Shown one piece after another: positions 1-64,000 of a stretch of DNA of 64,000 bases. The notes under the pieces were generated by a model. That model was not told where the DNA came from. It was given only the letters and a program-made list of their open reading frames with translations, and searched no databases. The position numbers and the translations under genes are program-made. This DNA is from Bifidobacterium sp. ESL0769 (lineage in GTDB: Bacteria; Actinomycetota; Actinomycetes; Actinomycetales; Bifidobacteriaceae): NCBI RefSeq assembly GCF_029395495.1, contig NZ_CP113918.1, forward strand, positions 1,798,001-1,862,000, given 5' to 3'. How positions within the stretch are numbered: the first letter of the stretch is position 1; every line of letters begins with the position of its first letter.

Positions 1-1091
1 ATCAGCGTCGCCTTGATGGTGGTCGAGCCGGCGTCGATGCCCAAGAAATGCGGGCCCTTCGCACCTTCAAGCGTACCGACCTTGACCTGTTCCTTGCCGT
101 GACGTTCGTTGAACTTACGACGGTCCTCTTCAGTCGGGAAAAGCGGCGGCATCGTGGCGGTGTCGACCGGCTTGTTCTTCAAAGCTTCAAGGTCGTCGAT
201 GATCTCCTGGCAACTGTGAGGCTCGAAATGCTGACCACTATCGAGCTCGTTGTCGTCACCGCACATCAGCGCGGCACCGTATGCCACATAAAGGTGGGCG
301 TTCTCGGGGACGATGAACTTGTCGACCTTGCCTTCCAACGCACGGGCGAAGGCTTCGCGCAGCTCGGAAAGGAAGAAGAGCGGCCCGCCGAGGAACACGA
401 CATTGCCATGAATCGGACGGCCGGAGGCGAGACCTGCGATGGTCTGTGTAGCCACGGCGGAGAAAATGGAGGCGGCCAGATCGGGCTTGTCGGCGCCGTC
501 GTTAATCAGCGGCTGCAAATCGGACTTGGCAAACACGCCGCAACGCGAGGCGATCGGGTAAAGCAGCTTGTAATTCTTGGCCATATCGTTCAAGCCGGAC
601 GCATCGGTGTCCAGCAAAGTGGCCATCTGATCGATGAACGCGCCGGTGCCGCCTGCGCAGGAACCGTTCATACGCTGCTCGGGAGTCGGCTTCAGATAGG
701 TAATCTTGGCATCTTCGCCGCCGAGTTCGATAATCACGTCGGCTTCGGGATAGACCTGGTCGATGGCTTTGGTCTCGGCGATGACCTCCTGGACGAACGG
801 AACGTCCATATCGTCGGCCAAGCCCAAGCCGCCGGAACCGGTGATGGCGAGATTGATCGGCTGGGAGCCGCGTCCCTCTTGCTCAAGCTGCTTCTTGATG
901 TCACGCAGCAGGCCTGCCACCGTGGCGCGAACATTGGCATTGTGCCGCCGATAATCCGAGAAGAGCACATCCTTCAAGTCGTTGCTTTTGTCCAGCACGA
1001 CGGCCTTGACCGTAGTTGAACCGATATCGAGCCCGACCTGCAGGGGCGTAACTTCATGCTCCGTTGTCTTGGTTTTCATCACGTCAGCCAT
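1..1091 (-). CDS. Acyl-CoA dehydratase activase (tandem ASKHA domains), 3' part cut by window edge
   Basis: Reading leftwards from an ATG at 1091 (preceded by AAGGA, 7 nt spacing) the frame stays open to the window edge, about 363 residues. It begins with an ASKHA-type ATPase: DIGSTTVK phosphate-binding loop near residue 20, then NGSCAGGTGAF and SRCGVFAKSD, the two cysteine motifs that hold the bridging [4Fe-4S] cluster in 2-hydroxyacyl-CoA dehydratase activators (BadF/HgdC family). Just before the window edge a second DIGSTT-like loop (GIDAGSTTIKATL) appears, so the protein is a tandem-activase form, probably continuing into a dehydratase-related C-terminal region not visible here. Known role of the family is ATP-driven electron transfer to a dehydratase; no dehydratase subunit is seen in this window, so the partner is unknown. 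An in-frame second Met lies at 1079. Confidence 0.85.
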   Translation of the reverse strand, partial: MADVMKTKTTEHEVTPLQVGLDIGSTTVKAVVLDKSNDLKDVLFSDYRRHNANVRATVAGLLRDIKKQLEQEGRGSQPINLAITGSGGLGLADDMDVPFVQEVIAETKAIDQVYPEADVIIELGGEDAKITYLKPTPEQRMNGSCAGGTGAFIDQMATLLDTDASGLNDMAKNYKLLYPIASRCGVFAKSDLQPLINDGADKPDLAASIFSAVATQTIAGLASGRPIHGNVVFLGGPLFFLSELREAFARALEGKVDKFIVPENAHLYVAYGAALMCGDDNELDSGQHFEPHSCQEIIDDLEALKNKPVDTATMPPLFPTEEDRRKFNERHGKEQVKVGTLEGAKGPHFLGIDAGSTTIKATL

Positions 1092-1304
1092 GCCTGAATC
1101 CTTACCATTCCTCGTAATCTCCCGGCGTTTTGCGTAATCTGGCGCCTAAAACGCTGTGAGCTTACACACATACTATTTAGTCAGATTAGTCGTTGGACTT
1201 CCCAGTAACCGGACCCTTCGCAATGATTCAGCTTACAGAGGCAAGTATTGTGACCTACATCTCTTGACAAACGAAATGATTCATGCAAGTCACCGTTGTC
1301 GCAA

Positions 1305-2033
1305 TTAACTGGCAGCGCCTTCGCCGGCGGAGCGGTCTTTGCCGTAGACCTCGGGGATGAAGCGGTGCTGGTCATGGAGTTTGGGCCAGATCACGGGTGC
1401 GGATGTACCGGTTTCTTCGTGCGCACGCAACGAGGCGGGCACATCGAGAATGCGCTGGTTGCTGGATCCTCGGAATTGCAGCAGAGAATCGTGATGGTCC
1501 TTCATATAGCGTCCATCCACGAGTATGTCAACATAATGCAACAGCTCGAGTTTGTCGGCGCTTTCGCCGGGACGCATCAGTTCTTCCCATGTATAACCGG
1601 TCCAACACCAGATGTCCTTATCATGGCCGAATTCCTTGCGGATACGCTTGGAAAGTTTCAGCAGTACACCGGTATTGAGCAAGGGTTCGCCCCCAAGAAA
1701 TGTAATACCTTGGACGACGTTTTGCGAAAGATCCCTAATGATCTTGTCCTCAAGGCCTTGCGTATAGGGATGACCGGCCTGGAAGTCCCAGATGGATTCG
1801 TTGAAACATTCGACGCAGTGGAACGGGCAACCCGCAACGTAGATGGAGCATCGGATGCCTTCGCCATCGGTCATCACCAGCGGCTTGTAGTCGGCAATCA
1901 TGTCGTGGCTGAGCTTGCCGCTGGTCCATTGGCCCGCCTTGGGATTGTTGGCATACTTCGTTGGAATCCAGGGCCCGCGGTTTTGCTCGTCCGCCGCGAA
2001 ATCATGCAGCTTACCGCCTGCCAGTTTTCCCAT
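1305..2033 (-). CDS. nrdG: Anaerobic ribonucleoside-triphosphate reductase activating protein
   Basis: A 242-aa radical-SAM activase that installs the glycyl radical on NrdD. The hallmark cluster motif is visible as AGCPFHCVECF (CxxxCxxC), followed by a GGEP-type SAM motif (FLGGEPLLN). I place the start at the ATG at 2033 (MGKLAGGK), preceded by AAGGAAAG at good spacing; the open frame extends upstream to 2111 but that extension is not family-like. It lies downstream of nrdD on the same strand with a 146-nt gap that holds a hairpin and a 20-bp palindrome, so expression relative to nrdD may be tuned there. Length is slightly above the common 150-210 aa because of an N-terminal extension seen in other actinobacterial members. 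Confidence 0.95.
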   Translation of the reverse strand: MGKLAGGKLHDFAADEQNRGPWIPTKYANNPKAGQWTSGKLSHDMIADYKPLVMTDGEGIRCSIYVAGCPFHCVECFNESIWDFQAGHPYTQGLEDKIIRDLSQNVVQGITFLGGEPLLNTGVLLKLSKRIRKEFGHDKDIWCWTGYTWEELMRPGESADKLELLHYVDILVDGRYMKDHHDSLLQFRGSSNQRILDVPASLRAHEETGTSAPVIWPKLHDQHRFIPEVYGKDRSAGEGAAS

Positions 2034-2100
2034 TGTCGCTTTCCTTGTCTTGACTTGATTCGCATTCGTTGCGAAGGTCACACGAATTTTCAGGCAAAGT

Positions 2101-2130
2101 AAAAGCGGCACATCGAACGATGAACCGCCT
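2101..2130 (-). terminator. Hairpin between nrdD and nrdG
   Basis: On the minus strand GCGG and CATCG pair with CGATG and CCGC around a 2-nt turn with a small internal bulge, followed directly by TTTTA. It sits between nrdD and nrdG, so it could act as a partial terminator that lowers nrdG relative to nrdD. Confidence 0.5.
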
Positions 2131-2147
2131 TTGCTCTTTTACATTAC

Positions 2148-2167
2148 GTAAGGTTACGTAACCTTAC
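2148..2167. promoter_or_regulatory. Perfect 20-bp palindrome upstream of nrdG
   Basis: GTAAGGTTAC is followed immediately by its exact reverse complement GTAACCTTAC. It lies between the nrdD stop (2180) and the nrdG start (2033). A loop-less perfect palindrome is more typical of a dimeric-protein operator than of a terminator. The protein that would bind is unknown; it does not match the NrdR-box pattern. Confidence 0.45.
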
Positions 2168-2179
2168 AACGTTACCGAA

Positions 2180-4576
2180 CTACTTGGCCTCTTCGTACCA
2201 TTCGCGCTCGGTGCCGTCCTTCAGCACCACATGGCCGGTTTCGCCGCTCATGTGCTTGGCACGATGCGTGATCTCCTCGTGGCGGCCGTGCACCATCGGG
2301 CGCTGCACCGGGTTGCCGAGGTAGCCGCAGGTGCGCTTGGTGACGTTGCACTTGTCAGGATCGGAGTTGCCGCATTCGGGGCACTTGAAGCCCTCTTCGG
2401 TGGGCTCGAAGTCGCCCTCGAAACCGCAGACGTAGCAGTGGTCAATCGGGGTGTTGGTGCCGAGGTAGCCGATACCGATGTTGTGGGCGTAATCCCACAC
2501 GGCCTCGAGCGCCTTCGGGTTGGTCTGCAGGGTCGGGAACTCGCAGTAGTTGATGAACCCGCCGGAAGCGTAGTACGGGAAGTCCTTCTCGTAATCGAGC
2601 TTCTCCATCGGGGTCGGCGAGAGCCAGACCGGATAGTGGAAGGAGTTGGTATAGAAGTCGTGGTCGGTCACTCCCGGCACACGGCCGAACTTCTCGCGGT
2701 CCATACGGTTGAAGCGGTCGGTCAGCGACTCGGCAGGCGTGGAATAGAGCGAATAGTGATAGCCCTCTTCCTTGGCCCACTTGGCGCACAGCGCGTTCAT
2801 CTTACGAACGATCGAAAGCGCGAATTCCTTGCCATCCGCGTCCCAGCTATGATCGGTCATCCAATCCTTGCCATAGAAGACGCTGGTCGCTTCGTAAAGG
2901 CCGATGTAGCCGAGTGAAACGGTGGCACGGTCACGGTTGAAAAGCTGGTCGACGTTGTCGTTGGCATCAAGCCTGCCGAAAGCACCGTAACGATAAAGCG
3001 TCGGCGCATTAATCGGCTTGGCTTGCTTGCAGCGCATGATGCGGAACTGCATGGCTTCGTGGGCGACATCCATACGCTCGTCGAAGATCTTCCAGAAACG
3101 ATCTTTGTCGCCGCGGGATTCCAGCGCAATACGCGGAATATTGACGGTGACAACGCCGAGGTTCATGCGGCCTTCCTCTTCCTCCTTGCCGGTGTCTGGG
3201 TTGGTCCAGGCAGGCAGGAACGAACGGCAGCCCATCGGCGCCTTGAAGGAGCCGGTGATCTTGACGAGGTTTTCATAGAAAAGAATGTCAGGGTACATAC
3301 GCTTGGTGGAGCACTCGAGCGCGAGCTGCTTCAGATCGTAGTTCGGGTCGCCGGGCTCGGAGTTGACGCCGTGCTTGACGGCGTAGGTGAGCTTCGGGAA
3401 GATCGCGGTGTGGTGGTCGCGGCCGAGGCCGAGGATACGCACCAGGAAGATGCAGCGAGTGATCTCGCGGGCGAACCACGAGGTGCCGAGGCCGAAGCCA
3501 ACGGTGACGAACGGGGTCTGGCCGTTGGAGACGCGGTTGGAATTGATCTGATATTCCATGGTCTGCATGGCGTCATAGATGGCCTTGCGGGTCATAATCT
3601 TGGCATAGATCTCACGAATCTGTTCCATGCGCGACACGTCGGTATGGAAGGGAACATCCTGCGGAATCGGCTTGCGATCGGCATCAAAGTGCAGGGTCTT
3701 GGGCTCATTGGCCTTGAGTCCGTCAACGATCTGCTGAGCCACATCTTCCGGCATGGAATCCGGAATCATGGTGTGCGCTTGGTCAAGGAACTTCTTATAG
3801 TCCTTGCGTGCGTATTCGTCGAGCATCTCGTCGGCGCGGTTGACGGTCTGGCCGCCGTACTGGTCGCCCGCGATGTCCTTGATGATCTGCGTGATCTGCG
3901 TGGCGGCGGTGCCGATGGACTTCGGGGTGTCCATCATCGCGTTGCCCAGCTCGAAACCGTTGTGGAGCATGTCGGCGAAATTCGGCAGGCTGCAGTTGGT
4001 CTCGGCGGTGAACGGCGAATAATCGGCATCGTGGAAGTGGATGTCGCCCTTCATATGGGCGTTGGCGACGCGCTTCGGGAGCATCGAGAAGGCGGAAGCC
4101 TTGGAGACGGCGCCGGCAAGCAGGTCACGCTGGGTGGCGTAGACATTGGAATCCTTGTTCGCGTTCTCGCGCACCAGCGTCTCATCCTTGTTGACCAAGC
4201 GGTCGACGGCGGCGTTGATATCGGTGGCCTTAGCACGATCGATATCCTTGTTCAGCCGATAGTTCGTATAGTTGCGGGCTACGTCGTAAAGGTGGTTCTC
4301 GACCAGACCGTGCTCGACCAGATTCTGGATGTCCTCGATCTTGGCCGGACCGCTGTAACGCTCCTTGACTTCGCCTTCAATGCTGTTGGCAAGATCGCGA
4401 ATCATCTGTTCTTCTTCAGGACCGACTTCCTTGTCAAGATCCTTAAAGGCCGACTTGACCGCGGCGATGATGTTCACCGGATCAAAATCAACAATCCGCC
4501 CGTCACGCTTCTCCACCAACACGGTTTTCGTCGCCGTCGTCGGCTTTGTGGGCGCATCCAGAACCTGAGCCTGCAT
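2180..4576 (-). CDS. nrdD: Anaerobic (class III) ribonucleoside-triphosphate reductase
   Basis: A 798-aa glycyl-radical enzyme reducing NTPs to dNTPs under anoxia. An ATP-cone allosteric domain opens the protein (VEKRDGRIVDFDPVNII). The barrel carries a catalytic-type cysteine (LECSTKRMYPD). The C-terminus shows the zinc site CYVCGFEG...KCPECGNSD (two CxxC pairs) and the glycyl-radical loop RTCGYLG, radical glycine near residue 751. The start is the ATG at 4576, with GAGGAAGG 6 nt upstream; an in-frame GTG one codon earlier is too close to the ribosome site. It is co-directional with nrdG. Two NrdR-box-like sequences 32 bp apart lie 112-160 nt upstream, so NrdR repression is likely. Confidence 0.97.
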   Translation of the reverse strand: MQAQVLDAPTKPTTATKTVLVEKRDGRIVDFDPVNIIAAVKSAFKDLDKEVGPEEEQMIRDLANSIEGEVKERYSGPAKIEDIQNLVEHGLVENHLYDVARNYTNYRLNKDIDRAKATDINAAVDRLVNKDETLVRENANKDSNVYATQRDLLAGAVSKASAFSMLPKRVANAHMKGDIHFHDADYSPFTAETNCSLPNFADMLHNGFELGNAMMDTPKSIGTAATQITQIIKDIAGDQYGGQTVNRADEMLDEYARKDYKKFLDQAHTMIPDSMPEDVAQQIVDGLKANEPKTLHFDADRKPIPQDVPFHTDVSRMEQIREIYAKIMTRKAIYDAMQTMEYQINSNRVSNGQTPFVTVGFGLGTSWFAREITRCIFLVRILGLGRDHHTAIFPKLTYAVKHGVNSEPGDPNYDLKQLALECSTKRMYPDILFYENLVKITGSFKAPMGCRSFLPAWTNPDTGKEEEEGRMNLGVVTVNIPRIALESRGDKDRFWKIFDERMDVAHEAMQFRIMRCKQAKPINAPTLYRYGAFGRLDANDNVDQLFNRDRATVSLGYIGLYEATSVFYGKDWMTDHSWDADGKEFALSIVRKMNALCAKWAKEEGYHYSLYSTPAESLTDRFNRMDREKFGRVPGVTDHDFYTNSFHYPVWLSPTPMEKLDYEKDFPYYASGGFINYCEFPTLQTNPKALEAVWDYAHNIGIGYLGTNTPIDHCYVCGFEGDFEPTEEGFKCPECGNSDPDKCNVTKRTCGYLGNPVQRPMVHGRHEEITHRAKHMSGETGHVVLKDGTEREWYEEAK

Positions 4577-4687
4577 CACATACCTTCCTCTAAAAGTAAA
4601 GAAACCGATACAGAATCCTACAAATCACATGAATGAAATCACACGCGTGTAACTTTCTGTGTCTTCACTCACTATACGACTTCATGA

Positions 4688-4735
4688 ATACTATATCTAG
4701 GGATATATTCGGCGTTTCGACCCCAGATATAGTAA
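4688..4735 (-). promoter_or_regulatory. Tandem NrdR-box-like sites upstream of nrdD
   Basis: Two 16-mers resemble the NrdR box (consensus acaCwAtATaTwGtgt). 4688-4703 (ATACTATATCTAGGGA) keeps the whole invariant core. 4720-4735 (ACCCCAGATATAGTAA) keeps most of it. Their starts are 32 bp apart, the roughly three-turn phasing that NrdR pairs show in known nrd promoters. They lie upstream of the class III reductase gene. Confidence 0.65.
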
Positions 4736-4836
4736 CAATGGCGGAATAACGCGGAAACAAAATGTGAAATACACCACAAAGTTTTCGGCCTCGGTGTGTC
4801 GCATTGCATCACAAACAAAATTGTCCACACGTACCA

Positions 4837-4848
4837 TAATACGTATTA
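4837..4848. promoter_or_regulatory. 12-bp palindrome in the nrdD/xseA divergent region
   Basis: TAATACGTATTA is a perfect palindrome about 70 nt upstream of xseA. The 340-bp divergent gap (4577-4916) otherwise shows only the NrdR-box-like pair near the nrdD side. It may be an operator or part of the xseA promoter; I cannot decide. Confidence 0.3.
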
Positions 4849-4916
4849 CAAAAGGAATCTTGGCGTTGCCCTCTAGGAAATAAATTCTTGTCCTTCATAA
4901 AGAGGATTGTGGAGGC

Positions 4917-6239
4917 ATGGCTTTCAATACGAGATATGGGTATACCGCGCCCGACCGAGCAGGGTTTGCACCAGGTGCAGGCACAAACGAACAAGGCCCG
5001 AAACCGCTGGACCAGTTGCCGCGGCTCGCGCGGGACACCACCCCGGAAAATCCTTGGCCGGTCAGTGTGGTCAGCCAGAAATACCATGATGCCGTGAAAC
5101 GTTGGCCCGGCTCATGGGTTGAGGGGCAGATCGTTGAAATCAATATGCGACGCGCCAGTTCCGGCTATATCACGTTACGCGACAATTTTGAGGACATCTC
5201 CATTTCAGTGATGGGATTCCGCAATTTCGTGGCAATGGCTTCGAATTTCCATCAGGGCGACCGCGTGGTCATCCACGGCAAGCCGGATATCTGGATCAAG
5301 GCGACCCGCCTGAGCTTCGTGGCCGACGACATCCGTCGCATCGGCGCGGGCGATCTCAAAGCGCAAATCGACGAACTGCGCAAGAAACTCAAGGGCGAGG
5401 GGCTGTTCGATCAGGAGAACAAGGTAGAACTCCCTGAATTTCCGAAATGCATCGGCCTAATTTGCGCGCCACAAGCACGAGCGGAAGGCGACGTCATCAC
5501 CAACGTCAACCTGCGCTGGCCGGCCGTGAAATTCAAGGTCGTTCACGCCCACGTGCAGGGCGTGCAATGCCCGTCCGACGTCATCGCGGCCATTCAAAAA
5601 CTGGATGCCGACCCTGAGGTCGACGTCATCATCGTCGCTCGAGGCGGCGGCAGTTTCGAGGATCTCATCGGCTTCTCCGACGAGGGCGTGGTGCGCGCCA
5701 CGGCGGCGTGCGAGACCCCTATCATCTCGGCCGTGGGCCACGAGGACGATTGGACGCTGATCGACCTGGCTTCCGACCTGCGCGCCTCCACCCCCACCGA
5801 TGCCGCGAAGAAAGTGGTACCGGACGTCCGCGAGCAATGGCAGCTTATCACCAACGCCCGTGCGCAGATGAACATGCGGGTCCGGGCTCGCGTCGACAAC
5901 GAAATCCGCGTTATCGAAGGTTATGCAAACCGGCCAAGCCTCACCCACCCGCAGACGATGCTCGAGCCTCATCAGCGTTTCCTCGACGAATCCGTACAGC
6001 GCATGCAGCTCGGGCTGACCAGAATCGTGGATGACGCCAGCCTGACCATCGAAAAACTGCACGCCAGCCTAAGCGCCCTGAGCCCGCAATCCACGCTCGA
6101 CCGTGGATACGCCGTGGTGCAGGCAGCGAACGGGCATGTGCTTGACGACGCAACAGCGGTCTCCCCCGGAGACGTGCTGACCTTGACCTTGAAGAAGGGC
6201 GAGGTAGTCACCGAAGCGAAATCGGTGAATCCGGAATAA
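4917..6239 (+). CDS. xseA: Exodeoxyribonuclease VII large subunit
   Basis: A 440-aa protein with the family layout: an N-terminal OB-fold (about residues 45-140, WVEGQIVEINMR...GYITLRD), a central catalytic domain with the conserved RGGGSFEDLIGFSDE segment (about residues 240-256) and the GHEDDWTLIDLASDLRASTPTDAA motif, then a coiled-coil C-terminus ending with LDRGYAVV. Exonuclease VII degrades single-stranded DNA from both ends and acts in mismatch repair and processing of damaged DNA. ATG 4917 follows GTGGAGGC closely; GAGGA further upstream may also serve. It is co-directional with xseB, 109 nt downstream. Confidence 0.96.
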   Translation: MAFNTRYGYTAPDRAGFAPGAGTNEQGPKPLDQLPRLARDTTPENPWPVSVVSQKYHDAVKRWPGSWVEGQIVEINMRRASSGYITLRDNFEDISISVMGFRNFVAMASNFHQGDRVVIHGKPDIWIKATRLSFVADDIRRIGAGDLKAQIDELRKKLKGEGLFDQENKVELPEFPKCIGLICAPQARAEGDVITNVNLRWPAVKFKVVHAHVQGVQCPSDVIAAIQKLDADPEVDVIIVARGGGSFEDLIGFSDEGVVRATAACETPIISAVGHEDDWTLIDLASDLRASTPTDAAKKVVPDVREQWQLITNARAQMNMRVRARVDNEIRVIEGYANRPSLTHPQTMLEPHQRFLDESVQRMQLGLTRIVDDASLTIEKLHASLSALSPQSTLDRGYAVVQAANGHVLDDATAVSPGDVLTLTLKKGEVVTEAKSVNPE

Positions 6240-6348
6240 AAAGCGAGATTGCCGAAATCAGAAATCAGAATATTGATAACGGCCTTCGACTTTGGATATA
6301 ACAAACAGATAAATAACATCAATCAACAAAAGATATAAAGGACTAATC

Positions 6349-6684
6349 ATGGCAACAGCAAACAAGGACTCACACGACGACAAGAACGAAGACACGAAAG
6401 CGGCAGAAGCCGCCGCCCCGGCTTCGAGCCTCACCGACAAGGAACGCGACCAGATCGCGAAAATGCCGTATGAAGAGGCGCGCGACAATCTCATCAAAGC
6501 TGTGCAAGCACTGGAGGCCGGCGGATTGAACCTCGACCAGTCGATGCACCAGTGGGAGGTCGGCGAGGCACTGGCCAAGCGCGCGCAAAGCCTCTTGAAC
6601 GACGTCCGAGCCAAGCTCGAAAACGCCGAGGCCGAGCAGCAATCGACAGCCGCGACGGCTGGTACGCAATCCAATCTTGAATAG
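6349..6684 (+). CDS. xseB: Exodeoxyribonuclease VII small subunit
   Basis: A 111-aa protein. The conserved small-subunit core runs from about residue 40 to 90 (MPYEEARDNLIKAVQALEAGGLNLDQSMHQWEVGEALAKRAQSLL shape: two helices of the XseB fold). It is flanked by charged, Ala-rich tails at both ends, making it longer than the usual 70-80 aa. It follows xseA, the gene of its obligate partner. The ATG at 6349 has AAGGA 7 nt upstream. Confidence 0.93.
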   Translation: MATANKDSHDDKNEDTKAAEAAAPASSLTDKERDQIAKMPYEEARDNLIKAVQALEAGGLNLDQSMHQWEVGEALAKRAQSLLNDVRAKLENAEAEQQSTAATAGTQSNLE

Positions 6685-6742
6685 CGCAAGATCGGATTCC
6701 GTCTTCGCACGCTTTCAGACTCACCTATCTTAAGTAACATGA

Positions 6743-6791
6743 AATGGTCAATATCCCTGAAAATCAATTTTTCATGGCGATATTGGCCATT
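6743..6791 (+). terminator. Long hairpin after xseB
   Basis: AATGGTCAATATC pairs with GATATTGGCCATT (one G-T pair), with a smaller inner stem TGAAAA/TTTTCA in the loop. It lies 58 nt after the xseB stop and before pntA. There is no strong T-tract after it, so it is a possible terminator or a repetitive palindrome. Confidence 0.5.
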
Positions 6792-6939
6792 ATCAATAAG
6801 CGCTAACTCATCTTATAATGCATAATAGCGGACTATACTAGTGTTTATAAGACCCAAGGATGAGCACTGGACGACAACAGCGAAGTTGCGCTGCAATAAT
6901 GAATGTAGGAACGTTACCACCCCAAGGAAAGGAGCGAGC

Positions 6940-8514
6940 GTGATTATCGGAATACCCAAGGAGACGGCTCCGGGCGAAAGGCTGGTTGCAGCGACGCCCA
7001 AAACCGTCGGCCAGCTCAAAAAGCTCGGTTATGATGTCTCGATAGAAACCGGAGCCGGAGAAGAGGCGAGTTTCTCCGACGCTGATTACAAAACAGCAGG
7101 TGCAGCAATCGGCAAGGCAACGGATGTCTGGAACGCCGACATCGTCGTCACCGTCGACACCCCGACCCCTGGTGAAATTGCTCAGATGAAGTCGGGCGCG
7201 ATGCTGGTTTCGCGCCTCGCACCACATAGCAACGCCAAGCTGCTCGACATTCTGGCCCATCGCAACATCACGGCTCTCGCGCTCGACGCCGTACCGCGCA
7301 TCTCGCGAGCGCAGTCGCTGGATGTGCTTTCGACCATGTCGAACGTCTCCGGCTATCGAGCGGTCATTGAGGCCGCGGAATCCTACGGCGGCATGTTCGC
7401 CGGGCAGGTCACCGCAGCCGGCAAGACGGCCCCGGCCAAGGTCTTCGTCATCGGCGGAGGCGTGGCAGGGCTGGCCGCTATCGGAGCGGCCGCATCGATG
7501 GGCGCCGAGGTTCGCGCCTTCGACGTGCGCCCTGAAGCCGCCGAACAGATCGAATCGCTCGGCGCCACGTTTGTTCGTGCGGAAGGTGCACAGCAGGAAA
7601 AGTCCGACACCGGTTACGCCAAGGCGTTGAGCGATGATCAGGAGAAGGCGACGTTGGCGCTTTACACCAAAGAGGCCGCGAACGCCGATATCGTCATCAC
7701 CACCGCTCTGGTGCGTGGCGCAGGCGTCCTGACTATCACCAAGGACGCAGTGAAGGGCATGAAGCCCGGTTCGGTCATCGTCGACCTCGCGGCAAGCGGC
7801 GGCGGTGATTGCGAGCTGACGCAGCCCGGCAAGAAGATTACCACCGACAATGGCGTGACCATCATCGGCTATACCGACCTCGCCAGCCGTATGCCCCAGC
7901 AGACCTCGCAGCTTTACGGCACCAACGTGGTCAATCTGATGAAGCTGTTGACACCGAAGAAGGACGGTATTGTCACGCTCGACCTTGACGACGAGGTGCA
8001 GCGCGGCATGACCGTGACCAAAGATGACAGCATTCTTTGGCCACCGCCAAAAGTCGCGGTATCCGCTGCGGCCAAGCCTGACGACAAAGCCAAACAGCTC
8101 ACCCCCGAGGAAAAGAAGGCTCAGGAAGAGGCTGCCAAAGCCAAGGAAGCGGCGATCAAGGCGCAGAAGATCAAGCGCAACACCGTACTGACGGCGATTG
8201 CAGCCATCCTGCTCGCCATCGCGCTAGCCTTCGCCGATACGAAGCTTCTGATGACGTTCTCGATCTTCATTCTGGCGATTTTCGTGGGCTATTACGTCGT
8301 CTCCAACGTCACCCATTCGCTGCATACCCCACTGATGAGCCAGACAAACGCCATCTCCGGCATCATCCTCATCGGCTCGCTATTGCAGATCGGCTCGACC
8401 AATACGCTAGTGACGGTGCTCGCCGTGATTTCGGCGGCCATCGCCTCGATCAACGTGTTCGGCGGGTTCCTGGTGACCTACCGAATGCTCAGCATGTTCA
8501 GGAAGGAAGCCTAA
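6940..8514 (+). CDS. pntA: NAD(P) transhydrogenase subunit alpha
   Basis: A 524-aa subunit of the proton-translocating transhydrogenase, which moves hydride between NAD(H) and NADP(H). The start is a GTG at 6940 ([17 protein letters not shown]), with AAGGAAAGGAG just upstream; the open frame reaches back to 6841 but that part is not homologous. Domain I (about 1-380) resembles alanine dehydrogenase: [14 protein letters not shown] at the N-terminus and a Rossmann [13 protein letters not shown] near 170. A lysine/alanine-rich linker (about 370-405) leads to hydrophobic membrane segments of domain II (about 410-520). pntB starts 5 nt after the stop, so the two are translationally linked. Confidence 0.95.
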
Positions 8515-8519
8515 AGATC

Positions 8520-9908
8520 ATGACACTCGAATCCATTGCTCAATCCGCCTACTTGCTGGCGGCGGTGCTCTTCATCCTCTCCCTTGCTGGCCTTTCCAAG
8601 CAGGAAACCGCCCGTCGCGGCAATATCCTCGGCATGATTGGCATGTTCATCGCCATCGTCGCCACCATCGCCTTGGCGCTCGTTGATTCTCAACGCCCGG
8701 TATGGGTGACGGCCCTATTGATCGCCCTCGTTTTCATCGTCGGTGCCTCCATCGGTATTTGGAAGGCACGCACCGTCGAGATGACGCAGATGCCGGAACT
8801 GATCGCGATGCTCCACAGCTTCGTGGGTATCTCCGCGGTTTTGATCGGCTATAACTCGTGGCTTACCGAAAAGAATCCGAACGGCGCACATCTGGCTGAA
8901 ATCTACATCGGCGTACTGATCGGCGCCGTGACCTTCACCGGCTCGATCATCGCCTACCTCAAACTGGCAGGCAAGATGAAGTCCAAGCCGCTGATCATCC
9001 CCGGCCACAACATCATCAATCTGATGGTGTTGATTGTCATGATTGCAATGATCGCCTGGTTCATCCCGACGCAATCGATCTGGCCTCTGGCCATCATGAC
9101 CGTGCTCGCACTGCTGCTCGGCCTGCACATGGTCGCGGCCATCGGTGGCGGCGACATGCCCGTGGTCATCTCGATGCTCAACTCCTACTCGGGCTGGGCT
9201 GCGGCCGCTTCGGGCTTCATGCTCGACAACAACCTGCTGATCATCACCGGCTCGCTGGTCGGCGCTTCCGGCGCTATCCTCTCCTACCTGATGTGCAAGG
9301 CCATGAACCGCAAGTTCATGTCCGTCATCCTCGGTGGTTTCGGCGAAAAGCCGGCCAAGTCGGGCGATGCCAAGGAAATCACCGGTGAGGTGCACGAGAC
9401 CACCGCCGCCGACGTGGCGGAAATGCTCAAGAACGCGAACTCGGTGATCATCGCCCCCGGTTACGGCATGGCCGTCGCCAAGGCCCAGCAGGCCGTCGCA
9501 GGATTGGTCGAAAAGCTGCGCGCTCAAGGCGTCGAGGTCCGCTTCGCCGTTCATCCGGTGGCGGGGCGTTTGCCCGGTCACATGAACGTACTGCTGGCCG
9601 AGGCCAAGGTTCCCTACGATATCGTCATGGAAATGGATGAGATCAACGACGACTTCGCCGATACCGATGTCGTTCTAGTCATCGGAGCCAACGACACCGT
9701 CAATCCCGCAGCAGCCGAAGACCCCAACTCCCCCATCGCCGGCATGCCCGTGCTGCGCGTCTGGGAGGCCAAGCAGGTCGTTGTCCTGAAGCGTTCGATG
9801 GGCACCGGTTACGCCGGCGTGCAAAACCCGCTGTTCTTCAACGACAACACGTCGATGCTTTTCGGCGACGCGAAAGCCAGTGTGGAAGCCATCTCGAACG
9901 CGGTGTGA
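8520..9908 (+). CDS. pntB: NAD(P) transhydrogenase subunit beta
   Basis: A 462-aa subunit. The first ~270 residues are membrane segments of domain II (about eight hydrophobic stretches, with the HNIINLMVL and [15 protein letters not shown] signatures). The C-terminal ~180 residues are the NADP(H)-binding domain III, with [10 protein letters not shown] and the [10 protein letters not shown] and [13 protein letters not shown] motifs. The ATG follows the pntA stop by 5 nt, with AGGAAGGAAG as the ribosome site inside the pntA end. A 15-bp perfect terminator stem follows. Confidence 0.96.
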
Positions 9909-9941
9909 GCGCAAAAACACAAAAACAGATAAATAAAAACA

Positions 9942-9985
9942 GTTGGGGTCTATCCGTTGCTATCAGCGGATAGACCCCAACTTTT
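9942..9985 (+). terminator. Terminator after pntAB
   Basis: A perfect 15-bp stem (9942-9956 with 9967-9981, GTTGGGGTCTATCCG arm), 10-nt loop, followed by TTTT. It ends the pnt operon. Confidence 0.85.
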
Positions 9986-10052
9986 ACAAAATTTAGATCG
10001 TGAACCAAATAATTTACGTTTTCAACCGAAGAATTTGGGTTCTATACCAAAA

Positions 10053-10094
10053 ATTTGGGCTTATCCACGAAACCGTATGTGGATAAGCCCAAAT
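10053..10094 (-). terminator. Terminator of the 66-aa gene
   Basis: A perfect 16-bp stem (10053-10068 with 10079-10094), 10-nt loop. On the minus strand it is followed by TTTTT, so it terminates the small gene at 10118. The stem contains TGTGGATAA/TTATCCAC, which resembles a DnaA box but is explained by the stem. Confidence 0.8.
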
Positions 10095-10117
10095 GGTTTA
10101 ACAACCAGAGCGATAAC

Positions 10118-10318
10118 TCAGCCGAAGATATCCTTGGCGGCCTTGGCCACAGAGTCGCCCATGAGCTCGCCCGTGTCGTTCTCCGCGCCGAAAAGACGAT
10201 TCAGCGCCTTGTCGGCCTGTTCGACGGTCATAGGCTTTCCGACCTCTTTGGCAACCGCTTGCAAATCAGTGATGGTAGTAACCTTAGAAAGCTTATCTAC
10301 CAATGTTTTCTCGTCCAT
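10118..10318 (-). CDS. Small protein of unknown function (66 aa)
   Basis: I do not recognise this protein. ATG 10318 is preceded by GAGGAG at ideal spacing, and the gene has its own strong terminator, so it is probably real and monocistronic. The sequence is predicted helical and acidic/amphipathic, with a segment TDLQAVAKEVGKPMTVEQADKAL that loosely recalls the helical pattern of Nif11-type leader peptides, but it lacks a GG/GA cleavage site and no modification enzymes are nearby. It has no signal peptide, no membrane segment and no cysteine. The gap upstream (10319-10549) shows only AT-rich promoter-like sequence. Confidence 0.6.
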   Translation of the reverse strand: MDEKTLVDKLSKVTTITDLQAVAKEVGKPMTVEQADKALNRLFGAENDTGELMGDSVAKAAKDIFG

Positions 10319-10549
10319 GAGCACTCCTCGTTGTAATCTCACTTGTACGTTCGGCATTCTCTGCCTCCACCCCATCTTAGCCGCCTATGTAGATGAATGT
10401 GTATCATGTCACAATTTTTATCACAAAACAATTAAAGCGAATCGCGGCATAACATTTTCGTTTGAACCGCTGCCAAAAACCGCTACCACAAAGGGATACA
10501 AAAGCTATACGAAAGGATATGGAAAGAGCTTTGAGGGACCATCCACCAC

Positions 10550-11695
10550 TTATTTCACGGCAATGGTGGCCAGCAGAGCGGCGTGATCCGACCCAGGTAT
10601 CGGAAGAGTGCTCACCTGCCCGGCGGTAATCCCCTGATCGAGGACGATATGGTCGATACCCGCAAATTTCGGCACCCCAGGTTTGTTCGCCGGCCAGGTG
10701 AAGACGAACCCGCTGCCCGAACTTTGCGCGGCGTCATGGAAGCGCGAACCCAGGATATTGCGGAACGGGGTATGGTCGGTGGTCGCGTTGAAATCCCCCA
10801 TGAGCACGTACCTGTCGTTCTTGTGCGAGCGCATCGTCGCCACTTCGTCAAGCGAGGCGCGCCAGTCGTCCCAATAACCCGGCTTGGGAGAAGTGGTATG
10901 CACCGAAACGAAACGAATCGGCGTTTTGCCGCCCCCGAAGGAAACGGTGCCGCCCGGCATGAAGGAAGCGCTGGAATCGACATCGTCGTCGGCCGGTGAG
11001 TCCAATGCCGTCGCTGAAAACAGCGCGTTGCCGTATTTGCCGTCCGACGAGGAAATCTGGGAATACGGCAGGTAATCGTCGATGCCTTCCGCTTTGAGCG
11101 CACGGACGAATGGCTTGGTGGTTTCCTGCAGCGCGAGCACTTCCACGCGCTGGTCGCGCACCGCATCCACCACCGCTTTGGCCGAAGCCCGACCTTTATA
11201 GACATTCGCCGTCATCACGCGCGCGTACGAATCGTGGGTATCCGCGTGGCTCTCTCCGACCGCCGAGACCGCGGCATCGTCAAGATGGGTCTTAGCGATG
11301 AGATAGGGATATTGCCACCATCCCTGAAGCCCGAGGCACGCCAGCGCCAGCAGCGCCGCAAACCATCTGCGCGATGCCAAAGCGAGCATAAGCGCAAGCA
11401 CACCCAAAGCGGCGAACCACGGCGTGAACGCGGCGACCACAGGCACATACGGCAGCGATTGCAATTCCTCAGGCAGCTCGCGGCTCACCGTCCCCAGTAA
11501 CGCGGCAAGCAGACACAGCCAAGCCAGAAGCGCAAGAACCTTACGCAGAAACCCTCCGCGTTTCCTTGATTTAGGCGCGGATTTCGCAGCTGCTTTCGAG
11601 ACGGCTTTGGGTTTCGACTTGCCTTTTTGCGTCGGTTTCGACCTCGACTTCGTCTTGCCTTGAGATGCCGTTCTGGATTTGGTTTTCGCCTTCAC
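10550..11695 (-). CDS. Membrane-anchored endonuclease/exonuclease/phosphatase (EEP) family protein
   Basis: A 381-aa protein. The first ~45 residues are extremely Lys/Ser/Ala-rich. Three hydrophobic segments follow (about 48-70, 82-102, 104-122), and then an EEP fold from about residue 155: MTANVYKG, LALQETTKPF (catalytic Glu), VSVHTTSPKPG, LMGDFNATTDHTPF (metal-binding Asp/Asn) and the terminal PGSDHAALLATIAV (catalytic SDH). The topology suggests an extracytoplasmic catalytic domain, and the substrate is unknown (phosphodiester or phospholipid). The start is GTG 11695, with AGGAAGG upstream. The basic tail probably follows the positive-inside rule. Confidence 0.8.
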   Translation of the reverse strand: MKAKTKSRTASQGKTKSRSKPTQKGKSKPKAVSKAAAKSAPKSRKRGGFLRKVLALLAWLCLLAALLGTVSRELPEELQSLPYVPVVAAFTPWFAALGVLALMLALASRRWFAALLALACLGLQGWWQYPYLIAKTHLDDAAVSAVGESHADTHDSYARVMTANVYKGRASAKAVVDAVRDQRVEVLALQETTKPFVRALKAEGIDDYLPYSQISSSDGKYGNALFSATALDSPADDDVDSSASFMPGGTVSFGGGKTPIRFVSVHTTSPKPGYWDDWRASLDEVATMRSHKNDRYVLMGDFNATTDHTPFRNILGSRFHDAAQSSGSGFVFTWPANKPGVPKFAGIDHIVLDQGITAGQVSTLPIPGSDHAALLATIAVK

Positions 11696-11870
11696 ATTGC
11701 CTTCCTGGTATTCGCAACCTTGATTGGGACTCGGCGGTTGCCTAGCATGATTTCTGCATTCATATTAGCCAATACCGCGGCATTATGCCCGGCTACGCCT
11801 AGGATAAATCCATCGGCCGAAAAAGCCTTTACTGTCATAATACGAAACGAAATAGAGGAAACGAGGAGCC

Positions 11871-12794
11871 ATGCCCGAAACGGGTCACAACGCACGAGTA
11901 ATCACCATCACCACCAAGTCAGAGGACGGCCCGCTTCTCGTAATCCACGGCGGCGCAGGGGCACGCGGTAATCATAGCGCCGAAGAAGTCAACGCCGACC
12001 TCAACCGGGCGCTCGACGCGGGATACGCCAGGCTTGAAGCCGGGGCAAGCGCTGAAGAAGCCGTCGTCGCCGCCATCCATGTGATGGAGGATGCCCCGGA
12101 ATTCAACGCCGGGCGTGGGGCTGCGCTCACCAGCGACGGCATCGTGCAGATGGACTCCTGCCTGATGGACGGCGACGGTAGGGTCGGCGCGGCTACCGGA
12201 CTCGACAGCGCACGTCACCCTATCGACGTGGCGCGGGCCATCAAAGACAAGACCAAGCACGTCATGTTCGCCGAGCCCACCGAGCAGGAACTCGCCGAAT
12301 GGGGCATCGAAACCGAAGACAACGAATACTTCATCACGCAAGAGCGTCGTGAAGAACTTGTCGATGCGCAAAACAACGGTGATGACTGGCAAAAGCATGG
12401 CACCATCGGCGCCGTCGCCCGCGACGCGCAAGGCCATATCGCGGCCGGCACCTCGACCGGCGGCATCACCAATCAGATGCACGGACGCGTCGGCGACACC
12501 CCGCTGCCCGGCTGCGGCACCTTCGCCGACCAGCGATCGCTCGCCGTCTCCTGCACTGGCATCGGTGAGGCGTTCGTCAAGGCCGTAGCGGCAAACCAAA
12601 TCGCATCCAGGGTACGTTTCGCCGGCCAAACCCCAGAAGAAGCTGCCAAGGCGACTCTCGACGAAGTGGACGGCTACCACGGCGACGGCGGCATCATCAT
12701 CGTCCCGGCCAAAGGCCACGGCGTCATCGCCTACAACAGCGAGGCGATGAAATGCGGTTACCGCTCGGGCTCGGAAAGCCACGTGCAAAGCTGA
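11871..12794 (+). CDS. Isoaspartyl peptidase / plant-type L-asparaginase (copy 1)
   Basis: A 307-aa Ntn-hydrolase that removes isoaspartyl residues or hydrolyses asparagine. The conserved opening VIHGGAG (about residues 24-30) and the self-cleavage site HG|TIGAVARD, nucleophile Thr178 after autoproteolysis, are both present, followed by TSTGGITNQMHGRVGDTPLPGCG, the substrate/calcium-loop region. ATG 11871 has GAGGAG 4 nt upstream. It converges with a peptide-binding lipoprotein gene, and this two-gene unit is repeated immediately downstream (14873-17678). The context suggests use of peptides, possibly isoaspartyl or beta-aspartyl dipeptides. Confidence 0.92.
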   Translation: MPETGHNARVITITTKSEDGPLLVIHGGAGARGNHSAEEVNADLNRALDAGYARLEAGASAEEAVVAAIHVMEDAPEFNAGRGAALTSDGIVQMDSCLMDGDGRVGAATGLDSARHPIDVARAIKDKTKHVMFAEPTEQELAEWGIETEDNEYFITQERREELVDAQNNGDDWQKHGTIGAVARDAQGHIAAGTSTGGITNQMHGRVGDTPLPGCGTFADQRSLAVSCTGIGEAFVKAVAANQIASRVRFAGQTPEEAAKATLDEVDGYHGDGGIIIVPAKGHGVIAYNSEAMKCGYRSGSESHVQS

Positions 12795-12808
12795 ACAGCT
12801 GTAAACAA

Positions 12809-12849
12809 CAGGGGCGTTCCTCCACATCTATCCTGGAGGAACGCCCCTG
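12809..12849. terminator. Bidirectional terminator, first peptidase/OppA pair
   Basis: A perfect 16-bp stem (12809-12824 with 12834-12849), 9-nt loop, between two convergent genes. Confidence 0.8.
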
Positions 12850-12923
12850 CTATATCTGCCTAACTATTTTCCGAACACGGAACAGCGTGCTGCGCAACAC
12901 ACGCACAGCGCCCTGCTGTTGCC

Positions 12924-14570
12924 CTACTTTGTAATGGTGTTGTAGGTGGGCAGGTTCGTGTAATCGAAGTCCACGTTCTTGAGCTTCGGCGTCGAAACCG
13001 CCGAAACGTTGCCGCACCACAGCGGAATGGCAGGCAGGTCGTTCAGGAGAATCTCCTGTGCGGCATTGAAATCGGCCGTACGCTTGGCGGGATCGAGCTG
13101 CGACTTCGCCTTCAGCAGCGCAGCATCGAATTCAGGATTCTTATAGTCGCCGTCGTTGGTACCGTGCCCATCGGCGGATTCCGAGGCATAGAGCGGCGTC
13201 ATATAATCCTCGGCCGAAGGATAGTCCAGAGACCAGCCCGAGAAGAACGGCGTCTGAATAGTGCGCGAGGTCACGCGGTTGAGCAGGTCGCTGAAAGTCG
13301 GGTAGGCGTCGCCCACGGCCTGGATGCCCAGCGTGTTCTTCAGCTGGTTGCAAACCGCGTCAACCCAAGGCTTGTGGCCGCCATCGGAAGGATAAGCGAG
13401 GCTGAATTTCTCGTTATACGGCGAGATGGCATCGGCCTGCTTCCAAAGCTCCTTGGCCTTAGCGGCGTTGTGCTTGAGATTGGCCGTACCTTTGAGGTTC
13501 TTCTGGTGCTCCGGAACGCCGGGCGAGGTGAAGTCCGTGGCCACAGTCTTGGTGTTGGAGAAGACCTTGTCAACGATCTGGCCGCGGTCGATGGCCATGG
13601 AAATCGCCTGACGACGCAGGATGCCTTCCTTGTTGAAGCCGAAGTGCTGCGCCCATTCGGGGATGATGAATCCCTGATAATAGCTGCCAGGGCGGCTGTA
13701 GGCGTGAATGGTCGAATCGGTGCGGAAGGTCTTGACCTCGGACTGAGGCACGTCCATGAGCAGGTCGAGGCTTCCGGATTCCACGTCGGAATAAGCGGCG
13801 TCGGGGCTGGAATAGACGCGGTATTCGATACCGCCGTTCTTGACCTTGCGATAGCCCTTATAATCCGGGTTCTTCACAACAGTGATGTTCTTGTTTGGCG
13901 TCCATGACTTGAACTTGTACGGACCGTTGCCGATCGGGTTCTTGCCGAAAGCCTTCATGTCTTTATAGGCAACGCTCGGCAGCGGGAAGAACGACTGATG
14001 CGAGATCTGGGTCGGGAAGACCGAATCCGGACTGTTGAGCGTGACAATCAGCGTGTGGTCGTCGGGAACCTGGAGGCCGGAAAGTTGGGCATCGTCGGCG
14101 GCGCCGGGCTTCTGCAGCTCGTCATAGCCCTTGATCACAGACATACGGCTGGACTGCTTCTCCGCGTGCTTCACGTTGGCGGCGTAGCTCCAGGCCTTGG
14201 CGAAGGATTGCGCGGTCACCGGCTCGCCATTGGTGAACTTCCAGCCGTCGTTGAGCTTGATGGTATATTGCGTGGCTTCGGGATTGGCCGTGATGGACTT
14301 CGCGACCTCCATATGCTGCTTGCCTTTGGCGTCGAAGCTGACCAGGCCTTCGAAGAGGTAGCGGATGATACGGCTTCCACCCATTTCATTGGTATCGGCC
14401 GGCACCAGCGGGCTTTCCGGTTCGGTATTGTTCACCGAAATAATAGCGTTGGGATCCGCCTTCGCGCTATTGTCACTTGTCGAATTCGACCCGCAGGCCG
14501 CCACCGAAACCAGCGTCGCCGAAGCGAGCAGTGCAGCCGCGAGACGGGTACCCCAAGATTTGAATGTCAT
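12924..14570 (-). CDS. Oligopeptide ABC transporter substrate-binding lipoprotein (copy 1)
   Basis: A 548-aa family 5 (OppA/DppA-like) binding protein. It has a lipoprotein signal peptide with the lipobox VSVAAC (Cys near residue 26), then NTEPESPLVPADTNEMGG, the N-terminal beta-strand region of the family, and the LNDGWKFTNGEPVTAQSFAKAW signature that is diagnostic of SBP_bac_5. The ATG at 14570 follows AGGGAAAAG. No permease or ATPase genes lie beside it, so it must use a transporter encoded elsewhere. It is paralogous to the gene at 16023-17678, and each faces an isoaspartyl peptidase gene. Its divergent gap with the second peptidase (14571-14872) shows AT-rich promoter sequence and nothing else I can name. 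Confidence 0.93.
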   Translation of the reverse strand: MTFKSWGTRLAAALLASATLVSVAACGSNSTSDNSAKADPNAIISVNNTEPESPLVPADTNEMGGSRIIRYLFEGLVSFDAKGKQHMEVAKSITANPEATQYTIKLNDGWKFTNGEPVTAQSFAKAWSYAANVKHAEKQSSRMSVIKGYDELQKPGAADDAQLSGLQVPDDHTLIVTLNSPDSVFPTQISHQSFFPLPSVAYKDMKAFGKNPIGNGPYKFKSWTPNKNITVVKNPDYKGYRKVKNGGIEYRVYSSPDAAYSDVESGSLDLLMDVPQSEVKTFRTDSTIHAYSRPGSYYQGFIIPEWAQHFGFNKEGILRRQAISMAIDRGQIVDKVFSNTKTVATDFTSPGVPEHQKNLKGTANLKHNAAKAKELWKQADAISPYNEKFSLAYPSDGGHKPWVDAVCNQLKNTLGIQAVGDAYPTFSDLLNRVTSRTIQTPFFSGWSLDYPSAEDYMTPLYASESADGHGTNDGDYKNPEFDAALLKAKSQLDPAKRTADFNAAQEILLNDLPAIPLWCGNVSAVSTPKLKNVDFDYTNLPTYNTITK

Positions 14571-14872
14571 CTTTTCCCTATTCTCTTTCTCTTGACGTTT
14601 GGTTGACAGGATATCTCACCTTACACCGGCAAATGATACCGGTACGATACAGGTTTGTTACCTTGAGACAATAGACCATAATATACGGTCATAATCGAAC
14701 ATTGTGCTCGATATTTCACAATAAGAATCACCATCTTCAAACGGACACAATATGAAGTCATGCCCAGCGGCGTACCATGTCAGATATCCAAACAAACGCT
14801 CAATGGGCGTCATGGCGCAGTGGGCATTGTTGCGCAATGGCCTCTATCGCTTTATCGAAAGGAAACGAACCG

Positions 14873-15802
14873 ATGGCATCACCCAGTCCAGTCAAATCAA
14901 TCGTTACCAAAGGTGGGGAAAACGGTATCCTGCTCGTCATTCACGGCGGGGCCGGAAGCCGCGGCAAGCACAGCACGCCGGAACGTCAGGCGCAGGTGGA
15001 GAGGGATCTGCAGCGCGCACTCGACGCCGGGTACGCCGAGCTCGAAGCCGGGGCCAGCGCCGAAGACGCCGTTGTGGCCGCCATCCACGTGATGGAAAAC
15101 GCCACCGAGTTCAACGCCGGACATGGGGCGGCGCTCACCAGCGACGGCATCGCCCAGATGGACGCGTGCCTCATGGGCGGGGACGGAGAAGTCGGCGCCG
15201 TCGCAGGCGTGCACACGGTTAAGAACCCCATCGACGCCGCACGCGCCGTCAAGGAGCAGACCAAGCACGTCCTTTTCGCGGACCCGCAGGACAAGGAACT
15301 TGAGGATTGGGGCGTTGAGACGCGCGACCCAAGCTACTTCATCACTGAACAGCGCAAGCAATCGCTCATCGAAGCGCAAACCAACGGCGACGAATGGGAG
15401 AAGCACGGCACCATCGGCGCCGTCGCCCGTGACGCACAGGGCCATCTCGCGGCAGCGACTTCCACCGGCGGCATCACCAACCAGATGCACGGACGCGTCG
15501 GCGACACCCCGCTGCCCGGCTGCGGAACGTATGCCAACGACGAGACGGTTGCGGTTTCGGGTACCGGCATCGGCGAGGCGTTCGTGCGCACAGTAGCCTG
15601 CCATCAGGTCTCGGACCGCGTGAAGTTCGCCGGGCAGACCCCGCTTGAATCCGCGAGCGCCACACTCAACGACATCGAGGCCCATCGCGGCGACGGCGGC
15701 CTGATCGTGCTTCCGGCCAAGGGTGAGGGCGTCATCGCCTACAACAGCGAGATGATGAACTGCGGATACAAATCCCCCACCGGCAGTTACGTGCAGGGCT
15801 GA
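14873..15802 (+). CDS. Isoaspartyl peptidase / plant-type L-asparaginase (copy 2)
   Basis: A 309-aa paralog of the gene at 11871, with the same landmarks: LVIHGGAGSRG near the N-terminus, the autocleavage site KHG|TIGAVARD (Thr180), and an identical TSTGGITNQMHGRVGDTPLP stretch. The start is ATG 14873 (MASPSPVK), preceded by AAAGGAAA; an open extension back to 14777 is not conserved in copy 1. It differs from copy 1 mainly at the N-terminus and in the linker before the cleavage site (about 140-170), the usual variable region. It is convergent with the second OppA paralog. Confidence 0.92.
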   Translation: MASPSPVKSIVTKGGENGILLVIHGGAGSRGKHSTPERQAQVERDLQRALDAGYAELEAGASAEDAVVAAIHVMENATEFNAGHGAALTSDGIAQMDACLMGGDGEVGAVAGVHTVKNPIDAARAVKEQTKHVLFADPQDKELEDWGVETRDPSYFITEQRKQSLIEAQTNGDEWEKHGTIGAVARDAQGHLAAATSTGGITNQMHGRVGDTPLPGCGTYANDETVAVSGTGIGEAFVRTVACHQVSDRVKFAGQTPLESASATLNDIEAHRGDGGLIVLPAKGEGVIAYNSEMMNCGYKSPTGSYVQG

Positions 15803-15834
15803 TATAGCGGCTGGTTTACCGGCTGGCTCTTTAA

Positions 15835-15888
15835 CGGGCCCGGCGCCGAGAATCTGTAGTTGTATACAGATTCTCGGCGCCGGGCCCG
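15835..15888. terminator. Perfect 24-bp stem hairpin
   Basis: 15835-15858 is exactly complementary to 15865-15888 with a 6-nt loop, and very GC-rich (CGGGCCCGGCGCCGAG arm). It lacks a T-tract and lies 32 nt after the second peptidase stop. It may stabilise the mRNA end or block transcription from both sides. Confidence 0.7.
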
Positions 15889-15922
15889 CAGCAATTTCGA
15901 TAAAGCAAATCCCACAAACATG

Positions 15923-15969
15923 AAAGGGTCGGGCAACAGTTTCATAAGCCATTGCTCGACCCTTTTTAT
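15923..15969. terminator. Second hairpin, T-tract terminator
   Basis: AAAGGGTCGGGCAA pairs with TTGCTCGACCCTTT (one G-T pair), followed by TTTT on the plus strand and preceded by A-rich sequence. It is a likely terminator for the convergent peptidase and OppA genes. Confidence 0.7.
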
Positions 15970-16003
15970 TCAGTTTTATTCAGTTTTATTCAGTTTTATT
16001 CAG
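15964..16003. repeat. Four tandem 10-bp repeats
   Basis: TTTTATTCAG is repeated four times without change, starting at the terminator T-tract and ending 20 nt before the OppA stop codon. Confidence 0.9.
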
Positions 16004-16022
16004 TCAGTTACGAACCGTCGCC

Positions 16023-17678
16023 TTACTTGGTGACGGTGTTGTAGGTAGGCAGGTTCGTGTAGTCGAAGTGCACGTTCTTGACCTTGGTGGAAGCCGCGGC
16101 GGCTACGTCCTCGTTCCACAGCGGGATCGAAGGCAGGTCGTTGAGCAGGATTTCCTGGGCGGACTTGAAATCAGCGGTGCGCTTGGCCACGTCGGTCTGG
16201 CTCAACGCCTTGGCCAAAGCCGCGTCGAACGCCTTGCTCTTGTAGTCGCCGTCGTTGGAACCATGGCCATCAGCTGCAGAGGAGGAATACAACGGAGTCA
16301 TATAGTCCTCGGCCGTCGGGTAGTCGAGCATCCAGCCGGAACGGAACGCGGTCTTGATGGACCGGTCGGTTACCTGGTTGCGAATGTCGCTGAAGGTCGG
16401 GTACGGATCGCCGGATGCGTTGATGCCCAACGTGTTCTTCAGGCTGTTGCTCACCGCGTCAACCCACGGCTTGTGCGCGGCATCGGAATTGTAAGCGATC
16501 TTGAAATCGCCGGTGAACTTCGAAATTTCGTCAGCCTGCTTCCAAAGTTCCTTGGCCTTCGTGGGATTGTATTGCAGATTGGCGGAATTCTTGAGTTCCT
16601 TCGAATGTTCGGGAACCAGAGGCGAAGTGAAATCGGTGGACGGGGTCTTCGTGTTCTGGTAGATCTTGCTGACGATCTGCTTGCGGTTGATAGCCATGGA
16701 AATGGCCTGGCGACGCAGGTTGCCTTCCTTGCCGAGCGCGAAGTGCGGCAGGCTTTCGGGAATGACGAAGCCCTGATAGGACGAACCGGGCTGGACGAAC
16801 GCCTTTACCGAGGAATCGGTGCGGAACGTCTTCAATGCCGACTGCGGCACCTCTTCCATCACGTCGAGGTTGCCGGATTGCAGGTCAGCGTAAGCTGCGT
16901 CCTCGTTGGTGTAGACACGATAGTCGATACCGGCGTTGGCGGCCTTGCGGCTTCCCTGATAATCCGGATTCTTCACGACCAGAATGTCGGTGTTGGGCTG
17001 CCATGACTTGAACTTGTACGGGCCGTCGCCGATCGGGGCCTTGCCGAACGCCTTGATGTCCTTGTACGCAGCAGTAGGCAGCGGGAAGAAGGACTGGTGT
17101 GCAAGCTGAATCGGGAATACCGAATCGGGGCTCTTCAAGGTGACCACAAGCGTCAGCGGGTCTTTGACCTCGAGGCCGGAAAGTTTGGTATCGGGCGCAA
17201 CGCTCGGGTCCTGCAGCTCGTCGTAGCCTTTGATGATGGACATACGGCTGGACTGCTTCTGAGCGTTTTTGACATTGGCGGCATAGCTCCATGCGTCGGC
17301 GAAGGACGAAGCGGTCACCGGCTCACCGTTGGTGAATTTCCATCCGTCGTTGAGCTTGATGGTATATTGCGTGGCGTCAGCGTTGGGAGTGATGGACTTC
17401 GCCACTTCCAGATGCTGCTTGCCCTTGGCGTCGTAGCTTACCAGACCTTCGAAGAGATAACGGATGACCTTGCCACCGCCCATTTCGTTAGTGTTGGAGG
17501 GCACGAGCGGGCTTTGCGGCTCGGTGTTGTCGACCTTGATGATCTCATCGGTGGTCGCTGCCTTCTTTGGCGTCGAGGCATTATTATTACCCGAACCGCC
17601 GCAGCCGGCAACGGAAATCAACGCCGCGCCCGCAGCCAGCGCGGCCACGATTTTTATGCCCCATGATTTCGAAGCCAT
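16023..17678 (-). CDS. Oligopeptide ABC transporter substrate-binding lipoprotein (copy 2)
   Basis: A 551-aa paralog of the gene at 12924. The start is ATG 17678 (MASKSWGIK) after AAAGGGAAAA; the upstream open extension to 17738 is rejected. The lipobox is LISVAGC (Cys near residue 26). The SBP_bac_5 signature LNDGWKFTNGEPVTASSFADAW is conserved, and the C-termini of the two copies end almost identically (DFDYTNLPTYNT versus HFDYTNLPTYNT). Differences concentrate in the ligand-facing middle, so the copies may bind different peptides. No membrane or ATPase subunits are adjacent. The upstream gap (17679-17976) holds AT-rich sequence and no gene I can support. Confidence 0.93.
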   Translation of the reverse strand: MASKSWGIKIVAALAAGAALISVAGCGGSGNNNASTPKKAATTDEIIKVDNTEPQSPLVPSNTNEMGGGKVIRYLFEGLVSYDAKGKQHLEVAKSITPNADATQYTIKLNDGWKFTNGEPVTASSFADAWSYAANVKNAQKQSSRMSIIKGYDELQDPSVAPDTKLSGLEVKDPLTLVVTLKSPDSVFPIQLAHQSFFPLPTAAYKDIKAFGKAPIGDGPYKFKSWQPNTDILVVKNPDYQGSRKAANAGIDYRVYTNEDAAYADLQSGNLDVMEEVPQSALKTFRTDSSVKAFVQPGSSYQGFVIPESLPHFALGKEGNLRRQAISMAINRKQIVSKIYQNTKTPSTDFTSPLVPEHSKELKNSANLQYNPTKAKELWKQADEISKFTGDFKIAYNSDAAHKPWVDAVSNSLKNTLGINASGDPYPTFSDIRNQVTDRSIKTAFRSGWMLDYPTAEDYMTPLYSSSAADGHGSNDGDYKSKAFDAALAKALSQTDVAKRTADFKSAQEILLNDLPSIPLWNEDVAAAASTKVKNVHFDYTNLPTYNTVTK

Positions 17679-17976
17679 AATTTTCCCTTTCTTCCCTGCA
17701 CTCGTTATTAGCATGTAACACATGCAGCCGTAAAACACATATATTTACACGTATAACTACGTTTTGGATTATATGCCCGCCAAGTGTTTCCAAACCATGA
17801 AGAACGATTAAATTGAGACAGAACACGTATACCGGGTTAAAGGAAAAACTTATACCGCGCGACAAAACCCACTCAACACAACCCCTGAGCAAGCGATAAA
17901 ACGTGCCGCATACCGAGAACATCGGGCTCGACTATCAGATAATAATGTATTGCAAAATACCAACGAGGAAATTTTG

Positions 17977-18049
17977 TGCCCGGAATCAGATTCGAACTGA
18001 CGACACCCGCTTTAGGAGAGCGGTGCTCTATCCCCTGAGCTACCCGGGC
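17977..18049 (-). tRNA. tRNA-Arg (anticodon CCT)
   Basis: A full cloverleaf on the minus strand: acceptor GCCCGGG/TCCGGGC, D arm GCTC/GAGC, anticodon stem CCGCT/AGCGG with loop CTCCTAA (anticodon CCT at 18014-18016, decoding AGG), and T loop TTCGAAT. The discriminator base is A, and CCA is not encoded. Confidence 0.95.
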
Positions 18050-18100
18050 AACATAAGGTATTGTACACGCAAACCTGGCCCGCCTACCACGGCGCGTAAA

Positions 18101-18135
18101 AATGTCCTCATCATCGCAATGATGACGAGGACATT
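18101..18135 (-). terminator. Terminator of the MFS/esterase operon
   Basis: A 15-bp stem with one mismatch (18101-18115 with 18121-18135), 5-nt loop, and a TTTTTA tract on the minus strand. Confidence 0.8.
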
Positions 18136-18186
18136 GGCTGAAAACCATATCAATCGGCAAGCCGGAATCGGCCACCGATCAATGGA

Positions 18187-19218
18187 TCAGAGGTGGTTGT
18201 AGGAGAAATCGCGAATCTGACGCAACGTCTCCTGGCTTTCGGGCAACCAGCTCATGCAGACCGGATAGACGTGACCCAGAGTTACGCCCTTGGGTGCGTG
18301 CCGGTCGTGCAGCTCGAAGTCGCGACCCGCGTCGCAAAGCGCCGCGGCAAGCCGCATGGCGTCACCCTGCAGGAAGTCGTCGTTGCTCGTGTTGAGGAAC
18401 AGCGGCGGCAAGTCGACATGTGCGGCCATAAACCCAAGGTCAGCCCACTGCTCGCCCCGCTCCTTCAAGGTCTTGAAGAAGAACGGAGAGATGACCATCA
18501 TCGAACCGGTCGGTGAGCTCTCGTCGATATCGCCAACTCCATCGACCGCGTCAAGATACGGCTTAAGCTCGAAGAGACCAGAAATTAGCGTGGACCCCTT
18601 GAGACTGAGCCCGGAACGTTTCAAGCCCAATGCGTCGGCCATCTCCTGGCTACGTTCGACAGCCGTGGCATACAGCGCCAAGGTGCCGCCCGCGGAATCA
18701 CCGGTGAGGAAAATCGAACGCGGATCGGCAGGATAGTCGTCGATATGGTCTCGAATCCAAGCGAACGCGGCTTCCACGTCGGTAAGCTGACCCAGGAAAT
18801 CGCTTTCCGGCATGACCCGGTAATTGACCGAGAACACCACGAATCCTTGTTCGGCAAGATGAACGTTGAAGTTGCGATTGAGCTCCTTGTGGCCATACAT
18901 GAAGCCGCCACCGTGAATATCGATGTAAACCGGAGTGGTTTTGCCGCCACGCACCACCACATCGTGCGGCAGGTAGACATCGAGTTTGTGCGCCCGGGTA
19001 CCGTCGTCGATGTACGGGATGTCGGCGATGACGTCGATGCCTTCGGGAACCTGCCAATAGGCGGTACGCGAACGGTCGCCGCGGGCGAACATCAGACGCG
19101 AGGCCAAAACGGTCTGGGCGATATGTTCGTCACAACCAGCAAGGTCGCCGTCAAGCTCAGTCCAGGTCGAGAAGAGCTTGCGCTCATCGTCTTCGATCTT
19201 CAAATCCATGGCACTCAC
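18187..19218 (-). CDS. Alpha/beta hydrolase (HSL-type esterase/lipase)
   Basis: A 343-aa cytoplasmic hydrolase. It shows the HGGGF oxyanion motif (IDIHGGGFMYGHKE, about residue 99) and the nucleophile elbow GDSAGGT (Ser about 174) of the hormone-sensitive-lipase family, and a His-containing end region (GVTLGHVYP). The GTG start overlaps the stop of the upstream sugar transporter gene (GTGA), so the two are translationally coupled; ATG 19209 is an alternative. The coupling suggests it deacylates a compound, perhaps an acylated or aryl sugar, imported by that transporter. That substrate is inference only. Confidence 0.85.
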   Translation of the reverse strand: MSAMDLKIEDDERKLFSTWTELDGDLAGCDEHIAQTVLASRLMFARGDRSRTAYWQVPEGIDVIADIPYIDDGTRAHKLDVYLPHDVVVRGGKTTPVYIDIHGGGFMYGHKELNRNFNVHLAEQGFVVFSVNYRVMPESDFLGQLTDVEAAFAWIRDHIDDYPADPRSIFLTGDSAGGTLALYATAVERSQEMADALGLKRSGLSLKGSTLISGLFELKPYLDAVDGVGDIDESSPTGSMMVISPFFFKTLKERGEQWADLGFMAAHVDLPPLFLNTSNDDFLQGDAMRLAAALCDAGRDFELHDRHAPKGVTLGHVYPVCMSWLPESQETLRQIRDFSYNHL

Positions 19219-20666
19219 TCGGCTTTCATATCCTCAAGTTCAACGCCATTGGTCTCCGGCAGAGCCTTGACCACGAAGATCCAGCTCAGGGCCGCGAAAA
19301 CCGCATAGAACAGATAGGCATTGCCGATGCCCCAGCCGTCACGCATCGGCGGGAAGGTCGTGCTGACCACGAAGTTGCCGATCCAGTTGAAAGCAGTGGC
19401 AACGGCCACGCCCATGGCACGGATGTTGTTCGGGAAGATCTCGCTGATGACCACCCACATGGCCGGGCCCCAAGTTCCGCAGAAAATAAGGTAGAACAGG
19501 TAGACCGCAACGAGCGTCAACGGAGCCCAGAAACCGCTCAGGGAAACGCCATTCGGAGTGATGGTGGCGTGATAGAAGCCGAAAGTGGCGATCAAGAGGA
19601 AGATGGTCATACCGGCCGAGCCGAAGGACAGCATCTTGCGGCGGCCCACGCGATCGACCAGGACCATGGCGAGAATCGTCGGGATGAAAGCAACGATGCT
19701 GCGGATCACGGAGATGTTGAGCGCCTGCTGCTCGCTAAAGCCAACGGAACGCCAAAGGCTAGAATCGTAGTAAAGGATGATGTTCACGCCGTTGAACTGC
19801 TGGAAGAGCGCGATGGCAATGGCAATCCACACCACTTTCTTCAGGCCGAAGGTGTGTCCGCGAAGGTCGGAAAGACGCGGGGTGGTGTCGTTGCCGAGGG
19901 AAGCGCGAATCTGCGCGACCTTGGCCTTGGGATTGGTGGAACCATTGAGGCTGCGAAGCAGACCCATAGCCTCTTTGTCACGGCCCTTCATCACCAGGTA
20001 ACGCGGAGACTCAGGGAGTTTGAAGCAGGCGATCAGCATCAAAACCGCGGGAATGACCATCATCAAAAGCATCCAGCGCCAAGTGGAGATACCGAACCAG
20101 AACGGCCTGTCGGCGCTGCCGGAACCCTTGGCCAGCAGGTTGTTGACGATGGTTGAAAGGAACATGCCGATGGCCACGCCAAACTGCTGGAAACTGGTGA
20201 GGAAGCCACGCATCTTGGTAGGAGCGACCTCGGAAATGTAGGCCGGGCCGACCACCGAAGCGAAGCCGACACCGACGCCACCGACGATACGGAAGATGAC
20301 GAAAATCCAGACGCCGGGTGCGAAGCCTGAACCGATGGCGCTCAACAGGAAGAGGATGGCGGCGACCAGCATGATCCTGACCCTGCCATAACGGTCGGCC
20401 AGTTTGCCGGCGAACCATGCGCCGAGAACGCAGCCAAGCAACGCTCCCGAAACCGAGATGCCGCTCATCAGACTGTTCAGGTTGAATCCGGAAACCTTGC
20501 CGGCGATGGCGTCAACGGCCCCGTTAATCACCGAGGTGTCGTAGCCGAACAGCAAGCCACCCATGGCACCAGCCAGGCATACCAGAATAATCCTTCTACG
20601 AATCTTGGGGTCGAGAACCTCGACGGCTTCATCTTGAGAAGGCGAGCTATCAGTGCTTTGTGACAT
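19215..20666 (-). CDS. MFS sugar porter family transporter
   Basis: A 483-aa protein with 12 hydrophobic segments and the sugar-porter signatures: GYDTSVINGA after TM1, GKLADRYGRVRIM between TM2 and TM3, PESPRYLVMKGR at the end of the first half, DRVGRRKMLSFG in the second half, and a PETNGVELEDM-type end. It probably takes up a monosaccharide or polyol by proton symport. ATG 20666 has GAAGGAG 6 nt upstream. It is the first gene of a two-gene operon with the esterase and is divergent from an AraC-type regulator that presumably controls it. Confidence 0.93.
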   Translation of the reverse strand: MSQSTDSSPSQDEAVEVLDPKIRRRIILVCLAGAMGGLLFGYDTSVINGAVDAIAGKVSGFNLNSLMSGISVSGALLGCVLGAWFAGKLADRYGRVRIMLVAAILFLLSAIGSGFAPGVWIFVIFRIVGGVGVGFASVVGPAYISEVAPTKMRGFLTSFQQFGVAIGMFLSTIVNNLLAKGSGSADRPFWFGISTWRWMLLMMVIPAVLMLIACFKLPESPRYLVMKGRDKEAMGLLRSLNGSTNPKAKVAQIRASLGNDTTPRLSDLRGHTFGLKKVVWIAIAIALFQQFNGVNIILYYDSSLWRSVGFSEQQALNISVIRSIVAFIPTILAMVLVDRVGRRKMLSFGSAGMTIFLLIATFGFYHATITPNGVSLSGFWAPLTLVAVYLFYLIFCGTWGPAMWVVISEIFPNNIRAMGVAVATAFNWIGNFVVSTTFPPMRDGWGIGNAYLFYAVFAALSWIFVVKALPETNGVELEDMKAE

Positions 20667-20741
20667 TGTTACTCCTTCGTTTTTGTTTAACAACGATGTT
20701 CAATAGAGAATCTATCAAGTTCAAAAAGGCGAATGAGTGTA

Positions 20742-20771
20742 TTTTGTGATATTAAAAATCTGTTTTGTGAT
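20742..20771. promoter_or_regulatory. Direct repeat TTTTGTGAT, 21-bp period
   Basis: TTTTGTGAT occurs at 20742-20750 and 20763-20771, two helical turns apart, in the divergent region between the MFS transporter and the AraC gene. This is the arrangement expected for an AraC-family binding site. Confidence 0.45.
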
Positions 20772-20837
20772 TATTTTTGGCTTAAAAACAGTAGTTTCAG
20801 ACTTATTCATACGTTATGCTCGAAGGAGGGAGGAAAC

Positions 20838-21719
20838 ATGGCGCTTTCATCACCCAAACCGACATACAACACCGTTATCACCCCCGACTATCTCGAGGAG
20901 GACGTATATCCGGAGGAATACCCTGCCTTGGTAATCATCCACGACAGCAACTACGAGTATGTCCACCCACACTGGCATCGCGGGTTGGAAATCGTGCATT
21001 CGGCGAGCGGTGACGCGCGCTTTACCGTGGGCAACAAAGTCTATGACATCGAGTCAGGAGACACCCTGATCATCAGCCCTTATGAGCTGCACCACGCGTT
21101 GATTGACTCGCCTTACCGCGGAATTTCCGTGACCTTCAACGGCGATATCATTGCCAAACTCTATCCTTTCGCCGACCGTTACCGTTGCTCTTGGTTAGCA
21201 CCTACGGCGAGCGACGACGACCGAGCCTCTTTGGTCGCCTTGCTCATGCGGATTATGGAATTGTCGAATCGTCAGGAACGCGACCGCAGTTTCCTCATCA
21301 ACGCAGCGCTGTACGAAATGCTCAGCCTGCTATACACCAGATTTACCTGTGGAATCCGCCGACCCGAAGAGATAAGGCGAGGCCGCAACATCATCATGGA
21401 AATCATCGGGTACCTCAACAAGCATTACACCGAGCCGCTCAACGAAACGTTCGTCGCACAGCAGTTCGGCTACAGCCGCGAGCATTTCAGTCGGCTTTTC
21501 AAGCGCGCCACGGGCAACAGTTTCAAGGAATACCTCACCGAATTGCGCTGCGAGGACGCCCACGCCAAACTACTCAATTCGAAAAGCAGCGTCGCCGACA
21601 TCAGCCGAGCCGCAGGATTTCCCAGCGCCACTAGTTTCAATGCCGCTTTCCGGCAGCGGTATGGGACGTCTCCACGCGAGTACCGCGCCGTGCGACATAC
21701 GACGACGCACCGGACGTGA
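20838..21719 (+). CDS. AraC family transcriptional regulator
   Basis: A 293-aa protein. The N-terminal half is a cupin-type ligand domain (HPHWHRGLEIVHSASGDARFTVGNKVYDIESGDTLIISP, about 40-90). The C-terminal ~100 residues are the double helix-turn-helix of the family, with YSREHFSRLFKRATGNSFKEYL and the closing GFPSATSFNAAFRQRYGTSPREYR. ATG 20838 follows GGAGGGAGG. It is divergent from the sugar transporter/esterase operon, which is its probable target. Confidence 0.93.
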   Translation: MALSSPKPTYNTVITPDYLEEDVYPEEYPALVIIHDSNYEYVHPHWHRGLEIVHSASGDARFTVGNKVYDIESGDTLIISPYELHHALIDSPYRGISVTFNGDIIAKLYPFADRYRCSWLAPTASDDDRASLVALLMRIMELSNRQERDRSFLINAALYEMLSLLYTRFTCGIRRPEEIRRGRNIIMEIIGYLNKHYTEPLNETFVAQQFGYSREHFSRLFKRATGNSFKEYLTELRCEDAHAKLLNSKSSVADISRAAGFPSATSFNAAFRQRYGTSPREYRAVRHTTTHRT

Positions 21720-21882
21720 AAGACTGTAGTGAATCTCAGTGTCATATTGCCTCGTTTTAATCGCATCGATATGACATACCGATATACTGTAGATTAGTGA
21801 GCGCTTGCCGCACGAATTCCGCTGCGGCAACCCACGCGAAAACAAGCGCTTGAATGTATTATTTCAAGGAGAAAGGCCGACA

Positions 21883-22641
21883 ATGACCGTCGCACACTGC
21901 ACAACCGTAAGCGCAACTTCGTTGGGATTACCTGGTTCTTGTGCCATCCCCGAAGCGAAAAGCGTGATTCCCAAGCAGATGTTCTATATGAAGCCGCCGG
22001 TTTCGGCACGGCTCAAGCAGCGGTTCGTCAGCGACGTGGAATCGATTACCATGCTCGCACTGCTGCGGCCAAACACCATCAACGTCGCCGCAGGCAAGAA
22101 AACCCGCGAAATCCTGGTGATGGGCATTGAACAAAACTGCAAGGACGCACCGGTCGAGGTGATGGAGCATATCGCGAAACTGCGTTCGGCTTCGAATATC
22201 TTCTTTATTTGCATGCGCGACGCGAGTCTTGGCAAAGATGACGGCGACGCTCAAAGCGGCAGCACTCAAACAGACAGCAACGATTTGCAATGTGTCTTCG
22301 CGCTGCAACGCATTCTGCCCGTTCGCGCCGGGCATCAAGGCGAGGCACAGACGCAGACTTACGTCAGCAAATGGCAGGATCCCAAAACCGCTTCCCTATC
22401 GGTAACCGGCGAAACACTGGACGACGTGTGGCAAAGCCTATGCGCACAGGTGATTTTCGGCGACAGCGACGGCAGCAATCTGGACGCACGACTCGCCAAG
22501 CAGTCGGCGATTGCCGAGCTCACCGCGCAAATCACCAAGCTCGAAGGCGACCACGCCCGCGCGAAAGACGGCACCAAGCGCAACGAGATCTACGTCAAGC
22601 TTCACAAGGCCAAGAAACAGCTGGAAGAGCTGCAGCAGTAG
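21883..22641 (+). CDS. DUF4391 domain protein
   Basis: A 252-aa protein that I assign to DUF4391 on the pattern IPKQMFYMKPPVSARLKQRFVSDVESITMLALLRPNTINV, which in the family opens the domain. The C-terminus (about 205-252) is a charged coiled coil ending KAKKQLEELQQ. The molecular function of the family is not known. In many genomes DUF4391 genes sit next to a helicase and a DNA methyltransferase in phage-defence loci, but here it stands alone between an AraC regulator and a glycosidase operon. ATG 21883 has AAGGAGAAAGG upstream; the frame is open back to 21805. An 18-bp terminator follows. Confidence 0.75.
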   Translation: MTVAHCTTVSATSLGLPGSCAIPEAKSVIPKQMFYMKPPVSARLKQRFVSDVESITMLALLRPNTINVAAGKKTREILVMGIEQNCKDAPVEVMEHIAKLRSASNIFFICMRDASLGKDDGDAQSGSTQTDSNDLQCVFALQRILPVRAGHQGEAQTQTYVSKWQDPKTASLSVTGETLDDVWQSLCAQVIFGDSDGSNLDARLAKQSAIAELTAQITKLEGDHARAKDGTKRNEIYVKLHKAKKQLEELQQ

Positions 22642-22675
22642 ACAAGTAGCGTAGTATCAAGATTATTTTTGATAC

Positions 22676-22720
22676 CAATAGAGGTCGGTAATGGATAATT
22701 TTCATTACCGACCTCTATTG
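22676..22720. terminator. Bidirectional terminator
   Basis: A perfect 18-bp stem (22676-22693 with 22703-22720), 9-nt loop, between the convergent DUF4391 and GH2 genes. Confidence 0.85.
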
Positions 22721-22736
22721 TTTGTATCCCTTAACT

Positions 22737-24851
22737 TCAGATGGAATACACCCTTACCCCATATTCGTGGCTAATACGGGCAGGATGGCCCTTCGGGTGC
22801 TGTGGGTGCCCAAAGATATCCTCATACCTGTTCTGGGCAATGACCTTTCCGGTTGAATCCTTGATGGTCAATACACCATTCCAGCAGCTTCGCCCTTTTT
22901 CAACCGTAAGCCCTTCGATATTCAAAGCCTTATCAGTATCCAAGATTGCTGACCTGTGACCTTCAAGGCGCTGACCGGTCTCTTCGTTCCATACGTCCCA
23001 GAAAATTTCGGCATCTTCAATGGCGACTTTACCGTCGTTGACCGCCACCACTCCGTTGACTTTCTCTTTCGTTTGGTCGAGGAAAACGCCAACCGGCTGA
23101 TTAATCATCTCAAGCTCTCGGAATGCCGGCTTGGGCAAACCCCACCAATCAAGCACCCCATAGAAACTTTGCGGACACAAATCAATGAACATGAAATGCA
23201 CATACCCCCAGTTGGGTTTGCCTTTTTGGCAACGGTAATGTTCAATGTAATACTTCAACAAACGAAGTTGATACTGCTGAAGCTCTGGTGCGATGGCTTC
23301 CATCTTGGAAATACGCTGACTCAAAGGACCAAGTTTTCTCAAATTGTTGAAATCACCAGGAGCATCAAAACCGAATTCCGTATTGAGCTTTTCCCTTGAA
23401 CCATCAATATCGGTATATGGTTCCGGCCCGTATAAAGAACCGACATAGTTATGGCTATCTCCACTGGTCAGATCATCGGCACAGAATGAACCTTTGATAA
23501 TCGGACGGGTGGGATCGGTCTCGCGGACAGCCTTATAAATACCGGGTCCCGGACGCACGGACATCGCATACCCATTGGTTCCACTCACCGCATCCGCGCC
23601 ACCAGGCTCATTAAGGCAGATCCAGCAAGCCACGCACGGATGATAATCAAGTTGCTTGACGGTTTGCACATAAATGGAAGTGAAACGTTCGGCCCACTCC
23701 TCCGATTTGGGCTGTGTCCAGTTGTATTCGGAATCCTGAAGAACGGCAATGCCCATACGGTCGCAAAGATTGTAGAATTCTTCGTTTTCCACATGTACAT
23801 GCACCCTGATGGCATTGAACCCGTCAAGCTTGATGGCCATGAGATCCCGTTCATAACGGGCTTGGGTCATGGTTGACATATAGACATCCGGGAAGTAGGA
23901 AGTGCCCCGCAGATACAAAGAAGTACCGTTGAGTTTGAAACGAGTAAGATCATTGCTTCGTTCCAACTCAAACTTGCGGAATCCAACAGCTTCTTCCAAC
24001 ACTTTGCGGCCGTCAAGAGAGACACAAACCGAATACAGGATAGGCTCGCCCAAGTCCCAAGTCCACCATAATTGAGGATTATCGACTTTAAGTGTGACTT
24101 CAAACTCTCCATCGGCGCTACCATGTTGCCCGGCCACTTTCCTGCCTTCACAATCGGATACCTGAATATCCAATGCCGAAGAGTTCCCTCCAACGCGTCC
24201 ACGTACCGTAAGCAGGCCGGTTCCATCTTCTGCAATCGCAGTCGATACTCGCGTTCCACCCGCCAAATAAGAGGATTCCTTGACTTCGAGACAGACGGAA
24301 CCATATATGCCAACCGGATTGACATCGCGTGCAATCAAACCGTCCGAATGCTCGTACGTGCCCTTTACCAGATTGCGCTCAACCTGACTTGTCCTGTTGT
24401 CGAATTTGTCGTCACGCACATCCGTGTCCCACGGAGAGGAGACTTTTACCATCAGGCAATTGCTTCCGGCTTTCAGAACATGAGAAACGTCAAATTCAAA
24501 AGGCGCTGAATAGCCTTCGTGTTGGCCCAGCAGCACTCCGTTCATCCAAACTTTCGCGTAATAATCGACATGTTCGAATTTAAGAACGCATGGCTTGCCC
24601 AACATGTCTTCGGATATGGTAACGACATTTCTATACCACCACGGAGCCTCGTTGAAGTAGCGCAAATCGCGCCCCCAATAGGGATGCTGAGCAAACAGCA
24701 ATTGCAGATGCTCGAGACGGGAGATGGGCTCCCACTCCGAAATCTGAGGACCGATTCCAGTAACATCCGGGTCATCGTATAGATGCAGCCTTTCACCTGT
24801 ATCATGAACGTCCTGGAGCACACTCCAACCCTGAGAAATATCAATTCTCAT
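22737..24851 (-). CDS. Glycoside hydrolase family 2 enzyme
   Basis: A 704-aa intracellular retaining glycosidase. It has an N-terminal sugar-binding jelly roll (RYFNEAPWWYRNVVTI, YYAKVWMNGVLLGQHEGYSAPFEFD), an immunoglobulin-like domain, then a TIM barrel with GFNAIRVHVHVENEEFYNLCDRMG, the acid/base Glu in CWICLNEPGG (about residue 413) and the probable nucleophile in LNTEFGFD (about residue 487). There is no signal peptide. GH2 includes beta-galactosidases, beta-glucuronidases, beta-mannosidases and arabinopyranosidases, and I cannot decide the substrate. It is the last gene of an ABC importer operon with spacings of a few nucleotides, so it hydrolyses what that importer brings in. Start ATG 24851 with AAGGA upstream. 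Confidence 0.88.
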   Translation of the reverse strand: MRIDISQGWSVLQDVHDTGERLHLYDDPDVTGIGPQISEWEPISRLEHLQLLFAQHPYWGRDLRYFNEAPWWYRNVVTISEDMLGKPCVLKFEHVDYYAKVWMNGVLLGQHEGYSAPFEFDVSHVLKAGSNCLMVKVSSPWDTDVRDDKFDNRTSQVERNLVKGTYEHSDGLIARDVNPVGIYGSVCLEVKESSYLAGGTRVSTAIAEDGTGLLTVRGRVGGNSSALDIQVSDCEGRKVAGQHGSADGEFEVTLKVDNPQLWWTWDLGEPILYSVCVSLDGRKVLEEAVGFRKFELERSNDLTRFKLNGTSLYLRGTSYFPDVYMSTMTQARYERDLMAIKLDGFNAIRVHVHVENEEFYNLCDRMGIAVLQDSEYNWTQPKSEEWAERFTSIYVQTVKQLDYHPCVACWICLNEPGGADAVSGTNGYAMSVRPGPGIYKAVRETDPTRPIIKGSFCADDLTSGDSHNYVGSLYGPEPYTDIDGSREKLNTEFGFDAPGDFNNLRKLGPLSQRISKMEAIAPELQQYQLRLLKYYIEHYRCQKGKPNWGYVHFMFIDLCPQSFYGVLDWWGLPKPAFRELEMINQPVGVFLDQTKEKVNGVVAVNDGKVAIEDAEIFWDVWNEETGQRLEGHRSAILDTDKALNIEGLTVEKGRSCWNGVLTIKDSTGKVIAQNRYEDIFGHPQHPKGHPARISHEYGVRVYSI

Positions 24852-24862
24852 TAAAATTTTCC

Positions 24863-25708
24863 TTACTTTACAGCGCCAGCAGCCATACCGGCAATCACTT
24901 GCTTATTGAGGAAGAAATACAAAATCAATGTCGGGATCATGGAAACCACAATCGCGGAATAGGTGGCGCCCAAATCCGTTTGCCCGAACATACCCACGAA
25001 ATCATTCAAGCCAATAGGCAAAGTCTTCATTTCCGGACTGGTCATGAACGTATTTGCGAACACGAATTCATTCCAGATAAAGACGAAGTTATAGGTAATC
25101 ACCGTCACCGTAGTATTACGAGACAACGGTAGAACGATATTGGTAAATACCTGCCAGGTACTCGCTCCATCAATCCAGCCTGCCTCAAGCAACGAATCAG
25201 GAATGTCTTTCATAAAACCTGCATACAAATAAACGCACATTGGCAGATTAAAGGCCATCTGAGGGATAATCAAAGCCAAATAAGTATTATTGATACCTAT
25301 CTTGTTAAAGGCTTCAAAAAGTGGAAGCAATGCTGCGAATGATGGAACCAACAGCCCCAGCAACAGGTAGGACATGACCTTGCCTGAACCCCTGAAACGC
25401 AGTTTTTCGATCGCGAATGCCGCTGGAGCTCCCAGCGCGATAGTCACCACGATGGTCACCACGGCGACTACTGAGCTGTTCAGCAGATAACGAAGCAGAT
25501 TGGATTGCGAGAAAGCCCTCGCATAGTTGCCAAAATAAATGCCTTTTGGCAACTGATACGATAATCCGTTGGTCAATTCGGTCGGGGTCTTGAGCGAGGA
25601 AAGCATTACCCAGATAATCGGGTAAATCTGCACCAATGCGATGACGGCGATAATGGCATAGACAATCCCCTGCGTCGCTTTCCCGGGATGCATTTTCTTC
25701 ATATTCAT
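24863..25708 (-). CDS. Carbohydrate ABC transporter permease (MalG-like)
   Basis: A 281-aa inner-membrane permease with six hydrophobic segments. The EAA loop that docks the ATPase is visible as LLEAGWIDGASTWQVFTNIVLPLSRN (about 170-195). It starts 8 nt after the stop of the partner permease, with AGGGG upstream of ATG 25708, and the GH2 gene follows 11 nt after its stop. No ATPase gene is present in the operon, as is usual in bifidobacteria where a shared MsmK-type ATPase energises many importers. Confidence 0.93.
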   Translation of the reverse strand: MNMKKMHPGKATQGIVYAIIAVIALVQIYPIIWVMLSSLKTPTELTNGLSYQLPKGIYFGNYARAFSQSNLLRYLLNSSVVAVVTIVVTIALGAPAAFAIEKLRFRGSGKVMSYLLLGLLVPSFAALLPLFEAFNKIGINNTYLALIIPQMAFNLPMCVYLYAGFMKDIPDSLLEAGWIDGASTWQVFTNIVLPLSRNTTVTVITYNFVFIWNEFVFANTFMTSPEMKTLPIGLNDFVGMFGQTDLGATYSAIVVSMIPTLILYFFLNKQVIAGMAAGAVK

Positions 25709-25716
25709 GATTACCC

Positions 25717-26643
25717 CTATTCATCCTTGCCAAAAAGCTTGCGAAGAATCCAAATGGCCACAAGGCATTCGACAGCCAAGAACACACTGATGGCGCTGCC
25801 ATAGCCGAAGTTGCCGGAAAGGAAAATCGTCTTGTAAAGATACGTCGACACCAACTCACTGGATGAGCCAGGACCACCAGCGGTCAACACATACGAAACA
25901 TCGAAGCCTTTGAGGCAGCCGGAAACGAGCATGACCATGCTGACCTCGACAACGGCACGAATGAGCGGAATCCTGATGTAAATCAGCTGTTGCCACCAAT
26001 TGCACCCATCTATCAACGCCGCTTCCAAGACCTCCTGATCGACCGACTGCAAGGCCGCATAGTAAATCACCATGTAAATTCCAGCGAACTTGTATGCATC
26101 AATGAGCGTGACAAGGACCAGAGCAAGTTTCGGATCCGAAAGGAAGGCGTGGGGCTGCCCTCCGAAAGCCTGGATGATCGAGTTGAAGACTCCGGGAGGA
26201 CTCACTGCCAAAAGCTGAGAGAAAATCTGGCTAATGGCCACGGAAGAAATGACACAAGGTACGAAATAAACCGTACGCATGAAATTGCGGAAATGCTCGA
26301 TACAGATGAGCAGCAACGACATGACGAGACCGCCAAACATCTGAGCACACGTACCAAGCAAGGTGAAAATCAGATTATTGACAAAGGCTTGACGGAATAC
26401 AGGATCTGAAATCATGTGTTGGAAATTCGCCAAACCTGCAAATTTCATTCCACCAATGCCATTCCATTTGAAAAGGCTGACCACCAATGTCCACAGGATT
26501 GGAACAACCACAATAATGGTGAATACAACCACAGCAGGCATGAAATAAGGCCATGCGGCACCCCCACCGCGTGTCTGCCGATGATTCTTGGCAGACACGC
26601 GCGGAGATACTTCAGCCTTGCTTAAATGCAACGCTGATCTCAC
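25717..26643 (-). CDS. Carbohydrate ABC transporter permease (MalF-like)
   Basis: A 308-aa permease with a basic N-terminal tail and about six membrane segments. The EAA-type loop is EVLEAALIDGCNWWQQLIYIRIPLIR (about 190-215). The start is a GTG at 26643 that overlaps the stop of the binding-protein gene (GTGA), which gives translational coupling. It pairs with the MalG-like permease downstream. Confidence 0.92.
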   Translation of the reverse strand: MRSALHLSKAEVSPRVSAKNHRQTRGGGAAWPYFMPAVVVFTIIVVVPILWTLVVSLFKWNGIGGMKFAGLANFQHMISDPVFRQAFVNNLIFTLLGTCAQMFGGLVMSLLLICIEHFRNFMRTVYFVPCVISSVAISQIFSQLLAVSPPGVFNSIIQAFGGQPHAFLSDPKLALVLVTLIDAYKFAGIYMVIYYAALQSVDQEVLEAALIDGCNWWQQLIYIRIPLIRAVVEVSMVMLVSGCLKGFDVSYVLTAGGPGSSSELVSTYLYKTIFLSGNFGYGSAISVFLAVECLVAIWILRKLFGKDE

Positions 26644-27938
26644 TTCGACTCCTTGTTTTGCTTGATCGCCTGGTCAACGCTGCTGATGAAAGTAGCCTCA
26701 TTGCCTTGGTTGACAAGCAGGCTCTGGCACTGCCGGCCTAGCACGCTCGTGGTGTTGCTGTCGAGCTGGACATCCCAAACCTTCGCGTACGTATTAACAC
26801 CAGCGATATCCTTGAGGATGTCACGGTAAACCTGAGGAGCACCGGATTCGGTATCAGGCTTCACCGACGGAATCGTAGCGTACTTATTGAACGCAACATC
26901 ACCATAGTTCTTGAAGAAATACTTCAGGAAGTCTTTGAGAGTAGGTGTCAACTTACCCTTTGAAATAGCCGTCCCGATACCGGAGTTTGCGAAGAAATCA
27001 GTTGGCTTTGTCTTGTCCTTGCTGCTGAGAATCGGCATACGGAAATAACCGATGTCGGACTTCAAGTTGCCGTCAGGACCAACAAGTTCAGGCAAATCCC
27101 AAGTACCGTCATAGGTCATTGCCGCCTTCTTGCTCTTGAACAGATTGAGCGAAGCGGTAGCGTCGGTGTTGGTAAAACCTTCCTGGAAGTACTGGGAAAC
27201 GTTCTTCAGGAATTCTATGGCCTCTTTACCAGTAGGATTGCCCATAGAGACCTTGCCGTCCTTCAACTGGTCAAGATAAGTATTGCCAGTTTCACGGAAT
27301 GGCAGCATACCGAGATAGCGATAGAACGGCCACTGATCTTTGCCATCAACAGCCAACGGCGTATACCCAGCCTGCTTCAGCTTCGGCAAGTCTTGCAGGA
27401 ACTCATCAAACGTCGTAGGCGCTTCTGTGATATTCGCAGCTTTGAACGCATCCTTGTTATAGAAGAAATACTCGGCGTTAGCGCTCAAAGTAATCAGATG
27501 CAGAGAACCATCGTCAAGCTTCGGATAGTCCGTCGAAATCTTATAGAACTTGTTCTGCACACCAAGTTCCTTGTATAGCGCACCGATGTCTTCGGTCTTG
27601 CCATTGGAAACGAGCTGCTTGAAATAAGGATCAGGATCCGCGTCCCACATATCCGGCAGCTGGTTGCTTGAAGCCAAGACCTTCAGCTTCTGATTGTAGG
27701 AATTACGGTCGGAGATGTTCTGGAACTGAAGCTTAAACCCAGGATGCTTCTTCGCATATTCTTTGGCGATGGCATTGATGGATTTGATTGTCCCTTCACT
27801 CGCCGGACGTGCGCTCAGCCAAGTAATTGTGTTGCTGTCGGAAGATGACTTCGCATTGCCGCCACAGGCCGACATGCCGGCCAGCATGGCTACTGAAGCC
27901 ACAATCGACAGAGCTTTTACCACTTTGCCACTTCTCAT
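26640..27938 (-). CDS. Sugar ABC transporter substrate-binding lipoprotein
   Basis: A 432-aa family 1 solute-binding lipoprotein. The signal peptide ends at the lipobox LAGMSAC (Cys near residue 25), followed by NTITWLSARPASEGTIKSINAIAKEYAKKHPGF, typical of the fold. ATG 27938 has AAGGAGGAG upstream; the open frame back to 27986 is rejected. It is the first gene of the importer/GH2 operon and lies divergent from a LacI regulator, with a perfect 27-bp palindrome 43 nt upstream of its start. The ligand is probably an oligosaccharide cleaved by the GH2 enzyme. Confidence 0.93.
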   Translation of the reverse strand: MRSGKVVKALSIVASVAMLAGMSACGGNAKSSSDSNTITWLSARPASEGTIKSINAIAKEYAKKHPGFKLQFQNISDRNSYNQKLKVLASSNQLPDMWDADPDPYFKQLVSNGKTEDIGALYKELGVQNKFYKISTDYPKLDDGSLHLITLSANAEYFFYNKDAFKAANITEAPTTFDEFLQDLPKLKQAGYTPLAVDGKDQWPFYRYLGMLPFRETGNTYLDQLKDGKVSMGNPTGKEAIEFLKNVSQYFQEGFTNTDATASLNLFKSKKAAMTYDGTWDLPELVGPDGNLKSDIGYFRMPILSSKDKTKPTDFFANSGIGTAISKGKLTPTLKDFLKYFFKNYGDVAFNKYATIPSVKPDTESGAPQVYRDILKDIAGVNTYAKVWDVQLDSNTTSVLGRQCQSLLVNQGNEATFISSVDQAIKQNKESK

Positions 27939-27980
27939 ATACTCCTCCTTGATGTAAACGAGAGGTTGTCTTCTACAACC

Positions 27981-28007
27981 TGACAACGATGTCAGACATC
28001 GTTGTCA
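27981..28007. promoter_or_regulatory. Perfect 27-bp palindromic operator between importer operon and LacI gene
   Basis: TGACAACGATGT, spacer CAG, ACATCGTTGTCA. It is an exact inverted repeat placed 43 nt from the binding-protein start and 52 nt from the LacI-gene start, so one site could control both. AACGAT...ATCGTT half-sites are LacI-like. Confidence 0.75.
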
Positions 28008-28058
28008 GCTATGATAGACTAAGAAACAATTAAAGTCAATTCACGAAAGTGTCTTACT

Positions 28059-29129
28059 GTGGAACCACCAATAAAGCCACCTTCAACACGAGAAGACCCT
28101 TTGCCTGTTTCGCGCCCAACCCTTCAGGACGTAGCACAATTGGCAAAGGTCTCACCCAAAACCGTTTCCCGTGTCATCAACGGAGAACGCTACGTTTCCA
28201 AAGAGTTACATGAAAAAGTGATTGAAGCGATCAACGAACTTAATTACCTTCCTGACTCGCATGCCGCCAACTTGCGGCGGAACAACAAACGCAGCAATAC
28301 CATCGGGGTATTGGTGGGCTCTAAGGCCAATCCGTTTTCAAGCACCATCCATTGGGCCATCGACACAATTGCCACTCAACATTCAAATCTCGTGTTGGCA
28401 TCAGCACTCACTGGAGATTCCGAGCAAGATCACAACATCATCACCACGATGCTGAGCCATCGTATCGACGCCTTAGCCTTGGTCACGCCAATCACCAATC
28501 AGTCATTCTTACTGCCCGAAGTAAAAAGAGGCCTTGTCGTCGCTTTTATCGATAGCCCGCCGTTGGGCATATCGGCCGATTCAATCATGGCTGACAATTT
28601 CCAAGGAGCTTTTCTCGCCACAAGTCATCTCATGGAACACGGCCACACAAGAATTGCCTATCTCGGAGCGGATCCACAAGTGTTTACCGTTCACGAAAGG
28701 CAACGCGGATTCCTTGAAGCTACAAAACAATTAGGCTCGAAAGGCAAAGCCATCGTAATCAATAATCTTGACGAGAAAACCGTATTTCCCGCCGTCAAAC
28801 AGATTCTAGCAGGAAGCAATCCTCCTACAGCAATCTTCGCTGCTCAGAACTTGATTGCCAGAGAGACAATTCGCGCATTACACAACCTCAAGAAAGAACA
28901 TGATGTCGCTTTAGTGGGATTCGACGACAATGAACTTTTCGATATCGTCGATCCTGCCATTACTGTCGTCGCACAAGATGCAAACCAATTGGGAACCGTA
29001 GCCGCACAGCAGATTTTCAATCGATTGGAAGGCGACACAAGCGAAGCTCACCATATTGTCTTGCCGACGAAACTCATCGAACGAGGATCAGGTGAGATTG
29101 CCCCGATCAATAACAGCAAAAAGAAATAA
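28059..29129 (+). CDS. LacI family transcriptional regulator
   Basis: A 356-aa repressor. The N-terminal helix-turn-helix is clear (TLQDVAQLAKVSPKTVSRVINGERYVSKELHEKV, about 21-55), followed by the hinge and the periplasmic-binding-protein-like effector domain (NTIGVLVGSKANPFSSTIHW and onwards). I give the GTG at 28059 as the start, but the ribosome site is weak and a later TTG (before PVSRPTL) is possible. It is divergent from the importer/GH2 operon, with the palindromic operator between them. Confidence 0.93.
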   Translation: MEPPIKPPSTREDPLPVSRPTLQDVAQLAKVSPKTVSRVINGERYVSKELHEKVIEAINELNYLPDSHAANLRRNNKRSNTIGVLVGSKANPFSSTIHWAIDTIATQHSNLVLASALTGDSEQDHNIITTMLSHRIDALALVTPITNQSFLLPEVKRGLVVAFIDSPPLGISADSIMADNFQGAFLATSHLMEHGHTRIAYLGADPQVFTVHERQRGFLEATKQLGSKGKAIVINNLDEKTVFPAVKQILAGSNPPTAIFAAQNLIARETIRALHNLKKEHDVALVGFDDNELFDIVDPAITVVAQDANQLGTVAAQQIFNRLEGDTSEAHHIVLPTKLIERGSGEIAPINNSKKK

Positions 29130-29197
29130 AAGGCAACATTTAGAATTTATTTACCGTTTAAAAATGGAATGGAGCCGTCTCGGAATTCTCGAGAGGT

Positions 29198-29947
29198 TCA
29201 TCTGTCATCTCCCCGATTTACGGGATTGGTACCATCCATTCCGACAATCTGCCGATAGAGCTGATCCAACGTTTCCTCGCGACGGGCCTTGCTCAACTCA
29301 CATTCCCAGACGACAAGCACCTTCCAACCGGCAGCCTCGAGTTCGGCATGCTGGCGGATATCGCGGTCGTGGTTGCGCACGAGCTTGGCTGTCCAGAACT
29401 CGACGTTGGACTTAGGCATCGAGAATTTCGTGCAGCCTTCGTGCATGTGCCAGAAACAGCCATTGACGAACACCATCGTGCGCCACTTGGGCAGCACGAT
29501 GTCTGGATGGCCCGGATAGCGCTTGTCATTCTTACGAAAGCGCAACCCGCGTCGGAATAGATAAGAACGAACGAGGACTTCGATTTTCGTATTCTTGCCG
29601 CGAATATGCGACATCGTATAGCTGCGGGTGCCGCGTTCGTATTTTTCGGCAGTCTTGGCTGATTTGCCGGACTTCCTCGCTTTTCGGGTGCCACCTTTGC
29701 CGCGTTTCTTTGTTGACTTTGCAATTTGCTGAGTTTCTTTGGACTCCGCGAGAGCCTTTACCGAGCCACTTTTGCGACGTTTCGCCGACAGTTTCGCGGC
29801 CTCCCGAGTTTCCCGGGAATCTCCTATCTTCACCGAATCATCGTTGCCATGTTTCATCGACTGCTTTATAGCAACAGAAGTGTCGGCGAAAACGTCCTTC
29901 TGGGTCGAAGATGTCTTGTCGTTCACCGTTTCTGATTGCTGTGCCAC
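29198..29947 (-). CDS. Very short patch repair (Vsr-like) endonuclease with basic N-terminal extension
   Basis: A 249-aa protein. Residues ~105-245 are a Vsr domain: TRSYTMSHIRGKNTKIEV at its start, the catalytic Asp in GHPDIVLPKWR, NGCFWHMHEGC with the zinc ligands, and the closing VLVVWECELS. Vsr nicks 5' of the T in T:G mismatches made by deamination of 5-methylcytosine. The first ~105 residues are an unusual Lys/Arg/Ser-rich, low-complexity extension; typical Vsr is 130-150 aa. The GTG start at 29947 has only a weak GGAA, and an internal ATG just before the Vsr core (MSHIRGK) could also be used. No cytosine methyltransferase is present in this window. The gap to the next gene (29948-30207) shows nothing recognisable. 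Confidence 0.85.
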   Translation of the reverse strand: MAQQSETVNDKTSSTQKDVFADTSVAIKQSMKHGNDDSVKIGDSRETREAAKLSAKRRKSGSVKALAESKETQQIAKSTKKRGKGGTRKARKSGKSAKTAEKYERGTRSYTMSHIRGKNTKIEVLVRSYLFRRGLRFRKNDKRYPGHPDIVLPKWRTMVFVNGCFWHMHEGCTKFSMPKSNVEFWTAKLVRNHDRDIRQHAELEAAGWKVLVVWECELSKARREETLDQLYRQIVGMDGTNPVNRGDDR

Positions 29948-30207
29948 AGTTCCATTCCACTTTCAGTCTGCGACAAATCACAGAAACGGACATCCCGGCA
30001 GGTTGCTCGCGAACGCTTGACAGAAGTCCAACGGAATCCAGTAATCCCGCGATCTATAGCCAGAAATGCCTTTAAATAGCTATATCGCCGAATCAAGAGT
30101 CCACTATATGAAACAAGTTTTCTATTTTTGAGACAACTCAATCAATTCGCCCAACGTCTACCTAGCATGGCACTCAACACCAAAAACAGAGAAAGAAGTG
30201 AGAGAAG

Positions 30208-31230
30208 ATGGAAAAGGTGAAAAAGGTAGCGGATTGGATCACGAAATGGTTCACGCTCATCGTCATCGTCTGGGCGGTGTTCAATTATTTCGTGCCGCAA
30301 ACCAGCGAATGGGCCAAGCACGACACGAGCTGGCTTCTGGGCATTGTGCTGTTCGGCATGGGCCTGACGCTTTCGCTTGACGACTTCGCACGAATTCTGA
30401 AGCAGCCGCTAATGGTGATTGTGGGCACAGTGGCCCATTACGTCATCATGCCGCTCGTCGCCGTCGCCCTTTGCTGGATATTCCATCTCGATGGACCACT
30501 CGCCGTGGGCGTCATCCTCGTAGGTTGCTGCCCATCCGGCACTTCGTCGAATGTGATGAGTTTCCTCGCACGCGGCGACGTGGCGCTTGACGTTTCCATC
30601 GGTTTGCTTTCCACGCTGCTTGCGCCGTTTATGATTCCGCTTTTGATGCAGCTGCTTGCCTCGCAGTATGTGGCGATTCCTTGGCAATCGCTGTTCCTCA
30701 CCGCCGTCAAAGTCGTGCTCATCCCTGTCGCCCTCGGCGTAATCTGCCACACGATTTTCAAGGACAAGATTTCGAAGGTGACCGAAGTACTGCCCATCAT
30801 CTCACAGACTGCGATTCTCCTGATCATCGGTATCGTCGTCGCCGCCAACCACGCGGGCCTCTTCAGCAAGGCCACCGCGCTGGCCATCCCCGTCGTCATC
30901 CTCCACAACCTTTGCGGCTACGGACTCGGATTCGGCTTCTCGCGACTCATGTACAAGGTTTATCCGAAGGGCTTCGGCTACGCGCAGCAGAAGGCGATCA
31001 CCTTCGAAGTCGGCATGCAGGACTCCGGCCTCGGCGCGACTTTGGCGTTGACCTCGTTCGCCGCCGCACCGATCACCGCGATTCCCTCGACGTTCTTCAG
31101 CGTCTGGCACAACATTTCCGGCTCGGTGCTCTCCTCCTGGTGGCGTCGTCACGACGAGAAGAAGGGCTTGGTCGCTGACGATAGCGAAGCAAACGAAGCC
31201 CCTAACGCTAAGGCAGACAACGCGGATTAA
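30208..31230 (+). CDS. Bile acid:sodium symporter (BASS) family protein
   Basis: A 340-aa membrane protein with nine or ten hydrophobic segments. Family features include the opening FGMGLTLSLDDF, the CCPSGTSSNVMSFLARGDVALDVS segment (the sodium-site crossover region of BASS proteins) and GMQDSGLGATLAL near residue 270. The C-terminus is a short hydrophilic, acidic tail. The transported ligand could be a bile acid, pantoate or another organic anion. ATG 30208 follows a modest AGAGAAG. The next gene is 85 nt downstream on the same strand. Confidence 0.88.
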   Translation: MEKVKKVADWITKWFTLIVIVWAVFNYFVPQTSEWAKHDTSWLLGIVLFGMGLTLSLDDFARILKQPLMVIVGTVAHYVIMPLVAVALCWIFHLDGPLAVGVILVGCCPSGTSSNVMSFLARGDVALDVSIGLLSTLLAPFMIPLLMQLLASQYVAIPWQSLFLTAVKVVLIPVALGVICHTIFKDKISKVTEVLPIISQTAILLIIGIVVAANHAGLFSKATALAIPVVILHNLCGYGLGFGFSRLMYKVYPKGFGYAQQKAITFEVGMQDSGLGATLALTSFAAAPITAIPSTFFSVWHNISGSVLSSWWRRHDEKKGLVADDSEANEAPNAKADNAD

Positions 31231-31261
31231 TCGCTACAGAAATCGCTGATGTACACCTCCT

Positions 31262-31304
31262 TGTGAATCATGGATAATAAGTATTTTTTTGAGCATGATT
31301 CACA
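31262..31304. promoter_or_regulatory. 10-bp inverted repeat ending at the ribosome site
   Basis: TGTGAATCAT at 31262-31271 and ATGATTCACA at 31295-31304 are exact complements with a 23-nt spacer. The right arm abuts the GGGAGG ribosome site of the next gene, so it could act as an RNA fold or a repressor site. Confidence 0.4.
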
Positions 31305-31315
31305 GGGAGGTTTTC

Positions 31316-32371
31316 ATGAGCAGGCTGAACGGCAAACGCGCAGAGGCAGAAGAACAAGGGCTCAAGGTCAACGTCGCGATTCTTGGGGCCGGAGGCATCG
31401 CCAAATCGATGGCGAACACACTGGTCGAGATGGCCGGCGATTCACGGTATAGCAACTTGATTGAGCCTTACGCCGTGGCCGCACGCGACGCCGATCACGC
31501 CTCAGATTTCGCGCAAAAGTATGGGTTCGACGTTTCCTACGGCTCTTACGACGAACTGCTGGCCGACCCGAAGGTCGACCTCGTCTACATCGCCACGCCG
31601 CACGCGCTGCACGCCGAACAGGGCATCGCGTGCCTCGAGGCCGGCAAGAACGTTCTGGTCGAGAAATCATTCACTGCCAACACTTCGCAGGCACAGAAAC
31701 TGCTCGACGTCGCTAAGGAAACCGGTCTACTCTGCACTGAAGCCATCTGGACGCGCTACATGCCTTCGCGTGGTATCGTCGCCGACCTCATCAAGTCCGG
31801 TGAAATCGGAGAGGTACAGGCCGCCACTGCCAACCTCTGCTACCCCACCACGCACAAGGCCCGCATGACTGACCCCGAAATGGCTGGCGGCGCACTGCTC
31901 GATGTCGGCGTTTATCCGCTGAATTTCTTCGACATGGCGCTTGGCGCTGATACCAGCGAGCGCAAGATTTCCGACATTTCGACCTCGATGGTTCCTTACG
32001 AAACCGGCGTTGACGCCACCGATTCCATCGCGCTGCACTATAACGACGGCGTGATGGCCACCGCCACGGCTTCAATGCTTTGCGCCTCTGACCGTTCCGG
32101 CGCCATTTGGGGTACCAAGGGCTACATGGTCTGCCAGAACATCAACAATATCGAGGGCATCAATCTCTACGACCTCGACCACAAGCTGACCCGCCACGTC
32201 GACGTTCCCGCCCAACTCACCGGCTACGAGTACGAGGTCGCAGCTTCCGCCAACGCCATCCTCGACGGTAAGACGGAATGCGTCGAAATGCCCCACGCCG
32301 ACACCCTGCGCATCATGAAGCTCATGGACCAGATTCGCGGTAAGTGGGGGTTGAAGTACCCATTCGAATAA
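31316..32371 (+). CDS. Gfo/Idh/MocA family oxidoreductase
   Basis: A 351-aa NAD(P)-dependent dehydrogenase. The N-terminal Rossmann fold shows VAILGAGGIAKSMANTL. The catalytic-site motif normally written EKP appears here as EKSFTANTSQA, in common with dihydrodiol/xylose dehydrogenase-like members. The C-terminal alpha/beta domain has the GGALLDVGVYPLNF signature. The start is ATG 31316 with AGGGAGG upstream. The substrate is likely a sugar or dihydrodiol and cannot be fixed from sequence. Confidence 0.9.
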   Translation: MSRLNGKRAEAEEQGLKVNVAILGAGGIAKSMANTLVEMAGDSRYSNLIEPYAVAARDADHASDFAQKYGFDVSYGSYDELLADPKVDLVYIATPHALHAEQGIACLEAGKNVLVEKSFTANTSQAQKLLDVAKETGLLCTEAIWTRYMPSRGIVADLIKSGEIGEVQAATANLCYPTTHKARMTDPEMAGGALLDVGVYPLNFFDMALGADTSERKISDISTSMVPYETGVDATDSIALHYNDGVMATATASMLCASDRSGAIWGTKGYMVCQNINNIEGINLYDLDHKLTRHVDVPAQLTGYEYEVAASANAILDGKTECVEMPHADTLRIMKLMDQIRGKWGLKYPFE

Positions 32372-32397
32372 ACAGAAGCAGGTTTCAGCAAAACAGC

Positions 32398-32501
32398 AAG
32401 TTTAAAAATACTTTTTAACCTAATGCAGTTTTCATATAAGTTGAAAAGCATTTTTAAACTTGCTATATTTTTATAAGAAGTTTAAAAATACTTTTTAACT
32501 T
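32398..32501. repeat. Three 24-bp near-palindromic repeats, 40-bp spacing
   Basis: The 24-mer that begins AAGTTTAAAAATACTTTTTA occurs at 32398-32421 and 32478-32501, and in inverted orientation at 32438-32461 with two changes. Each is itself an imperfect palindrome, and the centres are exactly 40 bp apart. The last copy ends 20 nt before the ATPase start codon. The layout looks like a set of operators. Confidence 0.8.
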
Positions 32502-32521
32502 ACGTAAGTATCTGAGGAACT

Positions 32522-33718
32522 ATGATTGATAGGCCGCAATATCTCCACCACTTGGAGCAATGGAAAGACAAACCCGTCATCAAAGTAGTCACCGGCGTAC
32601 GACGCTGCGGTAAATCAACCATTCTGGAATTGTTCGCCAACCGACTTGCTGCTTCAGAGATTTCACAAGACCATATCATCTCAATTAATCTGGAACGTCT
32701 CGAAAACGAACCACTGCTTGATTATCACCGGCTCCATCAATTCATCATCGATCGCTGCCAAAGCGAAGGTACGTACTATGTGATGCTCGACGAAATCCAA
32801 AACGTGCCGAACTTTCAAAAAGTTCTCGACAGTCTGCAGACTCGCTCCAATATCGACCTTTACGTCACTGGCTCGAACGCAACATTGCTGAGCGGCACAC
32901 TTGCCACACTCATTTCAGGCCGATACGTTGAGATACCGGTCATGCCGCTTTCGTTCGCCGAATATCGTTCGGCCGCGCCTAAAGACGAATCGGCGCAGCG
33001 CACTTGGTCTCACTATATCCATGACGGTTCCTTCCCCGCGACCACAGAATTCAGCGGCGACGACACACTTATTCACGATTATCTGGAGGGCATTCTCAAC
33101 ACTATCCTCATCAAAGACGTCTCACAGCGCCTTGGCGGCACGCGCGCGGGAGCGGTGGAAGCGGTCACTCGCTTCATGTTCGACAATATCAGCGATCTCA
33201 CTGCGGCCAAAACTATCAGCGACACCATGACTTCCGCCGGCACACGTATCTCGTCGCCAACAGTGGCGAATCTACTCGAGGCATTGTGCTCCGCGTTCAT
33301 TCTTTACCCTGCGCAGCGCTATGACGTGAAAGGCAAGCGCATCCTCAAGCAGGAACGCAAATATTACGTTGTGGACATGGGCCTGCGCCGCATACTCGTT
33401 TCAGGAAACGTGCGCGACACCGGCAGAATTCTGGAAAACATCGTATTTCTCGAACTCAAACGCCGAGCGGGAACGGTGTACATCGGCCAATCCGCAGGAG
33501 GCGAAATTGATTTCGTCACCAACGGCACAGACGGCCCGGCCTATTATCAGGTTTCAGAATCGGTACGCGACCCCAAAACTCTAGAACGCGAACTCTCGTC
33601 GTTCCGTACCCTCGATGACAACTACCCCAAAACCCTCATCACCCTAGACGACGAACTCCCCACCAGTCACAACGGCATTCAACAGATTTACGCCCTTGAT
33701 TGGTTGCTTAAACGATAA
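32522..33718 (+). CDS. AAA family ATPase with DUF4143 domain
   Basis: A 398-aa ATPase. Walker A is VVTGVRRCGKST (about residues 23-34), Walker B is YVMLDEIQNV (about 85-94), and the DUF4143 C-terminal region (about 200-370) contains the nuclease-like GGEIDFVTNG segment. This family (AAA_14/DUF4143) is abundant in gut bacteria and archaea and its role is unknown. ATG 32522 has GAGGA upstream. It sits at the edge of an AT-rich defence island and is preceded by three operator-like repeats. The following 271-bp gap (33719-33989) holds an imperfect inverted repeat (33785-33849, TTGCCTC/GAGGCAA) that might terminate it, and otherwise nothing. Confidence 0.9.
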   Translation: MIDRPQYLHHLEQWKDKPVIKVVTGVRRCGKSTILELFANRLAASEISQDHIISINLERLENEPLLDYHRLHQFIIDRCQSEGTYYVMLDEIQNVPNFQKVLDSLQTRSNIDLYVTGSNATLLSGTLATLISGRYVEIPVMPLSFAEYRSAAPKDESAQRTWSHYIHDGSFPATTEFSGDDTLIHDYLEGILNTILIKDVSQRLGGTRAGAVEAVTRFMFDNISDLTAAKTISDTMTSAGTRISSPTVANLLEALCSAFILYPAQRYDVKGKRILKQERKYYVVDMGLRRILVSGNVRDTGRILENIVFLELKRRAGTVYIGQSAGGEIDFVTNGTDGPAYYQVSESVRDPKTLERELSSFRTLDDNYPKTLITLDDELPTSHNGIQQIYALDWLLKR

Positions 33719-33989
33719 TAAAAGTAAGCTACCAGCACCATATTTTGTTCAATTATTTAATTACGATTCACAGGTTGTAAACACGATTTTGCCTCGGCCA
33801 TTGCCATCCGCAATGAGATAAAACCGAAAGCTCAAAATGAGGCAAATCGAAAATGCCTTAGACCTCAAGTAAGTGTTCAGATAAGGGTTACTCAAAAGCT
33901 AATTATTGCGACATCATTTGACCTTAAAAAAATAGCGTTCCATTCTATTCAACAATATTAGAACAAAATGGAAAATCGACTAGTATTTA

Positions 33990-34397
33990 TTATTTTGAAC
34001 AGCTAACGCACGTTTCCGATAACGATACATGACCAGCATTATCTCTAACCCAGCTGAACTTCGCTAATGGATACTCATTATGGCAGCTACTGCAAGTCTT
34101 AAATGGGATAGTATCATAGCTACTAATAGTTATTCGAACTAATTTAGTATTCTTAGTTGAAACGCGTCGATATTCATTAGAAGTTTCCCCTTCTTTTTTT
34201 GGTCTGCATTCATCACACCAAGATTGCATTATCACTTTGGGATCTCGATCCGCCCCCTCTTTTTTCTTATTCACATTTCTATAACCAAATTCAGATAGGG
34301 GTTTCTCTAAATCACAATTTACACAAAAACGTGTAGGCTCCACTCCGTTCCATCCTGAATATTTAATTTTCACTTCACTTTTATTAAGTTGCTCCAA
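33990..34397 (-). CDS. Small protein with two zinc-ribbon-like four-cysteine modules (paralog 1)
   Basis: A 135-aa, low-GC protein I cannot assign to a known function. The N-terminal module has C25-x2-C28 followed by the box EKPLSEFGYRN, then QSWC61-x2-C64. A second, diverged module has C102-x2-C105, NEYPLAKF and C130-x2-C133. Paralogous single-module genes lie at 36896 and 37498. The start is TTG 34397 with an excellent AGGAGG 7 nt upstream. It is divergent from the methyltransferase gene. Similar CxxC...EKPLSxF fragments precede HNH nuclease domains in phages, but no HNH motif is present here. Confidence 0.7.
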   Translation of the reverse strand: MEQLNKSEVKIKYSGWNGVEPTRFCVNCDLEKPLSEFGYRNVNKKKEGADRDPKVIMQSWCDECRPKKEGETSNEYRRVSTKNTKLVRITISSYDTIPFKTCSSCHNEYPLAKFSWVRDNAGHVSLSETCVSCSK

Positions 34398-34616
34398 CTT
34401 AGCCTCCTATAAGAGAAATATTTAACTTTTCTCAAGAATACTTCAAAAAATAGATTCTGTTCATTATTCAAATCTAAAGACTCTGCCGAGTATCATCTTC
34501 TTGTTATTATTTACTGTCTTAACTTAAAAGTAATGACTTCGCAACTCGGTCCGAACCGATTCAGTCGCAACTTCTCCATAGAATTATTTTATTATTTAGC
34601 TAGGAATAGGTTGCTC

Positions 34617-35456
34617 ATGAGACGGAAAAATTTATTAAGACCAATTGTGAAATGGGTTGGCGGTAAAAGGCAGCTACTTGATGAGATCGTACCTTCAATC
34701 CCAACCGATAAAACTTATGTAGAGCCATTCCTCGGTGGAGGTGCAGTATTACTTGCTTTGAAGCCGAAACATGCAATTATCAATGATGCAAACTCCGAAC
34801 TTATTAACGTTTATACATGTGTTAGAGATGATACGGATGAACTAGTTAAAAGGCTTAAGGAACACAAAGAACAAAACCACGATAAAGGTGCTGATTATTT
34901 CTATGAGATTCGCGCCATGGATAGAAATGCGAATTATTCAAAAAAATCAAAAATCGATAAAGCCGCAAGAATAATTTATCTTAATAAAACCTGCTTTAAC
35001 GGACTATACAGAGTTAATTCAGCAGGCCAATTCAATAGTCCATATGGGAGATACAAAAATCCTGACATCGTCAATGAAGTAGGAATAAGAGCACTGGCAA
35101 AGTACCTGCAAGAAAATGACGTAAAGATTTTTTCTGAAGATTATACAGAGGTTTTGGCAACACTTAATTCAGATTCTTTTGTTTATCTAGATCCGCCTTA
35201 CATGCCGATTTCTAGTTCAAGCTCATTTACGGGATACACTGAGGGCGGGTTTAATTATCAAGCTCAACAACAATTAAAAGAAGAGTGCGACAAATTACAT
35301 GATAAAGGAGTCAATTTTATCGAGTCTAATAGCGATTGCGAGGAAATAAGAGAACTATATTCTGAATACAAGATAACAAAAGTAAAGGCACGCAGGGTAG
35401 TTAATTCACGTGCTGATCGGCGAGGCGAAATTAATGAGGTGCTGATTTATGGGTAA
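34617..35456 (+). CDS. DpnM/Dam-type adenine-specific DNA methyltransferase
   Basis: A 279-aa class D12 N6-adenine methyltransferase. It shows the opening PIVKWVGGKRQLL, the SAM-binding PFLGGGAVLL (about residues 37-46), FNGLYRVNSAGQFNSPYGRYKNP, which matches the DpnM family closely, and the catalytic DPPYMP (about 192). GATC is the family's usual target, so methylation of GATC is likely but not shown. I choose ATG 34617, where homology begins and an AGGAATAGG precedes; the frame opens at 34533. It overlaps the restriction gene by 8 nt. Low GC content marks it as acquired. Confidence 0.93.
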   Translation: MRRKNLLRPIVKWVGGKRQLLDEIVPSIPTDKTYVEPFLGGGAVLLALKPKHAIINDANSELINVYTCVRDDTDELVKRLKEHKEQNHDKGADYFYEIRAMDRNANYSKKSKIDKAARIIYLNKTCFNGLYRVNSAGQFNSPYGRYKNPDIVNEVGIRALAKYLQENDVKIFSEDYTEVLATLNSDSFVYLDPPYMPISSSSSFTGYTEGGFNYQAQQQLKEECDKLHDKGVNFIESNSDCEEIRELYSEYKITKVKARRVVNSRADRRGEINEVLIYG

Positions 35457-36759
35457 CAAATATTCAGCCGAGGAAGCTTGGAAACTTTTACTTAACGACT
35501 ACAATATTAAAGATAAAGTATCTAGTAACGGTTATTTCGATATTTCTGCCGATATGATCCGGAAATATCGAGAACCTCGGCTAATGGCTAAATGGGATGC
35601 AACGGAAAGCCTACCCCCTTGTCTTCGCAACGCAAACTTGAACATTCTTCCAACCTCAAGGAAGGGTTATATAGTATCAGACATCAATTTGTATAAATCT
35701 TTCCCACCACAATCGCACGATCAATCGACACATTTAGATTTCCCGGAATTCGAATCCATCAGTCCTCAACAAATTAGTTCGGAGTCGGACGCCATCAACG
35801 TCGAAATCATCAGTCATATGCTCGATGATTTTCTTGGTACTCCTGACACCGTTGAGACTTTTAATGGTCGTATGGGTACAGATGACTTTGATTTTTATGT
35901 TGATCGATTTAGCGGTACCTCACTGCATGTCAATGTTGATCACGCACAGCTCGAAATTGATGGTGGCTTCGAAAATGACGAGTCCATAATTATCATGGAA
36001 GCCAAAAATGTACCACATCCAGATTTTCACATACGACAACTCTATTATCCATACCGTCGTTGGCTGAAACGTGTGCAGAAACCTATCAGGCTAGTTTTCT
36101 CTCAATACACTAATCTCATCTATCACCTATTCGAATATGAATTTACCGATCCAAATAATTATTCTTCAATTCATCTTGTCAATCAACGCTCTTACACCTT
36201 TGAAGACACAAGCATTACATCTGATGATTTAGCTAATCTTTATGAAGACACCACCGTTGAAACCGATGACAATCGTGAGGATCCGGCTAATCCGCCATTC
36301 ATTCAAGCAGATAGATTCGAGCGGGTTGTAGCAATTCTTGAATGGCTCGATGACCCTTCCAGAGAAAGAGGAGTCAATTCTGAAGACGTTGCTGAGTATA
36401 TGAATTTCGACAGGCGACAAGGGGACTACTACCTAGCAGCGGGTGAATATCTTGGCCTTTTTGATCGTTCTCGTCGTCAACATACCGTTTTGACACCTTT
36501 AGGGCATCATTTATTATCCCTGCCTTATCGCGAACGCCAGCTTGGTTTCGTTAGACAGATGCTGAAACACGAGATTTTCCATCGTTTATATGGTGAGATT
36601 ATCGATAATGGAGATTATTCCAGTGTAGATGAGATTCAAAGCCTGATGACTGATCTCAATGTTTGTGCACCTGGAGCAACATTACGCCGTAGAATAAGCA
36701 GTGTGGATGGCTGGCTTCATTGGATTTGCTCTTTACCTGACATTACTGATACTGAGTAA
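35449..36759 (+). CDS. Type II restriction endonuclease (PD-(D/E)XK) with winged-helix C-terminus
   Basis: A 436-aa protein coupled to the methyltransferase (8-nt overlap), so the two form a type II restriction-modification pair. A PD-(D/E)XK core is visible: D171 in LEIDGGFE, then E184-A-K186 in IIMEAKN, followed by FHIRQLYYPYRRW. The C-terminal third (about 290-430) is helical and looks like a winged-helix/AAA-associated module (DVAEYMNFDRRQGDYYLAAGEYLGL). This is not DpnII itself (288 aa); the family matches larger enzymes with the EIDGG..EAKN..RQLYYPYR pattern. The sequence specificity is presumably that of the methylase. Confidence 0.82.
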   Translation: MGNKYSAEEAWKLLLNDYNIKDKVSSNGYFDISADMIRKYREPRLMAKWDATESLPPCLRNANLNILPTSRKGYIVSDINLYKSFPPQSHDQSTHLDFPEFESISPQQISSESDAINVEIISHMLDDFLGTPDTVETFNGRMGTDDFDFYVDRFSGTSLHVNVDHAQLEIDGGFENDESIIIMEAKNVPHPDFHIRQLYYPYRRWLKRVQKPIRLVFSQYTNLIYHLFEYEFTDPNNYSSIHLVNQRSYTFEDTSITSDDLANLYEDTTVETDDNREDPANPPFIQADRFERVVAILEWLDDPSRERGVNSEDVAEYMNFDRRQGDYYLAAGEYLGLFDRSRRQHTVLTPLGHHLLSLPYRERQLGFVRQMLKHEIFHRLYGEIIDNGDYSSVDEIQSLMTDLNVCAPGATLRRRISSVDGWLHWICSLPDITDTE

Positions 36760-36895
36760 AAGTAATATAGAACTCAGCAAACGGATGCAACAAGATTCTT
36801 TAATACCGGAATATTCTACATAGGACTTCTATTTATTATCTTGTAGAGCAACGACGATAAAGAAGGCTGCAAGGACAAACAACGATCGACCAAAC

Positions 36896-37048
36896 TTGCA
36901 AACAAATGGGTATAACGGGCATGAACCTACAAGAGTATGCCCCCATTGCGGGGAAGAAAAGCCGTTAAGCGCATTCGGCTTCCGGAATATGGGAGACGAC
37001 AATATCAGAAATCAATCTTGGTGCGTTTCTTGCCGTTCAAAAAGCTGA
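36896..37048 (+). CDS. Very small four-cysteine protein (paralog 3, unannotated size)
   Basis: An open frame of 50 codons from TTG 36896 to TGA at 37046-37048. It has the same pattern as the proteins at 33990 and 37498: NGHEPTR, then C15-x2-C18, EEKPLSAFGFRNM, then NQSWC43-x2-C46-R. No ATG exists in frame after the upstream stop, so either TTG is the start, as in paralog 1, or the copy is a decayed remnant; the ribosome site is weak. It lies just after the restriction gene. Confidence 0.5.
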   Translation: MQTNGYNGHEPTRVCPHCGEEKPLSAFGFRNMGDDNIRNQSWCVSCRSKS

Positions 37049-37097
37049 CGCTTTTTCTCAATATTTGAAGAAATTTCCAAACATTGATGCATAATCC

Positions 37098-37136
37098 ATT
37101 TGGGGGTGTCTCTACATTATAGAGACACCCCCAAAT
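37098..37136. terminator. Strong hairpin downstream of the restriction unit
   Basis: A perfect 16-bp stem (37098-37113 with 37121-37136; ATTTGGGGGTGTCTCT arm), 7-nt loop. It ends the restriction-modification/small-protein unit. The rest of the 36760-37497 interval holds paralog 3, an adh fragment and a long inverted repeat. Confidence 0.8.
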
Positions 37137-37141
37137 TAGTC

Positions 37142-37185
37142 AGAACTCAGCGATGACGGAACGGGCGACTTTGCCGCGCTTAGGT
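37142..37185 (-). pseudogene. C-terminal remnant of a third alcohol dehydrogenase gene
   Basis: The minus strand reads KRGKVARSVIAEF and a stop, matching the last residues of the two complete dehydrogenases nearby (KKGEVIRSVITEF, KQGKVIRSVITEF). Most differences from those genes are synonymous, so it derives from a once-functional copy rather than from a fresh duplication. Homology stops near 37185, and the rest of the gene is gone. Confidence 0.7.
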
Positions 37186-37199
37186 ATAGTGTCTGGTCT

Positions 37200-37315
37200 T
37201 TGTGCACTTTTGGTTTGCAGCCCTGATCACCTGTGTGTGGCGTTTCAATCGGTAACGGCCAACAAGGTGAAACACTGTGCGAAGATGACCATGGCTGCAA
37301 ACCAAAAGTGCACAA
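37200..37315. repeat. 116-bp element with perfect 23-bp terminal inverted repeats
   Basis: 37200-37222 is the exact reverse complement of 37293-37315 (arm begins TTGTGCACTTTTGGTTTGCA). A 70-bp centre contains a weaker inner repeat (GTTTCA/TGAAAC). It resembles a miniature inverted-repeat element or a structured RNA locus. I see no clear target-site duplication. Confidence 0.6.
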
Positions 37316-37497
37316 CTTATTGTCCGCATCCCGCTGTCATTTTGCGTTCTATTAACACGCTGAATATATGCGATCCAATTTTACGAATTACTATTTGATA
37401 AATATTAATATCTAACAATAAATCTGTTGTATTATAAATCGGATACTTGCAAAAGCCCCGAAGATTATTTTCCCGCTTCGCTTAAGGAGAGTGCAAA

Positions 37498-37683
37498 ATG
37501 GCAAATCCTAATAATAGAAAAATGATCATTGAGTTTCATCGATATGATTCTCAAAAAGGACCAATGCGTATTTGTCCGAAATGCCATCAAGAAAAACCTC
37601 TAAGCGATTTCGGTTTTAGAGATATGAATGATGGTCGAGTAAATCCAGTTACGAACCAGTCTCGATGCAAGAATTGCCGATAA
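37498..37683 (+). CDS. Small four-cysteine protein (paralog 2)
   Basis: A 61-aa protein of unknown function: C26-x2-C29 in ICPKCHQ, the box EKPLSDFGFRDM, and SRC57-x2-C60-R at the end. This is a single zinc-ribbon-like module. ATG 37498 has AAGGAGAG upstream, so it is very likely expressed. It lies between a long inverted-repeat element and the AIPR gene, with a hairpin before the latter. It is related to the small genes at 33990 and 36896; the shared EKPLSxFGxR segment between the two CxxC pairs is the family signature. Confidence 0.72.
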   Translation: MANPNNRKMIIEFHRYDSQKGPMRICPKCHQEKPLSDFGFRDMNDGRVNPVTNQSRCKNCR

Positions 37684-37713
37684 TAGACTTCAGCAGATAT
37701 AGAGACTATTGTC

Positions 37714-37742
37714 TGTGAGCCCCTTACAAGTAAGGGCTCACA
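37714..37742 (+). terminator. Hairpin between small gene and AIPR gene
   Basis: TGTGAGCCCCTTA pairs with TAAGGGCTCACA with one bulged C and a 4-nt loop. A T-tract begins 9 nt later. It may attenuate read-through into the AIPR gene. Confidence 0.55.
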
Positions 37743-37785
37743 TGAATATTCTTTTTTATTAATTAGAGAAACAAGAAGGTAGAAC

Positions 37786-39504
37786 ATGCCTGGTAATTTA
37801 GATCAATCAATGGATTACACTATGGTAGAACAGATTGCCATTAATTGTTTTGACTCATTCATGAATTCGGAAAATGACGTTCGGGTGGATCCAGCTTTGC
37901 TTACGGAAAAAGATAAAGCCCGATTTGGGTTTTATTTTTTAGTACTTTCAATAAAAACTGGAATTACTGAATTTGACGTACTCGACAATATGATCATCGA
38001 TACTGATTATTTAGCGAAAATTCATGGCGTTCAAAATGATGATCTAGGGGTTGATGCTGTATATATAAATGATGAAGAGTCAACTATAAATCTTTTCAAT
38101 TTCAAATATAGGGAAAATTATAAAAAAGGAAGCAGCCTGAGTGACAAAGTCGTCTTAGATGCTGGTAAATTTATTGCAGGTGTTCAAAATGGTAGCATGG
38201 ATCTGTCTGGATTAACTGCCTGCAAAACTAAAACAAAATTACAAAAAATTCAGCAGATTTATGATGAGTCTAATCAAGATTGGTCAATGAACTTAATCTT
38301 GGTTTCTAATGAAGATAATGGTTTATCACAAAATGCCCGAGAGCACCAAAAATTATTCTTAGTAAAGAACCAAATTCATATCGACGGTTTTGTACTACCA
38401 GACATTGTAGATGCACTTGCGGAAAAACCAGGAACAGGAAATCGCTTAACTACAGCAAAAATTAGAGTAAAAAGCGATGAAATGATGAGACACATAGATA
38501 GCGCAACGGGCAATGTTTCTTATCTAGTTACACTAACCATGGCTGATATAATCAGAATTTTGGGTAAAGACTCAGATAAACGTTTGGATTGTAATATTGA
38601 AGAATACGGCAATCTTGAAAATGAGCATCTTGATTCAGGGTTTCTCTTTGAAAATGTTCGTGGGTTCTTGACTCGGAGTGACTACAATCAGGGCATTTTG
38701 AATACAATAAAAAATGATCCTTCAAATTTTTTCACCTACAATAATGGCATAACTATTGTTTGTGAGAAGGTTAGACAGGAAAGTAAAAATGGTAATAGTG
38801 TTTCGATCTTAACTATTCATAATTATCAAGTCGTTAATGGCGGACAAACTGTTCGGACTATGTTCAATTCAAATCAAGACGAATTTTCGGAGGAAAGATT
38901 AGCTCAAGTCCAAGTTCTAGCTCGTATTTTTACTACCGAAGACACAAACGTTCGTTCTAAGATTGCAGAATATACAAATAGTCAGAATGCGATATCACCG
39001 GTTGATCTTAAATCCACTGATCACGTCCAATTGCTAATTGAACAACGGCTTAAACTGGGCGGAATAACTTATCTTCGTAAAGTTGGAGATCTTTGCAAAG
39101 AAAATCCTAAAAATCAATCCATTAGCCTTGAACTGGTTGGGCAAATTTTATATGCAATCAAAAAAGATCCAAGTCGTGCCACTAATCAAAAAAAGAAAAT
39201 TTTTTCGACTGAGTATAACAACCTTTTCCCAAATGACGACGGTAAATTCTTAGACAATGTCTTCCAATACTGTGAGGAATATTTTTCCAACAAAGCTACT
39301 TTTAAATGCACAAAGCAGGAGAATCTATACATATTGTATATGATCCATAATTCAAACCATGATATTGCTCCCGAACAAGCTTTCAAGATTTTAAAAAATG
39401 CTGAAAAGACTTACAAAGAAGATGAAGATATCCGGGCTCCTCGTAAACTAATTCAACCTGGCTTCAGAAAAGTTGTCGACTCAACTTTAAACATTGAGCA
39501 ATAA
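37786..39504 (+). CDS. AIPR (abortive infection phage resistance) family protein
   Basis: A 572-aa, AT-rich protein. The family core is visible as FFTYNNGITIVCEKV (about 315-328) and NYQVVNGGQTVRTMF (about 345-360), the signature of AIPR (PF10592). The N-terminal region has a nuclease-like pattern (DDLGVDAVYINDEESTINLFNFKYRENYKK, about 84-113), compatible with a PD-(D/E)XK-like fold. AIPR proteins were named for abortive-infection phage resistance in Lactococcus, and their mechanism is not settled. ATG 37786 follows GAAGGTAG. It lies next to a restriction-modification pair and the small cysteine proteins. Confidence 0.88.
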   Translation: MPGNLDQSMDYTMVEQIAINCFDSFMNSENDVRVDPALLTEKDKARFGFYFLVLSIKTGITEFDVLDNMIIDTDYLAKIHGVQNDDLGVDAVYINDEESTINLFNFKYRENYKKGSSLSDKVVLDAGKFIAGVQNGSMDLSGLTACKTKTKLQKIQQIYDESNQDWSMNLILVSNEDNGLSQNAREHQKLFLVKNQIHIDGFVLPDIVDALAEKPGTGNRLTTAKIRVKSDEMMRHIDSATGNVSYLVTLTMADIIRILGKDSDKRLDCNIEEYGNLENEHLDSGFLFENVRGFLTRSDYNQGILNTIKNDPSNFFTYNNGITIVCEKVRQESKNGNSVSILTIHNYQVVNGGQTVRTMFNSNQDEFSEERLAQVQVLARIFTTEDTNVRSKIAEYTNSQNAISPVDLKSTDHVQLLIEQRLKLGGITYLRKVGDLCKENPKNQSISLELVGQILYAIKKDPSRATNQKKKIFSTEYNNLFPNDDGKFLDNVFQYCEEYFSNKATFKCTKQENLYILYMIHNSNHDIAPEQAFKILKNAEKTYKEDEDIRAPRKLIQPGFRKVVDSTLNIEQ

Positions 39505-39516
39505 AATGTCTTATCG

Positions 39517-39549
39517 GATTTTCTGATCAGTATCATTAATCAGAAAATC
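39517..39549 (+). terminator. Hairpin after the AIPR gene
   Basis: GATTTTCTGAT and ATCAGAAAATC form an 11-bp stem with an 11-nt loop, 12 nt after the stop. A second inverted repeat (39578-39586 with 39611-39619) follows. The rest of the gap to 39792 shows nothing else. Confidence 0.6.
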
Positions 39550-39792
39550 TACAGGGCAATAGACGACTCAATTATGTCTCTTTGTCCCCACGGAAACATA
39601 TGCCTGTGAAGACAAAGAGGCGTATAAATTGTGCACGGAAAGACACCCGGTATATTCCCTCTTGCGGAGCAAAACAACAAGAGTGTAATGAGCCGTTCTT
39701 TCTGTTTAAATGAAATCAGAATTGACGAACCTGTAAACATGTCGGAAGGGCCCAACTCAATAGAGCTGAACCCTCCATTTAATTTAGCTGCA

Positions 39793-40908
39793 TCAGAACT
39801 CGGTGATGACGGAGCGAATGACCTTGCCCTGCTTGAGCTGGACGTAGGCCTCGTCGATCTGGCTCAAGTTGATATGCTGGCTGACGATGTCGTGCATGTT
39901 CAGGCGTCCGTCGACAGCGAGGTCGGCGTACATCGGGATATCGTGCTTGATATTCGTCGAGCCCATCCAGACACCCTTGAAGCCACGCTGGTGAACCAGC
40001 AGATCGGCCGGGTTAATCTCGAGGTTGATCGTTGCATCGGGCTTGGCAAGGCCGATGCAATACGCGGTGCCATCAACGCCGAGCATATCCCAGCACTGCT
40101 TCATCGTGGACTCGAAGCCAATGGCCTCAAACGCCTCATCCACACCGCCGTTGGTGAGCTCGCGCACCTTGGCAACAGGGTCCTCCTTCTTGGAATTGAC
40201 CACGTCGGTGGCGCCGAACTTCTTCGCGAACTCGAGCTTGTTGTCGAGCAGGTCGATGGCGATGATCTTCTTGGCACCACAAATGCGAGCGCCGGAGATG
40301 ATGTTCAAGCCAATGCCGCCCGTGCCGACAACGGCAACGGTGTCGCCAGGACGAACGTGCGCGGTGTTGATTGCAGCGCCGGCGCCGGTGATGGTGGCGC
40401 AGCCGATGCAGGCGGCCTCGTCCCACTTCACCTCGTTGTTGACCACGGCAAGCTGGTTCTCATGAATCAGCGCCTTCTCGGCGAAACCACCGGTGCCGAA
40501 GGCCTGGGTGATCGGACGGCCGTCCGGGAAGGACAGACGCGGCTTCTCGCCGGGCTTACGGACGCACTCCTGCTGCTGCGAGCAGGACTGCGGATGACCG
40601 TTCAGGCAGTTGGCGCAATGGCCGCACACCTGCTCGAGTGAAGCGACAACATGGTCGCCCACCTTGATGCCCTGCACTTCGGGGCCCACGGCCTCGACGA
40701 TGCCGGCGACCTCATGGCCGATGACGGCCGGGAACGGGAAGAACTGATCATCGTCCTCCACTAAATGCAAATCCGAATGGCACAGGCCGGAAGCCTGAAC
40801 GTCCACCAGTACCTCAGCGCCGATGGGGTCGTCAATGATAATCTCTTCAGGCTGGGCGAATCCCTTGCCTACTCCATAGGCAACCGAAGCTTTGATTTTT
40901 TGTGGCAT
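39793..40908 (-). CDS. Zinc-dependent alcohol dehydrogenase (copy 1)
   Basis: A 371-aa medium-chain NAD(P)-dependent dehydrogenase of the class III/formaldehyde dehydrogenase-like branch. Catalytic zinc ligands are in GLCHSDLH and GHEVAG, the structural zinc site is CGHCANCLNGHPQSC, and the Rossmann GTGGIGLN lies near residue 200. It probably reduces acetaldehyde to ethanol or oxidises alcohols. It is a tandem duplicate of the gene at 41349 (28 residue differences in my alignment, about 92% identity). The upstream region has an inverted repeat AATGTAA/TCACATT (40931-40950) that could be an operator. Start ATG 40908 with AAAGGAG. Confidence 0.95.
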   Translation of the reverse strand: MPQKIKASVAYGVGKGFAQPEEIIIDDPIGAEVLVDVQASGLCHSDLHLVEDDDQFFPFPAVIGHEVAGIVEAVGPEVQGIKVGDHVVASLEQVCGHCANCLNGHPQSCSQQQECVRKPGEKPRLSFPDGRPITQAFGTGGFAEKALIHENQLAVVNNEVKWDEAACIGCATITGAGAAINTAHVRPGDTVAVVGTGGIGLNIISGARICGAKKIIAIDLLDNKLEFAKKFGATDVVNSKKEDPVAKVRELTNGGVDEAFEAIGFESTMKQCWDMLGVDGTAYCIGLAKPDATINLEINPADLLVHQRGFKGVWMGSTNIKHDIPMYADLAVDGRLNMHDIVSQHINLSQIDEAYVQLKQGKVIRSVITEF

Positions 40909-41244
40909 GGTTACTCCTTTTATTCTCGAAAATGTAACCTATCTCACATTACAATGGTCGGACTTCCATCAGCAAGCAGCGAAGAAACGTCGCGTTTCTG
41001 CAACATTTACAAACATTCGTAACGCAGAAAACTCACACAATATAAACAGTAAGCACACATAAATGCAAAAAATAAACCAGAATACGACATTATAAAATAC
41101 AATATATAACCAGTCTAAATCTCAATATCACATGCAATAGAATCCCCGGCGGCAAACCCACCCGTCTCAGGTATTTGGCGCCTCTCCCTGATCTTAACCT
41201 CGATAAAAACAGTGAAGGGCGATATCCACTTACCGGAAATAAAA

Positions 41245-41283
41245 ATGGGCCGGCTCCATACCCAAAGGCAGGAACCGGCCCAT
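41245..41283 (-). terminator. Terminator of the second alcohol dehydrogenase
   Basis: ATGGGCCGG pairs with CCGGCCCAT, extended by TCC/GGA across one mismatch. On the minus strand it is followed by TTTTATTT. The rest of the 440-bp gap between the two adh genes (40909-41348) is AT-rich and has no gene I can support. Confidence 0.75.
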
Positions 41284-41348
41284 AGCGGGTAAAGCGGCAA
41301 TCGGATATAAATCCAATTCCAATTAGCGCTTCACCAACGTGCCGAATT

Positions 41349-42464
41349 TCAGAACTCAGTGATGACGGAGCGGATGACCTCGCCCTTCTTCAGCTGGACA
41401 TAGGCCTCGTCGATCTGGCTCAGGTTGATATGCTGGCTAATCAGGTCGCGTACATTCAGACGGCCGTCGACGGCAAGATCGGCGTACATCGGGATGTCGT
41501 GCTTGATGTTGGTCGAACCCATCCAGACGCCCTTGAGACCGCGCTGGTGAACCAGCAGATCCGCCGGGTTGATCTCGAGGTTGATCGTCGCATCGGGCTT
41601 GGCCAAACCGATGCAGTATGCATTCCCGTCAACGCCGAGCATATCCCAGCACTGCTTCATCGTAGGAGCCATGCCGATGGCCTCAAACGCCTCATCCACA
41701 CCGCCGTTCGTCAGTTCGCGGACCTTGGCAACCGGGTCTTCCTTCTTGGAATTGATGACATCCGTAGCGCCGAACTTCTTGGCAAACTCGAGCTTGTTGT
41801 CAAAAACGTCGATGGCGATGATCTTCTTGGCACCGCAAATGCGAGCGCCGGAAATCATATTCAGACCGATACCGCCAGTACCAACGACAGCGACCATGTC
41901 ACCGGGACGTACATGCGCGGTGTTGATGGTGGCACCCGCGCCGGTGATGGTCGCGCAGCCGATGCAGGCGGCCTGATCCCACGGCACCTCATTGTTGACG
42001 ACAGCGAGCTGGTTCTCATGAATCAGCGCCTTCTCGGCAAAACCGCCGGTGCCAAAAGCCTGGGTAATCGGACGGCCGTCAGGGAACGACAGACGCGGCT
42101 TCTCACCCGATCTGCGCACGCACTCCTGCTGCTGAGAACAGGACTGCGGATGACCGTTCAAGCAGTTCGCGCAATGACCACACACCTGCTCGAGAGAAGC
42201 AACGACGTGATCACCGACCTTGATACCTTCAACTTCAGGACCAACGGCTTCCACAATGCCGGAAATCTCATGGCCGATGACTGCCGGGAACGGGAAGAAC
42301 TGATCATCGTCCTCCACCAAATGCAGATCGGAATGGCACAGGCCGGAAGCCTGCACATCCACCAGCACCTCAGCACCGATCGGATCGTCAATGACGATAT
42401 CCTCGGGCTGAGCGAACCCCTTTCCAATTCCATAAGCAACTGAAGCTTTAATTGTTTGCGGCAT
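41349..42464 (-). CDS. Zinc-dependent alcohol dehydrogenase (copy 2)
   Basis: A 371-aa near twin of the gene at 39793, with the same zinc and cofactor motifs (GLCHSDLH, GHEISG, CGHCANCLNGHPQSC, GTGGIGLN). The start is ATG 42464 (MPQTIK) with AAAGGAG upstream; the longer open frame to 42512 is rejected because copy 1 starts at the same residue. The upstream gap (42465-42837) is AT-rich and contains GGTTAC-agac-GTAACC at 42492-42507, a 17-bp palindrome at 42598-42614 and AAGTGA-attttg-TCACTT at 42642-42659. The last resembles redox-regulator (Rex) sites only loosely. Confidence 0.95.
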   Translation of the reverse strand: MPQTIKASVAYGIGKGFAQPEDIVIDDPIGAEVLVDVQASGLCHSDLHLVEDDDQFFPFPAVIGHEISGIVEAVGPEVEGIKVGDHVVASLEQVCGHCANCLNGHPQSCSQQQECVRRSGEKPRLSFPDGRPITQAFGTGGFAEKALIHENQLAVVNNEVPWDQAACIGCATITGAGATINTAHVRPGDMVAVVGTGGIGLNMISGARICGAKKIIAIDVFDNKLEFAKKFGATDVINSKKEDPVAKVRELTNGGVDEAFEAIGMAPTMKQCWDMLGVDGNAYCIGLAKPDATINLEINPADLLVHQRGLKGVWMGSTNIKHDIPMYADLAVDGRLNVRDLISQHINLSQIDEAYVQLKKGEVIRSVITEF

Positions 42465-42837
42465 AATACACGCTCCTTTGCGTCTTTTACAGGTTACAGA
42501 CGTAACCCGCAATTATTGCTTGCTTGAAAAATCAACCGGAATATGAGCGCTGATTATCCAGCGCAGCCCATTCCGCTGTCCCCAAGACGAACAACAATAA
42601 TTATATTATAATTACTTTAAACAAAATAAAACAATCGAGGGAAGTGAATTTTGTCACTTTAAGAGAAATTCGTTCCAACTTCACCGGTATCGACGTCCCG
42701 AATGCAATGACGCATTTCCATCGATAAAACGATCTCGAAACAAACCGATGAAATATCGAATCCCGTCAAATTCCATACGGAAGAACACTTCTTTCATTCC
42801 CAGCCATAGGAAACCGCATCTTACCTTATTTCGCTTC

Positions 42838-43719
42838 TCAGGCGTAGGTGAAAGTCATCGGATCATGACCAGCACGGGTCGGGCCGTCGAGCGCATCAAT
42901 CTGCGCGTGCTCTTCAGGGGTCAGAGCGAAGCCGAAGAGGTCGAGGTTTTCACGCTGACGATCCGTATGGACGGACTTGGGAATGACGATGGTGCCGTTT
43001 TCGATATGCCAACGCAGGATGACCTGAGCGGGTGAAACATTATGGGCTTGCGCGATGCGGGCAATGGTACCATCGCCAGCATTGAGATCGGCTCCGCGGG
43101 CCATCGGGGAATACGCTTCGACGGCGATGCCGTGCTCTTTGCAGAAGGCGACGACTTCACGCTGCTGCCAGGTGGGGTGCAGCTCAATCTGATCGACCGT
43201 AGGCCACTCCCCTGTTTCCCGATGCAAACGTTCAAGATGTTCCGGCAGGAAGTTGCAGACTCCAAGCGTGCGCACACGGCCCTCGTCGCGCAGCTTCATC
43301 AGTGCCTTCCACGTTTCGCCGGAGCGCCAGTTGAACGGCGTCGGCCAATGCAGCATGTACATGTCGACATAGTCAAGGCGCAAATCACCCAACTGTCGGT
43401 CAAAAGCCTTAAGAACGCTGTCGTAACCCTGCTCGGAATCCTTGAGCTTGGTGGTTACCCAGAGCGATTTACGCTTCTCGCCGGCATTAAAGCCAGTTTC
43501 CGCGAGCGCACGGCCGACACCAGGCTCGTTATTATAGCCCGCGGCGGCATCGATATGGCGGTAACCGACCTCGAGGCCAGACTTGACGACACTGGTCACG
43601 TCGTCGTCGCTGATACGCAGCACTCCAAGTCCAATTTGCGGAATTCTATTGCCATCGCTTAACGCGATATCAGGGATTTCCGTTGCTGTTCCTTTGGTTT
43701 CTTCAGCGTTCATCGACAT
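42838..43719 (-). CDS. Aldo/keto reductase
   Basis: A 293-aa NADPH-dependent reductase of the AKR fold. The motifs are GYRHIDAAAGYNNEPGVGRAL (catalytic Asp/Tyr region, about 50-70), YVDMYMLHWPTPFNW (about 115-130), LGVCNFLPEHLERL, and IVIPKSVHTDRQREN, the cofactor-binding loop near residue 250. The start is ATG 43719, with AAAGGAGC 3-4 nt upstream; an ATG two codons later (43713) is also possible. It follows the alcohol dehydrogenases on the same strand and may act on related aldehydes or sugars. Confidence 0.93.
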   Translation of the reverse strand: MSMNAEETKGTATEIPDIALSDGNRIPQIGLGVLRISDDDVTSVVKSGLEVGYRHIDAAAGYNNEPGVGRALAETGFNAGEKRKSLWVTTKLKDSEQGYDSVLKAFDRQLGDLRLDYVDMYMLHWPTPFNWRSGETWKALMKLRDEGRVRTLGVCNFLPEHLERLHRETGEWPTVDQIELHPTWQQREVVAFCKEHGIAVEAYSPMARGADLNAGDGTIARIAQAHNVSPAQVILRWHIENGTIVIPKSVHTDRQRENLDLFGFALTPEEHAQIDALDGPTRAGHDPMTFTYA

Positions 43720-43932
43720 TGCTCCTTTTGTCGTCAACTGGTACCCAGACTACTAGCCGACCACGTCCATATACCTAGAAGTGAACGATTTCCAGCATCC
43801 GTCAACGTCCGAGCAAGAAAATAGTTGCGGGAAACCTTCACTCAGCGGTCTTCCGGAACTGACAAGCATCCAGCCGACAGTGTAGACAGCCGATAATGAG
43901 GAGTCGACGGAATCAAACCCTGCCCGGCAAAT

Positions 43933-46900
43933 CTAGAGCGTGATGACGCGGTCGGCAATCTGCATCGTGGAAGCGCGATGCGAAACCAGCACAATGGAGA
44001 CAGGGCGTTCGTTGGCGAGCGTATTAATCGAATGTAAGATGACTGATTCGTTCAAAGCGTCGACGCGGCTCGTGGGTTCGTCGAAAAGCACCAACGAAGC
44101 GCCGGTCAGGAAGATCCTGGCGAGGCTGATGCGCTGACGCTCGCCTTCGGAAAGCCTGGAACCGAGCTCGCCCACTTGGGTGTTCAAACCGTCCGGCAAC
44201 GCCTCGATGACCGTATCGATGGAAGCGCGTTGAAGCGCCTGATACATCTCGGAATCCGTGGCGCGCGGGTCTGCGACCAACAGATTGTCTCGAATCGTGC
44301 CGTCGAAAAGATAGGTGTCCTGATCCATCATCGTCTCGACGCGGCGACGATAATGCGCCTCGACATTCGGCAACGGCTCGCCGGAGAAATCGACGGAACC
44401 TTCTTGCGGATCCCAGTAGCGCATCATGAGTTTCAGAATCGTGGATTTGCCGTGTCCGGACGGGCCTTGCACACCAAGTATCCCTGAATGCAACGTGGTG
44501 AAATTGAAGTCTTTCAATACCAATGCCGAAGCGGGAATGGAGGTCGAACCGGCAGAAGAAAGCGGGTAGCCAAAAGTCACGTCTTTAAGCGAAACGGTTT
44601 CGAATTTCGGCTTGTCCTTTCCGGTTTCCTCGACCGCAGGCACTTCGTCGAAGAGGGCAAACATACGTCTGGCGGCGGCCAACGGCTGGTTGAGATTACC
44701 AGGCAAATCGCTCAAGGCGAGGGTCGGGCCGAACGAACTGAAAATAATCATGACCGCGACCACGCACATGGCCATCGAGACGGGATCGGCGGTAACGATA
44801 CCGAACATGACCCTCACCGCGATAAACGTGGCGACGATGACCGAAACCGCGCCGAGCCCCCCGAACACACCGTCTTTACGGCTCAGCCTGCTCTCGAAAA
44901 GCCAAAGATTCTTGTCTTCGGCGATGATATCGGTCAGGCGGCGACGGCCTTGGTTGAACCTGATGATCTCGTCCATACCGTGCATGTCATCGACGAGCCT
45001 GTCACCAAGTTTGGCGGAATCGTTGCGAATTCGGGCACCGATTCCGCGCACGTTGCCCGCATAAAGACGCGGCAGCGCAACGCCGACAAACAGATGGGCG
45101 ACAATCAGCAACAGCGCGAACCAAGGGTCTAAGGTGAAGAGCGCTATCGCGATCACCACCGAAGTCGTCAGCGCGATAATCACCGGTGAAATGGCGTGCG
45201 CGAAAAAGGTCTCCAACAATTCCACGTCGGAAGTCACCAGCGTGGTCAGGTCGCCCTTGCCCCGCCGCGCGAGTTTGGCGGGTGCGAGCCGACGAAGCGC
45301 TTCGAAGGCCTTGGAACGGAAGAGCGAGACCACGCGGAAACTCATTTCGTGGTTCATATATTCCTCGGCATAGTGCATAAGACTTTTAGCAATCGCACAC
45401 ACGGCGGCGGCAATGAGCGCGAAGGCGACGTTCACATCCCAGACGGGATGACCGAAAACCGCCATCAGCGCCAGCACGCCGAAAACAGGCATGAAGGTTT
45501 CCGCAAGGCGCTCGATGGTCCCGCAAACGCTTGCGCCCACGACGAACGGCGTCAGGCGACCGACGCAACCAAGCAGCCTCAGCGTCAGATGGAACGTCCC
45601 CATCTGTTTGTTCTCGCCGTGTGGACGGTTCGCGACATCGAGTATCGCTTCACTTTCATCGTGCCGTTTGGCCGGCTCGTAGGAACGCGTGCCATTGGAA
45701 TGTCGGCTCCCGGCAGCGGCAAGAGCGGAATTATAGAGACCGGACGAAGCGACTCCGGATTTCCTCGTCGAAGTCTGGGTAACTGCAGATGCGGCACGTT
45801 TGGCGGAACCCACCGCCGCTTTGAGCGTTGCAGTATGGGTGCGCGCGGCTTCGGTTTTCACTGATTTACCGGCAGTAGCAGCCAAGCGATGGCGCGTCTG
45901 ATGCCCTTGTTGCACCTGCGTTTCCGAAGACTCGGGGTCTCGAGTCTGGGAGGAACGATTGCCAAAATCATCGAAATCATCGTGACTCTGATAATCGAGC
46001 AACGCAAAATCAAACGGCCTGCGCACCTTGGGGTTGGCTGGCTGCGGCTTGGCGTAGGCACTCCCCCAGCTGTTGCGGTGCGAAACGTGCTCAATCGACG
46101 CCTGGGTTTCGAACATCGTGGCGTAGCGACCGCGGCTCGACATAAGTTCATCGTGCGTGCCGCTTTCAACGACCCGTCCGCCATCAAGAACGACAATATT
46201 ATTCGCGTCACGTGCCTGTGTCAGACGATGAGTGATGACGATGACCGTTCGTGTGCGGGCCAAGTCACGAATCGCCACGTCAATCAGCGCTTCGCTTTCC
46301 GCATCGACGCTGCTCGTCGCCTCGTCAAAAACATAAATCGGGCTCTCGCGCAACAAAGCTCTGGCAATGGCCAACCTCTGACGCTGCCCGCCGGAAAGGT
46401 TGCTGGCATCCTGTTCGATACGCATATCGAGGCGTTGCGGCTGGGAATAAACGAAATCGTCAATGTGAGCGCCTTCGAGGGCAAGCCACATTTCGTTGGC
46501 CGTGGCATCGGGCTTGGCCATCAGCAGGTTTTCGCGCAGGGAACCGGTGAAAAGGTGGCTGCGGGAATCGACCAGCGTGACCGCGTCGCACAGCGAACGA
46601 TTCTTGAGGCTGTGCAACTCGCAGCTTCCCACGCTTCCCAACACCCTGTAGCCCAAACGGATAGAACCCTCATAGTCGTTGCGAGTGCCGGCAATCAGCG
46701 CGCCGACAGTGGATTTGCCGGAACCGCTCACCCCGACGATGGCGGTGAAGCCGTTCGCGCGCGCGGTGAAACTGACACCATCCAAGGCTTTGTGGGCTTC
46801 CGAATTGTTACTATCATCGGAGTCGGCCACGTTCTTTGCGGTAGTGTCACTATTCAAGGCATTGTCATTCTTGGAGACAATATCTTGAATGGAGGCACTG

Positions 46901-48033
46901 CCATTATCGCCTGCCTCGCTATCGACGACAGAGGCAATCGGTTTATACGTATAATCGACGTTGCGGAAGGTGATCGAGCAATCCTCCACACCCTGCGGCA
47001 AAGCCGACTGCCCATCTCCGGAAACCGGAACGTCCAGCATCGCATAAATCCGTTTGATCGCCGCCACGCCGTTCATCGCGGTATCGGAGCAAGAAGCGAG
47101 CTTGCGCAACGGCACGAAGAAGCTGACCGAAAGCAGAATAGCCACCAAAGCCGCGGGCAGCTTCAGATGCCCAGTGGCTACCTGCCAGACAATGATGGCG
47201 ATGCCACCGGCCGTCGCCCCGAAAGAAACCAGATCCAGAGCCAGGCGCGCGCGAAGTTCGAGATGAAGGACCTTCATGGAAGTCTTGCGAAATTCCTCTG
47301 ACTTGCCATTCATGCGTTTGGCGGCAGCTTCGTCGGCATCGAAGGTCTTGAGCGTCTCCAAGCCCTGAACATTGTCGAGGAATGTGGCGCCCATATCGGT
47401 GTAGGAGTCCCAGTATTGATTGAACACTCGCGATGTCGCCACCGACACCCACCAGACGATGCCGACGATAATAGGAACGCAGACCAACAGCAGTGCCGCT
47501 GTCGGTGCGTTCAGTGGCAGAACCGCGACGAAAAGGGTCAGTGGCGCAAGAACTGCGAAAACGAGTTGCGGCAGATAGGCTTCGAAGAAACTTTGGATAT
47601 GGTCGACACCCTCACCCAGCGATTGCACCACATCGGCGGTTTTAACATGCTCGGAATAAGTGGGTCCCAAATCAAGCATTTTGTTATACAAACGTTCTCG
47701 TAAAGCGATCTTGACGCGTTCCGAAGCTTCAGTACCGAAGAAATGAGAAGCGCGAATGGCCAGATATTTGATGATCGCCACCATGACCAGCGCAAAAAGG
47801 AAGGCCGAATAACCCTGCGGAACCGCCTGGAAATCATGTAAGAGCTTTTTTACTACCGCTGGCTTGAGGTTGTCGTTGGCGGACGTGAGCACAGGGAAAA
47901 GATTGCCGAGTAGCCCTACGGCGATGAACGCAAATCCGATATCGGCGAGCAGCGAAACCCAAAGGCTCAGCACTTTCGCTGCGACGAACGCGCCACTGCG
48001 CGGAACGAGGGTGAAGAGCCGACGATCGAACAT
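43933..48033 (-). CDS. Fused two-half ABC exporter, CydDC-like
   Basis: A 1366-aa protein made of two complete ABC-exporter halves in one chain. Half 1: membrane domain ~1-330, then an ATPase with Walker A VGVSGSGKST (about 433) and signature LSGGQRQRLA (about 544). A long hydrophilic, Ser/Thr-rich linker follows (about 650-810). Half 2: membrane domain ~830-1120, Walker A VQGPSGHGKST (about 1189), signature LSEGERQRIS (about 1296). The arrangement matches CydD+CydC, exporters of cysteine/glutathione or heme needed for cytochrome bd assembly, but no cydAB is here and the substrate is unproven. Start ATG 48033 (MFDRRLF) with AAAGGTG. Confidence 0.85.
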   Translation of the reverse strand: MFDRRLFTLVPRSGAFVAAKVLSLWVSLLADIGFAFIAVGLLGNLFPVLTSANDNLKPAVVKKLLHDFQAVPQGYSAFLFALVMVAIIKYLAIRASHFFGTEASERVKIALRERLYNKMLDLGPTYSEHVKTADVVQSLGEGVDHIQSFFEAYLPQLVFAVLAPLTLFVAVLPLNAPTAALLLVCVPIIVGIVWWVSVATSRVFNQYWDSYTDMGATFLDNVQGLETLKTFDADEAAAKRMNGKSEEFRKTSMKVLHLELRARLALDLVSFGATAGGIAIIVWQVATGHLKLPAALVAILLSVSFFVPLRKLASCSDTAMNGVAAIKRIYAMLDVPVSGDGQSALPQGVEDCSITFRNVDYTYKPIASVVDSEAGDNGSASIQDIVSKNDNALNSDTTAKNVADSDDSNNSEAHKALDGVSFTARANGFTAIVGVSGSGKSTVGALIAGTRNDYEGSIRLGYRVLGSVGSCELHSLKNRSLCDAVTLVDSRSHLFTGSLRENLLMAKPDATANEMWLALEGAHIDDFVYSQPQRLDMRIEQDASNLSGGQRQRLAIARALLRESPIYVFDEATSSVDAESEALIDVAIRDLARTRTVIVITHRLTQARDANNIVVLDGGRVVESGTHDELMSSRGRYATMFETQASIEHVSHRNSWGSAYAKPQPANPKVRRPFDFALLDYQSHDDFDDFGNRSSQTRDPESSETQVQQGHQTRHRLAATAGKSVKTEAARTHTATLKAAVGSAKRAASAVTQTSTRKSGVASSGLYNSALAAAGSRHSNGTRSYEPAKRHDESEAILDVANRPHGENKQMGTFHLTLRLLGCVGRLTPFVVGASVCGTIERLAETFMPVFGVLALMAVFGHPVWDVNVAFALIAAAVCAIAKSLMHYAEEYMNHEMSFRVVSLFRSKAFEALRRLAPAKLARRGKGDLTTLVTSDVELLETFFAHAISPVIIALTTSVVIAIALFTLDPWFALLLIVAHLFVGVALPRLYAGNVRGIGARIRNDSAKLGDRLVDDMHGMDEIIRFNQGRRRLTDIIAEDKNLWLFESRLSRKDGVFGGLGAVSVIVATFIAVRVMFGIVTADPVSMAMCVVAVMIIFSSFGPTLALSDLPGNLNQPLAAARRMFALFDEVPAVEETGKDKPKFETVSLKDVTFGYPLSSAGSTSIPASALVLKDFNFTTLHSGILGVQGPSGHGKSTILKLMMRYWDPQEGSVDFSGEPLPNVEAHYRRRVETMMDQDTYLFDGTIRDNLLVADPRATDSEMYQALQRASIDTVIEALPDGLNTQVGELGSRLSEGERQRISLARIFLTGASLVLFDEPTSRVDALNESVILHSINTLANERPVSIVLVSHRASTMQIADRVITL

Positions 48034-48281
48034 AAAAGCACCTTTCCAGCGGCGATTCATGGCTCATACATCAAAGGAAATAAGATGGTGCATTCCACGA
48101 AAACGCCTATTACACAATACTGTAGGCTGAATACGATGCTATCTCGAAGCGAAATTCATTACAAAAGCACTAAATTTATAGGCTTGCAGCGTTAACGAAA
48201 CTGGTGAAAATGATGGCAACACTCGTCGAGCGCCGTGTCGCGTCAATCAATAAAATCACCAATCCATTCTCTGTAAAGCAT

Positions 48282-49358
48282 TTACGGTCGCGTCGTCTGC
48301 CGCACGATGAGCTTGGACTTGACCTTGAGCAGTTCGGGGCTCGTAATCTCCCCGTGAATTCTGCCGATGATCCTCTCCACGGCGGTGGGAGCTGTCCAAT
48401 CCAGGCAAGAATCCATGGTTGTCAGCGGAGTCTGCAGGTAGGCGGATTCCTCGATGTTATCGAAACCGATAACCTGCACCTGGCCGGGAACCCTGATGCC
48501 GCTAGTCGCCAGCGCGAAAAGGGCGCCGAAAGCCAGCTGGTCATTCAGCGCAATCAGGCCATCAAACGGAACGCCAGTATCAATTAGCTGATGCGTGGCG
48601 CGAACTCCGGCGCTGATGGTCCAATCACCGGGAGTGACCCCGACAAGCGCCGGATCAAGTTGACGCCGATGCCGGCGACATTCCTCGACAATCCCCTTCA
48701 TTCGCAACTGCGCGTTACCTTCTGCCGCATTGCGCAGCTTTTTCGCGTCCAACGCTTCGCGCGCACCGATAACCGCAATACGCGAACTCCCGTGATCGAG
48801 CATGTACGCGGTCGCACTTTCGGCGGCCTGTATATCGTCCGGGGTCACGTGGTCCGCACGCCGCCAAGTGGTGCGCGAACCGACCACAACGAGCGGATAG
48901 TCGACATCGAAATCTTCCGGAGAGATATCCTCAAACTCGCTCATGGAGAGAATCATCCCGTCCGAAACGGTGGGATTGAACGAATGCAACACGTCGCGTG
49001 CACCTTTTGCCGAACCCTCCGCGTAGGTGGTGACATAGACCGAATAGCCGTGTTTGCGGGCTTCATCGATCACGCGGTTGGCCAATCGCGCGAGATACGG
49101 CGGCGTCAGCGACGGCACAGCAAGAGTAATAAAACCGGTAAGCCCGCGATTCAGGTTGCGGGCGGCGATATTGACCCGGTAACCCATGTCCTCAATGACG
49201 GATTTAACCCTTTTCCTCGTAGCATCGGTCATACGACCCGTGCCATTGATGACGTTCGACGCCGTTTTCAGCGACACCCCGGCGACCTCGGCGACACTGC
49301 GCAACGTAACGTGCTTGTGATGCGCGCTGAAATCATGGTGCGTTCCGTTGTGCGACAT
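48282..49358 (-). CDS. LacI family transcriptional regulator
   Basis: A 358-aa repressor. The helix-turn-helix is TLRSVAEVAGVSLKTASNVINGTGRMTDATRKRV (about 18-52), followed by the periplasmic-binding-like effector domain with GFITLAVPSLTPPYLARLANRV. ATG 49358 has AAAGGGG upstream. It lies 31 nt downstream of a GH42 beta-galactosidase gene on the same strand, so it is probably co-transcribed with it and feeds back on that sugar system. Confidence 0.93.
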   Translation of the reverse strand: MSHNGTHHDFSAHHKHVTLRSVAEVAGVSLKTASNVINGTGRMTDATRKRVKSVIEDMGYRVNIAARNLNRGLTGFITLAVPSLTPPYLARLANRVIDEARKHGYSVYVTTYAEGSAKGARDVLHSFNPTVSDGMILSMSEFEDISPEDFDVDYPLVVVGSRTTWRRADHVTPDDIQAAESATAYMLDHGSSRIAVIGAREALDAKKLRNAAEGNAQLRMKGIVEECRRHRRQLDPALVGVTPGDWTISAGVRATHQLIDTGVPFDGLIALNDQLAFGALFALATSGIRVPGQVQVIGFDNIEESAYLQTPLTTMDSCLDWTAPTAVERIIGRIHGEITSPELLKVKSKLIVRQTTRP

Positions 49359-49389
49359 TTCATATCCCCTTTGCCTCGTTTTTAATGTA

Positions 49390-51672
49390 TCACATTCCCT
49401 GTCGTCTAGTTATCAGTATCCCATTGCGCTCAAGAATATAGGCATTCTCTGCGGGTTTGCGCACGACATCCTCGCCCTTTTTAAGCCACTGCGATTCGCT
49501 TTCGACATTTCGGGTATAGCCGCGATAGAGGAACAGGACATCGCCGTCGATATGCCCTACTTTGACCGATCCACGGCCACGGTTGAAGTAGAAATCGAAA
49601 ACCTGCTTGTCGCTTTTCCGGCGGATATGGACCAGATCGCGATTTTCGCTCGAATTGTTATCAAAACCATCTTCCTTTTCGTAGATGATATGGTTTTGGT
49701 CGTGCATTTCGGTTTCGGCCTTGGCTTGGGCTTCGGAGATGGTATCGGCATTGATAGTATCCGATCCCAGATAGCCCTGAGAGAGCGCCGCTAACGCGTC
49801 ACGATCCAAATCACAGCCGATATAGTATGCCTTCCCTTTGCCATATGCATTACATGTAATCGCTGGGACGCCTTCGAGCTCCCAATCCTTGGCCCCGCGT
49901 CCCTGATATCTGGCGAGCACGGCCGCCGAGTCGGCATGGGAACGAACCACGGTCTGCCATAGTTTCGAAATAGCTCCATTACTAAGAAGTAACGAATCCG
50001 GTTCACCCTCGATTGCACCGAGGATGTTGAATTCTTCGCCATTGATTCCGAGAACCTTGCGCAACAGACCATTTCCGGCACCCGGATAGCCTCCAAGCCC
50101 CACATGGAAATGCTCATCGACGAGGCCGGTAGCATAATCGACGATCGCCGTGCCACCTTGAGATACAAACCGTTCGAGACGCCGGACCTGCTCGTCGGAA
50201 AGCAGCAGGATACTTGGCAAAATTATGGTCTTATAATCACTGAAATCGGCACGTAACGGCACGACATCAGCACGATGCCCAGTGTCCAGAAAAGCGCTGT
50301 ACCATGCCGAAACATCATTCCAGTGGCTGAGTTTTCTGCTTGGCAGCGTCTTGCAGTTCACCGCCCACTCGGATTCGGCGTCGAAAAGGATGGCCGTGTC
50401 CGATTCCTCGAGCTCGCTGCCCTGCAAGCCAGCAGCGGAAAGCATATCCAATACCTTGCCCAGCTCGCAGACTTCACGGAACACCTTGGTTTCTTCGCCT
50501 GCGTGCGGGACCATCGCGGAATGGAAGGTCTCGGAGCCAGCCTTCGACTGCCGCCATTGGAAGAAATTGATGGCGTCGGCCCCCATGGCCACATGCGCCA
50601 GAGCATCACGAACCAATTCGCCGTCACGCTTGCGTGCATTGACAGGTTTCCACTGCACCGCCGAAGTCGAATGTTCCATCAGATACCAAGGTTTACGCAG
50701 CGAAATTGAATCGACCAAGGCATCGCCGCACAGCAAGGAGTCAAGATGTTTCACGCCCGGCTCGAAATATTGATCATTGGAGACGAAATCCACCTCGTCG
50801 CTCCAATCGGCATAATCCATCACGCATTGATTGGTAGCCACCATGAAATTCGTGGTGAACGGTTTATCAGGGTAGATTTCGGCGATTGCATCGCGTTCGG
50901 CCCGATAGAAATCCTTCAGGGCCTCGGAGCCGAAACGTTCGAAATCCAACTGAAGTCCGGGATTGACCATCGTCTCGTCGCCGGGGTGCATCGGCAACTC
51001 AATTTCGTCGAACGAACGTACCTGCTGCGACCAGAACGCGGTGCCCCAGGCGTCGTTGACGGCCTCGATGGTGCCGTATTCCCTTTTGCACCACTTGCGG
51101 AAGGCGTGAAGCGAGTTTTGCGAGTAGTCATGCCGATTGTTCCAGCCGTATTCGTTGCCAACATGCCAAGAGACGACGTAGGGATTGTCTTTATAACGTT
51201 CGGCCATTTTGCGGCACAGTGCCAGCGCGTATTCCTGGAACACCGGGCTTGACGGGCTCCACGACTGCCTCGAGCCGGGATGGACGATTGTGCCATCGGA
51301 TTCCACGGGAAGTACTTCGGGATGCAATTCATAGAGCCACATCGGAGCGGTCGCCGTGGCGGAGGCCATATCTATGGCGATGCCAGCCTTGCCGAGCTTG
51401 TCGACGATGCGGTCGAGCCAGTCGAAGTCCCAAGTATCCGGAGCGGGCTGAAGGCGCCCCCAACTGAAAATCCCTAAAGCCACGACATTGACACCTGCCT
51501 CTTTCATCAGGCGAATGTCGTCGTCCCAGACTTCTTCGGGCCATTGGTCGGGGTTGTAGTCGCCGCCATAGGCGATGCCGCGCCCATCAGACGTCAGCAG
51601 TTTCGGCCATCGGAATTGACGACGGGGCCCCCGGCCATCGCGGCTAAGAGTTGTCGTATTACGAACAGACAT
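49390..51672 (-). CDS. Beta-galactosidase, glycoside hydrolase family 42
   Basis: A 760-aa enzyme. Family landmarks are IAYGGDYNPDQWPEEVWDDD (about 33-52), IFSWGRLQPAPDTWDFDWLD, the acid/base Glu174 in SWHVGNEYGWNN, and the nucleophile in WYLMEHSTSAVQW (about residue 335). A beta-galactosidase trimerisation domain follows, and the C-terminus carries a hydrophilic insert (about 645-705, rich in Asp/Asn/Glu) that makes it longer than the usual ~690 aa. There is no signal peptide, so it hydrolyses imported galacto-oligosaccharides. It is co-directional with a LacI gene downstream and a binding-protein gene upstream. Start ATG 51672. Confidence 0.94.
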   Translation of the reverse strand: MSVRNTTTLSRDGRGPRRQFRWPKLLTSDGRGIAYGGDYNPDQWPEEVWDDDIRLMKEAGVNVVALGIFSWGRLQPAPDTWDFDWLDRIVDKLGKAGIAIDMASATATAPMWLYELHPEVLPVESDGTIVHPGSRQSWSPSSPVFQEYALALCRKMAERYKDNPYVVSWHVGNEYGWNNRHDYSQNSLHAFRKWCKREYGTIEAVNDAWGTAFWSQQVRSFDEIELPMHPGDETMVNPGLQLDFERFGSEALKDFYRAERDAIAEIYPDKPFTTNFMVATNQCVMDYADWSDEVDFVSNDQYFEPGVKHLDSLLCGDALVDSISLRKPWYLMEHSTSAVQWKPVNARKRDGELVRDALAHVAMGADAINFFQWRQSKAGSETFHSAMVPHAGEETKVFREVCELGKVLDMLSAAGLQGSELEESDTAILFDAESEWAVNCKTLPSRKLSHWNDVSAWYSAFLDTGHRADVVPLRADFSDYKTIILPSILLLSDEQVRRLERFVSQGGTAIVDYATGLVDEHFHVGLGGYPGAGNGLLRKVLGINGEEFNILGAIEGEPDSLLLSNGAISKLWQTVVRSHADSAAVLARYQGRGAKDWELEGVPAITCNAYGKGKAYYIGCDLDRDALAALSQGYLGSDTINADTISEAQAKAETEMHDQNHIIYEKEDGFDNNSSENRDLVHIRRKSDKQVFDFYFNRGRGSVKVGHIDGDVLFLYRGYTRNVESESQWLKKGEDVVRKPAENAYILERNGILITRRQGM

Positions 51673-51675
51673 AGT

Positions 51676-51890
51676 AGTTGGTTCCTTATTGATGATTAGC
51701 CGGTTGGGATAAAGCGGTATTCCGGAGTTACTAGTTGCAGTTTGGTTTGGCCAGGCTGATTTGTTTTGGCCGGACCGGCTGGATTGTTCGGCTAGTTTGG
51801 CTACTTGACTTGCTTGACTGACTTTGCTTTTTGTTTGATTTGCTTCGTTAGGTTTGATTGGTTAGGTTTGTTTTACTTTGGTTCACTCAG
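51676..51890 (-). promoter_or_regulatory. C/A-rich leader upstream of the GH42 gene
   Basis: The 316-bp gap between the binding-protein stop and the GH42 start is strikingly G/T-rich on the plus strand (so C/A-rich, guanine-poor in the GH42 transcript), with short TTGGTTTGG-like repeats. No terminator hairpin is seen. It would be an unstructured mRNA leader; its function is unknown. Confidence 0.4.
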
Positions 51891-51988
51891 CTATTTTCGT
51901 TGACAAAATTCACTCCTTTGTAATAGCGGAGAAGAACGTCGGCAATGCCACGATCTTCTCCACTCATGTATTTATGCTGCTACGTGCG

Positions 51989-53332
51989 TCACTTGACGGT
52001 TACGGAGTAGCCTTCCTGCTTGCCGTGGTCGGCGAGCTTCTGGGCATAATTCTCCATGGCCTTCTCCAGAGTGATGCTCTTGCTATACGCCTTGGAGATT
52101 TCGTCGCCATAAGCAGTCTGGGCAAACGGGTTGTACGGCAGATACTGGAACTTCTCAACCGGGCGCTGTGCGCCTTCCGCGAGAATCTTATTGACATTCT
52201 GACCGCCGAAGTAATCGTTGACCTTCTTGTTAGCAGCGGTGGTCGGATCGGTGAAGGAGCTGGAGTTCAGAATCTTCTTCAAGCTGCTGAACGTGCCGGA
52301 ATCGGCCATCTGCTGAGCGCCAGCATCATGGGTCATGTAACGCACGAACTTATAGGCCGCAGCCTGCGACTTGCCGGCTTTCGGCACGGCGAGCGCCGAA
52401 CCGCCATCTTCAGCGGATACCTGCTTGCCGGCTTCCCACTGAGGCAGCGAGCCTACGCGCCAGTTACCCTTCTGATCTGGAGCGCCGGAAATGAGGTTGA
52501 CCGGCATCCAAGCGCCAATGGTCAGCGAGGCGAGGGTGCCGTCGTTCAGCTCACGGTTCCATTCGTCCGACCAGTTCGCGGTCTTGGTATCGATGAGGTC
52601 CTCGTCAATCAGCTTCTGACGGAAGTCGATATAGCGCTTCATGCCCTCATCCTTGGTCATATCGATGGTGATCTTCTCGCCGTCGACCTTCCAAGGCTTT
52701 GCGCCGGCCTGCCAAGCCTGCGCGGTGAACGGCTGGTAATCGCCTGAGCTGCCTGAACTGTTGGTGATGTAGGAGCCAGCGGCCTTGACCTTTTTGGCGG
52801 CCTCATAGTAATCATCCCAGGTCTTGATGGACTCGCCGTCGACCCCGGCTTTGTCGAAAACAGCTTTGTTATAGAAGAACATCTCAGGGCCAGCGTCGAT
52901 TGGAAGCGCGTAGGGCTTGGCGTTATATTGCAGCTTGTTCCAAGGACCAGCGGTGAAATCATCGGCCAGCTTATCCGCGCCAAACTGGCTCAGATCCGAA
53001 AGGTCACCAGTGACCGCAAACTGCGTAACCGTCGGATCCTCAAGCATCACCACGTCCGGGATGCCTTTCTTGGCCGCGACGGCATTGGTCAACGCGGTGG
53101 AGGTTTTCTCGGCGGTTCCAGTGTTATTGAACTTCACGGTGACGCCCGGGTTTTCCTTTTCGAAGTTCGCGATGATCTTCTTCATCGAGTTTCCGGTGTC
53201 CCAGCCCCAGAAAACCAAATCGGCCTTGGAGTCAGAGCCCTTGTTCCCTTGGCTGCCCGAACCACATCCTGCCAGACCTACCATCGTCGCCGCAGCGGCT
53301 ACAACCGCGACTACCTTCTTTACGTTACTCAT
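51989..53332 (-). CDS. Sugar ABC transporter substrate-binding lipoprotein (no adjacent permeases)
   Basis: A 447-aa family 1 binding protein with a lipobox MVGLAGC (Cys about 23) after a short signal peptide. The fold is typical (DLVFWGWDTGNSMKKIIANFEKENPGVTVKFN). ATG 53332 (MSNVKKV) has AAAGGAG upstream; the frame extends to 53359. The GH42 and LacI genes follow on the same strand, but no permease genes are between or beside them, so it either works with permeases encoded elsewhere or the cluster has lost them. The upstream gap (53333-53772) holds the araA terminator and AT-rich promoter sequence. Confidence 0.93.
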   Translation of the reverse strand: MSNVKKVVAVVAAAATMVGLAGCGSGSQGNKGSDSKADLVFWGWDTGNSMKKIIANFEKENPGVTVKFNNTGTAEKTSTALTNAVAAKKGIPDVVMLEDPTVTQFAVTGDLSDLSQFGADKLADDFTAGPWNKLQYNAKPYALPIDAGPEMFFYNKAVFDKAGVDGESIKTWDDYYEAAKKVKAAGSYITNSSGSSGDYQPFTAQAWQAGAKPWKVDGEKITIDMTKDEGMKRYIDFRQKLIDEDLIDTKTANWSDEWNRELNDGTLASLTIGAWMPVNLISGAPDQKGNWRVGSLPQWEAGKQVSAEDGGSALAVPKAGKSQAAAYKFVRYMTHDAGAQQMADSGTFSSLKKILNSSSFTDPTTAANKKVNDYFGGQNVNKILAEGAQRPVEKFQYLPYNPFAQTAYGDEISKAYSKSITLEKAMENYAQKLADHGKQEGYSVTVK

Positions 53333-53598
53333 TTCGGCTCCTTTGCTTGGTGCTGTCATTACATGAGCTTTACTTGGGTTATCTTTCGGTAGAATCGCCT
53401 TGATAAGGCGCTTCTCCTTGGATACCCAATTGTTTGGTACAACTGTGTATCAGCTTCAATTTCTATATTACACAGGAGCATCAGTTTGTCAATTCGAGTC
53501 GGTATGTCCATTTTATTGTAATACAGTAATTTCTAGCAAAACATATTCAAGAAGAGATTCTGAGCCCTGCCAGTGCTCTTGACAGAACTTTCAACAAA

Positions 53599-53648
53599 AA
53601 GTCGGACACCCCGTGGATTCCCACAGAGTGTCCGACTTGGTTTATTGG
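53599..53648 (-). terminator. Terminator of the araBA operon
   Basis: AAGTCGGACAC (53599-53609) pairs with GTGTCCGACTT (53638-53648), with an inner GTGG/CCAC stem and a TTTTTGTTG tract on the minus strand. Confidence 0.85.
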
Positions 53649-53772
53649 TTCGGCCTCAAGCGGCCAATCAAGGGTGATGCAGCATGACCATCATCGAAAA
53701 GACGGCAGTTTGAATACCACACGCTTTCGGCGGTATTCGGCGGCTCAACCGCCATCAAACGGCTGGCCAACT

Positions 53773-55293
53773 TCAGCAGCGGTTGTCGAGGCGATGATAC
53801 ATTTCGGAGATCTCGAGATCGCGCTCGAACTCGCGCGGGGTCGTGTTCTCATCGATGGTCGCCAGCTCGACACCGGCGATGCGGGCGAAGTCCTCCCAGC
53901 CCTCACGACCGAAGGAGGTGGTCATGCAGGTGTGATGCGAACCGCCGGCACGCAGCCAGCACTCGGCCGCGGTCTTGAGGCTCGGGCGTGGCTTCCAGAG
54001 GCCACGGGCGCACGGTAGCGCCTTCAAGGAACCTTCAGGCTCGACCACATCGACCACGTCCATCAGCAAGCGGAAACGCTCACGCATGTCGGCCATGGAG
54101 ATGACCGTGGCGGCCTTGTGCGGGGCGACGGTGAAGACCAGACGCACCGGATCAGACTTGTTGCCGATGCCGAGCGGATGAATCTCGAGCTTCGGCTTGG
54201 CGATGGTGCCGACCGAGGGCGAGACCTCAAGCATGTGCGAGCCCATGTCCATCTCGTGGCCCGACACGAAGTTATAGGAGTAGTCCTCCATCAAGCTGGA
54301 GCCGCCCTCAAGGCCATAGCCCATCACGCTGGCGATACGCACGAGCACCGAGGTCTTCCAGTCGCCTTCGGCGGAGAAGCCATAGCCGTATTCGCTCGGG
54401 AGACGCTGGGCACCGACGCCCGGCAGCTGCGGCAGGGTGCCGAGGTCCTCGAAGTTGTCGACGGCGGCGGTGGCGCCGTTGTCCTTCATCATGTTGACCA
54501 TCGCGGCCTCTTCCTTGGCGGCGATGAACAGCTCTTCATAGCGGGAATCCAAGAGCTCCGGGGCCACGTCGTACTTGGCCTTGTAGTCCTCGATGATGTC
54601 TTTGACCTGATCGTCCTTGACCTTCTCGTAGTAGCCGACCAGCTCGTTGACGGCCCAGGTGTTGACCTGCGTGCCGAAGACACGCTCGGCCTCGGTCTTG
54701 TCGCCTTCGGTGACGGCGACGTTGCGCATGTTGTCGCCCCAGCGCATCACGCGCATGTTCTGCGACTCGTTCCAACCGGCGCAGGCGCGGACCCAAGTGG
54801 CGATTCTCTCGGCGACTTCGGAATCGGTATAGTGGCCGACGACGATCTTGCGCGGGATGCCGAGGCGGGTGACGATATAGCCGAACTCACGGTCGCCGTG
54901 GGCGGACTGGTTCAGGTTCATGAAGTCCATGTCGATGGTGTCCCACGGAATCTCCTTGTGGAACTGCGTGTTGAGCTGCAGCAGCGGCTTGGTGAGCACC
55001 TCAAGGCCACGAATCCACATCTTGGCCGGCGAGAACGTGTGCATCCATGCGATGACGCCGATGCAGCTGGGGTCGGCGCTGGCTTCGGTCATGAATTGCT
55101 TCACACCGTCGGAGGACTTCAGCGTGGGCTTCAGCACCAGCTTGACCGGAATCTTGCCGGTCGCGTTGAGCGCGTCGACGATCTTCGTGGACTGCTCGGC
55201 GACCTGACGCAGCGCTTCCTCGCCGTAGAGGTCCTGTGAGCCGACGCCGAACCAGACGGTCTTGCCTTCAAATGGATTTTCGAATGTCATCAT
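53773..55293 (-). CDS. araA: L-arabinose isomerase
   Basis: A 506-aa enzyme converting L-arabinose to L-ribulose. It opens with TVWFGVGSQDLYGEEALRQVAEQ and has the family's AWMHTFSPAKMWIRGL and LLQLNTQFHKEIPWDTIDMDFMNLNQSAHGDREFG segments with metal-binding residues, the catalytic Glu region FSAEGDWKTSVLVRI, and a C-terminal VRAGG..HH-type motif (LRAGGSHHTCM). ATG 55293 follows AAAGGAAG. It lies 74 nt after araB on the same strand; araD, which usually accompanies them, is missing here. A strong terminator follows. Confidence 0.96.
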   Translation of the reverse strand: MMTFENPFEGKTVWFGVGSQDLYGEEALRQVAEQSTKIVDALNATGKIPVKLVLKPTLKSSDGVKQFMTEASADPSCIGVIAWMHTFSPAKMWIRGLEVLTKPLLQLNTQFHKEIPWDTIDMDFMNLNQSAHGDREFGYIVTRLGIPRKIVVGHYTDSEVAERIATWVRACAGWNESQNMRVMRWGDNMRNVAVTEGDKTEAERVFGTQVNTWAVNELVGYYEKVKDDQVKDIIEDYKAKYDVAPELLDSRYEELFIAAKEEAAMVNMMKDNGATAAVDNFEDLGTLPQLPGVGAQRLPSEYGYGFSAEGDWKTSVLVRIASVMGYGLEGGSSLMEDYSYNFVSGHEMDMGSHMLEVSPSVGTIAKPKLEIHPLGIGNKSDPVRLVFTVAPHKAATVISMADMRERFRLLMDVVDVVEPEGSLKALPCARGLWKPRPSLKTAAECWLRAGGSHHTCMTTSFGREGWEDFARIAGVELATIDENTTPREFERDLEISEMYHRLDNRC

Positions 55294-55367
55294 TACTTCC
55301 TTTTGTTGTGCTTCATTGTTGGGTTAACATTTTTGATTGGTAAGCCTTGACCTGGCTAAGCTTCGGT

Positions 55368-57002
55368 TCAGCTTTCCAAGTCAATGGTCTTGATGGCGGC
55401 CTTCTCAATCGGCAGCGCCTTGGTAAAGCGGGCGAAGAAGTCCTCGAAACCGGCGACATCCTTCGGATCGGGCTCTTCGGTGGTCGATTGGGCATCGGCG
55501 AAGACACGCTTGTCGAGGTACTTATCAAGCGGGGTATCTTTGTGCCAGAGGTAATCGGCGAGCACCGCCATACCCCAGGCGCCGCCTTCCGCCGCCGTCG
55601 ACATGACCTTGATCGGGGTGTCGAACGCAGCGGCAAGAATCTTCTGCGCCACCTTCGGGGTGGTGAAAATGCCGCCGTGACCGACCATCGAGTCGACCTT
55701 GACATGCTCGTCCTTGGTCATGATGTCCATGCCGATCTTGACCGGCGAGAACGCGCCGAAAAGTTGGGCACGCATGAAGTTCGCGAGGTTCATGTGACTT
55801 TCCGGGCCACGGGCGAAGACCGGACGGCCTTCCTCAAGCCCTGCCAGGAACTCTCCGGAGTAGAAGCAGTAGTTGATGAGCCCGCCTGCGTTGTCATCGG
55901 CGTCAGGCCCGATGGCCGTGCGGAACAGCGTGCCATAGAGCGTGCCGGCGTCGAGCGGGGTGCCGATGGCCTTGGCGAATTCGCTGAAGACCTTCATCCA
56001 AGCATTCAAATCGGAGGTGAAATTGTTGGCGTGGCTCATGCCGCAGGGGTCGCCCGCCGGGGTCGAGACCAGATCGACTTCGGGGTGCAGACGCTCGAGC
56101 GGATGATCGAGCACGACGGAGGCAAAAATCGAGGTTCCAGCCGAGACGTTGCCGGTGCCCACGCGCACAGAATTCGTAGCGACCATACCGGTGCCGGAAT
56201 CGCCTTCCGGAGGGGCCAGCGGCGTACCGGGTTGCAAGATGCCGCTCGGATCGAGCAGTTTCGCACCCTCGGCTGTCAGTGTTCCCGCATCACTTCCGGC
56301 CACCAGCGGGGTGGGCAGCAAATCCTCGATCTTCCAAGGCTGGGCCGCGACTTCCGGAAGCGCCGAGAATTGCGCCAGCATGTGCTGGTTCCAACTGCGG
56401 GTTTCCGGATCGATCGGGAACATGCCCGATGCATCGTCGATGCCGAGCACCTTCTTGCCGGTGAGCTTCCAGTGGACATAACCGGCGAGCGTGGTGAAGA
56501 ACGCGACGTTTGCTACGTGATCTTCCTTATTGAGAACGCACTGATAAAGATGCGCGATTGACCAGCGTTCGGGAATGTTGTACTGGAAAAGTTCGGAAAG
56601 CTTTTCGTGTGCATCATGCGTGTTGGAATTGCGCCACGTGCGGAACGGGACGAGCAACTTGCCGTCTTTATCGAAAGCGAGATAGCCGTGCATCATCGCT
56701 GAGAAGCCCATCGTGCCGATCTTCGTCAGCTTCTCGCCGTAAGCGTTTTCGACATCATAGGCGAGCGACGCATACGCCGCCTGCAGGCCGGACCACACCT
56801 CGTCAAGAGAGTAGGTCCACAGCCCGTTTTCGAGGTGATTTTCCCATCCATGATCGCCGGCGGCAATCGTGGTATACGTGTCATCAATAAGCACGGCCTT
56901 GATGCGGGTGGATCCAAATTCGATACCGAGCGAGGTCTTGCCTGCGCGTATCTTCTCCGCTATCGCCGCCACCTGCTCCGTGGTGTCTTTTGCAACTGCC
57001 AT
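55368..57002 (-). CDS. araB: Ribulokinase (FGGY family)
   Basis: A 544-aa carbohydrate kinase phosphorylating L-ribulose. The N-terminal ASKHA domain begins LGIEFGSTRIKAVLID. The C-terminal domain shows DSMVGHGGIFTTPKVAQKILAAAFDTPIKVMSTAAEGGAWGMA, the FGGY signature region. It is the first gene of the arabinose operon. ATG 57002 has AAAGGAGC upstream. About 155 nt upstream lies AATGTGAACGCTCACATT, an operator resembling that of the LacI-type regulator AraQ of bifidobacteria. Confidence 0.93.
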   Translation of the reverse strand: MAVAKDTTEQVAAIAEKIRAGKTSLGIEFGSTRIKAVLIDDTYTTIAAGDHGWENHLENGLWTYSLDEVWSGLQAAYASLAYDVENAYGEKLTKIGTMGFSAMMHGYLAFDKDGKLLVPFRTWRNSNTHDAHEKLSELFQYNIPERWSIAHLYQCVLNKEDHVANVAFFTTLAGYVHWKLTGKKVLGIDDASGMFPIDPETRSWNQHMLAQFSALPEVAAQPWKIEDLLPTPLVAGSDAGTLTAEGAKLLDPSGILQPGTPLAPPEGDSGTGMVATNSVRVGTGNVSAGTSIFASVVLDHPLERLHPEVDLVSTPAGDPCGMSHANNFTSDLNAWMKVFSEFAKAIGTPLDAGTLYGTLFRTAIGPDADDNAGGLINYCFYSGEFLAGLEEGRPVFARGPESHMNLANFMRAQLFGAFSPVKIGMDIMTKDEHVKVDSMVGHGGIFTTPKVAQKILAAAFDTPIKVMSTAAEGGAWGMAVLADYLWHKDTPLDKYLDKRVFADAQSTTEEPDPKDVAGFEDFFARFTKALPIEKAAIKTIDLES

Positions 57003-57156
57003 CGTGATCTAGCTCCTTTACTATCGTCCGGACTGCTGTCTTCGCGCGGAACCGCCTTTGCCTTCGATAAAGCCCATAACCCTATCTGCCGCAACGAGCC
57101 ATATTCCTCGCTTCTGTAAGCCTCGCATTACCGTCGTTGGTTATATTTTCTACAGT

Positions 57157-57174
57157 AATGTGAACGCTCACATT
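57157..57174. promoter_or_regulatory. AraQ-like (LacI-type) operator upstream of araB
   Basis: AATGTGAACGCTCACATT is a near-perfect CG-centred palindrome (one mismatched pair). It matches the shape of LacI-type sites (TGTGAnCGnTCACA) reported for AraQ/AraR regulation in bifidobacteria and lies about 155 nt before the araB start. Confidence 0.7.
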
Positions 57175-57296
57175 TTGCTAAGCATTATTTTACACGTAGC
57201 CGTTGCCAACAGGACATCTTCCATAAATCGGACTCATTACGATTGCACGATAAGCCAAGTCAACCCTTAAAACCTTATTCGACCATCCACCGATCA

Positions 57297-57336
57297 TGTG
57301 GATAAATCAGACGCGACACGCCCGAGATGTGGATAA
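57297..57336 (+). promoter_or_regulatory. Two exact DnaA-box 9-mers
   Basis: TGTGGATAA (complement TTATCCACA) occurs at 57297-57305 and 57328-57336, same orientation, 31 bp apart, in the araB/hicA gap (57003-57481). Apart from these and the AraQ-like operator, this gap shows no gene. Confidence 0.4.
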
Positions 57337-57481
57337 GCCATAGCATCCGACCACAATGGTCGTTTTTGGCTCGGTTTACGTCTCAAATTCCCTAAGCTAC
57401 GAAGAACACGAGGAAAGCGATACACAATATCGATTTATCTAGTGCAGAGTTGAGTTTTAAGTCTAGATTGGGGTTTACTAT

Positions 57482-57697
57482 ATGGTTCAAAGGAAGTTAC
57501 TTGTCAAACAAATAAAGAAGGAAGCCAAAGCAAAAGGGGCTGAGTTTTATCACAGACGACAAGGAGGAAACCACGAAATCTACTATCTGAATAATCGAAT
57601 GATTCCCATTCCCCGACATAAAGAAATAGCGAAGCATCAAGCGGAAACGATTATGAAAGAAGTCGCAATCGCTCTAGAAAGGAAAGATAAGCAATGA
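57482..57697 (+). CDS. hicA: HicA-type mRNA interferase toxin
   Basis: A 71-aa protein with the HicA double-stranded-RNA-binding-like fold: a basic first helix (KLLVKQIKKEAKAKGAEFYHRR), the active-site His in GGNHEIYY, the strand MIPIPRHKEI, and a final helix. The family cleaves mRNA and is neutralised by HicB. It overlaps the downstream hicB by 4 nt (ATGA), a normal toxin-antitoxin coupling. ATG 57482 has only GGGG near -10. Its strand and compact order (toxin first) fit the classical hicAB arrangement. Confidence 0.88.
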   Translation: MVQRKLLVKQIKKEAKAKGAEFYHRRQGGNHEIYYLNNRMIPIPRHKEIAKHQAETIMKEVAIALERKDKQ

Positions 57698-58116
57698 GGC
57701 CCAAAAAACTCAAAGCAGGCTACGATGCACACGGCAACAAAACAGTTCACCAGGATAGTTATTCGGTCACTGTCGAACCAGATGAAAAATACTGGTTTCT
57801 TACCATTCCCGGTGTCGGGGTGACACAGGCACGGACTTTGAGCGAAGTGGACACCATGGCCCGCGACCTCATCGAAATCATGACAGGAGACCGCAATTTC
57901 GCCATCAAGCAGGAAATGAAGTTTCCCGAAGAGGTGGAAGAACATCTCGAGGCCATGAAGCACTACCGCGAGCAGTCCAAGAAGGCGAACACGTTGGCGG
58001 CGCAGGAGTCTCGGAAAGCCGCAAAAGGATTGCGACAAGTCGGCCTTACCCTGCGTCAAATCGGTCAGGCCCTAGGGATCTCCTACCAACGCGCAAGCCA
58101 ACTAGTCAATTGCTAA
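57694..58116 (+). CDS. hicB: HicB-type antitoxin with C-terminal helix-turn-helix
   Basis: A 140-aa protein. The N-terminal half is a HicB partial RNase H-like domain (YSVTVEPDEKYWFLTIPGVGVTQARTLSEVDTMARDLIEIMTG). It is followed by a charged helix and a C-terminal DNA-binding segment (LTLRQIGQALGISYQRASQLV, about 118-138) that would autoregulate the operon. It is translationally coupled to hicA. Confidence 0.87.
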   Translation: MRPKKLKAGYDAHGNKTVHQDSYSVTVEPDEKYWFLTIPGVGVTQARTLSEVDTMARDLIEIMTGDRNFAIKQEMKFPEEVEEHLEAMKHYREQSKKANTLAAQESRKAAKGLRQVGLTLRQIGQALGISYQRASQLVNC

Positions 58117-58230
58117 GTCTTGACTTGCACGAAATTTCATAAAAGTCAAACCAGAAGGGGAAAAATAAAGAAAGCTTGAACTTTGCCCGATAAATTGGCA
58201 AATTTGTAATATATTGCCTAAAATCGAGAT

Positions 58231-59223
58231 ATGAGAAAGAAAAAGATACCGCAACGACGCGAACTGAACATAGTCATCATTGAAGATGATCCGTTGGCCT
58301 TGAACTGCGAAAGGGTTTATCTGAACAACCTGCAGAATTACAACGGATTCCGTCTGCAAGTATGGGGCACCGTCAATCTCAAGGATGGCTTAGAAAAGTG
58401 TGCGCACGATACCCATCCGGCCGATGCCGTCATCCTGGAACTTTCGCTTTTGGAAAGGACCAAAAGGAATATTCCACGCGAAATCAAACGACTGCGACCA
58501 GATGTTGTGATTATCGGAATTGCTTCGCACATCGAACGCTATACCCGACCATCGGCGAAGTCGCTGCAAGTGCGGTGCGTTGTCAGCAAAGACAAGCTGA
58601 ATCACGAACTACCGCGAATCATCGATGCCATTTATCGCGAGAAAACACCTCGTCGCCGTTTGCGTGCGGCTGACGGAAGCAAGAAAAGGGGATCATCGTC
58701 TGCTCAAGGCGGCAAAGAATCCAGTGGCCAATTGTCTTGTTCTCGCGGGATACCTTATTGTCAAACCACTGTAAAACGCAACGACAAGCCATTGAATGGA
58801 TTCGCCAGTTCAGATAAAACCAAAAACGCAGCAGAGTTTGCAGCACTCGGGCGGGGCCGAATTCCAACGCCCCGTAATGGGAAATGTTCACAACGAAGTG
58901 AAATTTCCCTACGAGAAAGCGATCAAAGAAAACATAACAGGGATTTCTCGGAATCGAGACCCAAAGGCCACGACCTGGCAGCGGAACGGAACCGCATGAA
59001 AGCCGCCAAACAGAGGCGTTTACCTGTAGTCCCGCTCACACCCATGGAATTGCGCGTCGTCGAGCTGAGCAGAAAAGGTCTGAAACCTCGCGAAGTCGCA
59101 AGGCAGCTCGGCATTTCGGTCAACACGATTTATTCTCATCGAAACCATATCAAGGGCAAATGCCATACGCAGACCTGGACTGGTGCTCTGCTCGTCAGCC
59201 AGAGGGCAAACGGGACGAAGTAA
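58231..59223 (+). CDS. Atypical response regulator, receiver-like domain plus LuxR-type HTH
   Basis: A 330-aa protein. Residues ~12-135 fold like a receiver: the acidic pair in IIEDD (E18/D19/D20), SH at 99-100 and the conserved Lys120 (VVSKDK). The phospho-acceptor Asp is replaced by Glu70 (AVILELSLLE). A long charged, low-complexity linker (about 140-265) joins it to a C-terminal LuxR/NarL helix-turn-helix (LTPMELRVVELSRKGLKPREVARQLGISVNTIYSHRNHIKG, about 275-315). No histidine kinase gene is adjacent. The Glu suggests signalling without phosphorylation. Confidence 0.82.
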   Translation: MRKKKIPQRRELNIVIIEDDPLALNCERVYLNNLQNYNGFRLQVWGTVNLKDGLEKCAHDTHPADAVILELSLLERTKRNIPREIKRLRPDVVIIGIASHIERYTRPSAKSLQVRCVVSKDKLNHELPRIIDAIYREKTPRRRLRAADGSKKRGSSSAQGGKESSGQLSCSRGIPYCQTTVKRNDKPLNGFASSDKTKNAAEFAALGRGRIPTPRNGKCSQRSEISLRESDQRKHNRDFSESRPKGHDLAAERNRMKAAKQRRLPVVPLTPMELRVVELSRKGLKPREVARQLGISVNTIYSHRNHIKGKCHTQTWTGALLVSQRANGTK

Positions 59224-59362
59224 ATCAGGCGCGAACGGCTTTCCCGCTGTCTCGAGGACGCACAATGCCGATACCAAACGCGAATATAGGCAGGAACAGG
59301 CAATCTAATATTTGGCTTGCGAATGCACGAATACAGGTAGGCAGCCAGTTGAGTGCATTGGT

Positions 59363-60124
59363 TCAGGCAAGTTTGAAACCAAGCTCTCTGGCGGCATCGG
59401 TTGGGACGGGGTCCTCGCACCAATAGTCCTCGAGATTCTCGTCAGTGGCAAGCGAACGAATTTCGGCCTGGTCAATGTAGACCTCGCCGCTCAAATGATC
59501 CGTCTCGTGCTGGAAAATTCGGGCGGGCCAACCGTGCAGATGTTCCTCGTGCTTGTTGCCGTCCTCGTCCTGCCAGCGGGCGGTGATGTCAAGCCAGCGG
59601 CGGCGAACCGCCTGGTAGCCGGCAAAACTCAGGCAGCCTTCGTAGAAACTGCGCTGCTCGCTACCGATGGGTTCGTAAGTCGGGTTGATGATGGCACGGA
59701 ACGGGAATTCGGCGATTTCGCGCGGGTCGTTCGTATCGTCGATGACTTCGCTATCATCTGAACCGTTTTGCTGATTCGATGAATCCTGGCCGTCTTTGCT
59801 ACCGACATGTCCTTCAGGATTGTCGTCGACTCCCCTACCGCCAACGCGCACATGATCCTCGACCACGGCGATACGCAGACCCAAGCCAATCTGCGGCGCA
59901 GCCAAGCCGACGCCCGGGGCCTCAAGCATCGTCACATGCATCGCTTCGATGAGCTTGGCAAGTGTCCGCTTGCTCAGCTGGCCATCGTATTTGGCGGCGT
60001 CCTGGCGTAGCACGGGCTCTCCCATCTGCACGATGGGAAGAATCTTCTCCTTGCCGCCGGTTTTGATGAGCTGCTCGACGGCATGGTTCAATTCGGTGTC
60101 GACTTTGGTATTGCGCGAGAACAT
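59363..60124 (-). CDS. def: Peptide deformylase with acidic insert
   Basis: A 253-aa metalloenzyme removing formyl groups from nascent proteins. All three motifs are present: GVGLAAPQIG (71-80), EGCLS (162-166) and HETDH (206-210, metal ligands). Between motifs 1 and 2 an insert of about 48 residues (91-138), rich in Asp, Ser, Asn and Gly, replaces the short loop of typical 160-200-aa deformylases. The ATG shares its A with the glmM stop (TGATG), so the two are coupled. Confidence 0.94.
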   Translation of the reverse strand: MFSRNTKVDTELNHAVEQLIKTGGKEKILPIVQMGEPVLRQDAAKYDGQLSKRTLAKLIEAMHVTMLEAPGVGLAAPQIGLGLRIAVVEDHVRVGGRGVDDNPEGHVGSKDGQDSSNQQNGSDDSEVIDDTNDPREIAEFPFRAIINPTYEPIGSEQRSFYEGCLSFAGYQAVRRRWLDITARWQDEDGNKHEEHLHGWPARIFQHETDHLSGEVYIDQAEIRSLATDENLEDYWCEDPVPTDAARELGFKLA

Positions 60125-61512
60125 CAGATCGCCAGCTCCTCCGCGACTACGGCGGCCAGACGCTGGCAGACCTCGTCGGCCTGTTGCTGCGTTTCGGCCT
60201 CGACCATCACGCGAACCAACGGCTCGGTGCCGCTCGGGCGAAGCAGTACACGGCCGGTAGCGCCCAGTAGCTTCTCTTCACGAGCGACGGCGTCCTGCAC
60301 CTTGGCATTGGTAGGCGCAGCCTTCTTGTCGACCTTAGGAACGTTGATCAGCTGCTGCGGCAGTTGCGGGAAATCAACAGCCAATTGCTTCAGCGACTTG
60401 CCGGATTTGACGACTTCGTTGCAAAGCGTCAACGCGGTCAAGGTTCCGTCGCCGGTGGTGGCGAATTCGCGGTTGATGACATGGCCAGACTGCTCGCCAC
60501 CGATAGAATAATCGCCCTTGAGCATTTCCTCAAGAACGTAACGATCGCCGACGTTGGTCTGTACCGTCGAAATGCCCATGTCTTTCAGGGCCAGCTTCAG
60601 GCCGAGGTTGCTCATCACCGTGACCACCAACGTGTCGTGATTGAGCTTGCCCTCGCGCTTCTTGGCGCGCGCGAGAATGCCCATCTCCTGATCGCCGTTG
60701 ACCATGTTGCCGTCCTCGTCCACGGCGAGGCAGCGGTCGGCGTCGCCGTCGAACGCCACGCCCATCGCGGCCCCGGAGGCCTTGACCATGGCCTGCAGCT
60801 GCTCGGGGTGGGTGGAACCGGCCTTCTTGTTGATGTTGTAGCCGTCAGGCGAAGCGTTGATGACCAGCACCTCGGCACCGGCGCGACGCAGCGCTTCCGG
60901 AGCAACCACCGAAGTTGCACCGTTGGCGCAATCGGCCACAATCTTCAGGCCCTTAAGCGGCTTGGGCTGGGTCTTGTCAGGCGCGATCGGCGCAATGGCC
61001 GAGACCAGATGGTCGATATACATATTGGTAGCGGTGTTGATGTCATGGCTTACACGGCCTACGCCGGCGCCAGTCGGGCGATCCCAATCTTTGCCAAGCA
61101 CCGCTTCGATTTCGTCTTCCTTCTTGTCCGGCAGCTTGAAGCCGCCGCGCGCGAAGAACTTGATGCCGTTGTCGGGCATGGGGTTGTGTGAAGCAGAAAT
61201 CACCGCCCCCATTTCGACATTGAGTTCGCTGGTCAAGTAGGCCACACCAGGAGTCGGAATGATGCCGGCGTCGATAACGTCAAAACCACCCGCACTCATA
61301 CCCGCAGCGAGCGCCGAAGCGAGGAAATCACCGGAAACGCGGGTATCACGGCCGATCAACGCACGCCGACGCCCCTCGCGATGTTCCTCCTCGGTGCCGG
61401 AGGAATCGCCCAACACGCGCACCGCAGCGTCGCCCAAGTCAAGCGCCAGTCTTGCGGTCAAATCCCTGTTCGCCAGTCCGCGAACACCATCGGTTCCAAA
61501 CATATTGGGCAT
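60124..61512 (-). CDS. glmM: Phosphoglucosamine mutase
   Basis: A 462-aa enzyme converting glucosamine-6-phosphate to glucosamine-1-phosphate for peptidoglycan. The catalytic serine loop is ISASHNPMPDNG (Ser108), the metal site FDGDADRC, and the phosphate-binding end RPSGTEPLVRVMVE. The start is ATG 61512 (MPNMFGTDGVRG), where the family begins; the open frame runs to 61554. It is coupled to def downstream. Confidence 0.96.
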   Translation of the reverse strand: MPNMFGTDGVRGLANRDLTARLALDLGDAAVRVLGDSSGTEEEHREGRRRALIGRDTRVSGDFLASALAAGMSAGGFDVIDAGIIPTPGVAYLTSELNVEMGAVISASHNPMPDNGIKFFARGGFKLPDKKEDEIEAVLGKDWDRPTGAGVGRVSHDINTATNMYIDHLVSAIAPIAPDKTQPKPLKGLKIVADCANGATSVVAPEALRRAGAEVLVINASPDGYNINKKAGSTHPEQLQAMVKASGAAMGVAFDGDADRCLAVDEDGNMVNGDQEMGILARAKKREGKLNHDTLVVTVMSNLGLKLALKDMGISTVQTNVGDRYVLEEMLKGDYSIGGEQSGHVINREFATTGDGTLTALTLCNEVVKSGKSLKQLAVDFPQLPQQLINVPKVDKKAAPTNAKVQDAVAREEKLLGATGRVLLRPSGTEPLVRVMVEAETQQQADEVCQRLAAVVAEELAI

Positions 61513-61752
61513 AGTGCCACATCCTCCGTTTGCACGAATGTTACTGAGCCTCATCTTACTCAGCGGCCTTCACGAACGCCGCGCACACCCCCAACACTGC
61601 CCGATTTCGTCGCATTTCATTTTCTTGACGTTTATACACAACGCCGCTTGCTGCAGAGCAAAATCAGTCTGCGACAAGCGGCGAAAATGTCAATTATTGA
61701 TGGGGTTCTTCAGATTCGTTTCACAATCACCGGAACCGCCAAGCCACCAAGC

Positions 61753-64000
61753 TTATTTCAGGCTGGCGTTGTAGGCGCTCACCTTTAGGGCACGACGGGA
61801 AGATTCGACGTTGCCGATGACGATGTTGCGCAGGGCGCGGGCGGCATCCTTATGGGATTCCAACCATTCATCGCCTAGGTTCACCAGCTCGGCCGGGTCG
61901 GCGTAAGTGGGATAGAGGTCTTCCAACAGCGTTTCGGCCATATGGAAAGTGCGGTTCTCCCAAATCCAATCGACCGTGTCGTAATATTTGGAAGTATACG
62001 GAACGGCGAGCTTTCCGGTGAGGTTCGACGAGAAGCCGAGCGCGGCCGCCTCAAGCTGGGAATTGGTGAGAGTCAGGTCGTGAATCGAAGCATCCCACGC
62101 CCATGCTTTGGCCTCAGCGGTCGGCACGGAGGCACGGGCACCATAGGCAAATTCGCGATTGTCGGTGGTGTCGCGGAGTTTCAGTTCCGCGTCGATGGCC
62201 TCATCATCCATCTCACCGACGGCTGCGAGCGCACGAACCAACACCCAACGCATATTGTTGTCGATTTCAAGACCCTTGAGCTTGAGCGACCCGGAAAGCA
62301 GATTCTTGACGTTCGAGATGAAGAGGGCATCGCCCTGCTCGCCATAGCCCAAATAGGCGGTGACGAGTTGGAATTGCTCATCGCTTCCAGCCTCGGCCTC
62401 GTTGGCAAGATTCCACAGACCTTCGGCTACATGCTTGTCGACGGCCTCGCGGCGTGCAGGCGCAACATAGTGCGTGGCGGTGGTCTTGAGAGTGCTCAAC
62501 GCATAGCGGAACGTGGTGGACTCATGTTCGGTGGAGAGCATCTTGAGACTCAGATCGATGAAGCGCTCGGCCGGGAATTCAGCATCGCGGGTCATATCCC
62601 AGAATGCCAACCAGATGACGGCGCGAGCCAGGGCGTCGTCGAACTCGAAGAGGTGCTCGGCGGCGAACTCGCGTGACTTCTCATCGAAACGCAGCTTGGT
62701 ATAGGTCAGATCATCGTCATTTAGGAGGATAAAGTCGGGACGCTTCTTGCCGGCGGCTTCAGCAGCCACGGTGGTTTCGCCGTCGACATCCAGCTCGATC
62801 TGGTCGGTACGGGTGACCTTTCCGGTAGCCGCATCGCGGTTGTAGAAGCCGATGGCCATGCGATGGACGCGCAGCACAGGATGCTCGGCCGGAGCGGTCT
62901 GGGTAAGAGTCAACGACTTAATGGTGCCGTCGCTGTTTTCTTCAACGTCAGCCGCAATCGTATTGATGCCGGCTTCCTCGAGCCACTGCTTGCTCCAGGT
63001 CTTCAAGTCGCGTCCGCTCGCCGCTTCGAGCTCGACCAGCAAGTCGTTCAACGTCGCGTTGTCGTACTTGTGCTTGTTGAGGTAGCTGTTGATGCCCTTG
63101 AAGAACTTGTCGCGCCCGACGTAGGCCACGAGTTGCTTCAAGACGGAGCCGCCCTTGGCATAGGTGATGCCGTCGAAGTTCACTTCGGTGTCGTGCAGGT
63201 CGTTGATCGGCGCGGTGATGGGGTGGGTGGTCGGCAGCTGGTCCTGGTTGAGGGCCCAGCTCTTCTCGCCTGAGGTGAAGGTGGCCCAGGAATCCTTCCA
63301 TTCCGTGGCTTCGGCGGTCGACAGGGTCGACATGAACTCGGCGAACGATTCGTTCAGCCACAAATCATTCCACCACTTCATCGTCACCAAATCGCCGAAC
63401 CACATGTGGGCAAGCTCGTGCAGCACGGTGACCACGCGGCGCTCGGCCAGCGCGTCGGTGACCTTGGAGCCAAAGACGTAGGAGTCGCGGATGGTGACCA
63501 TGCCGATGTTCTCCATCGCACCGGCGTTGTATTCCGGCACGTAGATCTGGTCGAACTTGGCATACGGGTAGGGCACGCCCCAGGTCTTGGCATAGAAGGC
63601 GAAGCCCTTCTTGGTGATGTCGAAGAGGTATTCGGCGTCCTTGGCGAAGTCGTCCTTCAAGGACTGGCGGCAGTACTGCGCCATCGGTACAGTACGACCA
63701 TCCTCGTTGGCATAGGTGGTGTGCCATTCGGCATACGGGCCGGCGCAGATGGCGGTGAGGTACGAGCTCATCTTCGGCGTGGTCTCGAAAACCCAGCGCT
63801 TGGTGGTTTCGGCAGGGTGCGTTCCTAGCGTACCGTCGGCCGTCATTGCATCAAGATTTTCGGTCGACTTGACCGGCATATTGGAGGTGACCAGCCAGGA
63901 TTGCGGCGCGATGACCTCGAAATCGAAGGTTGCCTTGATATCAGGCTGATCGAAAACGGCGTAGACGCGACGGGCATCCGGTACCTCGAACTGAGAATAA
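61753..64000 (-). CDS. pepN: Aminopeptidase N (N-terminus beyond the window)
   Basis: About 748 residues of an M1 metallopeptidase. The visible part reads through the right window edge (SQFEVPDARRVYAVFDQPDIKATFDFEV at the edge, a typical M1 N-domain). The exopeptidase motif is NAGAMENIGMVTI. The zinc site is HELAHMWFGDLVTMKWWNDLWLNESFAEF (HExxH plus the distal Glu). A long helical C-terminal domain follows to the stop at 61753. Roughly 120 N-terminal residues are probably missing. Confidence 0.95.
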   Translation of the reverse strand, partial: YSQFEVPDARRVYAVFDQPDIKATFDFEVIAPQSWLVTSNMPVKSTENLDAMTADGTLGTHPAETTKRWVFETTPKMSSYLTAICAGPYAEWHTTYANEDGRTVPMAQYCRQSLKDDFAKDAEYLFDITKKGFAFYAKTWGVPYPYAKFDQIYVPEYNAGAMENIGMVTIRDSYVFGSKVTDALAERRVVTVLHELAHMWFGDLVTMKWWNDLWLNESFAEFMSTLSTAEATEWKDSWATFTSGEKSWALNQDQLPTTHPITAPINDLHDTEVNFDGITYAKGGSVLKQLVAYVGRDKFFKGINSYLNKHKYDNATLNDLLVELEAASGRDLKTWSKQWLEEAGINTIAADVEENSDGTIKSLTLTQTAPAEHPVLRVHRMAIGFYNRDAATGKVTRTDQIELDVDGETTVAAEAAGKKRPDFILLNDDDLTYTKLRFDEKSREFAAEHLFEFDDALARAVIWLAFWDMTRDAEFPAERFIDLSLKMLSTEHESTTFRYALSTLKTTATHYVAPARREAVDKHVAEGLWNLANEAEAGSDEQFQLVTAYLGYGEQGDALFISNVKNLLSGSLKLKGLEIDNNMRWVLVRALAAVGEMDDEAIDAELKLRDTTDNREFAYGARASVPTAEAKAWAWDASIHDLTLTNSQLEAAALGFSSNLTGKLAVPYTSKYYDTVDWIWENRTFHMAETLLEDLYPTYADPAELVNLGDEWLESHKDAARALRNIVIGNVESSRRALKVSAYNASLK

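Follow-up and report, generated by a model that had tools for sequence, protein, structure and literature searches.

GATC-type restriction-modification (R-M) systems are among the best-studied Type II systems. In those of the DpnII/MboI type (DpnM, DpnA, DpnII), a D12-class Dam methylase lies beside the nuclease, and to our knowledge the DpnII system as described has no zinc-finger gene. Small proteins that act on R-M include Ral and Lar, which are encoded by phages or prophages and act on Type I enzymes. The C proteins are small proteins within Type II R-M operons with a proposed role in R/M balance, and passages of one source describe them as acting via HTH motifs (PMC12707154). Among abortive infection proteins, AbiU1/AIPR is described as often associated with R-M in sections of PMC3506569, and the AIPR-R-M linkage is already published in parts of PMC2292703 and PMC3506569; in the literature that we searched, no link between AbiU/AIPR and the small proteins considered here was found. 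Here we describe a defence island whose GATC-type cassette is accompanied by a small Cys4 protein, named SM in this study, and we find its gene to be a previously undescribed accessory of GATC-type R-M.

Layout of the island

The window (the whole stretch of 64,000 nucleotides analysed here, from the 2.5 Mb genome of Bifidobacterium sp. ESL0769) was scanned in kb bins, and the six bins of 34001-40000 have a GC content of 0.345-0.42 compared with 0.46-0.62 in all other bins, confirming that the AT-rich island described in the initial annotation is real. The island encodes a DpnM-like Dam methylase, one nuclease of the DUF6997 type, one AIPR protein and three Cys4 proteins that are related to each other, and its features and edges are as follows.

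32522..33718, + strand: AAA_14/DUF4143 ATPase, left edge of the hotspot
33990..34397, - strand: SM135, 135 aa, two Cys4 units, divergent from the Dam gene (ORF, alignment)
34533..35456, + strand: D12-class Dam methylase, DpnM-like (PF02086 5.9e-72; TIGR00571; 2dpm 9.6e-72)
35449..36759, + strand: Type II restriction endonuclease of the DUF6996/6997/7226 kind (profile matches; PADLOC REase_II 6.3e-80)
36872..37048, + strand: SM50, Cys4 zinc-finger-like, 3' of the nuclease gene (ORF, alignment)
37098..37136, no strand assigned: perfect hairpin of 17 bp that may act as a terminator for either strand (fold z -8.3 and -7.2)
37140..37181, - strand: remnant of an alcohol dehydrogenase (adh) gene 3' end (direct repeat family D2)
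37200..37315, no strand assigned: inverted repeat with 48-nt arms, 79% complementary
37498..37683, + strand: SM61, 61 aa, diverged Cys4 protein, gene 5' of that for AIPR (ORF, alignment)
37712..37745, + strand: hairpin between SM61 and AIPR with a T-run ~10 nt downstream (fold z -4.0)
37786..39504, + strand: AIPR protein, AbiU-like (PF10592 4.1e-42; PADLOC AbiU 3.3e-35)
39516-39550: third strong hairpin (z -5.9)
39793..40908, - strand: adh gene, right edge of the hotspot

The site of the island is a defence hotspot. SM, Dam and DUF6997 are absent from it in all 12 fetched relatives, the ATPase at the left edge varies among them (intact or partial in 8/12), and the adh remnant, which shares the D2 repeat with 39793 and 41349, matches adh 3' ends in 6/12. 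This remnant is the border between an R-M half and an AIPR half, and the island consists of two modules. The inverted repeat is possibly a small mobile element; a 38-bp piece of it is found once more in the genome (87%). Terminators had been proposed between the genes, and here the strict terminator scan of the window found none, while three strong hairpins are present; that at 37098-37136 was equalled by 0/200 shuffles on each strand and that at 37712-37745 by 1/200 (the z values are those of the stretches folded).

The earlier description of a DpnM-like methylase overlapping a nuclease was borne out, since the Dam protein matches PF02086, with DpnM (2dpm) as its best solved relative, and the two ORFs overlap by 8 bp; judging from the length of relatives, the true start of Dam is probably ATG 34617. 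Dam and the adjoining DUF6997/PADLOC REase_II nuclease have the gene adjacency of a Type II R-M system. The arrangement of a D12 Dam beside a nuclease is that of the DpnII/MboI type, but the nuclease is of the DUF6997 type and not DpnII, and PF04556 is absent from its listed matches up to an E of 1. Its residues E169, D171, E184 and K186 are invariant in 10 sequences, and D171...E184-A-K186 are, from this alignment, the likely PD-(D/E)XK residues. The AF2 model of the nuclease has a pLDDT of 85.8 and no significant match in the PDB, where a Cas4-family protein comes first (E 0.02, TM 0.14-0.21). The GATC specificity of the window enzymes is predicted from homology to DpnM; GATC scarcity in the flanks is 0.62, which is within the range of the loci of 12 relatives (0.55-0.78) and is non-discriminating.

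The SM proteins and their domain

The initial annotation had noted three related small four-cysteine proteins. Their relatedness holds, with 38-51% identity among the three, but SM135 has eight cysteines, unit 1 being a full SM domain and unit 2 degenerate. In a 26-row alignment with 23 relatives, ten positions are invariant (R24, C26, C29, K33, F38, G39, R41, Q54, C57 and C60 in SM61 numbering). We defined the SM family by the invariant Cys4 core, and all three window proteins carry it in the same alignment from which it was read. SM50 is the nearest of the three to outside relatives; its frame has no ATG or GTG start, the first start being TTG 36896, and it may be decayed. SM61 has R in place of the nearly invariant W before Cys3, and its six best relatives are 57-62% identical.

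SM falls below Pfam and NCBIfam cut-offs and has no PADLOC match. In PHROG, the three window proteins have matches (E 6e-3 to 4e-7) to EndoVII/HNH segments and to a Lar-like family of restriction alleviation. The SM domain matches the zinc-finger segment of phrog_1035, 2255, 2340 and 2633, and an HNH zinc-finger is among the matches of SM135, but SM lacks the HNH part, its sequence ending with the fourth cysteine or close to it. We infer that SM binds zinc. The SM structure model is of middling quality (pLDDT 71) with no significant fold match. As with C proteins, SM is a small protein in an R-M operon for which a role in R/M balance is proposed, but it is a Cys4 protein and no HTH family is listed for it in Pfam or NCBIfam. 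Small plasmids encode a fusion of an SM-like domain with an HTH/DnaD-like protein.

The Lar-like matches bring in the possibility that SM is a restriction-alleviation or immunity protein during establishment, in the style of Ral and Lar, that inhibits the nuclease of its cassette or increases methylation at the protein level. The Lar-like family is the best PHROG match of SM135 (3.6e-7) and of the SM of locus L030 (3.3e-6), and SM50 has a weak match to TIGR03655, the Lar model (0.013; 15.8 bits against a curated cut-off of 39.6). However, SM61 and SM50 best match an endonuclease VII family instead, no TIGR03655 match is listed for SM61 or SM135, and the Lar matches may stem from the common zinc knuckle only. 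SM is moreover encoded inside Type II cassettes, and it is alike across unrelated nucleases, which is odd for a direct nuclease inhibitor. We consider this role unlikely.

Linkage of SM to GATC-type R-M genes

SM relatives were sought by SM sequence alone, and the loci were fetched via conserved SM motifs. Outside the window, 32 of the 34 strong loci have SM next to a gene for Dam, DpnII, DUF6997 or a linked methylase; in most of them the two share an operon, and several phyla are represented. The distance is below 160 bp in 29 of these 32 loci (mostly a gap of 11-90 bp) and the strand is the same in 28. Dam lies within 4 kb of SM in 20 of the 24 loci on genome contigs, where ~0.7% per locus is expected (P ~1e-39, given 55 D12 match rows in 68.7 Mb), so that the comparison of neighbourhoods, by which the initial annotation proposed to decide whether the small proteins are passengers, shows recurrence beside methylase and nuclease genes far above chance and argues that they are not. 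In 189 genomes of the window's family, all five with a strong SM are among the nine with DUF6997 (P 7e-8). In the other four DUF6997 loci, among them a 5.7-kb contig, the DNA that was fetched shows no SM, and on plasmids the Dam-DUF6997 cassettes L171, L173 and L174 have no SM match below E 0.3. SM is an optional, not an obligatory, accessory gene of DUF6997 cassettes.

The partner nuclease of SM is either DUF6997 or DpnII (PF04556). SM identity has a median of 0.72 across the two nuclease classes, compared with 0.70 and 0.75 within them. Because SM is R-M-adjacent in 32/34 loci and is kept across nuclease classes at this identity, we conclude that it is an accessory gene of GATC-type R-M, and probably a working part of the system missed by annotation so far. 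In 221/231 pairs (22 loci) SM is better conserved than Dam, a figure biased upward as the loci were fetched via SM motifs; within the window's family the conservation of SM and Dam is 0.65 each and SM is higher in 4/10 pairs. The distances of SM are uncorrelated with those of Dam (rho 0.04; 696/2000 permutations as high), so that coevolution of the two is unsupported. Upstream of 29 Dam genes, no common 9-mer was found above shuffles, which weighs against a regulatory role.

Instead of a regulator, SM could be a structural or catalytic cofactor that assists Dam or the cleavage of GATC, such as a zinc finger that positions the DNA in trans. It accompanies Dam across both nuclease classes, the domains most closely related to it belong to nucleases, and in L043 it stands with Dam with no recognised nuclease beside them. 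Dam-family enzymes, however, are known to work alone, and the cassettes that do without SM, both in the window's family and on plasmids, speak against this reading, which is again improbable in our estimate.

Occurrence in unrelated contexts, which the initial annotation took as contrary to a defence association, was seen for diverged SM-like domains, which occur on prophage-like contigs and on small plasmids that show no R-M matches, and for one strong locus, L045, where a good SM is flanked by 8 kb upstream and 6.8 kb downstream in which R-M gave no match. Together with copies that look decayed (the start of SM50, and the early stops that break outside copies in L042 and L047), the diverged domains would fit role-less hitchhikers of defence islands, but hitchhiking hardly accounts for an operon placement at such short gaps that recurs across several phyla and beside either class of nuclease, and we regard it as extremely improbable.

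The AIPR gene and its neighbours

The AIPR protein is present as first described, scoring 145 bits against PF10592 (gathering cut-off 25). By similarity to the window protein, an AIPR gene was found in 2/34 SM loci (L022 and L039), the AIPR of L039 being of a different subfamily (18% identity). SM abuts AIPR in L039, and SM61 precedes AIPR in the window. A GATC-core R-M lies beside five of ten full-length AIPR relatives (the window, L109, L171, L172 and L186), and the other five have no R-M match nearby; L171 and L172 carry AIPR and R-M with SM absent.

These loci bear on the possibility of one layered system, in which R-M acts first, AIPR is a fail-safe upon breach of R-M, and SM is the coupler, as in the PrrC precedent that parts of PMC3506569 set beside the AbiU1/AIPR association with R-M. 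The five R-M-linked AIPR relatives and the placement of SM in L039 and the window are consistent with such coupling, but AIPR is rare among SM loci and divergent in L039, half of its relatives have no R-M match nearby, AIPR and R-M occur together without SM, and the adh remnant separates the halves in the window, and we consider one layered system quite improbable. Of the initial proposal of a single system, the part joining SM and R-M is thus upheld and the part including AIPR is less supported. The link of AIPR to R-M is looser and weaker than that of SM, and is kept alive by the five relatives.

Discussion

Our analysis establishes the SM family, its linkage to R-M genes, the exchange of nuclease class beside it, the two-module layout and the hotspot. 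We favour an inferred role for SM as a zinc finger that regulates the methylase/nuclease pair. The left module would be a GATC-type Type II R-M cassette (Dam and the DUF6997 nuclease) with its own accessory SM, and SM would be a free-standing, non-catalytic form of the Cys4 module known from EndoVII/HNH nucleases. Its most likely binding partner would be nucleic acid or DNA-bound Dam, and it would tune the balance of methylation and cutting, either by restraining the nuclease until the genome has been methylated or by raising methylation, in a manner independent of the nuclease present. The right module (SM61 and AIPR) would be a separately acquired anti-phage unit that came to neighbour it in the hotspot. 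This account as a whole, with SM as a zinc-finger governor of the cassette and a separate SM61-AIPR module, is our tentative preference, held at somewhat less than even confidence. A bolder version, in which SM is a dedicated zinc-finger control factor of a new, non-HTH kind for GATC-recognising R-M across nuclease classes that senses GATC methylation or Dam, and SM61-AIPR sometimes couples abortive infection to failed GATC restriction, seems to us doubtful.

Most of what is understood about how such R-M cassettes establish themselves in an unmethylated host without being lethal comes from C-protein systems. SM, whose linkage to Dam spans several phyla and both classes of nuclease, is a concrete candidate for the control of GATC R-M establishment, and for annotation it would serve as a marker of GATC R-M operons.

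Layout of the island and its site

Between the AAA_14/DUF4143 gene and the adh gene of the window, whose source genome comprises 2,495,776 bases and, to judge by its gene content, is probably a Bifidobacterium of the B. longum kind, GC falls to 0.35-0.42. The island reads, in order, SM135 (-), a Dam methylase, a DUF6996/6997/7226 nuclease (DUF6997 below), SM50, a hairpin, an adh 3'-end remnant, an inverted repeat, SM61, a hairpin and AIPR, where SM denotes the small Cys4 protein family defined here. The features with coordinates are:

29198-29947 (-), Vsr mismatch endonuclease (TIGR00632), just outside the island; matched near the locus in 6 of 12 fetched relatives
32522-33718, AAA_14/DUF4143 gene, left edge of the low-GC stretch
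37140-37181, adh 3'-end remnant, 42 nt
37200-37315, inverted repeat shaped like a MITE, of which 38 bp are found once more in the genome
37786-39504 (+), AIPR, an AbiU-like protein (PF10592)
39793-40908, adh gene, right edge of the low-GC stretch
41349-42512, tandem adh gene, 87% identical to the preceding one across the last 300 nt; the remnant at 37140 is a third adh 3' end

The span 31289-43737 of the window and its counterparts in relatives (loci L141-L152) lie between an oxidoreductase gene and adh/aldo-keto reductase genes, and the cargo differs across the 12 relatives. What we identified in three of them includes, in L141, a C5-methylase together with an SNF2-type helicase; in L150, a second AAA_14 protein; and in L152 of genome G104 (4113-9519), a cluster of an AIPR different from that of the window, NUDIX and a PLD-ResIII-DUF3427 helicase. 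The oxidoreductase-adh site is a defence hotspot, and in all 12 relatives the stretch that follows the oxidoreductase gene is free of matches to SM, Dam and DUF6997. Identity between the remnant and the 3' end of either resident adh gene is 79%, and 6 of the 12 relatives have adh 3' ends that it matches. The simplest reading is that the island represents two acquisitions, the AIPR half having been inserted at, or swapped into, the adh end. Turnover of the cargo may go hand in hand with that of the adh copies.

The small proteins and their kin

Aligned, SM135, SM50 and SM61 have a four-cysteine core in common (CxxC + CxxC), with EKPLSxFGxR between the two pairs and QSxC ahead of the last pair. 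SM135 contains a second, degenerate Cys4 unit, and SM50, which has no ATG or GTG start, is the nearest of the three to outside relatives. No Pfam or NCBIfam family scored above its cut-off, but PHROG profiles matched SM to segments of EndoVII/HNH nucleases and to a Lar-like family (E 6e-3 to 4e-7), so that, judged by profile similarity, the SM domain has kin among the EndoVII/HNH/Lar-like domains while the stand-alone family is uncatalogued in the libraries used.

SM recurs beside restriction-modification genes

Relatives were sought with the SM sequence alone, without neighbour information, and comprised 24 loci in genome contigs, 18 in viral contigs (two of them strong), four strong loci in other family genomes, two on plasmids and two in the class of genome G586 (G658 and the weaker G983, 2.8e-7). 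In all, 34 of the loci found beyond the window count as strong. From record titles, we take their phyla to be Bacillota, Actinomycetota and Spirochaetota; one short contig is titled as an Akkermansia MAG.

The initial annotation had guessed that the small proteins are working parts of a defence system, and the neighbourhood comparison it proposed bears out the association: Dam lies within 4 kb of SM in 20 of the 24 genome-contig loci (within 3 kb in 18), against about 0.7% per locus expected by chance, the 24 host genomes (68.7 Mb) containing 55 D12 hit rows, and a restriction-modification (R-M) gene of any kind adjoins SM in 32 of the 34 strong loci. SM is thus linked to R-M far above chance, and the notion that it is a mere passenger is hardly credible. 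By coordinates entered by hand, the gap is <160 bp in 29 of the 32 and the strand is the same in 28. SM usually directly follows the nuclease gene; it lies between Dam and DpnII in L032, L033 and L160, and is divergent or convergent to the R-M genes in L019, L024, L046 and L050. Among the four loci without Dam, SM is at a contig edge in L036, with a split DpnII upstream, and in L049, with an overlapping methylase downstream; L048 has nothing beside SM on its 3.4-kb contig, and L045 has no R-M match in 8 kb upstream and 6.8 kb downstream. Among 189 genomes of the window's family, taken to be Bifidobacteriaceae, the five with strong SM are nested in the nine with DUF6997, whose cassette has no SM beside it in G001, G111, G171 and G188 (a 5.7-kb contig).

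Fourteen viral contigs carry diverged SM-like domains, mostly at 40-45% identity over 36-43 residues. These contigs (L055-L067, L069) encode small zinc-type proteins, with phrog_7682 found for L056 and L069, the two tested. A methylase match adjoins the SM-like gene only in L055, where an N6_N4 methylase directly follows it. Two further viral contigs, L068 and L070, gave weaker matches. A second plasmid search returned 16 more records with partial matches; in the five inspected, none with an R-M match, the SM-like segment is C-terminal in an HTH-type protein in four and stand-alone in one. The four, on small enterobacterial plasmids (L162, L164, L165, L166), join an HTH-type N-terminal part to an SM-like Cys4 C-terminus and are possibly replication proteins; Pfam, run on that of L162, gave DnaD_N and HTH_36. 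The wider domain is thus employed elsewhere, probably for nucleic-acid binding, and the tight R-M linkage belongs to the strong SM family.

AIPR and restriction-modification

Ten full-length relatives of the window AIPR were compared, the window included. Next to AIPR lies a GATC-type cassette in four of them, made up of Dam and DUF6997 in the window, L109 and L171 and of Dam, an N6_N4 methylase and DpnII in L172. In L186 (6258-10443), an N6_N4 methylase, a small ORF and a BglII-type nuclease (PF09195) precede an AIPR of the window's subfamily; the BglII site has a GATC core. L103, L104, L177, L178 and L185 have no match to the R-M query proteins near AIPR, a search that other R-M kinds could escape; in L104, L177 and L185 the AIPR gene lies close to the end of its contig. 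An R-M operon of an intermedia species is described in the literature (PMC5608340). That SM, R-M and AIPR would together form one layered system appears quite improbable.

A putative governor of the GATC cassette

Where it is not DUF6997, the partner nuclease belongs to the DpnII class, recognised by Pfam (PF04556) in L029 and L034 and by similarity to those two in the other loci; DpnII-class loci often also have an N6_N4 methylase. In L043 (Brachyspira), Dam and SM occur with no recognised nuclease beside them. Across 22 loci, whose retrieval via SM motifs biases them toward conserved SM, SM has a median identity of 0.72, compared with 0.46 for Dam and 0.43 for same-class nucleases (0.41 DUF6997, 0.65 DpnII). 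SM is equally alike between nuclease classes (0.72) and within them (0.70, 0.75) and hence independent of nuclease class, which argues that its target is something common to the systems, either GATC DNA or Dam or else a host factor, and not the nuclease. Among the family's five loci, conservation of SM does not exceed that of Dam (0.65 each), and SM and Dam distances show no correlation, so we do not claim coevolution.

The most likely reading, held tentatively, is that SM would govern the GATC cassette as a zinc-finger protein that acts either on DNA/RNA or on Dam; we infer its zinc binding, target and direction of effect. We consider it unlikely that SM is a cofactor of Dam or of cleavage, and equally unlikely that it is an alleviation protein. 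Type II R-M systems with accessory proteins are already known, and the SM gene itself was not found in the profile libraries used or in the literature searched; we therefore count SM as a new accessory variant of a known system type.
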